Source of the DNA: Candidatus Bipolaricaulota bacterium
GTDB taxonomy: Bacteria; Bipolaricaulota; Bipolaricaulia; UBA7950; UBA9294
Direction of reading: 5' to 3'
Assembly (NCBI GenBank): GCA_026390345.1
Contig: JAPLGD010000090.1
Location: forward strand, 1 to 36,019
Length of the DNA: 36,019 nucleotides
The notes under the pieces are model-generated. The model was not told where the DNA came from and did no database searches. It saw only the letters and a program-made list of their open reading frames with translations. Of this stretch, positions 1 through 36,019 are shown in pieces. Positions within the stretch are counted from its first letter, which is position 1. Each line of letters begins with the position of its first letter. The position numbers and the translations under genes were made by a program.

Positions 1-847
1 ATCTTCTACCAATGCAATTCCTTTGCAGACCGCAACGCTCCGCAGAGCCGGGCGAACCTTCATTCTCGTGGGCCCGCTCTCGCCAAGTGAGGCGAACGAA
101 GGGGGTAAGTCAGGAATCCTGTAGATGCGGCAGCCGGCGCCCCTCGAGAACGGTCACACTCGTTCCCTGATCGGCCCCACACGCTCCCGCGCGAGAGGCT
201 CGAACCGGTTCCCCCAACTGGCCTTTGGGGATGGGGTTGTGCGTGCATTGCTCGCCAGAGCCGTGAAGCTGTGGCCCACCATCTCCCGCGCCGGACGTCA
301 AGAGTAGTCCCGCAGAGGTGGCGAACGAGACGCAGGTGCGGTCACAACCAGCTACCTGTGGCCTTCGGCACGCAGTACCAGGAACGCGATGCCGTCCATC
401 AACTGAGACGACGGAGTTCAAGATCCTCCTCCACTCCCAACAGCAGGAAGTGGTTATTCTTCCATTCTGGAGTGCGTTCCGGGGTTCGACTCCTCCACTC
501 TCGCATGGCTGCTGACTTGGTTCCAGGACGGAACTGGGGCGAAAGGCTTCCGCTCCGTTACGGCTGGGCTCGTGCAACCACGCAAGTCCGCACTCGGATT
601 CATCTTGTTTGCCCGGCGTGGCAGTTCAAGCACCGTAGAGGGTCATGGAGCCTAGACGCCTGTGTTGATGCGCCGGCTGAGACACAGCCTGCTGTCGGTC
701 TTGAACTCCAGGACTCCGACACCCAGCGCGATCCACCTCAGGTAAGACTTCATCGAGTCCGCCGACCAGGCCTCGAGATCCCAAGCACCCAGAGTGGCGT
801 CCCGCGGAGTCAGAAGTACGCTTCACTACGGACTGACTCAACAGCTC
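1..847. other. Left-edge stretch with no convincing gene
   Basis: I find no coding region here with a believable start, ribosome site and protein-like translation. Short open frames exist on both strands but their translations are arginine-, serine- and proline-rich in the way shadow frames are. The stretch contains the left copy of a direct repeat (360-443), a small hairpin of GGAAG with CTTCC around 446-463, and a tRNA T-arm-like string (GGGGTTCGACTCC) at 481-493. The latter does not fold into a full tRNA. The stretch may be decayed sequence at the edge of the arsenic island; that is inference. Confidence 0.5.
360..443 (+). repeat. Left copy of an imperfect direct repeat flanking the arsenic island
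   Basis: This segment aligns by eye with 12488-12571 in the same orientation, at roughly 70 percent identity with a few single-base gaps. Shared blocks include AACGCGAT and TCCTCCACTCCCA. On the complementary strand both copies end in a similar short peptide followed by a stop: QLMDGIAFLVLRAEGHR here and RLMKEIALLRHLVEGR in the other copy. Both could therefore be remnants of the 3' end of one gene family. This copy has a stop in the corresponding frame a few codons upstream, so it looks more decayed. Confidence 0.5.
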
Positions 848-893
848 TTGACAAGCAGCGGGTGCCCGGTAGACTATTGCACTCATGTGCAAT
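848..893 (+). promoter_or_regulatory. Promoter and ArsR-type operator for the first arsenic operon
   Basis: A consensus -35 box TTGACA (848-853) is followed after 16 bases by a -10 box TAGACT (870-875). Immediately downstream is a perfect palindrome, ATTGCACTCATGTGCAAT (876-893), with 7-bp arms around TCAT, covering the expected transcription start. A dyad over the start site just ahead of an ArsR gene is the classic layout for autorepression released by metalloid binding. The boxes and palindrome are read directly; the identity of the binding protein is inferred from position. Confidence 0.75.
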
Positions 894-910
894 GTACCAA
901 GAGTGCCAAG

Positions 911-1201
911 ATGAGGCAAGCGACCGCGCTGACACGCATCGGGAAAGCGCTAGCGCTTCCCGTGCGGGAGCGGATGCTGTGGATGCTTGCGGATCGAGAA
1001 CGCTGCGGGTGCGAGTTCGCGCCCGAGCTTGGCCTCGATCAGTCCGTCGTGTCTCGGCACTTCGCAGTCCTTGAGCGGGCCGGCCTCGTCTCGTCCAGAC
1101 GCGATGGTGCGCGTGTGCTTTGGAGCCTCGCAGACCCGGAGATTCTGCGGGTCCTAGAAGAGCTATCTGAACTGGTCCGAGACAAAGAGGCCGTGCAATG
1201 A
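911..1201 (+). CDS. arsR: ArsR-family metalloregulatory repressor
   Basis: A 96-residue winged-helix DNA-binding repressor of the ArsR/SmtB family. Residues 7-30 (LTRIGKALALPVRERMLWML) form the usual N-terminal helices. A Cys-x-Cys pair (C32 and C34, in ERCGCEF) sits at the start of the recognition helix, where classical ArsR proteins bind trivalent arsenic. The helix-turn-helix follows (LDQSVVSRHFAVLERAGLV) and then the wing. The ATG at 911 is chosen because the predicted transcription start lies near 882, which excludes longer in-frame versions; its ribosome site is weak. Its stop overlaps the start of the permease gene as ATGA, so the two are translationally coupled. It probably represses the long operon through the palindrome at 876-893 and is released by arsenite or a trivalent organoarsenical. 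Confidence 0.9.
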   Translation: MRQATALTRIGKALALPVRERMLWMLADRERCGCEFAPELGLDQSVVSRHFAVLERAGLVSSRRDGARVLWSLADPEILRVLEELSELVRDKEAVQ

Positions 1202-2283
1202 GGCCCGGAGACGACGCGGCCTCAGCGCCTGCGGGTCCTGGTCGTGCTCCCGTGTCGCGGCGATGGCGCTTCGCGTCGCGCGTGGCCCTCGTGCTCTTGG
1301 GGGCCGCAGCTTGGTACTTCGTGTATGTGAACCTCGAGGCGTTTTCCACATGGTTCACCTACTCGCTGCTCGGGATGACCGCGGGGACCCGCCTGGCCTC
1401 GGCTATTGCCTTCCTCATCTACGAAGCGCCCAAGGTCCTTCTGTTGTTGACCTTGGTTGTCTTCGCCGTGGGGATTGTGCGCACTTTCTTCACCCCGGAG
1501 CGAACGCGTCGCATCCTTGCGGGGAAGCGCGAGACTGTGGGCAACGTGCTGGCTGCTTTGCTTGGCGTCGTGACCCCCTTTTGCTCCTGCTCCGCTGTGC
1601 CACTCTTCATCGGCTTCGTCAGCACGGGGGTGCCGCTTGGTGTCACGTTCTCGTTCCTCATCGCGGCGCCGATGATCAACGAGGTCGCGCTCGTACTCCT
1701 CTTCGGTCTCTTCGGCTGGAAGGTGGCGCTGCTGTACATGGGAACGGGCTTGGTGATTGCGATTGCGGCAGGCTGGGTCATCGGGCGACTGAAGCTCGAG
1801 CGCTGGGTTGAGGACTGGGTTCGCCAACAGGCTGCGGGAAATGCCGACGACGGCGCGAGCTCGCTCGCGTGGAGCGATCGTGTGCGATTGGGTCTTCACG
1901 CCGTGAAGGACATCGTCGGGAAGGTGTGGCCCTACGTGCTGGCCGGCATCGTCGTCGGCGCGGGCATTCACGGCTACGTGCCGGAGAACTTCATGGCCTC
2001 GATCATGGGGAAGGGAGCGTGGTGGTCCGTTCCGCTGGCTGTGTTGATCGGGATCCCGATGTACTCCAACGCGGCGGGCATCATCCCCGTGGTGCAGGCC
2101 CTCCTCAGCAAAGGCGCGGCGCTTGGCACGGTGCTCGCATTCATGATGGCGGTCATCGGGCTGTCGTTGCCTGAGACGATCATCCTGCGAAAGGTTCTGA
2201 AGATGCCGCTCATCCTGACCTTCGTGGGTGTCGTAGGCCTCGGAATCCTGATCGTGGGGTACTTGTTCAATGCCGTCCTGTGA
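1198..2283 (+). CDS. ArsP/SO_0444-type permease (DUF318 family), likely metalloid exporter
   Basis: A 361-residue polytopic inner-membrane protein with about eight to ten hydrophobic segments. The family signature TPFCSCSAVPLFIGF lies at about residues 123-137 and is followed by a glycine-rich GVPLGVTFSFLIAAPMINE segment. A second conserved block (IGIPMYSNAAGIIPVVQAL) occurs in the C-terminal half. Members of this family include ArsP, which exports trivalent methyl and aromatic arsenicals, and SO_0444-type transporters proposed for other metals. The paired cysteines of CSC are the likely metalloid-binding residues. The gene starts with an ATG overlapping the arsR stop and is first in the operon after the regulator, which favours metalloid export. 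The exact substrate cannot be read from sequence. Confidence 0.85.
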   Translation: MRPGDDAASAPAGPGRAPVSRRWRFASRVALVLLGAAAWYFVYVNLEAFSTWFTYSLLGMTAGTRLASAIAFLIYEAPKVLLLLTLVVFAVGIVRTFFTPERTRRILAGKRETVGNVLAALLGVVTPFCSCSAVPLFIGFVSTGVPLGVTFSFLIAAPMINEVALVLLFGLFGWKVALLYMGTGLVIAIAAGWVIGRLKLERWVEDWVRQQAAGNADDGASSLAWSDRVRLGLHAVKDIVGKVWPYVLAGIVVGAGIHGYVPENFMASIMGKGAWWSVPLAVLIGIPMYSNAAGIIPVVQALLSKGAALGTVLAFMMAVIGLSLPETIILRKVLKMPLILTFVGVVGLGILIVGYLFNAVL

Positions 2284-2361
2284 CCGGCCTACGTAGAAGG
2301 TGCGGCCACAGGCGGTGACCAGTCCAGTGTCAATCCGCGGGAGATTCTGGAGAGGTGCGAA

Positions 2362-2739
2362 ATGGTGGAGCCATGCAGCTGCAACACGAGTGACCGAGTG
2401 GTGCTGGTGTTCCCGTGCTCTGGGAGTTCGGACGTTGGGGAATTGGCCGATCGTAGCGCGCGGAACCTGGATCGAGCTGGCACGGCACAGATGTACTGCC
2501 TTGCCGGACTCGGCGGGCGCGTGACAGGGATTGTCACGATGACGAAGGCAGCGGGCTTTCGCCTCGCGATTGACGGGTGCGCTGTCGGTTGTGCAAGCAA
2601 GATCCTCGAGCAGGCGAAGGTGGGTCCGTTCCGCCATGTCTGCGTAACGGATCTGGGTTTCGAGAAGGGCGGAACGGATGTGACGGAAGCGGCGGTCGCT
2701 GCAGTTGCGCGCGCGGCAGAAGAAGAACTGCTGGCTTGA
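2362..2739 (+). CDS. DGC-domain putative zinc-binding protein
   Basis: A 125-residue soluble protein of the DGC family, named for its conserved Asp-Gly-Cys. The N-terminus has a cysteine pair (EPCSCNTSD), then VLVFPCSGSSDVGELADRSAR, a central CLAGLGG, and the diagnostic DGCAVGCASKILEQA at about residues 72-86. The many conserved cysteines suggest a metal- or metalloid-binding cytoplasmic protein. The family has no firmly established activity. The ATG at 2362 has a ribosome site (GGAGAGG) at suitable spacing. It lies between an exporter and a thioredoxin-fold lipoprotein in an apparently single operon, so a role in metalloid sensing, buffering or hand-over to the permease is plausible but unproven. 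Confidence 0.8.
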   Translation: MVEPCSCNTSDRVVLVFPCSGSSDVGELADRSARNLDRAGTAQMYCLAGLGGRVTGIVTMTKAAGFRLAIDGCAVGCASKILEQAKVGPFRHVCVTDLGFEKGGTDVTEAAVAAVARAAEEELLA

Positions 2740-2758
2740 TCGGCGTGTGAGGAGGGGC

Positions 2759-3394
2759 ATGGGCCAGATGAGAGGGTTCCATAGGGAGCTTGCCAGTTAC
2801 GGCGCGATGGGTGCTGCGATCGTGGCACTCTGTCTCGCGCTTCTTTTCGTAGCCGTTGGCTGCTCCAAGCCGTCGGCGACGGCGGCCCCATCGGCCGCCA
2901 ACCTCCCGAAGTCCGCGACACCAGGCGAGACGACAGCGGTGGGCGCGCCCGCGTCGCAGACCACGGTGCCTGCATCGGCGGAGGTGGTCGTGATGCCGGT
3001 GCTGGGCGGCGCCCCGTCCGTGGCGCCAGCTGTCGATAGTGCGCCGGGAGGGCCTGCAGGCCAACTGCCTGCAACGCAGACCGCTGCAAGCGCCGTGTCC
3101 GGAACCGTCCGGCTCCCTCGGCTCGTCGACCTCGGAGCGGGAAAGTGCATCCCCTGCAAGAAGATGGCGCCGATCCTGGAGGAGCTGGCTGAGACGCACA
3201 AAGCGTTCTTCTCGGTGGAGGTCATCGACGTTTGGGTGAACCCGGACCAAGGCAAGGAGTACAACGTCCGAATCATCCCGACCCAGATCTTCTACGACGC
3301 ACAGGGGCGGGAACTCTACCGTCACGTTGGCTTCTACTCGAAAGAAGAGATCTTGAGCAAGTGGCGGCAACTGGGAGTCAACGTAGGCTCCTAG
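2759..3394 (+). CDS. Thioredoxin-fold lipoprotein
   Basis: A 211-residue exported protein. Residues 17-34 form a hydrophobic signal ending in a lipobox (FVAVGC), so C35 is probably lipidated. A low-complexity Ala/Pro/Thr linker runs to about residue 115. A thioredoxin domain follows with the active site C130-I-P-C133-KK, a conserved cis-proline region (VRIIPTQIFYD) and the C-terminal helix. It should act as a periplasmic thiol reductant or oxidant facing the CcdA-type carrier encoded just downstream. AGGAGG lies three bases before the ATG at 2759; an alternative ATG at 2768 has looser spacing and would drop three residues. A disulfide role in arsenical handling is inferred from the operon. 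Confidence 0.85.
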   Translation: MGQMRGFHRELASYGAMGAAIVALCLALLFVAVGCSKPSATAAPSAANLPKSATPGETTAVGAPASQTTVPASAEVVVMPVLGGAPSVAPAVDSAPGGPAGQLPATQTAASAVSGTVRLPRLVDLGAGKCIPCKKMAPILEELAETHKAFFSVEVIDVWVNPDQGKEYNVRIIPTQIFYDAQGRELYRHVGFYSKEEILSKWRQLGVNVGS

Positions 3395-3418
3395 CCGGGA
3401 GAGGGGAGTCGAGAACCG

Positions 3419-4117
3419 ATGGAAACCGTCCTATCCGCGCTCTCTCAGGCCATCGGAGGCAGCGTGCCGCTGGCCCTCGGGGCTGCCTTTGCCTGGGGCG
3501 TGCTCAGCATCCTCTTAAGCCCGTGCCACTTGGCAAGCATCCCGCTGATCGTCGGCTACATCGGGCGGGAGGGATCGATGTCGACCCGCCGGGCTCTCGC
3601 TCTCTCGGTGACGTTCGCCGTGGGCATCTTGATCACGATTGCCGCAGTGGGCGGCGTTACGGCCGCGGCGGGCCGAATGATCGGAGACGTTGGCCGAATC
3701 GGGAACTACGTCGTCGCTGCGGTGTTCTTCTTTGTCGGGCTCTATCTCCTCGACGTGATCCCGCTGTCGTGGGCCGTTCCCTCGGGAACCCGAGTCCGGC
3801 TCGGCGGCTTGCCCGGCGCGCTGGTCTTGGGACTGCTGTTTGGCGTTGCGCTCGGACCTTGCACGTTCGCGTACATGGCGCCGATGCTCGCAGTGGCATT
3901 CGACCTCGGGACGTCGAATGTCGCGCTCGCGGTGGTTCTTCTGCTGGCGTTCGGCCTCGGCCATTGCAGCGTGATCGCGATCGCCGGCACGTCCATGGGA
4001 GCCGTCCAGAAGTACCTGCACTGGAACGAGAAGAGCCGCGCCATCACGTGGGTGAAGCGGATCTGCGGGGTTCTTGTGATCTGCGGCAGTGGGTACCTTA
4101 TCTACACTGCCCTGTAG
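3419..4117 (+). CDS. ccdA: CcdA/DsbD-type transmembrane thiol electron carrier
   Basis: A 232-residue inner-membrane protein with six predicted membrane helices, the normal size for CcdA. The two redox cysteines of the family are present: C36 in LLSPCHLASIPLIVGYIG and C148 in VALGPCTFAYMAP, each inside a helix next to a proline. CcdA proteins move reducing equivalents from cytoplasmic thioredoxin to periplasmic thioredoxin-like proteins. Its neighbours are exactly such partners, a periplasmic thioredoxin lipoprotein upstream and a small cytoplasmic CPKC thioredoxin downstream. The ATG at 3419 follows a purine-rich GGGAGAGGGGAG stretch. Its membership in the same superfamily as the two ArsG proteins further along gives three related carriers in one cluster. 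Confidence 0.88.
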   Translation: METVLSALSQAIGGSVPLALGAAFAWGVLSILLSPCHLASIPLIVGYIGREGSMSTRRALALSVTFAVGILITIAAVGGVTAAAGRMIGDVGRIGNYVVAAVFFFVGLYLLDVIPLSWAVPSGTRVRLGGLPGALVLGLLFGVALGPCTFAYMAPMLAVAFDLGTSNVALAVVLLLAFGLGHCSVIAIAGTSMGAVQKYLHWNEKSRAITWVKRICGVLVICGSGYLIYTAL

Positions 4118-4137
4118 CGCGGCGAAAAGGAGCGCGC

Positions 4138-4368
4138 ATGCGGATTGAGGTTCTAGGAACGGGATGTCCGAAGTGCAAGGCGACCGTGGCGAACGCCCAG
4201 AAGGCCGTGGCCGAGCTGGGTATCCAGGCGGAGGTTGTCAAGATCGAGGATCTCATGGAGATCGCGTCGCGTGGCGTGATGATGACGCCGGCGGTTGTCG
4301 TCGACGGCGAGGTCAAGGTCGTCGGGAAGATCCCGACGGTGGACGAGATCAAGAAGTGGCTCTCGTAG
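4138..4368 (+). CDS. Small thioredoxin-like redox protein (TM0996 type)
   Basis: A 76-residue cytoplasmic protein of the 'small redox-active disulfide protein 2' or TM0996 group. It starts MRIEVLGTGCPKCK, with the active-site pair C10 and C13. It continues through a short alpha/beta fold with the cis-proline loop MMTPAVVVDGEVKVVGKIP. It is the smallest thioredoxin form and lacks a signal peptide, so it is the likely cytosolic electron donor for the adjacent CcdA-type carrier. The ribosome site AAAAGGAG precedes the ATG. In Shewanella the ArsF and ArsG proteins work with a third protein, ArsE. Whether this gene fills that place cannot be decided here. Confidence 0.85.
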   Translation: MRIEVLGTGCPKCKATVANAQKAVAELGIQAEVVKIEDLMEIASRGVMMTPAVVVDGEVKVVGKIPTVDEIKKWLS

Positions 4369-4398
4369 GGGAATCGCTGCTCCGGGAAGGAGACCAAG

Positions 4399-4719
4399 AT
4401 GAGACTGCTTGCGGAATGGTTTCCGGAATTCGCAGAGAAGCTCGATGAGATCGACGAAATCTACGCCGAGAAACGCTCGATCGACGAGAAGACCTACCAG
4501 TTGATCTGCTTCGCCCTGTCGATCAAGAACCGCTCGAAGCCGTGCCTTCTCAAGCACTTCAAAGGGGCTCTGGCTGCGGGGGCGACGCTGAAGGAGCTTA
4601 GCTACATCATGGCGCTCACGTTCCGCGAGAGTGCCGGTGGCGACGACTGCTGGACGCACGATGCGCTCGGCGATGTCCAGAGGCTCATCGCGGAGAACAT
4701 CAAGTGCTGCCCGAAGTGA
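4399..4719 (+). CDS. AhpD-like carboxymuconolactone decarboxylase-family protein with altered cysteines
   Basis: A 106-residue all-helical protein of the carboxymuconolactone decarboxylase/AhpD superfamily. The central helix pair (SIKNRSKPCLLKHFKGALAAG, split across residues 41-61) matches the position of the AhpD Cys-x-x-Cys-x3-His motif. Only the second cysteine (C49) and the His (H53) remain; the first position is Ser. Additional cysteines sit at C84 (GGDDCWTHD) and in the tail (KCCPK). AhpD proteins normally relay electrons to peroxiredoxins. With one catalytic Cys missing, this protein may instead bind metalloid or pair its Cys with another protein. AAGGAG lies ahead of the ATG, and it is cotranscribed with the thioredoxin and arsF genes. 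Confidence 0.8.
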   Translation: MRLLAEWFPEFAEKLDEIDEIYAEKRSIDEKTYQLICFALSIKNRSKPCLLKHFKGALAAGATLKELSYIMALTFRESAGGDDCWTHDALGDVQRLIAENIKCCPK

Positions 4720-4777
4720 GCACCGCCAGGCGCCGACTGCGCTGCTTGGCGATGGCATTTGTCGTTGGGGAGGTTCC

Positions 4778-5275
4778 TTGATCTGGCTGAGAAGGGCTGC
4801 GGCGTTCCTGTTGTTGGCGTTCGTTGTGGCGAGCGTCGTCACTCTGGTCGCCAAGGAGGTCACCCATCGCGAACCGGCCGAGCCGCCCGTAAGGATCGTC
4901 CCGCTTACGACAGATACTGAGAGCGCGGACGGCACGTGCCGCATTGTCGCCTGCTACTTCCATAACACGGACCGCTGCTCCACGTGTCTCGAGATTGAAC
5001 GAACCGCCCGCGAGGTCGTAGAGAAGACGTTCTCCGCCGAACTCGCGAGCGGACAACTAACGTGGGTCGCCCTCAACATGGAAGAGGAGGAGAACCGAGC
5101 GTACATCGCGCAGTTCGATCTTGCGATGCCGACGCTCGTTGTCCTCCGGGTGAAGGGCGGCGCCGTGGAGGACTGGACGCCGCTCGACGACACGTGGGGA
5201 CTGATCCGGAATGCCGTCAGGTTTTCCATGTACGTGACGGACAACGTTCGGAGATATCTGGAGGGATGCTCGTGA
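4778..5275 (+). CDS. arsF: ArsF-family thioredoxin-like nitroreductase subunit, copy 1
   Basis: A 165-residue membrane-anchored protein with one N-terminal hydrophobic segment (residues 7-25). A periplasmic thioredoxin-like domain follows with the family signature CYFHNTDRCSTCLEIE. The Cys-x-x-Cys is C67/C70, with extra cysteines at 54 and 59. ArsF-family proteins were described as part of arsEFG of Shewanella, where ArsE and ArsF reduce nitrophenyl arsenicals and ArsG exports the amino product. The start is a TTG at 4778, preceded by GGGGAGG at good spacing; no ATG in this frame would keep the signal anchor. Its stop overlaps the GTG of arsG as GTGA. A second, diverged copy lies at 6879-7469. 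Confidence 0.82.
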   Translation: MIWLRRAAAFLLLAFVVASVVTLVAKEVTHREPAEPPVRIVPLTTDTESADGTCRIVACYFHNTDRCSTCLEIERTAREVVEKTFSAELASGQLTWVALNMEEEENRAYIAQFDLAMPTLVVLRVKGGAVEDWTPLDDTWGLIRNAVRFSMYVTDNVRRYLEGCS

Positions 5276-5961
5276 GCGGCTGGCTGTGGGCAGCACTGAC
5301 GGCTTCCTGGCTCGGGATTCTGACGTCACTCAGCCCGTGCCCACTGGCCACGAACATCACCGCCATCTCGTTCGTCGGCCGCCGTACGGGATCGCCGCGC
5401 GGGGTTCTGCTGGCCGGCCTCCTGTACGCTCTTGGACGGACGGCCGTCTACGTGCTGATCGGGACGCTTCTGGTATCAAGCCTGTTGTCTGCCTCAAGCG
5501 TGTCGATCGCACTTCAGGCTTGGATGAACAAGATCCTGGGACCGCTCCTGATCCTCGTCGGGATGGTCATGCTGGATCTCCTGCGGGTCACGCTGAAAGG
5601 ACGCGGGTTTGGTGCGCGGTTTCAGCAGCGCGTGGAGCGCTGGGGAATTCTGGGCGCGCTCGCGCTGGGAGTCGTCTTCGCCCTGACGTTCTGCCCTGTG
5701 TCTGCGGCGTTGTTCTTCGGGAGCCTCATTCCGCTGTCCATTCAGCACGGATCGGGTGTGGTTCTTCCGTTCCTCTTTGGGATCGGGACGGCACTGCCGG
5801 TCATCGTGGTGTCGGTGCTCCTTGCCTCCGGTGCCCGGTTCCTTGGGAGCTTGTTCAGCAAGATGACTCAAGTGGAGCGCTGGATGCGCTGGGCGACGGG
5901 AGCCGTGTTCGTCGGGGTTGGCATCTACCTGTCGTTGACTCACATCTACGGGGTGTTGTAG
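5272..5961 (+). CDS. arsG: ArsG-family CcdA-like efflux permease, copy 1
   Basis: A 229-residue, six-helix membrane protein of the CcdA superfamily matching the ArsG group. Paired intramembrane cysteines are C23 (TSLSPCPLATNITAISFVGR) and C141 (FALTFCPVSAALFFGSL). ArsG is reported as the exporter of trivalent aromatic aminoarsenicals. The retained CcdA cysteines suggest it could also pass electrons to ArsF. The GTG at 5272 is chosen over the ATG at 5266 because GGAGG (5260-5264) is seven bases from the GTG but one base from the ATG, and the GTG gives a GTGA overlap with arsF. Compared with copy 2 it has the same length and cysteine positions, with about half the residues identical. Confidence 0.82.
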   Translation: MSGWLWAALTASWLGILTSLSPCPLATNITAISFVGRRTGSPRGVLLAGLLYALGRTAVYVLIGTLLVSSLLSASSVSIALQAWMNKILGPLLILVGMVMLDLLRVTLKGRGFGARFQQRVERWGILGALALGVVFALTFCPVSAALFFGSLIPLSIQHGSGVVLPFLFGIGTALPVIVVSVLLASGARFLGSLFSKMTQVERWMRWATGAVFVGVGIYLSLTHIYGVL

Positions 5962-6018
5962 GGCTGTGCGTCGGGAAACTCAGGCGCGGTCCAAGAAAGA
6001 AGAGTGGGAGGGTACGAC

Positions 6019-6717
6019 ATGAGACTTCGGATACTCGGCACTGCGATCCTGATGGCGGGGATCCTCGCGACGACGCTGCTGGCTGCTCCAGTCATCTCGG
6101 TGGATGCTGACACATATGACTTCGGATCGGTGCTGGAGGGGACGCTTGTTACCCATCGGTTCATCATCACCAATCTCGGTACCAGCCCCCTCGAGGATCT
6201 GCGTGCGGTAAGCAAGTGCGGCTGCACAACCTCTTCTCTGTCCACAACCAAGCTGGCTCCAGGGACGTCCGTCGAGGTTGAGGTCACGTTCAATACCTCC
6301 GGCTACGGGGGAAAGACAGTGACGAAGTCGGTGTCCGTTGAGTCGAACGACCCCAAGAAGCCAACGCTCTCCCTGCACCTCACGGGGAAGGTCACCCGTC
6401 TCGCGACGTACAACATTGCGGTCACCGATCTGAAGAACCTCGTCTACATCATGGTCGACCTGCGCTCTCCCGAGGCGTACGAGCAGAGCCACATCATCGG
6501 GGCGGTGAACATCCCATACGAGCAGTTCGCCGCGTCCGTGAGTCTACTTCCTTCCGGTACCCTGATCGTTGTCTACGATGCGGACGGAACAAAGGGCGAT
6601 CAGATCGCCAAGATGCTGATTCAGAACGGCCATCTCGACGCGAAGAGCCTCGTCGGAGGGTTCGCGATGTGGGTGGCCCAGATGGGAAAGGCATTCCTCT
6701 GGCCACTCGGGCAGTAG
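6019..6717 (+). CDS. Secreted DUF1573 protein fused to a Cys-less rhodanese-like domain
   Basis: A 232-residue exported protein. The signal peptide covers residues 1-23 (cleavage near LAAPV). A DUF1573 beta-sandwich domain (about 25-130) has the typical YDFGSVLEGTLVTHRFIITN opening and the conserved C67-G-C69-TT motif. A rhodanese-like domain follows (about 138-228; VDLRSPEAYEQSHIIGAVNIP). In active rhodaneses a Cys starts the loop after the central strand; here the equivalent is VVYDADGTKG, with Asp and no Cys. Sulfur transfer is therefore unlikely and a binding role is more plausible. GGGAGGG precedes the ATG. The gene sits between two ArsF-ArsG pairs, and a larger relative closes the ACR3 operon, so this fusion appears to belong to the arsenic function. 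Confidence 0.82.
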   Translation: MRLRILGTAILMAGILATTLLAAPVISVDADTYDFGSVLEGTLVTHRFIITNLGTSPLEDLRAVSKCGCTTSSLSTTKLAPGTSVEVEVTFNTSGYGGKTVTKSVSVESNDPKKPTLSLHLTGKVTRLATYNIAVTDLKNLVYIMVDLRSPEAYEQSHIIGAVNIPYEQFAASVSLLPSGTLIVVYDADGTKGDQIAKMLIQNGHLDAKSLVGGFAMWVAQMGKAFLWPLGQ

Positions 6718-6878
6718 GAACCTGGTAGAGTGTCGGATGCAGAGTCGGTCGAAAACCGGCGTTCCGCTGGGCGTCTTCCTGTCGTGGGGAGATCCTCCGG
6801 AATGACCCTTGCGCCATTCGGCAGAGTATGCGTCTGGGTTTATGCGCAAGGAGTAGGTTGCGGAATGAAGGAGATATT

Positions 6879-7469
6879 GTGGAACACAAGACCCTGCTGA
6901 TCGTTGTCCTCGTCGTCGCCGTCATCGCTGCGGCGACTGTTCTTATCGCGCGCGGGCCGGATCAAGAGACCGCTCGGGCCGCAGAGGTGTCGACAGCGGT
7001 GCCCCAAGCCGAAGCAAGCGCCGCGACGAGTGTGCTTTCGCAGGGCCAAGCGGCTCCCGTCGTGGCCACTCTCCAGAGTACACAAGCACAGACCCCGAGC
7101 GCCCTTTCTTCCCCAACCTCTGTGGTTCCGACTCGCCGGGTCATCGCAACCTACTTCCACAACACGGTCAGGTGCGTGACCTGCCGCTCGATCGAGCGGA
7201 TAGCGAAGGAGACGATCGAATCCACCTTCGCCGCCGAGTTGGCCTCGGGGAAGCTTGTCTGGCGTGCCCTGAACATGCAGGAGAAGGAGAACGAGCACTA
7301 CGCCATCGACTACTCGCTCGTGTCGCCGTCGCTCGTGCTCGCCGAGATGGACGGAGAGCGCGAAGTGCGCTTCAAGGTGCTGACTGATACCTGGAAGCTT
7401 GCCCACAAAGAAGCGCAGTTCGTCTCGTACGTCCAGACCGAGACCCGTGCCTTTCTTGAGGGGCTGTAG
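6879..7469 (+). CDS. arsF: ArsF-family thioredoxin-like nitroreductase subunit, copy 2
   Basis: A 196-residue paralogue of the protein at 4778-5275. It has an N-terminal membrane anchor (about residues 5-23) and a longer, low-complexity Ala/Ser/Gln linker to about residue 85. The ArsF domain carries ATYFHNTVRCVTCRSIER, with redox pair C99/C102. The segment ending ALNMQEKENEHYAIDYSLV matches copy 1 closely. The extra non-pair cysteines of copy 1 are absent, so the two may differ in substrate or partner. The GTG at 6879 is preceded by GAAGGAGA. The 161-base gap upstream holds no gene and could carry a separate promoter, but I see no clear boxes. The stop overlaps the next gene's GTG. Confidence 0.82.
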   Translation: MEHKTLLIVVLVVAVIAAATVLIARGPDQETARAAEVSTAVPQAEASAATSVLSQGQAAPVVATLQSTQAQTPSALSSPTSVVPTRRVIATYFHNTVRCVTCRSIERIAKETIESTFAAELASGKLVWRALNMQEKENEHYAIDYSLVSPSLVLAEMDGEREVRFKVLTDTWKLAHKEAQFVSYVQTETRAFLEGL

Positions 7470-8161
7470 TGCCGGCCTGGATTCTCGCCGCTGCCTCATC
7501 GCTCTGGTTCGGGATTCTCACATCGATTAGTCCGTGCCCGCTCGCCACGAACATCACAGCCATGTCGTTCGTCGGCCGGCGCGTTGGGAGCCCGAAGAAG
7601 GTACTTCTCGCCGGAGTCCTCTACACGCTGGGACGCTGTCTTACCTACCTGGCTCTGGGCTCGCTTCTCGTGGCGAGCCTTCTTTCCGCTCCGCGGGTCT
7701 CCCTCGTCCTGCAGAAGACGATGAACAAGGCTCTTGGGCCGATTCTTATCGCGGTCGGAATCCTTCTTCTCGAGATCATCCCGATCCACCTCCCCTCATC
7801 CGGATTCGCGCAGAGGGTCGGAGAGCGAATCGCGAAGTGGGGTCTCTTTGGCGCATTCTTGCTCGGAGTCCTCTTCGCTCTCACTTTCTGTCCGGTGTCG
7901 GCCGCCCTCTTCTTTGGCAGTCTCCTCCCCCTAGCGATCGAGCAGCACTCGCCGGTGTTGCTGCCGGCGTTGTATGGGATCGGGACCGGCGTCCCCGTCC
8001 TCGGGTTCGCGATCGCAATCGCACTGGGCGCCCAATCCCTCGGCAAGGTCTTCGGAAGACTCACGAAGGTCGAGCGGTGGGTCAGGCGGATCACGGGAGC
8101 TGTCTTCATCGGCGTGGGGATCTACCTTACCCTGCTGCACCTCGTGCGCGTGTGGGGGTAG
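7469..8161 (+). CDS. arsG: ArsG-family CcdA-like efflux permease, copy 2
   Basis: A 230-residue, six-helix inner-membrane protein, paralogous to the one at 5272-5961. The cysteines fall at the same residue numbers: C23 in SISPCPLATNITAMSFVGRR and C141 in FALTFCPVSAALFFGSLLP. The C-terminal KVERWVRRITGAVFIGVGIY is also conserved. It starts with GTG directly on the last base of the arsF stop, copying the overlap arrangement of copy 1. The block arsF-arsG was therefore duplicated as a unit and then diverged, or two such units were recruited. A role in export of, or electron supply for, arsenical reduction is inferred from family and context. Confidence 0.82.
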   Translation: MPAWILAAASSLWFGILTSISPCPLATNITAMSFVGRRVGSPKKVLLAGVLYTLGRCLTYLALGSLLVASLLSAPRVSLVLQKTMNKALGPILIAVGILLLEIIPIHLPSSGFAQRVGERIAKWGLFGAFLLGVLFALTFCPVSAALFFGSLLPLAIEQHSPVLLPALYGIGTGVPVLGFAIAIALGAQSLGKVFGRLTKVERWVRRITGAVFIGVGIYLTLLHLVRVWG

Positions 8162-8253
8162 GAACGGCAAATGGTCTGCGTGCGAGCGTAGCCGAGAGCC
8201 AGAGCGATGACCTAGCACCGAGGGCAAATCAAGCCCGTTGAGGGGAGAGTGAC

Positions 8254-9066
8254 GTGAGACCGAGAGCGAGCTTGTCGGCGATACTCCGTATCGTGCTTGG
8301 AGCACTGTTTCTCAGTAGCTGCAGCCAACTTCAGGGTGTCGAGGCGGTACTGGAGGCGTCGCCTGAAGAGGGCGCTGTTCCTCTTCGCGTCGAGTTCCGT
8401 ATCAGCGGTTCGACGCACGGCACGGGCGAGTCCGGCACGTTCACGCTCGATTTCGGCGATGGGACAGGTTCGGTGCAGGGCGACGACTTCGGCGTGCTCG
8501 TTCCTCACGTGTACGAGCGCGTGGGGGAGTATCAGGCGTGCCTGACGGTGACTGCCGCGGACGGGCGGATGGACGTCGCGACCGTCTCCGTCGACGTCTT
8601 CGAGAGCGTGCCGGAGGGCTCGGGGGTGGGGGAGAAAGCCTACGACTTCACCGCACTGAGCACGGATGGGCAAGAGATCACATTGAGCGAGTTCCGCGGT
8701 GACGTTGTGCTCATCGAGTTCTGGGGCTCGTGGTGCAAGCCCTGCAAGCAGAGCATGCCTCACATCAACGCTTTCTGGGAGACGTACCACGATCAGGGAT
8801 TCGTGGTCCTCGCGATCAGCACGGATGCCCAAGCCGAGGACGCTGTGGCTTACCTCGAGGCAAATGAGTTCACGGGGCTGACCTGCATCTGGGAGCCGGG
8901 CGGGAAGAAGACGCGCATCAAGCAGCTATACGAAGTGGACTGGATTCCGCGCTCGGTCGTCGTCGACAAGACCGGGACCGTTCGGTACAACGGGCATCCT
9001 ATGGACCTTGAGGCCGACCTTATCGAGACGCTGCTGGCGGAGCCCTTCGATCCAACGTCCCGATAG
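8254..9066 (+). CDS. Lipoprotein with PKD-like domain and TlpA-type thioredoxin domain
   Basis: A 270-residue exported protein. The signal ends in a lipobox (LFLSSC) with C23 as lipidated residue. Residues about 35-122 form a PKD-like immunoglobulin fold (DFGDGTGS, and a closing VYERVGEYQACLTVTAADG). A TlpA/ResA-type thioredoxin domain follows (about 130-262) with active site W-C161-KPC164-K and the typical FWGSWCKPCKQSMPHINAF context. A conserved Pro lies near the end (VDWIPRSVVVD). It should be a membrane-tethered periplasmic thiol reductant fed by a CcdA-type carrier. GGGGAGAG precedes the GTG start. PKD joined to TlpA is an uncommon pairing; the PKD part may act as a spacer or contact an envelope partner. 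Confidence 0.85.
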   Translation: MRPRASLSAILRIVLGALFLSSCSQLQGVEAVLEASPEEGAVPLRVEFRISGSTHGTGESGTFTLDFGDGTGSVQGDDFGVLVPHVYERVGEYQACLTVTAADGRMDVATVSVDVFESVPEGSGVGEKAYDFTALSTDGQEITLSEFRGDVVLIEFWGSWCKPCKQSMPHINAFWETYHDQGFVVLAISTDAQAEDAVAYLEANEFTGLTCIWEPGGKKTRIKQLYEVDWIPRSVVVDKTGTVRYNGHPMDLEADLIETLLAEPFDPTSR

Positions 9067-9166
9067 GTCGTGCAGTACAACGGCGAGCGCGCTAGAAACA
9101 GACAGGTCCCATGCAGCAGCCGACCAGCGGCATCACTAGACCTGAGGCTTGGGATTCTGTGTGATG

Positions 9167-9183
9167 CTTCACCTGTGGTGAAG
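9167..9183 (+). terminator. Hairpin between the two arsenic operons
   Basis: A perfect 7-bp stem, CTTCACC and GGTGAAG, closes a TGT loop in the gap between the TlpA lipoprotein and the second arsR. There is no T-run after it, so it is at best a weak or factor-assisted terminator. It could equally be an RNA-processing site or a binding dyad upstream of the next promoter. Confidence 0.35.
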
Positions 9184-9205
9184 ATGCCGGCGCGCGACGT
9201 TGGTT

Positions 9206-9244
9206 TTGTCATCGGAGTCGATTAGTGTACTATTCGTGCGAATA
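9206..9244 (+). promoter_or_regulatory. Promoter and operator of the second arsR operon
   Basis: A -35-like TTGTCA (9206-9211) and a -10-like TACTAT (9228-9233) are 16 bases apart. A 6-bp-arm palindrome, TATTCGTGCGAATA (9231-9244), overlaps the -10 and reaches the first ATG of arsR. A repressor bound here would block polymerase directly. The arms differ from the first operon's operator (ATTGCAC/GTGCAAT), so the two ArsR proteins probably recognise separate sites. Confidence 0.6.
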
Positions 9245-9681
9245 TGCAAACAGACTACGAGGACATGACGATCAACCATGTAGCATTGGCTGCAGGTCTT
9301 GGCGCGTTGGGGGATCCAATCCGCCTGCGGCTCTTGGCGTTGCTGATGGCTTTCACTGAGCCGCTGTGCGTGTGCGAGCTGGCCAGCGGACTTGGCGTCC
9401 CCGAGTACCAGACATCACGGCACCTCACTGCCCTGAAGCGCGCGGGGCTCGTCGCATATCGGAAGCAGGGTCTCTGGGCCTACTACAGTGTTACCGACAA
9501 TCCTCGCTTTCGATTCCTGCGCAATGGCGTTCGCGCCGATCCGCAGGATCTCGCGCGAATGCACTCGAGGTTGCAGCAGCGGGTCTCGGGGCTCTGCGTC
9601 GTCGGCCCATCAGGGGGACCTAGAGGCGAGCAAGGATCGGGAAGGCCCCGTGCAGGAACACGCAGGGTGAGAGCTGACTGA
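9244..9681 (+). CDS. arsR: ArsR-family metalloregulatory repressor, second copy
   Basis: A winged-helix repressor of 145 residues as drawn. The core (residues 12-100) has the family helix set. It carries the classical arsenic-binding motif ELCVCEL-like PLCVCELASGL (C42/C44) and a helix-turn-helix PEYQTSRHLTALKRAGLV. The C-terminal 40 residues are Gly/Arg/Pro rich and probably disordered. The first ATG (9244) touches the operator and would be nearly leaderless. The in-frame ATG at 9268, eight codons later, has GAGGA just before it and is a reasonable alternative. Followed by the ACR3 exporter gene, it almost certainly senses trivalent arsenic. It is only distantly similar to the ArsR at 911-1201. 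Confidence 0.88.
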   Translation: MQTDYEDMTINHVALAAGLGALGDPIRLRLLALLMAFTEPLCVCELASGLGVPEYQTSRHLTALKRAGLVAYRKQGLWAYYSVTDNPRFRFLRNGVRADPQDLARMHSRLQQRVSGLCVVGPSGGPRGEQGSGRPRAGTRRVRAD

Positions 9682-9783
9682 AGGGAAGAGGGTCCGAACA
9701 GAGATGGAAGTGCGTCACGGCACGCCGTCAGAAGATTCGATTTTCCCCACCTAGTCCACGGCGGGGAAGGGGAGTGATCAGCA

Positions 9784-10815
9784 GTGCATGGTTTCGAGAA
9801 GTACTTACCGATCTGGGTTGCCCTGTGCATGGGACTTGGGCTCCTCCTTTCCCAGACCGTGCCTGGGGTGGGTCAGACCATCGGTTCGTGGGAAGTGGGG
9901 GGCGTGTCGATTCCGATCGGCATCTGCCTCTTCCTGATGATGTACCCCGCAATGCTCAACCTGCAGGTTTCCGAGCTGCGCAAGCTGCGCGCGAACCCGA
10001 AGCCGATCCTTCTGACGCTCTTCTCGAACTGGATCTTCGCTCCTCTCGTGCACGTGGCTCTGGCAACCCTCTTCCTTCGCGGAAACCCGCAGCTCATGGT
10101 CGCGGTCATCCTGCTCGGGTCGAGCCCGTGCACAGCCATGGTACTCGTGTGGGGCAAACTCGCTGGAGGAAATCAGGAACAGAACGTCGTCAACACAAGC
10201 CTGAACACTCTGACCATCATCTTCCTCTACGTCCCGATCGTGTCACTCTTGACTGGGATGCAGAACATCCCGATCGATCGGGTGATGCTCCTCATTTCCG
10301 CCGGGGTGTTCATCGGTGCACCGCTCGTGCTCGGCATCGTCAGCAAGCGCCTGCTCAGCCGCGCCAAGGGTGTCGAATGGTTCGATCGAGTCTACCGACC
10401 CCTCGTTGGGAAGATCACAATCGTCGCCCTGCTCGTGACGCTCATTGTTCTGTTCGCGCTGAACGGCGATGTGCTGTTGCATCACTTTGACAAGCTCCTG
10501 CTCGTATCGGTGCCGTTGTTGCTTGCCTTCCCCATCGTCCTCGGGTTCAACGTACTCGTCACGCGGGCGCTCAAGTTCCGCTACCGCGAGGCGATCATCT
10601 CGACAATCATCGGGTCGTCGAGCCATTTCGAGATCGCGATTGCCTCGGCTGTTGGCATGTATGGAGTGGGCTCGCTTGCTGCGCTCGGAACGACAATGGG
10701 CCTCTTCTGGGAGGTGCCCGTCATGCTCAGTGTCGTCTACATAGGGAGGGCCCTGGGGCGCCGCGGATTCTGGGGCGACCCGAAAGGGGTGCCATCGAAC
10801 ATCGCGGGCTCATGA
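9784..10815 (+). CDS. acr3: ACR3-type arsenite efflux transporter
   Basis: A 343-residue inner-membrane protein with about ten helices, the usual ACR3 length, in the bile acid/arsenite/riboflavin transporter superfamily. The N-terminus reads EKYLPIWVALCMGLGLLL. The catalytic Cys of ACR3 proteins is present as C116 in LGSSPCTAMVLVWGKLAGG. The family-typical NQEQNVVNTSLNTLTI segment follows. Other ACR3 features are FMMYPAM-like LFLMMYPAMLNLQ and the late SSHFEIAIASAVGMYG block. It exports As(III), driven by the proton gradient. The GTG at 9784 follows a GGGGAAGGGGAG ribosome region. It lies behind its own arsR, and no arsenate reductase or ArsA ATPase accompanies it. Confidence 0.93.
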   Translation: MHGFEKYLPIWVALCMGLGLLLSQTVPGVGQTIGSWEVGGVSIPIGICLFLMMYPAMLNLQVSELRKLRANPKPILLTLFSNWIFAPLVHVALATLFLRGNPQLMVAVILLGSSPCTAMVLVWGKLAGGNQEQNVVNTSLNTLTIIFLYVPIVSLLTGMQNIPIDRVMLLISAGVFIGAPLVLGIVSKRLLSRAKGVEWFDRVYRPLVGKITIVALLVTLIVLFALNGDVLLHHFDKLLLVSVPLLLAFPIVLGFNVLVTRALKFRYREAIISTIIGSSSHFEIAIASAVGMYGVGSLAALGTTMGLFWEVPVMLSVVYIGRALGRRGFWGDPKGVPSNIAGS

Positions 10816-10856
10816 TTCGAGCATCTGAAGCGGCGCGGGAGCGGGGGGGGTGCCTG

Positions 10857-10871
10857 GCCTGCTTTGCAGGC
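10857..10871 (+). terminator. Hairpin after the ACR3 gene
   Basis: A 6-bp stem, GCCTGC and GCAGGC, closes a TTT loop 42 bases after the ACR3 stop. It lacks a following T-run. It may reduce read-through or stabilise the upstream message, while the next gene still belongs to the same unit by orientation and a gap of only 145 bases. Confidence 0.3.
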
Positions 10872-10960
10872 GCCCGCCACGCGGAGGAACACCTGCGCGG
10901 AAGCGCAGATTGCCGGTCCCGGCACGACTCGCCGGCGACAGGTGGACGAAAGGGAGAAGC

Positions 10961-12016
10961 ATGAGACGAATCATCGCTCTTCTGGCAATGTCACTTGTGT
11001 TGGCTAGCGCCGCGGCCGTGGCTGCTCCACAGATCGCCGTGGACCAAGAGACGTACAACTACCCGGATACGATCGAAGGGATCGCAGTGGTTCACACCTT
11101 CGTCCTGTCGAATGTCGGCGACCAAGAACTCGTCATCACGAACGTGACCGTCGGGTGCCACTGCACGACGACGCAACTCGCGACGGATCGGCTTCAGCCT
11201 GGCGAGAGCGTCGGCCTCCAGGCAATGCTAGACACCAATGGATTCTCGGACCGGGTCGTCCGCTACGTCACAGTGGAATCGAACGATCCGGCTCGTCCCC
11301 GACTCACGCTGAACCTGGCGGGCAAGGTTGTTGAGCGGCAGCCGTACCAGAAGCCGGTGGGCGACCTGTTCTACGATTCATACCTGCTTATCGACGTCCG
11401 GGACCCGGCGGCGTATGCCACAGGTCACCTGATCGCCGCGATGAATGCCCCGGCGAGCCAGGCAAAGGCGTACGCCGCTGCGCTGCCGCCGGGCGTTCTG
11501 ACAATCATCTATGATCAGGACGGTTCCACGGTGACGCCTGTCTTGGAGGAGTTCCGCGCTGAGGGGTTGGCCTCTGTATACGCGCTGCAAGGCGGCCTCG
11601 ATATGTGGCAGAAGAGCTATGGCTTGACGCGCATGGCGACGGGAGAGGACGCGTCGTGGGGTGCGTTTCTCGACGTCTCTGGCGCTCGCACCGACTCCTC
11701 ATCAGGGATGCTGCGGTACTACGACGTGACGCGACTCAGAACAGACTTCGTATTGATCGACATTCGTCCTGCGTCCGTCTTCTCCGCCGGCCACCTGGCC
11801 GGCGCCGTAAACCTTCCGGAAGCTAGCGTGGCTGAGTACGTCCGAACGCTGCCGCGGGACACTCCGGTGGTCATCTACAGCGACGATGGATCGGAGAGTG
11901 ACCCCGTGGCTGAGAGTCTACAGAAAGGCGGAAGGCGCGCGCAGAGTCTTCTTGGTGGATTCATCGAGTGGCGGAAGCAATATGGGAACTGCCTCATCGT
12001 TGCTTCAGCCAGCTAG
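10961..12016 (+). CDS. Secreted DUF1573 protein with two Cys-less rhodanese-like domains
   Basis: A 351-residue exported protein, a larger relative of the one at 6019-6717. The signal peptide covers residues 1-21. DUF1573 spans about 22-128 with C66-H-C68-TT in place of CGCTT. Rhodanese-like domain 1 spans about 140-225 (LIDVRDPAAYATGHLIAAMNAP). Rhodanese-like domain 2 spans about 250-345 (LIDIRPASVFSAGHLAGAVNLP). In both rhodanese domains the active-site Cys position is acidic or polar: IIYDQDGST in the first and VIYSDDGSES in the second. AAAGGGAG precedes the ATG. It is the last gene of the arsenic region, following ACR3. All three rhodanese domains in the window lacking the Cys points to a conserved non-catalytic use, perhaps binding. 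Confidence 0.82.
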   Translation: MRRIIALLAMSLVLASAAAVAAPQIAVDQETYNYPDTIEGIAVVHTFVLSNVGDQELVITNVTVGCHCTTTQLATDRLQPGESVGLQAMLDTNGFSDRVVRYVTVESNDPARPRLTLNLAGKVVERQPYQKPVGDLFYDSYLLIDVRDPAAYATGHLIAAMNAPASQAKAYAAALPPGVLTIIYDQDGSTVTPVLEEFRAEGLASVYALQGGLDMWQKSYGLTRMATGEDASWGAFLDVSGARTDSSSGMLRYYDVTRLRTDFVLIDIRPASVFSAGHLAGAVNLPEASVAEYVRTLPRDTPVVIYSDDGSESDPVAESLQKGGRRAQSLLGGFIEWRKQYGNCLIVASAS

Positions 12017-12487
12017 CTGCTATGGATTCTGCGCCTGGCGTATGGAAGGCAGTCCGCGCGACGTGAGCCAGACTCCAGCGGGGAAGCCGAATCCGTGCAC
12101 AGATTCAAAGACTCGTCCCGTTAGGCCTACTCGGACGGAGGAGCTCCGAACCCGGTTCGAAAGTGGTCCACTAGGGAGTAAAGAGAGCGAGGGGGCGCTG
12201 TATGGCCTCTCGCTTTCTTCCCGTTTGGAACCACCTTGTTCTCCTGGAGTTCGCGAGCTTCGAGTCGGCGAACTCGTTAGCCGCACGGAGTGCGGCCGGG
12301 GGTCTTGAGTCCCTCCGTGCGTATAGAGTGCCCTTCGCAAGGGCATTACCTTGGCGCACTGCGTGGGACGGCTCCTCTAGGTGGTCTAGGTAGTCAGAGT
12401 TGCCTCGCATCCAAGCCTCCGATCTGGCCAGGTTCCGGGGAGGCCGACAGGCGCGCGACGGCTTCTTGATAGAAACGACACGCCCTA

Positions 12488-12571
12488 TCGACCTTCGACA
12501 AGATGCCGCAGCAACGCGATTTCCTTCATCAGCCGGGCGACAGAGTTCCAAGATCGTCCTCCACTCCCAGC
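12488..12571 (+). repeat. Right copy of the imperfect direct repeat flanking the arsenic island
   Basis: Same orientation as 360-443 and aligned over about 83 bases with several substitutions and single-base gaps. On the minus strand it reads an uninterrupted short C-terminal peptide, ending RLMKEIALLRHLVEGR and a stop, homologous to the peptide in the left copy. The pair brackets the whole arsenic region. Confidence 0.5.
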
Positions 12572-12710
12572 CCGCCGCTCGCGCGCTTTCCTCGTGAGCG
12601 GTTCTCTCTTTTCTGGTTCCGCGCCGCGATTCGTGCTAGGGTGAATCGCCACCCGCGGAGCAACTTCACCGCGAACAAGAGAAGAGACGAAGAGACCACA
12701 GCGGGTGGGG

Positions 12711-12742
12711 CGGGCCCTGAGAGCGAGACCAGGGCCCGTCAC
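12711..12742 (+). terminator. Strong hairpin with downstream T-run in the leader of the acyl-CoA ligase gene
   Basis: A 9-bp perfect stem, CGGGCCCTG and CAGGGCCCG, encloses a 10-base loop and is followed by TCACTTTT. It is about 110 bases upstream of the next start codon. It either ends transcription from upstream or acts as a leader attenuator for the ligase gene. A GGGTGG string precedes it at 12703-12708. Confidence 0.6.
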
Positions 12743-12849
12743 TTTTCCCCAGCACGGCGACCCGCAGCTGTTTACAGGCCACCGCTCCCTGTAGGGCAAG
12801 CTACACTCGCGGGGACGCGGCGAGCAACGCGAGATCGAGGAGGTGAAGC

Positions 12850-14181
12850 GTGCGCCTGCCAGCGAGGATCACGCGTTTCAAGCTCCAGAAGTCCGCAGAA
12901 GACGTCGACCTTGTCCTGAGGCAAGTTGTCCGCGACGCGGCACACCGCGTGCCCTTCTACCGGGACCTGTACGGCAAGGCAGCGATTGACGTCTCCAGGT
13001 TCGGCGCTCCCAAGGATCTGTCGGCGCTGCCGCTATCCAGCCGGGAGGCCTTCCAGGAATCGCCGGAGCGCGGTCTCCTGCGAGACGGGCGCGATCCTCA
13101 CCACCTAGCGCGGACGAGCACCAGTGGCTCGACCGGCAAGCCGCTCACGATCTACCTCAGCAGGTCGGAGCTCTACTTCCGCCGCTATAGCATCCTCGCG
13201 GGTCTACGGCACTACGTGCCGCTTCGTTTCCCGTTGCACGTTGCCGACGTGGGCTCTATGGTCCCGCACGGCGGGAAGAGCGTCGAGCAGAGCTTGGGGA
13301 TCGTGCGCATCCTCCGCATCCCGGGGAATGCGCCCCTGCCGGAGCAGCGGGCGGCCCTTCTCCACTATCGACCGGCGGTCCTTGAGGGATACCCGACGTG
13401 CCTTGGCATCCTGGCCGAAAGCTTCTCGGAAACCGAGGCAAGGCTGGTTCGTCCCTCGCTCGTTGCGACCCGCGGCGAATGGCTCCGTGACGACGCGCGC
13501 GAGGTTCTGAGACGAACCTTCCGAGCGCCTGTCGTGAGCCTCTACAACTGCGAGGAGGTTGGGAACCTTGCGTGGGAGTGCCCCGACCACAACGGCCGAT
13601 TCCACCTGAACCACGACACATGCGTGCTCGAGGTGGTTGACGCCCACGGAGATCCCACCACGGGGGAAGGGGATGTCGTCGTGACCAGTCTCTACAACCG
13701 CACAATGCCCTTTCTGCGCTACGACCTTGACGATCGGGCACAACTCGTCGGTGACGCGGATACCACGTGTCCCTGCGGAGCGGCAGGTCCGTGGCTGACA
13801 GACCTGAGCGGCAGCGAGGACGACTTCGTTTCGTTTCCCGACGGCCACCGCATCGCGCCTCTCGTTCTTCCGAACGCGCTCTTCAACGCGTTCCGCGTTC
13901 CCGATGATCCGCACCGGCTGAGCCCTTCCGTTCGTCGCTACCAGATTGTTCAGGACGCAGACTACTCCCTCCGCGTCATCCTCGACTGGCGAGGGCCGTA
14001 CGACGAAGTCTTGTGGAAGCAGATCACGTCCGAAATGGATCGTGCGTGCCAAGGCCTTCGCTGCACGGTGGAGCGAAGCGCGGCCTTCGAGCTCACTCCG
14101 GCAGGCAAGTTCAAGGAGGTCCTCTCGCAGGTGCGCTCCGCCGCAGCTCCGACGGGTTCGGCGCCTACCAGCGCAGCGTGA
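12850..14181 (+). CDS. PaaK/CapK-type adenylate-forming CoA ligase
   Basis: A 443-residue cytoplasmic enzyme of the phenylacetate-CoA ligase/coenzyme F390 synthetase/CapK group. It opens with the typical VVRDAAHRVPFYRDLYGKA block. The phosphate-binding motif TSTSGSTGKPLTIY is near residues 87-100, followed by a VSLYNCEEVGNLAWECPDH block. The adenylate-binding PFLRYDLDDRA follows, and a C-terminal catalytic-lysine region ends in FELTPAGKFKEVLS. Such enzymes activate a carboxylate with ATP and transfer it to CoA or another acceptor; the substrate is not evident. GAGGAGG precedes the GTG at 12850. The 3' end overlaps the convergent barrel gene by 17 bases. It stands alone with its own leader and hairpin. 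Confidence 0.85.
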   Translation: MRLPARITRFKLQKSAEDVDLVLRQVVRDAAHRVPFYRDLYGKAAIDVSRFGAPKDLSALPLSSREAFQESPERGLLRDGRDPHHLARTSTSGSTGKPLTIYLSRSELYFRRYSILAGLRHYVPLRFPLHVADVGSMVPHGGKSVEQSLGIVRILRIPGNAPLPEQRAALLHYRPAVLEGYPTCLGILAESFSETEARLVRPSLVATRGEWLRDDAREVLRRTFRAPVVSLYNCEEVGNLAWECPDHNGRFHLNHDTCVLEVVDAHGDPTTGEGDVVVTSLYNRTMPFLRYDLDDRAQLVGDADTTCPCGAAGPWLTDLSGSEDDFVSFPDGHRIAPLVLPNALFNAFRVPDDPHRLSPSVRRYQIVQDADYSLRVILDWRGPYDEVLWKQITSEMDRACQGLRCTVERSAAFELTPAGKFKEVLSQVRSAAAPTGSAPTSAA

Positions 14182-15412
14182 TCCCCGACTCCACCCTTTC
14201 GACTCCGCCGGTCGTTACCGCGACGCGTACCGACAAGTCGGTTGCTGCACTCAACTCCACGGATGTTTCGACGGAACTCCTTGCCCAGCCGGAGACGCCG
14301 CTCGGGACTCTGTTGAAGTATGTGTCTACGAGTATCCGGTCCTGCCCGCCGCAGCCGCCCCAGACGAACTCGATCGAGAGAAGCTCCCAGTAGTCGGGGT
14401 AGTACAGGTCGCCGTTCTCGACCGCGTCCTCGATCGACTCGATGACGCTCCCGTATTCCTGCGTCGTGATCACGAACCGCCCGGGATCGAGCACTGTGAG
14501 ACTCCGGATCGTGGCCCCGCCCCAGGATGAGACGAGCGCAACGCCACCTAGGCCGAACCCGGCAATCTCCCACTCCCGGGCACCGAAGTACACCCCAAGG
14601 TGCGGTTCCACGCAGAGAAGCCCTTCATGCACCGCGACGCTCGGCGTCACGGCGACGTTCTTCGCCTCGACGTCGTAAGCGAACTCGAGGTCCGTCTCGA
14701 TCCAGCTGATCCCGAGGTCGACGTCCTCGAACTTCGCGGCAAGGCACTCGAGTCCGTCAGCCACGAGGTAGACGATCGCCCTGACGTTCCCCATGCGAGC
14801 GAAGCCGAGACCGCCTACGGACAGCTTCTCACCCGTGAATCCCTCCCCGGGAACGACGGGGTCGGTCGCGTAGTGGCGGTGGCACCCGGTCGCGCCGTGG
14901 ACGATGTCGACCCCGTGAAACTCCTCATCCTCAATCCGCGCTCCGAGTTCGGTGACCGAGGCGATCTCGAATCCTCCGACCTGCCCGGCGAGGCGCACCA
15001 CAGCGCCATCCGCCGGTCCGCCGAGGACGGCGTCGCCCAACACCGCGTAGAAGAACCCGACGTCGACCCCGGCAAGCCGCAACCTCACGATCGCCTGTGC
15101 GTAGAGGAAGTCGGTCGTCGACGGCCCGAACAGGACATCTCCCTGCACCTCGAACGCACCAACCGGCCCTTGCACACCGAACTCCTGCCACAGGTAGCCC
15201 ACGCCGAGCCGGAACTCCGAGTCGCTCGTCCAGAGAACCGTTCCGGTCGCGTATCCGAGCAGGAACGTTGATTCGACCCCGCCGGAGAGCGTGCTGTCCG
15301 GGTCGAGTGAGATTCCCGCCGTCCACTCCGCCGACCACGGACCCGCCGCGAGCCCAGAGAGCCCAAAGAGCGCGATCCCGAGCGCCAGCACGCCGATCGT
15401 CCGTCCGCCCAT
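14165..15412 (-). CDS. Predicted outer-membrane beta-barrel protein
   Basis: A 415-residue exported protein that I do not recognise as a named family. Residues 1-23 are a signal peptide (GVLALGIALFGLSGLAAG). The rest alternates hydrophobic and polar residues in short strands rich in Gly, aromatic residues and Val, and the chain ends VESGITLRW. A terminal aromatic residue is a known outer-membrane barrel insertion signal. A few cysteines (for example GGCGGQ) are present in the C-terminal part. The ATG at 15412 gives the clean signal peptide; the longer in-frame version would overlap the upstream gene. Its start lies 11 bases after the stop of the lipoprotein at 15424-15993, so the two form a small operon. 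Confidence 0.6.
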   Translation of the reverse strand: MGGRTIGVLALGIALFGLSGLAAGPWSAEWTAGISLDPDSTLSGGVESTFLLGYATGTVLWTSDSEFRLGVGYLWQEFGVQGPVGAFEVQGDVLFGPSTTDFLYAQAIVRLRLAGVDVGFFYAVLGDAVLGGPADGAVVRLAGQVGGFEIASVTELGARIEDEEFHGVDIVHGATGCHRHYATDPVVPGEGFTGEKLSVGGLGFARMGNVRAIVYLVADGLECLAAKFEDVDLGISWIETDLEFAYDVEAKNVAVTPSVAVHEGLLCVEPHLGVYFGAREWEIAGFGLGGVALVSSWGGATIRSLTVLDPGRFVITTQEYGSVIESIEDAVENGDLYYPDYWELLSIEFVWGGCGGQDRILVDTYFNRVPSGVSGWARSSVETSVELSAATDLSVRVAVTTGGVERVESGITLRW

Positions 15413-15423
15413 TCGCCTCTCCC

Positions 15424-15993
15424 CTACCGCGCGATGTACACGGCGTCCGCGCTCGTCCTCAGGGTCCACGCCGTCACGAACTCGCCCTCGTCGCTCGCGA
15501 GCCTCACCGACGCCTTCGTCACGACGAACATCGGGTTGTCTCCGGTCACCGTGAACGTGAATCTCAGGATGTCGCCGCCGACCACGCCGTCCGCCCCGCT
15601 TGCGGCAATCACGGCCCCGCCCACAGGACCAAATGCTTCGGCGAGCACAACGAACCCGTTCACTCCTTCAATTTCAACCGAGGCGGGGTCGATATCGCTG
15701 AGCGCAATCGCTGCGCTGCCTACTTCGCCAAACTGAATCGCCGCCAGCCCGCCCGCCGGCATGTCGACGACCGCAACGAGGACGTAGCCGTAGGTTCCGC
15801 TCGCTTGCACGTCGCCCACGTAGAGCGTCGGCAGCTCAGTCGATGGTGCAAAGAACCCGCCGCACGCCGCGAGACCGAGCACGATCGCCCCACCCAGTGC
15901 CCCGCCCGCCAGAAGGCACGCCCTCCGCGTTCTGACGAAGCTAGACAGGCTGTGCCGCTCCTCTGATGTCCCTTGCACGTAGATGGCATGCAT
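15424..15993 (-). CDS. Lipoprotein with cohesin-like beta domain, upstream of the barrel gene
   Basis: A protein of about 189 residues. After a basic stretch, a hydrophobic segment ends in a lipobox-like LGLAACGG, predicting lipidation. The remaining 130 residues are beta-rich. The pattern YVGDVQASGTYGYVLVAVVDMPAGGLAAIQFG followed by GDILRFTFTVTG resembles cohesin or related carbohydrate-surface beta-sandwiches; that match is by pattern only. The start is uncertain. A promoter at 16002-16029 puts transcription near 15995, so the ATG at 15993 would be almost leaderless, and the GTG at 15978 is the next choice. It is probably a surface or periplasmic partner of the barrel protein. Confidence 0.6.
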   Translation of the reverse strand: MHAIYVQGTSEERHSLSSFVRTRRACLLAGGALGGAIVLGLAACGGFFAPSTELPTLYVGDVQASGTYGYVLVAVVDMPAGGLAAIQFGEVGSAAIALSDIDPASVEIEGVNGFVVLAEAFGPVGGAVIAASGADGVVGGDILRFTFTVTGDNPMFVVTKASVRLASDEGEFVTAWTLRTSADAVYIAR

Positions 15994-16001
15994 GCACATC
16001 T

Positions 16002-16029
16002 ATTATAGGACCGATGCGTCGCACTTCAA
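16002..16029 (-). promoter_or_regulatory. Promoter for the lipoprotein-barrel operon
   Basis: On the minus strand TTGAAG (16029 to 16024) is followed after 16 bases by a perfect TATAAT (16007 to 16002). Transcription would start near 15995, immediately upstream of the lipoprotein gene and well clear of the end of the permease fusion gene at 16107. Confidence 0.65.
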
Positions 16030-16106
16030 TACCCTGCGGATCGGACACGCCTCAACGCAGCCGCTCGCACCCTTCCCGGTTTGCCTGGCGGCAGCGCGGA
16101 GAGCGG

Positions 16107-19100
16107 TCAGTAGTCTCGCTCGCTTCCCATGAGCATCAGCCCAAGGGTGATGGCTCGTCCGGCCCGCTCGAGGTCGCTCGCCTCCACGGCCCACGACGGG
16201 TCGTCGAGAGCGGTCGCTTCCCGCCACCGCTCATAGGAGAGGATCGCCTCGGGCGCCTTCTCGCCCGCCTCGAAGGCCGTCTTGCCGGAGAGCGCCGAAC
16301 GCAGATCGACGGCGGTCTCGGCGACCGCCATCCGCGACCCCATCCGCGACGCAGCCGACCGGAACAGGTTCGACAGGCGCATGCCACCCGACGTCTCCAC
16401 GGCAAGGCGCGACGTGGCGCCTCGCCCGAGCGCTTGTAGTTGCACGACGGCCTCGACCGCATAGCGACCGGGCGGGAAGATCGATCTCTTCAGGAACTCC
16501 TCGGCGCTCGGTTCGCCGCGGAACTCTCCTCCGGCCCATCCCACCCCGCTGTAGGCGACCAGCAGGAAGCTGCGGCTCGGCGCGTACTCGGACTGCTTAA
16601 GGAGCCGAGCCATCTCGAGAAGGACGGCAACCCCACTCGCGTTGTCGTTTGCATCTTCGCTCTCTGGTGAGCCCGGCCGGGTCGGCCAGCTGTCGTACTG
16701 TGCCAGCACGGCGATGACCTGGTTGTCGAGCTGGTCTCCCTGCGCGCCGCGCGTCCCCGGAATCCAGCCAACGACATGGCGTACCGCAACCTCGCCTCGA
16801 ATCTCGCCCTGGGCGCGAAGCGACGCCCGCCGCGGAAGGACGAACGTCAGCGGGTTTCGCGCATCCACCTCCGGAACGTCGTCCTTGAGACTGGCGAGAG
16901 TCCACCCTGAGCCCGCAAGGATTCGTTCCGCCGTCGCCTCAGAGATCCAGAATGTGACGCGGTCGATCGGCGTTGAAGCCGCGGACGTGACCGTGAGCGC
17001 CCAATCGGCGCGGCTCTCCGGTGAGACAACGGACCTGCGCGCGAGCGCCTCCTCGTCCGACGCCACGACGAGTACGGCAGCGCACCGCCTGCCCGCCAGG
17101 AGTTCGGCATCCTGCGACGACAGCACAAGGACGATCTCGTGCGAGAGGTCCACCCGCTTGAATCGGCTGACGTCGATCTCGCCGTATGTAGGGTCTTCGC
17201 CGAACGAGACGAAGCGGATCGAACCCTCTGCCTCCCCGATGCAGCGGAATCGATCCGCGTACTCCGCGAAGTCGATCCCATAGCGCAGCTCCGCTTCTCC
17301 GTCATCGAGCGCGAGGACCGGAACCTCCGTCAACCTCTCGAACCCGCCCGTGCTGGAGACGAAGTAGCCGCCGCCCCCGCCGATCGCCTGGAGCGACAGG
17401 CGTCCGAACTCCGTCGCGATGTAGTCGGCGGCCGACTCGGCGCCCGCCGTGCCGAGTTCGCGTCCGCCAAGCCCCACAGTCAGCGCCGCGACGTGCGTGG
17501 CCGCCCGGTCACCGTCGAACAGCGCGGCGTCGCGTCGATAGACGCCCGCCGGCCCCAGGCTGCCCGAGATGCAGTAGAACAGAATCCCGGCTGCTGCGGC
17601 GCCGGCGAACGTGTAGCGGTTGAACACGCGTCGCAGGTAGAAGCTGCCCCGCTCGATCTCTCGCCGGATCCCCTCGCCGAGGAGGTAGAAGCCGAACGAC
17701 GAGATGAAGATCGCGAGCGAGGGGTAGATGCCGAGCCACGGGTGAGCTCTAGCCGACTGGCGGAACGTCGCCAAGAGCGCGCCCCACTCCGGGACATCGG
17801 AGTAGTGGAGGGGCGGAGCGAACATCTCCATCTCCGCGTACGCGCCGCCGCCAAGGAAGATCCCGAGGAATCCGAGTTCGCCAAGGACGACGAGGACGGC
17901 CGAGAACTCGACCGCAAGAAGCGCCACGAGGGACGGCGCCATGTGCGGAAGCAGGTGCGCGGCCACCAGGCGCGGAGTTCTCATGCCCACGGCCCGAGCG
18001 CTCTCCACGAAGGGCCGCGACTTCAGCGCGATCATCTCCGCGCGCACGAACTGGGCCAGCTCGCCCCAACCGATCACGCAGAGACCAATCGCAAAGGGTA
18101 CGACCCCCTGACGGATGCCGACCGCAAGGATGACAAGCATGGCGAGGAGAAGCGCCGGGAACGGCGTGATAACCTGGGCAAGCCCAACGATCGCTCGGTC
18201 GAGGAACGAGCCGCGCCGCCACCCCGCAATCACACCCAGAAAAACCCCAACCACCATGCGTGCCGCAACGGCCACGGCGGCCAAGAGGAGAGTCTGCTGG
18301 GCTCCCGCAAGCACAAGGCTCATCAGGTCGCGTCCGAGAGCGTCGGTTCCCCATGGGAACTTCGCGCTAGGCGCGAACGGAGGCCCCATGTACGTTCCGC
18401 CGACCTTCTCGAGGCCGCGGGTGAGGTACGGGTTGTGCGGCGCAAGGTCCGCTCCGAAGAAGACCACGACGAGAACGCCAGCGCACAGAAGCCCGCCGGC
18501 AAGAAGCGGAAGGTTGGCATGGAAGCGGCCCCGGCGGGGACTGCGGGCCGATGCTTCCTCGGGAACGCGGACGCGCGGCCGTCGAGCGCGTCTCCTTGCG
18601 GCTCGGACCAGGTACGCCAGCCATTCGCGAGGGAGCCGGACAAGGGACCGCACGCCGTCGACGACGGCGGCGATCGCGTCGCGGAACGACGCCCGCGGCT
18701 CTTCGAGTTCGAGTGCCGCCTTACCCAAGCGCGGATCGAGGAGCGGGTACGAGAGCTCAAGGAGCATCTGGACTGCCAGAAAGACAAGGGCAAGCGAGAG
18801 CAGAAGCGCGACCGTCAAGTTGTCGTCCTGGTTCGAGATGGCCCGCAGCAGCGTGTATCCAGCGCCCGACCATCCGAAGTAGACCTCGACGACCGGCAGA
18901 CTCGCCAGGGCGAAACGAAGCGAGATGGCGGCCGTGGTCAAGACCGGCATCACGGCGTTCCGCGCGACGTGACGCGACAAGATTCTCGAGAACGCCACCC
19001 CTTTCCCGTAAGCGGTCCGCACGTAGTCCTGCTCCAGAATCTCCCGCACCTTGATGAACGTGATCCGCGCGATCTGGGAGACCGGCCTTGCCGCGAGAAC

Positions 19101-19646
19101 CAAGGTCGGCAGGACGAGTTCCCCGCCCCACCCGAATCCTCCGACCGGTAGGACGCTGTGGCCGACAGCATGAGTGATCTTGAGAACAACGACTTGAAGA
19201 AGGAGAGCGACGAAGAAGCTGGGAGCCGACGCGCCGAGGATTGAGCAGAAGAGGAGGAACGACGAGGCCAGTCGCCGCCGAGACACCGCGGCCGCGGTCC
19301 CCAGGAGGACACCGACCAAGGTCGCGACACCAAGCGTCACGCCGAGAAGGCCAAGGCTTCGCGGCAGGGTCACGGCCAGAACCTGCGCCACGGGAAGCCG
19401 ACGCGACGTCGGACCGCCCACGGAGGTCATTCCCAAGTCCCCGCGCGAGAGACGGACGACGTAGGCGGAGAACTCCTCGCTCGCGTGGCGCAGCGCGTCG
19501 CCCGTAGGCGCTCCGCGGGCGAGGTCGAGGGCGAACAGAGTGAAAAAGACCGTCGCCAGGCCCACAAGGAGCACGAGCGCAATCCGCTCGCCCGCCCGAA
19601 GGGCAATCCTGCCGAGCCCCGTCCCGTTCTCGCAACTCAGCCGCAC
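16107..19646 (-). CDS. DppB-DppC-M28 fusion: two ABC permease domains plus a degenerate peptidase-like domain
   Basis: A 1179-residue membrane protein made of three parts normally found separately. Residues about 10-340 resemble DppB/OppB permeases, with the EAA-type loop DYVRTAYGKGVAFSRILSRH. After a basic linker, residues about 385-640 resemble DppC/OppC (FPWGTDALGRDLMSLVL; ESARAVGMRTPRLVAAHLLP). A further helix near 675-697 leads into a periplasmic M28-peptidase-like domain with a PA-like insertion (about 720-1170). In M28 enzymes the first metal ligand is His in HxDS; here it is Gln (AQYDSW, near 982). The Asp of DNASGVA is kept, but the Glu-Glu pair is replaced by SGVGWAGGE. A catalytic role is therefore unlikely. 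The GTG at 19646 follows GGGGGAGGG. No binding protein or ATPase gene is in the window. Confidence 0.85.
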   Translation of the reverse strand: MRLSCENGTGLGRIALRAGERIALVLLVGLATVFFTLFALDLARGAPTGDALRHASEEFSAYVVRLSRGDLGMTSVGGPTSRRLPVAQVLAVTLPRSLGLLGVTLGVATLVGVLLGTAAAVSRRRLASSFLLFCSILGASAPSFFVALLLQVVVLKITHAVGHSVLPVGGFGWGGELVLPTLVLAARPVSQIARITFIKVREILEQDYVRTAYGKGVAFSRILSRHVARNAVMPVLTTAAISLRFALASLPVVEVYFGWSGAGYTLLRAISNQDDNLTVALLLSLALVFLAVQMLLELSYPLLDPRLGKAALELEEPRASFRDAIAAVVDGVRSLVRLPREWLAYLVRAARRRARRPRVRVPEEASARSPRRGRFHANLPLLAGGLLCAGVLVVVFFGADLAPHNPYLTRGLEKVGGTYMGPPFAPSAKFPWGTDALGRDLMSLVLAGAQQTLLLAAVAVAARMVVGVFLGVIAGWRRGSFLDRAIVGLAQVITPFPALLLAMLVILAVGIRQGVVPFAIGLCVIGWGELAQFVRAEMIALKSRPFVESARAVGMRTPRLVAAHLLPHMAPSLVALLAVEFSAVLVVLGELGFLGIFLGGGAYAEMEMFAPPLHYSDVPEWGALLATFRQSARAHPWLGIYPSLAIFISSFGFYLLGEGIRREIERGSFYLRRVFNRYTFAGAAAAGILFYCISGSLGPAGVYRRDAALFDGDRAATHVAALTVGLGGRELGTAGAESAADYIATEFGRLSLQAIGGGGGYFVSSTGGFERLTEVPVLALDDGEAELRYGIDFAEYADRFRCIGEAEGSIRFVSFGEDPTYGEIDVSRFKRVDLSHEIVLVLSSQDAELLAGRRCAAVLVVASDEEALARRSVVSPESRADWALTVTSAASTPIDRVTFWISEATAERILAGSGWTLASLKDDVPEVDARNPLTFVLPRRASLRAQGEIRGEVAVRHVVGWIPGTRGAQGDQLDNQVIAVLAQYDSWPTRPGSPESEDANDNASGVAVLLEMARLLKQSEYAPSRSFLLVAYSGVGWAGGEFRGEPSAEEFLKRSIFPPGRYAVEAVVQLQALGRGATSRLAVETSGGMRLSNLFRSAASRMGSRMAVAETAVDLRSALSGKTAFEAGEKAPEAILSYERWREATALDDPSWAVEASDLERAGRAITLGLMLMGSERDY

Positions 19647-19829
19647 CGGACGCCCTCCCCCACTGCGTCGCTCTGCGGCCTGCAGTATAGCGCAGCGGCA
19701 GAGCCCAGACGCCGAATCGCCTCGCCAGTTGCCTTCTAGGTAGGGTGAGCCTACCCTAGTCTGTGTGTGACGGGCCGCGTGAGCGCGGACGATCCAATAG
19801 CCGGTCCGGAAGCGAGAAAGGGAGATGCG

Positions 19830-20846
19830 ATGCGCTTCAGTCGAATCCTGTGTCTTGGAGTGATGGCGTTTCTTGTCTTGCTTGGCGGGTGCGCCGAACG
19901 TCAGCCAACATCCCCCGGTGCCACCCAGCCGCCTGAGGCCGCGCCCGGGACGCCTACGGCGGTGCGGGCCTCCGAAGGCCAATTCCCTGACCGAGTCCAC
20001 GTAGCCTGGGAAGCCGCCGCGGGAGCGTCCTGGTATACGGTACAGCGCTCGCTCAGCACGTCGGGGCCCTTCGAGCCGATTGGGATGACGAAGAACACAA
20101 CCTGGGACGACACGGCAGCGCAGCCCGGGCAATCGTACTCCTACCGGGTCACGTCCAGCCGAAGCCCCGCTACCAACGCAGCTCAGAGCGTGCCTTCCCA
20201 TTCGGCGCTCGGGTATGCGGGCGGCCGAGCTCCAACGGAAGCCGCCACCCTTGTTTCTCCGTCCGGACTCCGAGTCTCGGAAGCCACGTTCCCAGATCGC
20301 GTCCGCGTAAGCTGGAACGCTGCTCCGGACGCCGCTTGGTACAACGTCTACCGGTCGGGCAGCGCGACGGGTTCTTTCATCAACGTGGCAGGCACAAGAG
20401 GCACGACGTGGGATGACACAAACGTTGCGCCCGGGTCCCTCTACTACTACAGAGTTAGCTCGAGCCGAAGCCCGGCGAGCAACGCCGCCCAGAGCCCGCA
20501 GTCCGAGTCTGCCTCGGGCCAGGCCGGCTCGATGCCCACCGCGAAGTCAACCGGATCGCCCGCGTCACCGACGGGTCTCCTCGCGTCCGATGGAACGGTG
20601 CGGCGGAGTATCCACGTCACGTGGAGTGCCGTACCGGGCGCCTCGTGGTACAACGTCTACCGAGCCACCGCCGCGTCGGGACCCTTCAAGAAGGTCGCGA
20701 CAACGCGAGCGACAAGCTGGGACGACACGTCGATCGAGTCTGGGCCTCTGTACTACTACGCCCTGAGCTCGGCGACCAGCGCAGCGGACAATGCGCCAGA
20801 GAGCCCACGGTCGGCTCCCGAAGCGGGCTACGCGGGCTGGCAGTAG
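19830..20846 (+). CDS. Lipoprotein with three fibronectin type III repeats
   Basis: A 338-residue exported protein. The signal ends in a lipobox (VLLGGC, C21). A Pro/Thr linker leads to three fibronectin III-like repeats of about 95 residues each. The repeats share P-x-x-VRASE/DG, (V/I)HV(A/T)W, ASWYxVYRS, SGPFxxV, TTWDDT and LYYYRVSS. Repeats are joined by Ser/Ala-rich linkers, and SRSPASNAAQS recurs. No enzymatic domain is visible, so it probably has a structural or adhesive envelope role. The ATG at 19830 has GGGAG at good spacing; an upstream in-frame ATG-less extension is not signal-like. It is divergent from the permease fusion gene, and a strong hairpin follows its stop. Confidence 0.8.
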   Translation: MRFSRILCLGVMAFLVLLGGCAERQPTSPGATQPPEAAPGTPTAVRASEGQFPDRVHVAWEAAAGASWYTVQRSLSTSGPFEPIGMTKNTTWDDTAAQPGQSYSYRVTSSRSPATNAAQSVPSHSALGYAGGRAPTEAATLVSPSGLRVSEATFPDRVRVSWNAAPDAAWYNVYRSGSATGSFINVAGTRGTTWDDTNVAPGSLYYYRVSSSRSPASNAAQSPQSESASGQAGSMPTAKSTGSPASPTGLLASDGTVRRSIHVTWSAVPGASWYNVYRATAASGPFKKVATTRATSWDDTSIESGPLYYYALSSATSAADNAPESPRSAPEAGYAGWQ

Positions 20847-20870
20847 GACGATCCTCGGGATCCAGACGCC

Positions 20871-20895
20871 GCGGCTCCGCCGACGGCGGAGCCGC
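20871..20895. terminator. Bidirectional terminator hairpin between convergent genes
   Basis: A perfect 11-bp stem, GCGGCTCCGCC and GGCGGAGCCGC, with a GAC loop lies between the stop of the fibronectin lipoprotein and the stop of the convergent small lipoprotein. Its symmetry lets it work in both directions; there is no long T-run. Confidence 0.7.
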
Positions 20896-20913
20896 CCGCC
20901 CTTGGCTCTGCGG

Positions 20914-21360
20914 TTACTGGATCACGAGGAAGATCGAGGTGCTTCCCGCCATGCCTCCGCACTGATCGTTGAACGTGAAAGTGATCTGATTCCATCCACG
21001 ATCAAGCCATGCCGAGATGTCCTCCGGCGCCCTGGGCGAGACGTACTCCGTGCATCCGTTCGTGAAGTCGATGACCCGGCTCAGGGTCGTCCCGTCGGGA
21101 TGCCGGATGTCCAGTCTCATGACGTCGTCGACCATGATCTCGCCCGAGCCGTCAGCCGAAGAGCTTAGAACCGCGATGGTCCCGTGGTAGTTCACGGACA
21201 CAGTCCTGCTGAAGAACTCAGCTCCGACAGGGGAAACGGGCGCATACGGGATCTCGTCGGTGATCAAGTAGAGGGCATCCGTGGGCGTGGTGCCCGGAAG
21301 CTCGCATCCCGCGAGGACGCCGACAGCTGTCGCCAACGCCAAGACAGCAAGACGTTTCAT
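20914..21360 (-). CDS. Small lipoprotein of unknown function
   Basis: A 148-residue exported protein. The signal peptide MKRLAVLALATAVGVLAGC ends in a lipobox with C19. The mature part is beta-rich, with a segment VSVNYHGTIAVLSSSADGSGEIMVDDVMRL and a paired Cys arrangement (NGCTEYV and NDQCGGMAG) that could form a disulfide. The C-terminus GSTSIFLVIQ is strand-like. I do not recognise a family. AAGGAGAG precedes the ATG. It lies 82 bases after the membrane protein encoded at 21443-22186 in the same direction and may share its transcript. Confidence 0.7.
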   Translation of the reverse strand: MKRLAVLALATAVGVLAGCELPGTTPTDALYLITDEIPYAPVSPVGAEFFSRTVSVNYHGTIAVLSSSADGSGEIMVDDVMRLDIRHPDGTTLSRVIDFTNGCTEYVSPRAPEDISAWLDRGWNQITFTFNDQCGGMAGSTSIFLVIQ

Positions 21361-21442
21361 GACACTCTCCTTCTTTCGTACCCGGTTCCGATTCCGGTCG
21401 CGCGGACCCCGAGAGTCCGCGGCGACGTTCGATGCCTGCCCC

Positions 21443-22186
21443 TTACGGCGTGCTCGCGGCTGCGGCCCGCTCGTACGCTTCCAGCATCTTCTCTTCCGGC
21501 GACAGAATGATCAGCGCATACGCACCTTCAATCGCGAAGCTCGCGCCCAGGACGAAGGAGCCGGAGAAGAAGAACGCGGCTCCGACGATGAGGTTGGCGA
21601 CGCCGCCCAAGAGCCGGTTCGTCTTGGCTTTCTCGGCAAGGCCCTCGAGGCTCGCTACGCACTCACCCTCGCGCGTCGCCGCAGGGCTCTCCATCACCCG
21701 CGTCGCCAGGCGCTCCGTCTGCGTGGGAATGATCAGAGTGAACAGGCCCGTCAGTCCGAGGAGGCCGAAGGTGACGATCCCCAATTGCAGGCCATAGTCC
21801 TCGTCCGTCGTGGCCATGACAATGCCGAACAGCGCTCCGAGGCCGAGGAGTGCGGCGCCCGACACCATCCGATCGGCACGTGCATCGTGAGCCCTGTCCA
21901 CAAGAAGCCTCGTGCACACGCCCTCTGGCTGCGGCGCCGCCTCGGCGTTCGTTGGCCCATCGCCGGATGGCGCGGCTGTGCGCTCCACGTAGTCGACATT
22001 CGCCATCGGGTAGTCGACTCTGCCGGCCGAAGTCTCAAGGGTCAGCGTCGTTTCCGTCGTCTGAACGATCGTTCCCTCTGCCGTTCGACCATCCGTGAAG
22101 TGCACGACGTCTGCCGCGACCGACGCCCAGAACGTCAACACGGAGAGAAGCACTGCGCCGAAGACAGCGAGCTTCCTGCATCGCAT
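21443..22186 (-). CDS. Exported protein with SH3-like N-terminal domain and C-terminal membrane helices
   Basis: A 247-residue protein. A signal peptide (residues 1-25) precedes a small beta domain (about 26-70; ADVVHFTDGRTAEGTIVQ and VDYPMANVDYVER). This is the same unit found in the protein at 23450-24208. After a linker come about four hydrophobic helices in two pairs (GAALLGLGALFGIVMA, IVTFGLLGLTGLFTLII, LLGGVANLIVGAAFFF, LGASFAIEGAYALIIL). Function is unknown. AAGGAGG precedes the ATG. The gene follows the coiled-coil protein gene (22249-23163) at a 62-base distance, so the minus-strand genes here may be one operon. Confidence 0.65.
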   Translation of the reverse strand: MRCRKLAVFGAVLLSVLTFWASVAADVVHFTDGRTAEGTIVQTTETTLTLETSAGRVDYPMANVDYVERTAAPSGDGPTNAEAAPQPEGVCTRLLVDRAHDARADRMVSGAALLGLGALFGIVMATTDEDYGLQLGIVTFGLLGLTGLFTLIIPTQTERLATRVMESPAATREGECVASLEGLAEKAKTNRLLGGVANLIVGAAFFFSGSFVLGASFAIEGAYALIILSPEEKMLEAYERAAAASTP

Positions 22187-22248
22187 CTCGCAACCTCCTT
22201 GTCTTCTCCGACCAACCGCGTCCCGCTCGCCGAGGAGCAGAGCCTCTC

Positions 22249-23163
22249 CTACGCTTCCTTGAGCGTCAGAATTCCCCCGACCACCATCGCCGCCGCGGAG
22301 GCGACATAGAGGTAGAACCCCTCCCTAAGTCCTGAGGCGATCGAGTAGCTCTCAAACCCGAAGCTGTCTCCTCCGCCACCGAAAACAACGCACACTCCCA
22401 CGATGAACGCGATCCCGCCAAGCGCGGTCTGAATGACGCCCCGGGTGGTCGGGTGCGCAAGGGAGATCGACGAGCTGCAAAGGACGAACCCGATGACCGC
22501 CATCGCGACCAGGCCACCGTTTCCTGTCGCTGAGACCGACATCGTGAAGAGGTCGTTTCCGATGCACAGCCAGCGCAGGAACACGCTCACGAACAGAACC
22601 AGGCTTGCGACAGGGGCGACGAGTCTGGATCTTGGATTCACGACGTCATCCCAGGAGTCGATGAAGCCGAAGACCGGCCCAGACCGGCCGCTCAGCGATG
22701 CGGCGAACGGGGTCCCCAACCGTGCCGTGGATCCTCGCCCTGCCGAACTCGGCCGTCCCCCACGCACGCCCAACTCGGCCGACGTCGAAGCGGCTCCTAG
22801 CCTCTCAAGGGAGCCCACCTCGTCCTGGAGCCTTCGCAGATTTGCCTGCGTCTTGCGCGCTACCTTCTCGTAGCTCGCCGCGTCCAGTTCACCCACCTTG
22901 AGCCGCGTCTCAAGGTTCCTCTGCTGTTGGCCGTAGAGGTCCACTTGCCTCCGCCTTGAGGCCACTTCGGCATCCACCTCACGGCGGATCGCATCGACCA
23001 GAGCGTTTGCCTGGACCAGCGCACCGGAGTACTCGGCCTTCAGCTGCGAGTACTCCGCCTGCTCGAGCGCGCCCTCGTCCTTCATCCGCTCAAGGTTCGC
23101 GAGCAACGCCTGAGCCCTCTCCCTGTCGAAGAGAGCCGCCTGGAGTCTCTTCACGAGCGACAT
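22249..23163 (-). CDS. Coiled-coil membrane protein
   Basis: A 304-residue protein without a signal peptide. Residues 1-125 are strongly charged and helical with heptad-like repeats (ERAQALLANLERMKDEGALEQAEY; RRRQVDLYGQQQRNLETRLKVGELD), predicting a coiled coil. A flexible Ser/Gly/Arg linker (about 125-165) leads to four hydrophobic helices in the C-terminal half (VASLVLFVSVFLRWL; GLVAMAVIGFVLCSSS; TALGGIAFIVGVCVVFG; YVASAAAMVVGGIL). It may be an inner-membrane protein with a cytoplasmic coiled-coil arm. I cannot name a family. The ATG is preceded by GAGGCAGAGGA. It heads the minus-strand group ending at 20914. Confidence 0.65.
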   Translation of the reverse strand: MSLVKRLQAALFDRERAQALLANLERMKDEGALEQAEYSQLKAEYSGALVQANALVDAIRREVDAEVASRRRQVDLYGQQQRNLETRLKVGELDAASYEKVARKTQANLRRLQDEVGSLERLGAASTSAELGVRGGRPSSAGRGSTARLGTPFAASLSGRSGPVFGFIDSWDDVVNPRSRLVAPVASLVLFVSVFLRWLCIGNDLFTMSVSATGNGGLVAMAVIGFVLCSSSISLAHPTTRGVIQTALGGIAFIVGVCVVFGGGGDSFGFESYSIASGLREGFYLYVASAAAMVVGGILTLKEA

Positions 23164-23449
23164 TCCTCTGCCTCACCCCCACGAACTCGACCCTCCACCG
23201 GGCATCTGTGCACCGGGAAATGGCATCGGATCACACAACCTTCCCTGTCCTGCTCTCATCCACTTGCATACCACTCATGACTCGGCCAGTCTACCACGCC
23301 TGGCGCGACGCGCCAATCTGCGTCGATGTGTGGGCTTTGACTCTCCTCTTCCGCGGCCGTCTCTCCTCCTGCTCCAACGGGCGCGCTTGACTTCGCAGCG
23401 GGAAACTTACGATAGTGGCTTCCATCAGCATCGCTATGGGAGGAGACAC

Positions 23450-24208
23450 ATGCTATCTCGCTCTGTTGGAGTAGCCTTGGTCTTGCTGGCCATCGGCGGC
23501 ACTGTGGCAATGGCCGACGTGCTGCGGCTACGAGACGGTCAAGTCATCGAAGGCACGATCAGCGCAGTCACGGATACCTACGTGACGATCGTGACGGACA
23601 CCGGCACTCGCGACTACCCCGTCGTCGCCATCGAGTCGATCGAGCGCGGGGCTTCGATCGACGCTGCCGATGGTGGCGGCTACTCGTCTAGCGTGGAGGA
23701 CGAGAACGCTGGCGACGGCATCCGCCCAACGGTCGGCATTGGAGTCGAAGTGCTTGCCGGGCAGCCGCTCTTGGCGATACGGGTGGGATTCCAGGGTCTG
23801 AACGCAGGCGCAGCGGGTACGATGTGGACGACGAGCGAGTCGGAAGGCGACCTCACGATGAGCATGACCTTCTTCCTCTTCACCTCCGACATCGCCTACT
23901 GCTTTCCTTTGATCGACAACACACTTGGCGTATACATCGGCGGTGGGGTGGACGGCGGTCTCCTGTGGCTTACCGAGGACTACCCACCGTACTTCTCCAT
24001 CAGCGCAGTCGGGGTCGGTCTCGGAGCCATGGGACGCGCGGGACTACAGGTCAGCCTCTTCTCGCTTGGCGTTCCCATCGTGTTCTACGGCGGTGCGTCG
24101 TGGCTCTCACTCCAGAGCATCACGATCTCCGCGGACGGGTACACCGAAAGCATCCCCGTGGGCGTGTCCGGGCTAACGTGGCATATCGGAGTGATGATTG
24201 CTTTCTGA
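23450..24208 (+). CDS. Exported protein with SH3-like domain and outer-membrane barrel-like C-terminus
   Basis: A 252-residue protein. The signal peptide is MLSRSVGVALVLLAIGGTVAMA. The small beta domain that follows (about 23-68; DVLRLRDGQVIEGTISAVTD and RDYPVVAIESIERG) parallels that of the protein at 21443-22186. The C-terminal 160 residues are Gly- and aromatic-rich with alternating strands and end WHIGVMIAF, a terminal Phe typical of outer-membrane barrels. AGGAGA lies five bases before the ATG at 23450; longer in-frame versions lack a signal peptide. A terminator follows at 24243. Function is unknown. Confidence 0.65.
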   Translation: MLSRSVGVALVLLAIGGTVAMADVLRLRDGQVIEGTISAVTDTYVTIVTDTGTRDYPVVAIESIERGASIDAADGGGYSSSVEDENAGDGIRPTVGIGVEVLAGQPLLAIRVGFQGLNAGAAGTMWTTSESEGDLTMSMTFFLFTSDIAYCFPLIDNTLGVYIGGGVDGGLLWLTEDYPPYFSISAVGVGLGAMGRAGLQVSLFSLGVPIVFYGGASWLSLQSITISADGYTESIPVGVSGLTWHIGVMIAF

Positions 24209-24242
24209 CGACGCACCCTCGGCTGCAGAAGTTCTCTTCGCG

Positions 24243-24269
24243 AAGAGGGGCGCCGCGGTGCCCCTCTTT
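24243..24269 (+). terminator. Rho-independent terminator after the barrel-like gene
   Basis: A 9-bp stem, AAGAGGGGC and GCCCCTCTT, encloses an 8-base loop and ends in TTT, 35 bases after the stop at 24208. A smaller CTCTT/AAGAG hairpin overlaps its left side. Confidence 0.75.
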
Positions 24270-24346
24270 CCCGGCGCAGGCCGGCGATCGCGCGGCTCTT
24301 CCCTCTGATTCTCCGGTCGTGGCATCACATCTCTACTGCTACCCTG

Positions 24347-24374
24347 TTGACATACCTGCGCGAATCTGTACTGT
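24347..24374 (+). promoter_or_regulatory. Likely promoter of the PDZ-protein gene
   Basis: A consensus TTGACA (24347-24352) is followed after 16 bases by TACTGT (24369-24374), a weak -10 with TAGATA overlapping just downstream. The first ATG is at 24386, so the leader would be very short. Confidence 0.45.
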
Positions 24375-24385
24375 AGATACCTCCC

Positions 24386-25180
24386 ATGCTGGAAGGAGGC
24401 GCTAGGGTTCGACGGGTAGTGCTCCTGTCTCTCGCTCTCGCGGTTCTTTCCTCGATCGTAGCTTCGTCGGAGAGCGTCGAGAAGCTCATGAAGCGGATGG
24501 AGGAGTCGTATGTGGCGGGGTGCACGTGCTCGTGCCTCGAGCAGCGGATTGAGCTCTCGCTAACCTACGAGGGAGTTATCTACGGGGCGGTAGACGGAAG
24601 CTGCGACTTGGCAACGTATGCCGCCGCGAAGTGGCAACAGGACTGTGACGCCTCCTTTGAGAAACCTACGTGCGCCCTCGGCAGCAACTCCATCCAGAAC
24701 GACATCTGCGCTCGCTGCACCACGGCCCTTGCCTCCGCAGAGATCGCATCCGGGCGCCGCAACCTCACGGCGCCGCGGGAAGACTTGCTGGCTCTCTTGG
24801 CCACCCACGAGGCTGGTCAGCCCGTCGCCGTGACCATCCAGGCCGCAGGCTCGCCTCCCCCTTGGTACCCTCCCGAGCTGGGATTCACCGCCGGGCTTCC
24901 TTCGACGCTGGCCTCCGGAGACGCGTTCATGGGGTTCTTCTCCATGACGGCACACGGCGGAGGAGTACTGATCAGGTCCACCATTCCCGGCGCCGCTTGC
25001 GCCCTCGCAGGCATGAAGCCCGGAGACGTCATGCTCACGATGGCCGGGCAACCGCTGCGCAAGAACGGCGATCAGACACCCATCTTGACCTCACGGCGAC
25101 CGGGCGAGTACATCGTGATCCGGATCAGCCGCGACGACGAGCTTCTCTACACCGTCTTGCAGCTCCAGCAGACCATCTAG
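24386..25180 (+). CDS. Secreted Cys-rich protein with C-terminal PDZ domain
   Basis: A 264-residue protein. Its hydrophobic N-terminus (residues 11-26) is a signal peptide or anchor. A Cys-rich region follows (GCTCSCLEQRIEL; GSCDLATYAAAKWQQDC; PTCALG; DICARCTTALA) with eight or more cysteines, probably disulfide-bonded outside the cell. Residues about 175-260 form a PDZ-like domain (GGGVLIRSTIPGAACALAGMKPGDVMLTMAGQ split over 190-222). No protease domain is present. The ATG at 24386 is nearly leaderless; GGAAGGAGG lies inside the reading frame just after it, so a GTG at 24419 is a possible alternative. The stop codon overlaps the stop of a nitroreductase remnant on the other strand. Confidence 0.65.
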   Translation: MLEGGARVRRVVLLSLALAVLSSIVASSESVEKLMKRMEESYVAGCTCSCLEQRIELSLTYEGVIYGAVDGSCDLATYAAAKWQQDCDASFEKPTCALGSNSIQNDICARCTTALASAEIASGRRNLTAPREDLLALLATHEAGQPVAVTIQAAGSPPPWYPPELGFTAGLPSTLASGDAFMGFFSMTAHGGGVLIRSTIPGAACALAGMKPGDVMLTMAGQPLRKNGDQTPILTSRRPGEYIVIRISRDDELLYTVLQLQQTI

Positions 25181-25404
25181 GTTGCCGGCGCGTCCGCGAT
25201 GAAGGCGTGGCCGCATGTCTCCGCGAGTCGCGCCTTCCTCGCAGAGTCGGCGACCTCGAGGATCGTCTTGAGCATCATGTTCCCCACCGTCGGCGCCCGC
25301 ATCGCGCTCTCGATGACTCGATCCGCATCTTCCCGATCGATCGGCCGATCGGCGCACGTCCGAAGTGACGTTCGCTCGTTGATCAGTCTCAGCGTCTCGT
25401 TCAT
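25177..25404 (-). pseudogene. Nitroreductase-family gene truncated to its N-terminal third
   Basis: The 75-residue reading frame begins MNETLRLINERTSLRTCADR and runs through RAPTVGNMMLKTILEVAD to a FIADAPAT end. It matches the first part of FMN-dependent nitroreductases (usually 170-250 residues): the Arg-rich FMN phosphate-binding start, the AP-x-x-GN motif and the region before the next strand. It stops abruptly where the core fold should continue, exactly against the stop of the PDZ gene (shared CTAG). The dimer and most of the FMN site are missing, so it is almost certainly inactive. It is divergent from an intact nitroreductase gene at 25617. Confidence 0.7.
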
Positions 25405-25616
25405 CTCGCTCTCCTTCCCCGATCAGACTCGCGCACTCTCCCCCGGCAGTGCCGAACTGCCAGTCGACCTTGGACCTCGTACAATGGAGTGCGCTGGAGG
25501 AGCTGAAGCGGCCGCCCGAACTGTCTCCTGCGCTTCCAGCAGTCCCCGCGGCATCGACGTGCATCGCCCTGGCCCGGTACCGCAGAGCCGCGAACCCGCG
25601 TCCGCAAAGGAGCACC

Positions 25617-26387
25617 ATGCAAGAGACGAACCCGGTCATGGATTGCCTGATGAACCATCGCTCCGTCCGGAAGTTCAAACCGGACCCGATCCCAGAAGAG
25701 ACGCTCCATACGATCCTTCATGCCGGCACGCGGGCAGCCACGGCGGGATGCATGCAGCCCTACGCGTTCATTGTTCTCGACGATCCCGAAGTCCTGAAGA
25801 AGGTGAGCTACATTCCGGCGCCACTGGCCGTCGTCGCCGTCGTCGACCAGTACCGCATCAAGCGATACTACGAGCTGAATGACGCGCCGTTCTACAACGA
25901 TCAGGCCGTCAACCTCTTCATCTCGTACTGGGACGCGACGATCGCGCTGCACAACATCGTCATCGCCGCGGAAAGCATGGACCTCGGCGGCGTCTACATC
26001 GGCATGATCCTCTCGCAGGATCTCCGCGAGTCGCTCGGCGTACCCGACTACGTCATCCCGGCCGGTCTCGTCGCGCTGGGGTATCCCGACGAGGCTCCCG
26101 GCCTCGGCCCGCGCCTTCCGCTCGAGGCCGTCGTCCATCGGAACGCTTACCACATTCCGTCCGACGACGACATCCGCGAGTGGTACCGAGTCCACGACGA
26201 GCGCTGGGCGGACCGCTTCGAGAACGAGTGGTCGGAGGATCGCCGCCGGAAGTCGATCGAGCATGGTGTGACGAACTGCGCCCAGCAGTGGACCATCGGG
26301 CATTACACGCCGGACTTCATCCACGGCGAGTCGCAAGCGCTACTCCGCAATCTTCGCTCCGCTGGGTTCCGACTCGAAGAAGACTAG
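25617..26387 (+). CDS. FMN-dependent nitroreductase family protein (NfsA-like)
   Basis: A 256-residue cytoplasmic flavoprotein. It begins MNHRSVRKFKPDPIPEE (FMN phosphate-binding arginines), then AATAGCMQPYAFIVLDDPE. A mid-region YWDATIALHNIVIAAESMDLGGVYIG holds the helix and the second flavin-contacting segment. The C-terminal extension with IPAGLVALGYP and PRLPLEAVVHRNAY is typical of the longer NfsA/FRP-type oxygen-insensitive nitroreductases. These use NAD(P)H to reduce nitro compounds, quinones or flavins. AAGGAG precedes the ATG at 25617; longer in-frame extensions are not conserved-looking. It is divergent from the truncated nitroreductase and may be its functional replacement. Confidence 0.87.
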   Translation: MQETNPVMDCLMNHRSVRKFKPDPIPEETLHTILHAGTRAATAGCMQPYAFIVLDDPEVLKKVSYIPAPLAVVAVVDQYRIKRYYELNDAPFYNDQAVNLFISYWDATIALHNIVIAAESMDLGGVYIGMILSQDLRESLGVPDYVIPAGLVALGYPDEAPGLGPRLPLEAVVHRNAYHIPSDDDIREWYRVHDERWADRFENEWSEDRRRKSIEHGVTNCAQQWTIGHYTPDFIHGESQALLRNLRSAGFRLEED

Positions 26388-26512
26388 AGTCCCCCGCCCA
26401 CACTCCCCGGCTTTGTGCTCCGACGTGTCCACGGCCGGCGTCAGCGCGCCCATCCAGGGCGAAGGCGAGGTGGACCAAGCATGCTGCGATCGGTGGGGCG
26501 AGGAGGCTGAGA

Positions 26513-27159
26513 ATGCACCTTGAGAGAGCCAGAAGCGTCTACAGCGGGATACGGATTGACCGTGCAGTCGAGACTTCCAGCGAAGGGGCTTCGAAGCACG
26601 GCGGTTCGAAACGGGGAAAGAGGCGGTCGAACACTTCTTCTCCCAAGTCGGCAAGAAGGACAGCGTCGGCCACGGCGGCTCGGACACTCTTCGCCAGTTG
26701 GGCGTTCTCGACCGGCTGAGGGGCGAGGGCTACAACTTCCTCGACCGCTACGTCTTCGGATCGAGCTACGACGAGCAGCTCGAGATCCGGCGGAAGAACT
26801 TGTGCGCTGACGCCTTCGTCGCGTCCTCGAACGCGGTCTCGATCGGCGGCGCGCTCGTGAACATCGACGGAGATGGGAACCGCGTTGCGGCGCTCAGCTT
26901 CGGCCCCCGGCGCGTCTACCTCTTCGTCGGCAGAAACAAGATCTGTGACGACCTCGAGAAGGCGATCTACCGGGCGCGGAACGTGGCCTCTGTAGGCCTG
27001 GCCATCCAGTATGGGATGAACACTCCCTGTGCGAAGCCAGGTACTTGCCACGATTGCGCATCCCCCGACCGCGTCTGCAGCTACGTGTCGATCATCGAGC
27101 ATTGCACGCCGCCGGGGCGGATCTCCCTCTTTCTCATCAACGAGGACCTCGGGCTGTAG
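26513..27159 (+). pseudogene. LUD-domain (lactate-utilization, DUF162) protein gene with a one-base frameshift
   Basis: The frame opening at the ATG at 26513 (ribosome site GAGGAGG) reads MHLERARSVYSGIRIDRAVET and then loses the family pattern near 26575. From there the next frame reads QRRGFEARRFETGKEAVEHF, SVGHGGSDTLRQLGVLD and NFLDRYVFG without a stop to 27159. The total length, 647 bases, is one short of a multiple of three. This suggests a single missing base (likely ACTTTCC shortened to ACTTCC) or an assembly error. The C-terminal half is well kept: NAVSIGGALVNIDGDGNRVAAL, FGPRRVYLFVGRNKI, and a Cys-rich end (TPCAKPGTCHDCASPDRVC). LUD proteins assist lactate oxidation complexes. If the shift is real, only a fragment could be made. 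Confidence 0.75.
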
Positions 27160-27306
27160 ACACTCTCCGCCCGCATCGAGCCGGGGCCGTCCAGCCTGCT
27201 GCCCTCACTCATTCCACACCATCCCCCGCACAGCTAGAATGGCTGTCACAACCGACCCCGAAAGGACGAGCGGAACTCGTCACGGGCCACGATGGAGGAG
27301 GCGACG

Positions 27307-29880
27307 ATGCGGAGTTCCCAGCGGACGCAAGGCGGAAGAGGTCGCCCGCGAGGCGATGATGGCGAGCCCCGGCCGCTGTTCTGGACTCTGACTCCCGAGC
27401 AGGCGTTGGGAACGCTTGCCTCGGCGAAGCAAGGGCTGACGGAAGCGGAGGCGGTTCGCCGCGCCGCGCTCCACGGCCCGAACCGCTTGCACCCGAAGAA
27501 GAGAACGGACGCCCCGGCCCTCGTGCTGGCGCAGTTCAAGAACCCGATCACGCTCATCCTGATCCTCGCCGCGGTGTTGGCCTTCTTCCTTCACGACACC
27601 ACCAACGCCACCATCGTCCTGCTCATTGTCGTGGCCAGCGCGCTTCTGGGATTCCTGCAGGAGAGAGGTGCAACCCAGGCCGTCGCGAAGCTCCTCGCCG
27701 TGGTCCAGGTTCGGACAACGCTCCGGCGAGACGGGCAAGAGGTGGACGTCGCAATCGATGACGTCGTCCCGGGGGACGTCATGGTCCTCAACGCCGGCGA
27801 CGTCGTCCCCGCAGACGCCCGGCTGCTCGACTCGACGGATCTGTTCGTGGACGAGGCCACGCTGACGGGGGAAACGTTCCCGGCCGAGAAGGACGTCGCC
27901 ACCCTCGCTTCGGACGCCGCACTCAAGGATCGCCTCAACATGGTGTTCATGGGTACGCACGTTGTGAGTGGGATGGGGTCGGCGGCCGTCACGGCGACCG
28001 GCCTCGAGACGGAGTTCGGTGCCATCTCCCATCGCTTGCGGCTCCGCCCTCCCGAGACGGAATTCGAACGCGGGGTTCGACGATTCGGCAATCTGCTCGC
28101 AGAGATCACGCTTCTCTTCGTCATCGGCATCTTTGCCGCCAACGTGTACTTCGCACGCCCAATGCTCGATTCGTTCCTCTTCTCGCTCGCTCTGGCTGTC
28201 GGCCTCACACCGCAGCTCCTCCCGGCAATCATCAGCGTCAACTTGTCTCACGGCGCCCGACGCATGGCCGCGCAACGCGTCATCGTGAAGCGCCTAGCCT
28301 CGATCGAGGACTTCGGCAGCATGGACGCGCTTTGCTCCGACAAGACCGGCACGCTCACCGAAGGACTCGTCACGGTTCAGTCGACCCTCGGGGTGGACGG
28401 AGCCCCGAGCGACAGGGTCCTTGTCTACGCGCAAGTCAACGCGCGGCTACAGACGGGATTCACGAACCCCGTCGACGTGGCGCTCACCCAGACCCCGGCG
28501 GCTGACATCAGCGAGTACCGGAAGCTCGACGAGGTGCCCTACGACTTCGTTCGCAAGCGGCTGAGCGTGCTGGTCGAGCGACACGGCCGGCGCGAGCTCA
28601 TCACCAAGGGCGCGCTGACGCCCCTCCTCGCCGTCTGCAGCCACGCGGAACGGGAGAGCGGAGAGGTCGTCGAGTTGGCTAAGGTCCGAGCCGGCATCGA
28701 GGCGATCTACCGCGATCTGAGCGCCAAGGGCCTTCGCGTCCTCGGTGTCGCGCGTCGAGATGTCGACGGCGAAGGGCGCATCCGAAAGGAGGATGAGGTT
28801 GGCCTCCGGTTCCTCGGCTTCCTCGTCCTCTTCGACCCGCCCAAGGCGGGCGTCTCGGAGCTGCTCGCAGAGCTCCGCAACCTCGGCGTCACGCTTCGCG
28901 TTGTCACGGGCGACAACCAACTCGTCGCGCTCGAGACGGCTCGCCAGGTCGGCCTTCCGGACCCGATCGTTCTCACCGGCTCCGAGCTTCGCGCCATGAG
29001 CGACGCAGCCCTGCTTCAGCGCGTGAGCGACGTCAACGTGTTTGCGGAGATCGAACCGAACCAGAAAGAGCGCCTCATCTTGGCGCTGCGCAAGGCAGGC
29101 CACGTGGTCGGATACATCGGAGACGGAATCAACGATGTCTCCGCGCTCCATGTCGCCGACGTCGGCATCTCGGTGAACACCGCCGTGGACGCAGCCAAGG
29201 AGGCCGCCGACATCGTCCTTCTCGAGAAGGACCTTGAGGCGCTGGTTCAGGGAATCCGTGAAGGCAGGGCGACGTTCACCAACACGCTCAAGTACGTGTT
29301 CATGGCGACAAGCGCCAACTTCGGGAACATGTTCAGCATGGCGGGTGCATCTCTCTTCCTGCCGTTCCTGCCACTCCTCCCGAAGCAGATCCTCTTGATG
29401 AACCTCCTCACCGACCTGCCCGAGATGACGATCGCGACGGACAGCGTAGATCCCGAGGCGGTGGAGAAACCGCGCCGCTGGAACGTCAAACTCATCCGCA
29501 GGTTCATGGTGACGTTCGGTGTCGTAAGTTCGGTGTTCGACTTCCTCGCCTTCGGCGTCCTTCTGCTCGTGTTCCGAGCCTCCGCGGCTCAGTTCCGGAC
29601 AGGTTGGTTCCTTGAGTCGGTGGCGTCCGCGGCGTTGATCGTTCTCGTCATGCGCACTCGACGGGCCTTCTTCAGGAGTCGGCCAAGCCGCTACCTGCTC
29701 GCGGCCACCGTCGCGGTCGTCGCGGCCACTATGGCCATCCCGTTCACGCCCCTCGGGAGCCTGTTCGGGTTCGAGCCGCTGCCGGTCTTGTTCCTCCCCG
29801 TCATCGCCGGGATCGTGGTCCTCTACTTCGGCGCCGCCGAGCTCACCAAGCGGCTGTTCTACCGAAGATTCCCCGCCTAG
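27307..29880 (+). CDS. mgtA: Mg2+-type P-type ATPase (P3B)
   Basis: An 857-residue membrane ATPase. It has an N-terminal cation-ATPase domain (TPEQALGTLASAKQGLTEAEA), the actuator motif LTGET near residue 193, the phosphorylation motif DKTGTLT with D345, and the hinge GDGINDVSALHVADVGI near 605. Two plus four further helices close the chain, in the order typical of MgtA/MgtB. The M4 motif reads GLTPQLLPAIIS, like MgtA's TPEMLP but with Gln for Glu. It probably imports Mg2+, though related P-type pumps for other divalent ions cannot be excluded. The ATG at 27307 is preferred over 27292 because GGAGGAGG (27295-27302) is correctly spaced for it. No regulatory leader peptide was recognised. Confidence 0.88.
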   Translation: MRSSQRTQGGRGRPRGDDGEPRPLFWTLTPEQALGTLASAKQGLTEAEAVRRAALHGPNRLHPKKRTDAPALVLAQFKNPITLILILAAVLAFFLHDTTNATIVLLIVVASALLGFLQERGATQAVAKLLAVVQVRTTLRRDGQEVDVAIDDVVPGDVMVLNAGDVVPADARLLDSTDLFVDEATLTGETFPAEKDVATLASDAALKDRLNMVFMGTHVVSGMGSAAVTATGLETEFGAISHRLRLRPPETEFERGVRRFGNLLAEITLLFVIGIFAANVYFARPMLDSFLFSLALAVGLTPQLLPAIISVNLSHGARRMAAQRVIVKRLASIEDFGSMDALCSDKTGTLTEGLVTVQSTLGVDGAPSDRVLVYAQVNARLQTGFTNPVDVALTQTPAADISEYRKLDEVPYDFVRKRLSVLVERHGRRELITKGALTPLLAVCSHAERESGEVVELAKVRAGIEAIYRDLSAKGLRVLGVARRDVDGEGRIRKEDEVGLRFLGFLVLFDPPKAGVSELLAELRNLGVTLRVVTGDNQLVALETARQVGLPDPIVLTGSELRAMSDAALLQRVSDVNVFAEIEPNQKERLILALRKAGHVVGYIGDGINDVSALHVADVGISVNTAVDAAKEAADIVLLEKDLEALVQGIREGRATFTNTLKYVFMATSANFGNMFSMAGASLFLPFLPLLPKQILLMNLLTDLPEMTIATDSVDPEAVEKPRRWNVKLIRRFMVTFGVVSSVFDFLAFGVLLLVFRASAAQFRTGWFLESVASAALIVLVMRTRRAFFRSRPSRYLLAATVAVVAATMAIPFTPLGSLFGFEPLPVLFLPVIAGIVVLYFGAAELTKRLFYRRFPA

Positions 29881-29883
29881 TCC

Positions 29884-29897
29884 CCAGGCAAGCCTGG
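29884..29897 (+). terminator. Weak hairpin after the P-type ATPase gene
   Basis: CCAGG and CCTGG pair around CAAG four bases after the stop. The stem is short and has no T-run, so terminator function is uncertain. The 166-base gap to the next gene also holds GCCGGC/CCGGC repeats near 30009-30027 and nothing else that I can name. Confidence 0.3.
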
Positions 29898-30046
29898 CGG
29901 TGCCCGGACCAGCATCGCTCGTCGCGCCATCCCCGTCTCAGATCGGCCAAGCGCCTAGCCGGGATCACGTTGTCGTGTGTCTGAAGACGCCGACCAGGTA
30001 GACTCACGGCCGGCGCCAAAACCGGCGAGTTCGAGAAAGGAGTTCC

Positions 30047-30895
30047 GTGAACCAGAGTAGCTTTCGCGTCAGCGTGGGGGACTTCGAGTGCATCGCCCTG
30101 CGAGACGCGACCGACGTCACTCCTTGGAAGAGCCTGGTATCTGAAGCCTACGAGTCAGCCGTCACGCGGGTTCTCAGCGAGCGAGGCTTGACAACAACGG
30201 AAGTCTCCTTGGACTACCTGTGCCTGTTCGTCCGAGCGCGCAGGGAGCTTGTCGTCATCGATACGGGGTGCGGTTGCACTGAGGGAGTGCAGGGAGAGGC
30301 GCTGGCCACTCTCCGCGCGGAAGGCGTCTCGCTGCAGGGCGTCACTCTCGTCATCATCACCCACCACGATCGCGACCACCTGGCGGGCGTCGTCGCTCCG
30401 GACGGGACACTGGCCTTCCCCAACGCGCGGCACATCATGACACAGGTGGGATGGGCATGGCACACGTCTGAGAAGAACCTCGCCGCCATGCCCGAGGCCC
30501 ACGCAGCGTTCCACCGCACGATCCGCTCCCTCCTGGAGGGGCGCGTCGTCTTGGTTCACGGTGAGACGGAGGTTGCGCCCGGGATCCGGATCATCCCCGC
30601 GCCTGGTCACCGCCCCGGCCACGTTGCGGTTCAGATCGTCTCTCAAGGGAAGCGGCTCTGGCACCTCGCAGACACGATCGTCCACCCGATCTTCGTCGAG
30701 CACCCCGAGTGGGGATCGCGATTTGACAGCACACCGGACGAAGCTCTCGCGACGCGACGCCGATTCCTCGACATCGCAGCAACCGAAGGACCGCTCCTCT
30801 TCCTCTCCCACTTCCCGTTCCCCGGTCTTGGCTACGTCACAGGAGGAGCAGGAACCCGGCACTGGCAGCCCGTAGGCGACAAGCCGAAGGCGTAG
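30047..30895 (+). CDS. Metallo-beta-lactamase-fold hydrolase
   Basis: A 282-residue soluble protein with the MBL fold. The first metal-binding motif is THHDRDHLAG, so the classic HxHxDH reads HxDxDH with Asp at the third position. Further ligands are the His in APGHRPGH, the Asp in LADTIVHP and the His in FLSHFPFPGLGY. The overall layout resembles lactonase or quorum-quenching-type MBL proteins, but the substrate is unknown. The strand-loop VVIDTGCGC upstream of the motif is typical. GAAAGGAG precedes the GTG at 30047. It stands alone between the ATPase and a secreted lectin-PDZ protein. The Asp substitution may alter metal binding. Confidence 0.83.
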   Translation: MNQSSFRVSVGDFECIALRDATDVTPWKSLVSEAYESAVTRVLSERGLTTTEVSLDYLCLFVRARRELVVIDTGCGCTEGVQGEALATLRAEGVSLQGVTLVIITHHDRDHLAGVVAPDGTLAFPNARHIMTQVGWAWHTSEKNLAAMPEAHAAFHRTIRSLLEGRVVLVHGETEVAPGIRIIPAPGHRPGHVAVQIVSQGKRLWHLADTIVHPIFVEHPEWGSRFDSTPDEALATRRRFLDIAATEGPLLFLSHFPFPGLGYVTGGAGTRHWQPVGDKPKA

Positions 30896-31049
30896 GAACA
30901 ACCCCGCCGCCGACTTCTGCCCCCGGATGCCGCGACTTCTTCGCTACTGGACACGAGCGTGCTATGCTATCGGTGCCCGGCCTCCGCAGGCGGAGATGAT
31001 GCGAGGCGGGCTGGAGCGGGAAACGGGATTGCACGGGAGGCACATAGAC

Positions 31050-31904
31050 ATGAAGCAGAGGTCGGTCTGGTGCGCAGCGGCCGTCGTGCTCGTGGTTGCC
31101 GGACTTGGCGTCGCAGGCAGCGCGCAGTTCGTGCTCCTCGGCTCGTCGTTCCCCACGGACTCGGCGCCGTTCTATCGAATCACGGTCGAGCACAGCGGAC
31201 TGTGCCTCGACATCGAGGGCGCGCAGATGATGAACGGAGCGCGAGCCATCCAGCGGGGCTGGCTCGGAGGGTCGAGCCAGCTGTGGGAGCTTCGGCCTGT
31301 CGGGACGCAGACCTACCGCATCGTGAACCTGCACTCCGGCAAGTGCCTCAGCGTGGGCACCACCTCGCAGGGCAACTCCGACGACGTGCGGCAATCGGTC
31401 TGTCATGGCTGGGCCGGCCAGCTGTGGCGAATCGAGCCCGCAGGTGGGCAGGACTTCCGAATCGTGAACGTCTACACCGGCAAGTGCCTCGGGATCGGCG
31501 GCGGTTCGGCGGCCGAGGGCGCGTATGTTGATGTACTCAACTGCAGTGACGGTCCCCATCAACTCTGGCGAATCGAAGCGGCCGCGGTAGAGACGTACGA
31601 ACCCCAGAGCGGTTCCTACCTAGTGTCGCCTGGCGCGCTCCCCAGCAACGCCTACCTCGGCATCACTTGCCAGACGACCATTGGGCCGGGCGCCATCATT
31701 GCCAGCGTTGTCCCCTTCTCGCCGGCCGACATGGGCGACTTGAGAGTCGGAGACATCATCCTCAGCATCAACGGCCAGCCGATCATCTCTTGCATGGACA
31801 TCGAGCGGCTCGTCGAGATGCACCAACCCGGCGACTTCCTCATGGTCCAGATCAAGCGAGGCGGCGGCTCCATCCTCCTCAACGTCCAGCTCGGGTGGGC
31901 ATAG
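31050..31904 (+). CDS. Secreted protein with ricin-type beta-trefoil lectin domain and PDZ domain
   Basis: A 284-residue exported protein. The signal peptide covers residues 1-25 (VLVVAGLGVAGSAQ). A ricin-B-type trefoil (about 36-180) carries three similar units: SGLCLDIEGAQ with SSQLWEL, SGKCLSVGTTSQG with AGQLWRIEP, and TGKCLGIGGGS with PHQLWRIEA. A C-terminal PDZ domain follows (about 195-284; AYLGITCQ, VVPFSPADMGDLRVGDIILSI). Lectin joined to PDZ without a protease suggests a carbohydrate-anchored scaffold or chaperone-like envelope protein. GGGAGG lies before the ATG at 31050. A REP-like palindrome follows the stop. The PDZ recalls the C-terminus of the protein at 24386-25180. Confidence 0.8.
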   Translation: MKQRSVWCAAAVVLVVAGLGVAGSAQFVLLGSSFPTDSAPFYRITVEHSGLCLDIEGAQMMNGARAIQRGWLGGSSQLWELRPVGTQTYRIVNLHSGKCLSVGTTSQGNSDDVRQSVCHGWAGQLWRIEPAGGQDFRIVNVYTGKCLGIGGGSAAEGAYVDVLNCSDGPHQLWRIEAAAVETYEPQSGSYLVSPGALPSNAYLGITCQTTIGPGAIIASVVPFSPADMGDLRVGDIILSINGQPIISCMDIERLVEMHQPGDFLMVQIKRGGGSILLNVQLGWA

Positions 31905-31911
31905 CCTGACC

Positions 31912-31971
31912 GGGGACACATACCTCAGCTCTGCAGTGGGTTGAGACCAGAAGTTGAGGTGTGTGTTCCCT
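31912..31971. repeat. REP-like imperfect palindrome
   Basis: Arms of about 16 bases (GGGGACACATACCTCA, and TGAGGTGTGTGTTCCC read downstream) pair with two G-T wobbles around a loop of about 27 bases. It lies eight bases after the lectin-PDZ stop, between convergent genes. The GACACATACC core recurs as half-sites at 33668 and 34249. Such elements are often linked to REP-associated tyrosine transposases; none is present here. Confidence 0.65.
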
Positions 31972-32061
31972 GATCTCCGCGGGGAACCGGCACGTAGGTG
32001 CTCGCACGGCATCGACGCGTGATCGCACGGCCCGACTTCACCGTCACACCTGGCATTCCTC

Positions 32062-33528
32062 CTACTGCAGAACCTCGCTCAGCGGAATGCCGAGAGCGGC
32101 GGCCACTCCTTTGCCGTAGGCCGGGTCGGCCTTGAAGCAGTTGCCGATGTGGCGGATCTTGACCTCCCGCGGCGCATCCCCCAGGGCGCGTGCCGTGTTC
32201 CCGAACAGGGTCTCCTGCTGCTCACGCTTCATGAGGCGGAAGAGGAGACCCGGCTGCGTGTAGTAGTCGCTGTCGTCCACGCGGAAGTTCCAGTGGGCGG
32301 CGGCACCGTCAAGGCGCAACGGCGGCTCGGCCTGCTCCGGCTGCTCTTGCCACTCTCCGTAGCTGTTCGGCTCGTAGCCGAGCGTGCTTCCGTAGTTGCC
32401 GTCCACGCGCATTTGCCCGTCGCGGTGGTACGCGTGGACCGGGCACCGAGCAGCGTTCACCGGAATGAGGTGGTGGTTGACGCCCAGTCGGTAGCGCTGC
32501 GCATCTCCGTACGAGAAGAGCCGCCCCTGGAGCATCTTGTCCGGAGAGAAGCCGATCCCCGGCACGACGTTCGCGGGGTTGAACGCCGCCTGCTCCACGT
32601 CGGCGAAGTAGTTCTCCGGATTGCGGTTGATCTCCATCATCCCGACCTCGATGAGGGGGTAGTCCTTGTGGAACCACACCTTCGTCAGGTCGAACGGGTT
32701 ATACGGCATCTCTCTCGCCTGCTTCTGGGTCATCACCTGGATGCAGAGCTTCCAGCGCGGGAACTCGCCTCGCTCGATGCTCTCGTAGAGGTCGCGCTGG
32801 TGACTCTCGCGATCCTTGCCGACGAGCGCCTCGGCCTCGGCGTCGGTGAGGTTCTTGATCCCTTGCTGGCACACCCAGTGGAACTTGACCCAGTGGCGCT
32901 CGCCCTTGGCGTTGACCATGCTGAACGCGTGGCTTCCGAATCCGTGCATGTGGCGGTACGAGGCCGGGATGCCGCGGTCGCTCATCGTGATCGTGACCTG
33001 ATGCAGTGCCTCCGGGAGCGATGTCCAGAAGTCCCAGTTGTTCTTCGCACTGCGGAGGTTCGTGCGCGGGTCGCGCTTCACGGCGTGGTTGAGGTCGGGA
33101 AACTTGAGCGGGTCACGGAGGAAGAAGACGGGGGTGTTGTTCCCGACGAGATCCCAGTTCCCCTCCTCCGTGTAGAGCTTGACGGCGAAACCGCGGATGT
33201 CGCGCTCGGCGTCCGCCGCGCCCCGCTCGCCAGCCACCGTCGAGAAGCGCACGAAGAGGTCGGTCTTCTTGTCGATGGTCGAGAAGATCTTCGCCTTCGT
33301 GTACTCCGTGATGTCATGCGTGACCGTGAACGTGCCAAATGCCCCGGAGCCCTTGGCGTGCATGCGCCGCTCCGGAATGACTTCGCGGTCGAAATGCGCC
33401 AGCTTCTCGAGGTACCACACGTCTTGCAGCAGCATCGGCCCCCGAGGCCCCGCCGTCATAACGTTCTGGTTGTCGGGGACTGGAGCCCCAACGTCGGTCG
33501 TCAGCTTCTTCTCTCCGTCCTTCTTCAT
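32062..33528 (-). CDS. katA: Monofunctional heme catalase
   Basis: A 488-residue small-subunit catalase. The catalytic His is H57 in [15 protein letters not shown], and the essential Asn lies in [18 protein letters not shown]. The heme-ligand Tyr is Y340 in [14 protein letters not shown]. The remaining catalase blocks are contiguous ([40 protein letters not shown]). The enzyme converts hydrogen peroxide to water and oxygen in the cytoplasm. GAAGGGAG precedes the ATG at 33528, which removes an unlikely longer N-terminus. It is convergent with the lectin-PDZ gene and followed by the REP-like element. With the Rieske protein and the AhpD-like gene it suits an organism facing oxygen stress. Confidence 0.96.
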
Positions 33529-33667
33529 GCCGCTCCCTTCCGCCTTCGTTCTCCCATGGCACTGCCGACCGCCCTCTCGCAACCCCCGCGCCCACTCTCC
33601 AGATCACGTCTGGAGTTGTCAAGCGGCGCGACGCAGCGCCATCACCCATGGGAGCCGCGGGCGGGAA

Positions 33668-33691
33668 TAGGGTATGTGTCCCCCGATCTCG
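33668..33691. repeat. REP-like half-site, copy 2
   Basis: A 24-base string with the core GGTATGTGTCCCCCG, identical to 34249-34272. It lies two bases beyond the stop codon of the minus-strand gene at 33694. It matches one arm of the palindrome at 31912-31971 in its core. Confidence 0.6.
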
Positions 33692-33693
33692 CA

Positions 33694-34101
33694 CTAGAAG
33701 AACCCGCGGAGGAGCGCAGCAGCTTCGTCGGAGATGCCGACGATCTTGTTTGTCGCCTGACGATAGAACTTGAAGTTGAGCTCGGTCTCGGGGCGACCGT
33801 CGTCCCAGTCAGAGAAGGGCTTGAGCTCGCTCCGACCCAGGCGGCGCTTCGCGAGCGCCGTGCGCCGGACGGTGATGCTGACCCGCGGCGTCTGCCGGGC
33901 GATACCTGGCTTCGGGGGAGCCGGCTCGGCTGAGGTGACGATGCCGCCAGCGATGAGGCCCGAACCGCCCTCGTTCTCGCTCGCGAAGACGAAGATCGTG
34001 TCGCCCACGGTGATTTCCTTGCCGCCGTACATCGTCTTCTGGTTGCCGAACGCGAACGACTCGGCCCTCGGGTCGGAGACCTCGCCCTTGATCGCATACA
34101 T
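33694..34101 (-). CDS. Conserved-looking small protein of unknown function
   Basis: A 135-residue cytoplasmic protein without signal or membrane segment. It reads MYAIKGEVSDPRAESFAFG, then EITVGDTIFVFASENEGGSGLIAGG. The second half is basic (VSITVRRTALAKRRLGRSELK) and ends NKIVGISDEAAALLRGFF. The strand pattern with VGDTIFVFASENEGG is reminiscent of EVE/PUA-like small-molecule or nucleic-acid binding folds; this is a pattern-level impression. No clear Shine-Dalgarno precedes the ATG at 34101. It sits alone between catalase and the Rieske protein, with REP-like half-sites on both sides. Confidence 0.65.
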   Translation of the reverse strand: MYAIKGEVSDPRAESFAFGNQKTMYGGKEITVGDTIFVFASENEGGSGLIAGGIVTSAEPAPPKPGIARQTPRVSITVRRTALAKRRLGRSELKPFSDWDDGRPETELNFKFYRQATNKIVGISDEAAALLRGFF

Positions 34102-34248
34102 GTTGCCAGTCTACTGGCTTCCAAGACTCCGCGACTGTCCATAACGACCAGCAGGGATCGGACTGCAGCGCAGGGCACGCCTCGGACCGGCGGTCAGTCA
34201 CATGCGCGATTGGAGCGCCTGGCCCCGCCGCGGTCCCGCATCATGAGA

Positions 34249-34272
34249 TAGGGTATGTGTCCCCCGATCTCG
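34249..34272. repeat. REP-like half-site, copy 3
   Basis: Identical over 24 bases to 33668-33691, again starting two bases after the stop codon of a minus-strand gene, here the Rieske gene ending at 34275. Confidence 0.6.
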
Positions 34273-34274
34273 GC

Positions 34275-34655
34275 TTACTTGCCCGGGGACCTCCGACGTT
34301 CCAGGTTGACGAGAACGCGGCCGCTCTCTTGTTTGACCTCGTAGGTTTCGAGATCGTGCGTGCGGATACCGGCCATCATCGCGCCCGCTTTGAGGACCTT
34401 CGGAATCGGGATCTTCGGATCGCTCAGCCGCTTTCCCGTCGCGAGCTCGAACCTTGCCTTGTGCAGCGGGCAGACGACACACCCATTCTCGATCTTCCCT
34501 TCGTGGAGCGGCCCGTTCATGTGGGGGCATCGATCGCCAAATGCATAGAGGTTCTGCCCCACCTTGGCTACCGCGATCTCGCGGCCGACTAGCTCAACCC
34601 TCTTCATTTCCCCGTCGGGGATCTCGTCCACCGCGGCGACGTCCTTCCATTCCAT
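34275..34655 (-). CDS. Rieske [2Fe-2S] ferredoxin-like protein
   Basis: A 126-residue soluble protein with the Rieske fold. Cluster ligands are visible as CPHMNGPLHEG (Cys-x-His) and VVCPLHKARFELATG (Cys-x2-His), 16 residues apart, which is the standard spacing. The N-terminus (MEWKDVAAVDEIPDGEMKRV) matches NirD or dioxygenase-ferredoxin-type Rieske proteins that carry electrons to oxygenases or reductases. No partner oxygenase is in the window. AAGGAGG precedes the ATG at 34655. A 24-base REP-like half-site follows its stop. Confidence 0.88.
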   Translation of the reverse strand: MEWKDVAAVDEIPDGEMKRVELVGREIAVAKVGQNLYAFGDRCPHMNGPLHEGKIENGCVVCPLHKARFELATGKRLSDPKIPIPKVLKAGAMMAGIRTHDLETYEVKQESGRVLVNLERRRSPGK

Positions 34656-34892
34656 CGTGAGCCTCCTTCTTCGCCGCTCACACTCTCTCACTTCGGGGAC
34701 GATTGAGCCAACTCGGGCTGCCCAGCGCGGTTTGTGGGCGGCAGCAATGCGTGATTGCAGGACCCACCCCTCGCGCCTTTCATGGTGACATCAAGAAACA
34801 AGACGCGACCCCGTCGCCCCTGCAGGAAGCGGCTACCGCGGGAAGCCGGGGTAGCGCACAGGAGCGGCATCGGGCACCATGCGCCCTTGCTC

Positions 34893-35828
34893 ATGACACT
34901 CGAGGACATGCCCGGCGTACCGAGAGTTCGACGCGGACCGATCCCGTGGCTCCATGCCCCGCTTCGAGCCTCCGTTGAAGAAGCCGTCTCCGACTGCGAA
35001 GGCCGTCGGTGGAGGATCAAGAGCGAGGCAGACCTGTCGGAATTCGCCTGCCACCGCTGCGCGATCGTATCGGACGGTTCCTTCTCTGTCTTCTTCAAGT
35101 ACGGCGAGACGTCGAACGCCCGAGCGCAGTTCGCGGCTGAGCTCTCCGGCCTGAGGACTCTGTCGACGACGGCCGGCGTCCTCATCCCGGAACCGATCGG
35201 CATCGTGCCCGTGGAGGGCGGGACGCTCCTCGTCCTGGAGGCGCTGGAAGCGGTCGAGCGCGGACCTCGCGAGTGGAGAGACGTCGGAGCGACCCTCGCT
35301 CGCATCCATCGCGTGCACGGCGACGCATACGGCCTCGACACAAACGGCTTCTTCGGCCCACTGACTCAGGACAACACGCCCGCGCCGACGTGGGCGGAAT
35401 TCTTCGCACAGCGAAGGCTCTTGCCCCTGCTGAAGACGGCCGTCGATTCGGGCCATCTCCCTCACGCCGTGGCTCAGGACGTAGAGCGACTGATCCCGCG
35501 GCTTCGGAACCTCTGCGGTCCCGAGGCGGCCCCGAGGCTGTTGCACGGGGACGCACAGCAAAACAACTTCATCAGCACAGCCGGAGGCACGTTCGTCATT
35601 GACCCGGCGGTCTACTATGGCAACCCCGAGATCGACCTCGCCCTGCTTGACGCCTTCCAACCGGCGCCCGATTCTGTCTTCGATGGCTACCAAGATGAAA
35701 CGCCGATCGAGCCGGAGTTCTTCGAACGGCGCGATCTGTGGCGCCTGCCCCTCTACCTCGCCGCAGTAGCCCTTGAAGGTCCCGACCACCTGAGCAGATT
35801 GACACGCGCGCTCGGGAAGTACGTGTGA
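34893..35828 (+). CDS. Fructosamine kinase/aminoglycoside phosphotransferase-like protein
   Basis: A protein of about 311 residues with the protein-kinase-like fold of the fructosamine-3-kinase family. The N-lobe reads CAIVSDGSFSVFFKYGETSN with the ATP-binding Lys. The linker EPIGIVPVEGGTLLVLEALEA follows. The catalytic loop is RLLHGDAQQNNFIS (HGDxxxxN), and the metal-binding Asp follows in FVIDPAVYYGNPEIDLALL. Such kinases phosphorylate sugar-amine adducts on proteins, allowing deglycation. The start is uncertain: ATGs at 34893 and 34908 are both in frame with no strong ribosome site, and a longer frame upstream is basic and not conserved-looking. The 191 bases after it, to the window end, hold nothing I can name. 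Confidence 0.85.
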   Translation: MTLEDMPGVPRVRRGPIPWLHAPLRASVEEAVSDCEGRRWRIKSEADLSEFACHRCAIVSDGSFSVFFKYGETSNARAQFAAELSGLRTLSTTAGVLIPEPIGIVPVEGGTLLVLEALEAVERGPREWRDVGATLARIHRVHGDAYGLDTNGFFGPLTQDNTPAPTWAEFFAQRRLLPLLKTAVDSGHLPHAVAQDVERLIPRLRNLCGPEAAPRLLHGDAQQNNFISTAGGTFVIDPAVYYGNPEIDLALLDAFQPAPDSVFDGYQDETPIEPEFFERRDLWRLPLYLAAVALEGPDHLSRLTRALGKYV

Positions 35829-36019
35829 CGACGCGGGGGCCGGGAACCTCGGGCAGCAGGACGCTGTCCGCTGCCTAGGCGGCGGCCCGTGGAGCGACAG
35901 CGTCCGATACGCCGTACTTGCCTCGGAGTGGCCAACCTCCCAGGCGTCACCCACTGCACCGGCGAGAGAACACCGGGCGTGATCGCAGGCCCTGATCGCC
36001 GTCGCCCTTGTCGACAACG

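Follow-up and report, generated by a model that had tools for sequence, protein, structure and literature searches.

Genome comparison suggests that ArsEFG, published as a nitro-group reductase plus arsenic pump, is an electron relay, and that the locus described here is an arsenic-resistance cluster joining two interchangeable gene sets that move reducing power outward across the membrane. On sequence and model evidence, ArsE, ArsG and ArsF probably pass dithiol reducing equivalents across the membrane in the manner of DsbD, in the service of arsenic export. The window, by which is meant the whole stretch analyzed (36,019 nt; uncultured Candidatus Bipolaricaulota bacterium, GCA_026390345.1, contig JAPLGD010000090.1, positions 1-36,019, from a metagenome-assembled genome, or MAG, of 119 contigs), would stack three such conduits. 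The computed evidence covers gene content, folds, homology, invariant cysteines, export signals, fusions, slot exchange and mosaic origin, and neighbors were examined at 80 ArsG loci from many phyla, in 100 Bipolaricaulota genomes, and at 54 loci with ArsE in a third phylum, that of the L085 genome.

Gene content and transcription units

Positions 911-12016 hold 16 genes, all on the + strand and arranged head to tail in two ArsR-led units (Table 1); every gene named in the initial annotation was found there through family profile matches. Two promoter-like sites were detected against 1.7 expected, both directly preceding arsR genes, and together with the gaps between genes these suggest two units, 848-9066 and 9206-12016. 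For the feature at 848-893, where the first site is followed by a palindrome, the chance expectation in the window is 0.01; an identical palindrome is present at L119, and ATTGC...GCAAT-type sites lie upstream of arsR at L117, L118, L121 and L126. This palindrome is likely to be the ArsR1 operator.

Table 1. Features of the arsenic island
Feature	Coordinates	Strand	Description	Profile score (bits)
Promoter-like site	848-875	+	TTGACA-16-TAGACT	
Palindrome	876-893	+	ATTGCAC-TCAT-GTGCAAT, directly after promoter-like site; putative ArsR1 operator	
ArsR1	911..1201	+	ArsR/SmtB repressor, CGC motif (Cys32-x-Cys34)	PF01022 45.8
ArsP	1198..2283	+	ArsP-type permease, CSC motif	PF03773 253.6 (cut-off 32.3)
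DGC	2362..2739	+	DGC-domain protein	PF08859 98.2
TrxLP	2768..3394	+	Exported thioredoxin lipoprotein (CIPC)	PF00085 44.1
CcdA	3419..4117	+	Membrane dithiol conduit	PF02683 (CcdA/DsbD_TM) 42.5 (cut-off 27.1)
ArsE	4138..4368	+	Cytosolic thioredoxin-like (CPKC)	TIGR00412.2 'MTH895/ArsE' 109.3 (cut-off 62)
AhpD-like	4399..4719	+	AhpD-like (CMD) protein without CxxC	PF02627 30.9
ArsF1	4778..5275	+	Membrane-anchored or exported thioredoxin fold (CSTC)	NF040494 91.8 (cut-off 60)
ArsG1	5272..5961	+	CcdA/DsbD-like membrane protein (Cys23, Cys141)	NF040495 280.9 (cut-off 200); PF13386
DUF1573-rhodanese	6019..6717	+	Exported DUF1573 (CGC) + rhodanese fold, catalytic Cys absent	PF07610 75.8; PF00581 50.1
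ArsF2	6879..7469	+	CVTC	NF040494 100.0 (cut-off 60)
ArsG2	7469..8161	+	Cys23, Cys141	NF040495 286.5 (cut-off 200)
TlpA-like	8254..9066	+	Lipoprotein, PKD + TlpA/ResA-like thioredoxin domain (CKPC)	PF00578 71.1; PF18911 45.7
Promoter-like site	9206..9233	+	Precedes arsR2	
ArsR2	9265..9681	+	LCVCEL motif	PF01022 44.0
ACR3	9784..10815	+	Probable arsenite exporter	TIGR00832 282.0 (cut-off 282.8); PF01758 138
DUF1573-rhodanese	10961..12016	+	Exported DUF1573 (CHC) + two rhodanese folds, catalytic Cys absent	PF07610 58.9; PF00581 84.3

The arsenic genes of the window point to an arsenic-responsive detoxification cluster: both ArsRs have a CxC site of the As(III) type, and for export there are ArsP and a probable ACR3, which falls just short of its TIGR00832 cut-off. 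The CxC is kept in 77-87 of 91 aligned ArsRs, and both cysteines of the ArsP motif are present in 70 of 70 sequences. ArsP occurs at 63 and ACR3 at 25 of the 80 ArsG loci, and ArsC/ArsM-type ORFs at 22 loci; ArsG relatives are few in plasmid and phage collections, and a Prevotella plasmid operon carries ArsC and ACR3.

Among the remaining redox proteins, active rhodanese chemistry is ruled out by the absence of the catalytic Cys from all three rhodanese domains, whose loops (VVYDADG, IIYDQDG and VIYSDDG) present Asp, Asp and Ser at that position; these domains are predicted to be catalytically dead. The AhpD-like protein has PCLLKH in place of the CxxC active site and scores 27.5 bits with TIGR00778, below the cut-off of 27.8; it does not qualify as an AhpD peroxidase. 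Its five cysteines are kept in all five aligned sequences.

ArsE, ArsF and ArsG

The CPKC protein at 4138 had been placed in the initial annotation at the start of a relay, but not recognized as ArsE itself; its membership of the ArsE family (TIGR00412.2, over the cut-off) makes the ArsEFG set of the window complete. All three families exceed their NCBIfam cut-offs, and ArsF and ArsG adjoin as they do in relatives. ArsE matches Thioredoxin_3 (Pfam), with its CxxC kept in 77 of 77 sequences.

The two ArsF-ArsG pairs are diverged (59% identity between ArsG1 and ArsG2, 41% between ArsF1 and ArsF2), and the observation made at the outset that both ArsFs carry a CxxC and both ArsGs Cys23 and Cys141 holds. 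Across relatives, the ArsF CxxC and ArsG Cys141 are each kept in 85 of 85 sequences; Cys23 is invariant too, an invariance that is partly built in, since the loci were retrieved with the pattern PCPLATNI, which includes this residue. No significant Pfam domain was found in ArsF. An N-terminal signal or anchor is present on 77 of 77 ArsFs, and the AF2 model of ArsF1 (pLDDT 91) adopts a thioredoxin fold whose best PDB matches are thioredoxins, so that ArsF is probably an exported thioredoxin-fold protein. In the case of ArsG, the sole convincing PDB match of its profile was TtCcdA (5VKV, E 0.033), with the first Cys site aligned Cys-on-Cys, and the AF2 model also placed 5VKV at the top (probability 1.00, E 3.2e-3; next match E 0.99). 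ArsG furthermore aligns with the CcdA of the window by hhalign (97.3%, E 1.7e-11), its second cysteine (Cys141) falling two columns off that of CcdA, and carries Pfam DsbD_2 (PF13386); sequence and model both argue for a CcdA fold.

Exchange of conduits across genomes

The order ArsP-ArsE-ArsF-ArsG is widely recurrent, and ArsFG pairs usually accompany ArsP and ArsE. At the 54 ArsE loci of the third phylum, the genes that follow ArsP-ArsE are Trx+CcdA in 22 cases and ArsF+ArsG in 19, with no locus carrying both (counts that ignore shared ancestry), as illustrated by ArsP-ArsE-DGC-TrxLP-CcdA versus ArsP-ArsE-DGC-TrxLP-ArsF-ArsG. The Trx+CcdA operons of this phylum (L209, L230, L234 and others) share the gene order except for the conduit, CcdA replacing ArsF-ArsG, whereas the window has both. 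Within Bipolaricaulota, G029 has TrxLP-CcdA and lacks ArsFG, while G002 carries a Trx::CcdA fusion at the place of the window's ArsF2-ArsG2. Exclusivity is not absolute, since the window and G002 have both sets; at 32 Bipolaricaulota loci ArsE has neither conduit within 4 kb.

Gene fusions bear on the same partners: nine ORFs join ArsE to ArsF through a TM segment, with ArsG adjoining all nine, and one ORF joins ArsE in the same way to the thioredoxin TrxLP, with CcdA adjoining. Their linkers are Cys-rich, and K/R residues ahead of the TM segment are consistent with ArsE inside and ArsF outside. An ArsP-ArsF chimera at L115, in which the CxxC is missing, was discounted as the product of a deletion or as an artefact.

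The breadth of redox partners beyond arsEFG that was initially noted is borne out by the extra CcdA, TrxLP, TlpA, DUF1573, AhpD-like and DGC genes. A link of DUF1573 to the relay is supported within Bipolaricaulota, where DUF1573 lies at most 5 kb from ArsE at 23 of 48 places (approximately 0.4 expected). For ArsFG, links to these genes are no general rule: among named ArsG loci CcdA occurs at 1 of 80, AhpD at 1 of 80 and DUF1573 at approximately 0 of 80, and a general link was rejected outside this phylum. The associations with CcdA and with DUF1573 are specific to the phylum but far exceed chance, in counts that ignore shared ancestry. CcdA adjoins ArsE in every CcdA-bearing Bipolaricaulota genome where contig ends permit a test, and TrxLP recurs together with both.

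Mosaic origin of the island

By sequence comparison, the island is best described as a mosaic of two operon types that occur separately in relatives. ArsR1 and ArsP are 99% and 87% identical, respectively, to their G025 counterparts, while the DGC protein (67%) and ArsF1 find their best matches in G002, whose operon also holds an orthologue of the PKD and TlpA-like lipoprotein; ArsF2 is closest to G025 and G001. In the ArsG tree, ArsG1 is the sister of the G002 ArsG (100/99 support) and ArsG2 groups with G025 and G001 (100/100). The ArsF-ArsG pairs, initially termed duplicated, match different relatives, and the best matches and the tree replace simple tandem duplication with the joining of two operon types, from which the presence of both conduit kinds in the window follows. 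Around the mosaic blocks, the sole repeat detected was a 78-nt match between the two arsG genes. It is highly improbable that assembly merged two Bipolaricaulota strains into a chimera: although the MAG is split into 119 contigs and different blocks match different relatives, the blocks are 13-30% away from those relatives in DNA, so that none of the fetched strains supplies them; reading frames are intact, spacing is operon-like, and G002 independently combines TrxLP-CcdA with ArsFG.

Proposed mechanism and alternative readings

In the proposed mechanism, cytosolic ArsE would hand electrons to the CcdA-fold membrane conduits CcdA, ArsG1 and ArsG2, which would re-reduce the exported CxxC thioredoxin-fold proteins TrxLP, ArsF1, ArsF2 and possibly TlpA, and perhaps also the exported DUF1573 proteins at their CxC. 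The trio ArsE-ArsG-ArsF would act as a DsbD split into three pieces, exchangeable with ArsE-CcdA-Trx. The initial proposal that several thiol-redox proteins form a relay within an arsenic locus is supported; of the possible topologies, the path then suggested, from the CPKC protein through CcdA or ArsG to ArsF and thioredoxin outside, has the best support, while the coupling of reduction to export suggested with it is a hypothesis. We infer the direction of electron flow, from the cytosol to the outside, with fusions and slot exchange as indirect support. As to purpose, it is a doubtful guess that the relay enables trivalent species to be handed out, either by keeping export-side thiols (the CxC of ArsP and of DUF1573) in the reduced state or by reducing arsenicals outside.

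The published view holds that ArsE and ArsF form a reductase converting nitrophenyl arsenicals to amino forms, and that ArsG is their efflux permease; on this view, the two ArsFG sets of the window would serve different organoarsenicals. It is in line with the NCBIfam names, whose cut-offs are exceeded, and with experiments by Chen et al. 2019, which, as cited in PMC9144182, assign efflux to ArsG and nitroreduction to ArsEF. It nevertheless appears unlikely, given that Pfam and NCBIfam profiles found no nitroreductase or flavin domain in ArsE or ArsF, that ArsF resembles an exported thioredoxin and ArsG a CcdA with an invariant Cys pair (Cys23 within the search pattern), that an exporter (ArsP or ACR3) is usually already in the same operon, and that ArsFG exchanges with Trx+CcdA; hosts are, in addition, mostly environmental MAGs, where synthetic nitroarsenicals would not be expected. 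ArsG could instead be an As(III)/RAs(III) permease using its two membrane cysteines, which could bind arsenic, as a metal site; ArsF would then be an external thiol acceptor and would not carry electrons. LysE-type transporters are distantly related to CcdA/DsbD proteins, and ArsG2 gives weak LysE matches. This reading is made quite unlikely by the ORFs in which thioredoxin-like ArsE, with its CxxC, is covalently joined to ArsF, and by the slot exchange with CcdA, which is known to carry electrons.

That ars operons can contain CcdA together with a thioredoxin and an ArsE-family protein was already reported in 2010 (PMC2963123). The window shares this combination with those operons and differs by lacking arsC and by adding ArsFG and DUF1573; the authors of that report made no ArsFG connection. 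Seven of those eight operons carry arsC, and ArsC/ArsM-type ORFs are present at 22 of the loci collected here, in keeping with an ArsC-linked role of the set. Such a role is very unlikely in view of the missing arsC, the location of the genome's one LMWPc gene on another contig, the cytosolic nature of ArsC as opposed to exported ArsF and TrxLP, and the doubts of the same authors regarding transmembrane flow.

Relation to other known systems

The window shares all three families and the ArsF-ArsG adjacency with ArsEFG, named from Shewanella putrefaciens, but adds a second ArsFG pair, CcdA, TrxLP, TlpA, DUF1573, AhpD-like, DGC, ArsP and ACR3, and the role argued for it is a thiol relay instead of a nitroreductase plus pump. 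With DsbD and CcdA-ResA relays it shares a CcdA-fold conduit with two membrane cysteines, exported thioredoxin-fold acceptors and a cytosolic thioredoxin-like donor; it differs in its dedicated ArsE donor, its arsenic operon, and the second Cys of ArsG, which aligns two columns off that of CcdA and lies in a C-P rather than a P-C context. In the SAO and Tso selenoprotein operons, permease, rhodanese/DsbD-like, AhpD-like and DUF1573-type families are among the selenoproteins or in metal(loid)-linked operons (PMC13188914). In contrast, no selenocysteine was seen in the window, its ArsP-type permease was rejected as SaoE (133.8 bits, under the equivalog cut-off of 325), and the TsoB cut-off was not reached.

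Implications

Database labels present ArsF as a nitroreductase subunit and ArsG as an aromatic arsenical pump. Tentatively, the whole ArsEFG family may be misassigned. It would instead be a dedicated dithiol relay of the DsbD kind, induced by arsenic, with ArsE on the inside, ArsG spanning the membrane and ArsF on the outside, and would have the same function as Trx-CcdA has in ArsP operons; in Bipolaricaulota it would feed new exported acceptors, the DUF1573-pseudorhodanese proteins, taking part in arsenic export. The mosaic island and the fusions provide ready constructs for testing the relay. If ArsF and ArsG do form a thiol relay that Trx-CcdA can replace, many annotations would have to be revised, as would models of organoarsenical resistance, and it would become possible to test why the export of arsenic calls for reducing power on the outer side of the membrane.

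Organization of the Arsenic Cluster

Contig C76 (1-36019), which makes up the window, belongs to a 119-contig genome of 1.98 Mb, whose top named relatives by match are Candidatus Bipolaricaulota MAGs; sixteen genes in a row form its arsenic cluster (see table). Intergenic spacing ranges from -4 to 161 nt as far as TlpA and reaches 198 nt ahead of ArsR2. Both arsR genes are directly preceded by a promoter-like site, and the simplest reading of the cluster is that of two arsenic-responsive units; sites of the ATTGC...GCAAT type also occur upstream of arsR in loci L117, L118, L121, and L126. A nitroreductase-family (PF00881) gene lies approximately 13 kb downstream, outside the operon, and a 1364-residue ORF in the window combines two ABC permease domains with a peptidase M28 domain.

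Coordinates of features in the window and in related loci
Feature	Position	Strand	Remark
Gene cluster	911-12016	+	ArsR1, ArsP, DGC, TrxLP, CcdA, ArsE, AhpD-like, ArsF1-ArsG1, DUF1573-rhodanese, ArsF2-ArsG2, PKD-TlpA, ArsR2, ACR3, DUF1573-rhodanese-rhodanese
Palindrome ATTGCACTCATGTGCAAT (ATTGCAC-TCAT-GTGCAAT)	876-893		between arsR1 promoter-like site and start
DNA block	870-2283		G025, 87%
DNA block	about 2389-6715		G002, 71-79%
DNA block	7128-8161		G025 and G001, 76-77%
DNA block	8291-8843		G002, 76%
ABC permease-peptidase M28 ORF	16107-20201	-
Nitroreductase-family gene	25449-26387
ArsE-TM-ArsF fusions	L085:3040-3774, L183, L187-L193
ArsE-TM-thioredoxin fusion	L196
Thioredoxin-like::CcdA-type fusions	L124:2131-3351, L127:8700-9839, L130, L134, L138, L143-L146, L148-L150, L152, L160-L162
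arsG with in-frame stops	L038:2798-3484		TAG and TAA
ArsP-ArsF chimera	L115:9486-9998		Omnitrophota MAG

The initial annotation viewed the ArsF-ArsG pair as duplicated, but comparison with relatives' genomes favors a different origin. With G025, ArsR1 shares 99% identity and ArsP 87%, and ArsG2 is 82-83% identical to its counterparts in G025 and G001; G002 has the nearest counterparts of DGC, the thioredoxin lipoprotein TrxLP, CcdA, ArsE, ArsF1, DUF1573, and TlpA, as well as that of ArsG1 (86% over the portion of ArsG present in the G002 sequence). In the ArsG tree, ArsG1 groups with G002 (100/99) and ArsG2 with G025 and G001 (100/100). These split affinities, which extend to the DNA blocks, mark the island as a mosaic that joins two types of operon rather than as the product of a tandem duplication.

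ArsE, ArsF, and ArsG

ArsG matches Pfam DsbD_2. When a profile of 78 ArsGs was compared to solved chains, TtCcdA (5VKV) was the only match with a sensible alignment (E 0.033), and it is also the top match of the ArsG AF2 model (pLDDT 77; probability 1.00, E 3.2e-3, TM 0.43; next E 0.99); hhalign of ArsG with the window CcdA gives 97.3%, E 1.7e-11. Cys141, two columns off the second CcdA cysteine in the alignment, is invariant (85/85), as is Cys23 (85/85), but the latter was part of the search pattern. The arsG of one relative, G016, has two in-frame stops, which probably reflect either a degraded gene copy or an error in sequencing. ArsF, modeled as a thioredoxin fold (pLDDT 91), keeps its CxxC in 85/85 sequences, and 77/77 carry a hydrophobic signal or anchor at the N-terminus.

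ArsEFG was reportedly described in a 2019 study cited in PMC9144182. The CPKC protein at 4138, initially placed at the start of the relay, is ArsE itself (TIGR00412.2, 109 bits); ArsE carries CxxC in 77/77 sequences and has no signal. From sequence alone, neither the window rhodanese domains, in which the catalytic cysteine is missing, nor the AhpD-like protein, which has no CxxC, should be taken for working redox enzymes. The DUF1573 proteins retain a CxC (CGC, CHC), a motif also conserved among those Bipolaricaulota homologues that were read.

Genomic Neighborhoods

Among 80 named ArsG loci from many phyla, ArsF lies within 5 kb of ArsG in 75, ArsE in 64, ArsP in 63, ArsR in 61, and ACR3 in 25; the general unit is therefore ArsR-ArsP-ArsE-ArsF-ArsG. 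An ArsC/ArsM-type ORF is additionally present in 22 loci, and a Prevotella nigrescens plasmid carries ArsF-ArsG-ArsE-type thioredoxin-permease-ArsC-ACR3. The proposed recurrent link between ArsFG and further redox genes held only in part: TrxLP (6/80), DGC (5/80), CcdA (1/80), and AhpD (1/80) are rare near ArsG. In Bipolaricaulota, ArsE occurs at 48 places in 47/100 genomes, and 23 of these places have DUF1573 no more than 5 kb away, against approximately 0.4 expected. Window-type CcdA occurs in 10 Bipolaricaulota genomes and adjoins ArsE wherever contig ends permit the test.

Bipolaricaulota loci L130-L165 contain a recurrent family, linked to ArsE and ACR3, of exported DUF1573 proteins that carry one or two rhodanese folds; where the rhodanese loops were read, the catalytic cysteine is missing. 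A frequent component of clusters in this phylum, close to ArsE, DUF1573, and in many cases ACR3, is a protein in which a CcdA-type membrane domain is fused to one or two exported thioredoxin-like domains of the CPHC/CPDC type.

Gene Fusions and Exchange of Partners

In Lentisphaeria locus L085, a single ORF adjoining ArsG joins ArsE, a linker, one transmembrane helix, and ArsF; a search of its phylum yielded nine such ORFs in eight genomes, every one beside ArsG and with lysine or arginine directly ahead of the helix. In L196, one ORF beside CcdA joins ArsE, a helix, and TrxLP. All of these linkers hold 3-12 cysteines within 18-66 residues directly ahead of the membrane helix, and may represent an arsenic-binding tail. 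A further ORF, in L115, which joins the ArsP start to the C-terminal half of ArsF and lacks CxxC, is likely a deletion or assembly artefact.

Of 54 ArsE loci in the L085 phylum, 22 have TrxLP and CcdA, 19 have ArsF and ArsG, and none has both (Fisher p 2e-6, uncorrected for kinship). The paired orders ArsR-ArsP-ArsE-DGC-TrxLP-CcdA and ArsR-ArsP-ArsE-DGC-TrxLP-ArsF-ArsG show the exchange directly. Within Bipolaricaulota, G029 has TrxLP-CcdA-ArsE without ArsFG, G002 carries a CPHC-thioredoxin::CcdA fusion at the position of ArsF2-ArsG2, and only the window and G002 have both sets near one ArsE.

Proposed Mechanism

A 2010 paper (PMC2963123) described ars operons that contain CcdA, thioredoxin, and the ArsE family, and proposed a role in arsenate reduction. 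This kind of system is already known; what appears to be new is the way its parts are combined, along with the fusions and the argument from exchange, and a literature search covering few subscription papers found none tying ArsFG to CcdA-type relays.

The gene composition, the protein folds and their conservation, the signals for export, the fusions, the exchange, and the mosaic are computational results. In the most likely working scheme, ArsE would reduce CcdA or ArsG at the membrane dithiol, and either of these would in turn reduce exported TrxLP and ArsF, with TlpA and the DUF1573 proteins perhaps serving as further exported acceptors, while ArsP and ACR3 would export arsenicals. Analogy to DsbD and CcdA suggests this direction of electron flow. 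Since ArsP is the commonest exporter partner and its CxC is invariant, a first guess is that the electrons would ultimately keep export-side thiols reduced.

Follow-up and report, generated by a model that had tools for sequence, protein, structure and literature searches.

Two permease halves and an M28-like domain in one chain

The window (the whole 36,019-nucleotide stretch of Bipolaricaulota DNA that we analyzed) carries a single uninterrupted frame of 1,179 codons plus a stop at 16107–19646 on the minus strand. The gene starts with GTG at 19646 and stops at 16107, and a ribosome-binding-site-like GGGGGAGGG (19653–19661), read from the sequence, lies six bases upstream of the GTG; all of its parts described below are given on this strand. 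In order, the encoded chain consists of a DppB-like half, a DppC-like half, an extra helix and an M28-like domain, an architecture already proposed in the initial annotation and borne out by the intact frame, the Pfam and NCBIfam matches and hydropathy. Pfam finds BPD_transp_1 twice (E 1.2e-43 for the protein), and NCBIfam and Pfam assign the first permease domain to the DppB type and the second to the DppC type, as in Dpp/Opp-type permeases. Both the B half (residues 20–310; 18717–19589) and the C half (residues 375–668; 17643–18524) also match solved DppB and DppC chains. They are joined by a basic linker (residues 311–374; 18525–18716) that, judging from hydropathy, is probably cytoplasmic.

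The C half is followed by one extra hydrophobic segment (residues 679–698; 17553–17612), so the M28-like part behind it (residues 700–1179; 16110–17549) would be periplasmic in a hydropathy-based topology. Pfam matches Peptidase_M28 (PF04389) at residues 972–1106 (E 2.7e-11), the family profile aligns with this part as well, and among the Pfam matches to the protein there is an M28 domain and no SBP-family domain. The PA-like insertion proposed earlier fared less clearly: Pfam recognizes no PA domain, but a region of suitable length does intervene at the PA-domain place, and the family profile aligns across the corresponding part of the transferrin receptor. AlphaFold2, run with only four input sequences, gave a mean pLDDT of 33 for the M28-like part and 36 for the full chain.

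The genes on either side lack Pfam matches over the cut-off. The divergent neighbor (19767–20846, plus strand) begins like a lipoprotein and contains three FN3-like repeats that resemble one another. Two frames, one of 434 residues and a lipoprotein-like one of 191, lie downstream on the same strand as the fusion (14165–15999).

The source genome is a fragmented MAG of 1.98 Mb in 119 contigs. An orthologue that is 85% identical and exactly equal in length is present in Candidatus Bipolaricaulis isolate STA_74 (L021), which belongs to the same genus group, and one copy of the fusion layout sits on a 5.35-Mb contig (L083). Between the window gene and the STA_74 orthologue dN/dS was 0.13 overall and 0.04–0.32 across parts, with 0.09 for the B half, 0.04 for the C half, 0.19 for the M28-like part and 0.32 for the linker. 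These low values in each part indicate that all of them are constrained.

Relatives of the fusion and the loss of their zinc site

Domain searches of the fetched loci revealed three layouts. Layout I (B-C-M28), that of the window gene, was confirmed in 33 genes, most of them from Anaerolineae. In layout I' an ABC ATPase domain precedes the same parts (ABC-B-C-M28; six genes, at L086, L092, L093, L106, L125 and L126, all in Anaerolineae-class genomes); L086, L125 and L126 have an intact Walker A, which L092, L093 and L106 have lost. In L086, L092, L093 and L106 the genes immediately upstream are of the HlyD-family and MacB_PCD/FtsX types, as assigned by Pfam on the L106 copies. In layout II, B is a gene of its own ahead of a C-M28 fusion, and the pair usually comes with a double-M28 protein of 1,600–2,080 residues and often with a PD40 propeller (L095:6959-16675, L087, L089–L091, L094, L096 and L105). 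The first M28 domain of the double protein is intact and the second partly decayed, and the L095 copy shows a weak MA-type peptidase match between the two. Near type I fusions we also saw a recurrent frame of 585–661 residues with no Pfam match (L078:4271-6253 on the minus strand, L073, L081, L082 and L083), which may represent an unknown gene.

To judge from these searches the family is centered on Anaerolineae, since fused forms were apparent in only about 4 of 400 genomes in a sample of the wider phylum. Of 396 genomes in the class to which the Anaerolineae relatives belong, 71 had a match, and about 46, counted by frame length, had an open frame of 1,100–1,510 residues. Across 100 Bipolaricaulota genomes, the fusion-type C-terminal part occurred only in the window genome, STA_74, G069 and a broken remnant in G084; two further matches were solo M28 enzymes. 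The G084 remnant (L109:49-678 and L027) comprises only scraps of the gene, namely the start of B, a fragment of its end and the final 210 residues of M28; the gene seems to have decayed. Searches of plasmid and viral collections returned no relatives of the fusion. A phylogeny of M28 domains separates the fused domains, as a single clade, from the active ones (SH-aLRT 99) and puts type I' on a branch of its own. The Bipolaricaulota genes are nested inside the Anaerolineae type I genes (support 98), which suggests that the Bipolaricaulota copies arose by horizontal transfer.

We numbered the M28 site according to the Vibrio aminopeptidase (AAP), whose zinc-ligand and catalytic positions we take to be H97, D117, E151 (catalytic), E152, D179 and H256, the fifth ligand being the His of an HxxxDT-like motif. 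The initial annotation had read the metal and catalytic positions of the window protein as changed, with only an Asp kept, and alignment confirmed this: H97 is replaced by Q983, E151 by V1035, E152 by G1036, D179 by Q1071 and H256 by T1145, leaving D117 (D1001) as the single zinc ligand. The domain thus has the M28 fold by profile and lacks both the set of five ligands and the catalytic Glu of an active M28 metallopeptidase. It is under purifying selection although four of its five zinc ligands are gone.

The loss extends across the homologues of the same architecture. When aligned with intact M28 enzymes, none of the 48 fused M28 domains had all five ligands (H, D, E, D, H), and only five retained four of them. 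All five were present in the four solo enzymes, and likewise in the first domain of 11 double-M28 proteins; in one more, the domain search had split the first domain into two pieces. The commonest replacement pattern in fused domains is Q-D-E-G-R. Among the 33 type I domains, Q stands at H97 in 17, G at E152 in 24 and R at D179 in 22, and D117 is kept in 29. This pattern is not random, which speaks for the old pocket having been put to another use, possibly binding.

A changed periplasmic face and a conserved coupling side

In the structures of E. coli DppABCDF, the DppB residues 32–62 make up a scoop motif lodged in the cleft of DppA, where E41 and R42 make salt bridges; deletion of the scoop impairs uptake, and the scoop has been proposed to seal the cavity in the manner of a door (PMC12136057). 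We aligned the B halves to E. coli DppB (MG1655 record) and found most of this motif deleted. Only 12 of the 31 scoop residues are left in the window protein, where the site falls at residues 45–58 (19473–19514), and in those of STA_74, G069, L022, L074 and L080; E41 and R42 are not kept in the window protein. The type I' protein of L125 and two type II B proteins have 18–19 residues left; canonical DppB proteins encoded in the same genomes or by neighboring genes retain 28–30. The distance between landmarks flanking the motif is 25 residues in the window protein and 25–32 in all 32 fused B halves that could be scored and in 13 of 13 separate type II B proteins. In 17 canonical DppB proteins it is 42–66, with no overlap.

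When the scoop columns were left out of the tree of B sequences, a single change of state was enough to account for the scoop-less proteins, indicating that scoop loss and fusion were not independent repeats. The loss of the scoop and the gain of an M28 partner can be mapped to the same stem, as would be expected of one long-kept event rather than of repeated convergence.

The C half differs from its canonical counterpart on the same face. Its periplasmic loop between TM5 and TM6 (FLGGGAYAEMEMFAPPLHYSDV; residues 597–618; 17793–17858) belongs to a class of 22–28 residues in fusions versus 7–8 in canonical DppC. Both changes, the lost scoop in B and the longer loop in C, lie at the presumed docking face of a binding protein.

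The cytoplasmic side is unchanged relative to Dpp permeases. Both EAA coupling helices of the DppB/DppC type are kept in the window protein (DYVRTAYGKG..., 18954–19028, in the B half; PFVESARAVG..., 17943–18014, in the C half) and in most of the family. The lysine equivalent to E. coli DppB K243, which pairs with DppD (PMC12136057), is also retained in the fusion B half, as K215 in the window protein.

We found no ABC ATPase or SBP_bac_5 gene anywhere on the window's contig, so the earlier remark that none is adjacent was correct. Where the ATPases are concerned it carries little weight, because ATPases acting in trans seem usual in this genome: it has eight oligo_HPY ATPases, which make only four DppD/DppF-type pairs, for ten or eleven SBP_bac_5 matches (contigs C56, C85, C87, C23, C58 and C8), and several peptide importers probably share them. 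In G069, moreover, a complete SBP-B-C-D-F cluster precedes the fusion gene (L107).

A candidate receptor in place of the binding protein

The initial annotation had seen in the gene a pseudo-peptidase tethered to an importer, which could capture or gate peptides and do the job of a binding protein. Its pseudo-peptidase and importer parts were borne out, the former by a ligand loss that runs through the whole family. As for the job itself, a dead peptidase has been fused to a permease that has lost the loop engaging the binding protein, so the peptidase may have taken over the work of the lost partner. We see nearly even chances that the window gene encodes a one-chain importer permease of the Dpp/Opp type, with the tethered dead M28-fold domain as its receptor and its ATPases supplied in trans. 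The B and C halves would form the channel, and their coupling helices would engage two DppD/DppF-type ATPases encoded elsewhere in the genome. The thirteenth helix would hold the M28-like domain over the channel, where the former active-site pocket could present peptides, or their ends, to it. With the M28-like domain replacing DppA, no separate SBP would be needed, the DppB scoop that engages and seals DppA could be dispensed with, and the new periplasmic loop of the C half might replace part of the lost interface. The broader proposal, that the family is a lineage of type I ABC importers without a clam-shell binding protein, in which the tethered dead M28 domain is the substrate receptor and the DppB scoop mechanism was lost along with the binding protein, we put forward tentatively.

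Binding-protein genes near several fusion loci speak against such a receptor. L067, L077, L078, L082, L083 and L107 have SBP_bac_5 genes close to the fusion, which would fit an M28-like domain that binds no substrate and serves instead to regulate the channel, to seal it, or to dock a separate SBP in a new way without need of a scoop. Since the E. coli scoop has itself been proposed as a sealing door (PMC12136057), the new parts could do the sealing in its place. In five of the six loci, however, the SBP can use a canonical scoop-bearing B encoded in the same cluster: B-C and SBP genes are found in L067, SBP-B-C in L077, L078 and L082, and the complete cluster in L107. No SBP is encoded on the window's contig, and we consider a lid or gate of this kind unlikely.

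A second point against the receptor comes from the type I' branch, which is tied to MacB/HlyD-type genes and in which three of the six fused ABC domains have lost Walker A. These neighbors, and the lack of a transport partner on the window's contig, could mean that the chain serves export, signaling or envelope work, with the permease fold as a scaffold in the membrane that other ATPases drive. Type I' branches off separately in the tree, though, and the conserved coupling helices argue for uptake, as do the peptide-import neighborhoods among type I relatives. Other neighbors are related to peptides too: a gene for an M32 carboxypeptidase Taq lies directly downstream of the fusion in one locus (L072:10618-12246, by Pfam), a frame 84% identical to it has the same position in another (L070:10641-12323), and type II loci have the gene for the double-M28 protein. 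A role outside uptake seems quite improbable to us.

The M28-like domain might also still be an enzyme, using one metal or a different chemistry to trim peptides on entry. The frequent retention of Asp117 and the five domains with four ligands would suit this, but with one ligand and a Val at the catalytic Glu in the window protein, and a complete site nowhere in the family, we find it very hard to credit. An artefact of sequencing, frameshift or assembly join, an early concern given a MAG in 119 contigs, is ruled out by the same layout in orthologues from other genomes and by purifying selection on every part.

The component parts of the candidate receptor complex are already known. E. coli DppB and DppC are homologous to the two halves over the transmembrane domain and have the coupling helices and the K243 equivalent in common with them (PMC12136057). 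The window protein differs from them in being one chain, in having most of the scoop deleted and a C-half loop 14–20 residues longer, in its added C-terminal M28-like domain, and in the lack of an ATPase or SBP gene on its contig. The family profile matches the M28 core of the aminopeptidases AAP (1amp) and YwaD (6hc6), which differ from the fused domains in their zinc site. Searched against the PDB, the fusion-family profile also found nicalin (7tm3) and the transferrin receptor (1de4), which share the M28 fold. Nicalin, the transferrin receptor and nicastrin are non-catalytic, eukaryotic membrane proteins of this fold, and we know of none that is fused to a transporter. GlnPQ is an importer with binding domains fused to the permease, and the fused binding domains of OpuA and GlnPQ are SBP-type clam shells. 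In OpuA, likewise, the binding domains belong to the permease (PMC11065425). The window protein resembles these importers in that a candidate receptor is covalently tied to the permease, and differs in that this domain has the M28 fold by profile. For the fusion itself, for a pseudo-peptidase in the place of a binding domain, and for a scoop-less Dpp permease, we found no description in the open-access literature, outside which most subscription papers lie.

The general view is that type I ABC importers cannot do without a clam-shell binding protein. In the absence of DppA, the DppBCDF translocator of E. coli is inactive (PMC12136057). A naturally occurring family, spread over two phyla, in which most of the docking loop is lost and a pseudo-peptidase gained would allow a direct test of whether another fold can replace the binding protein. 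It would also provide a case from bacteria in which a dead M28 enzyme has been recruited to a membrane complex.
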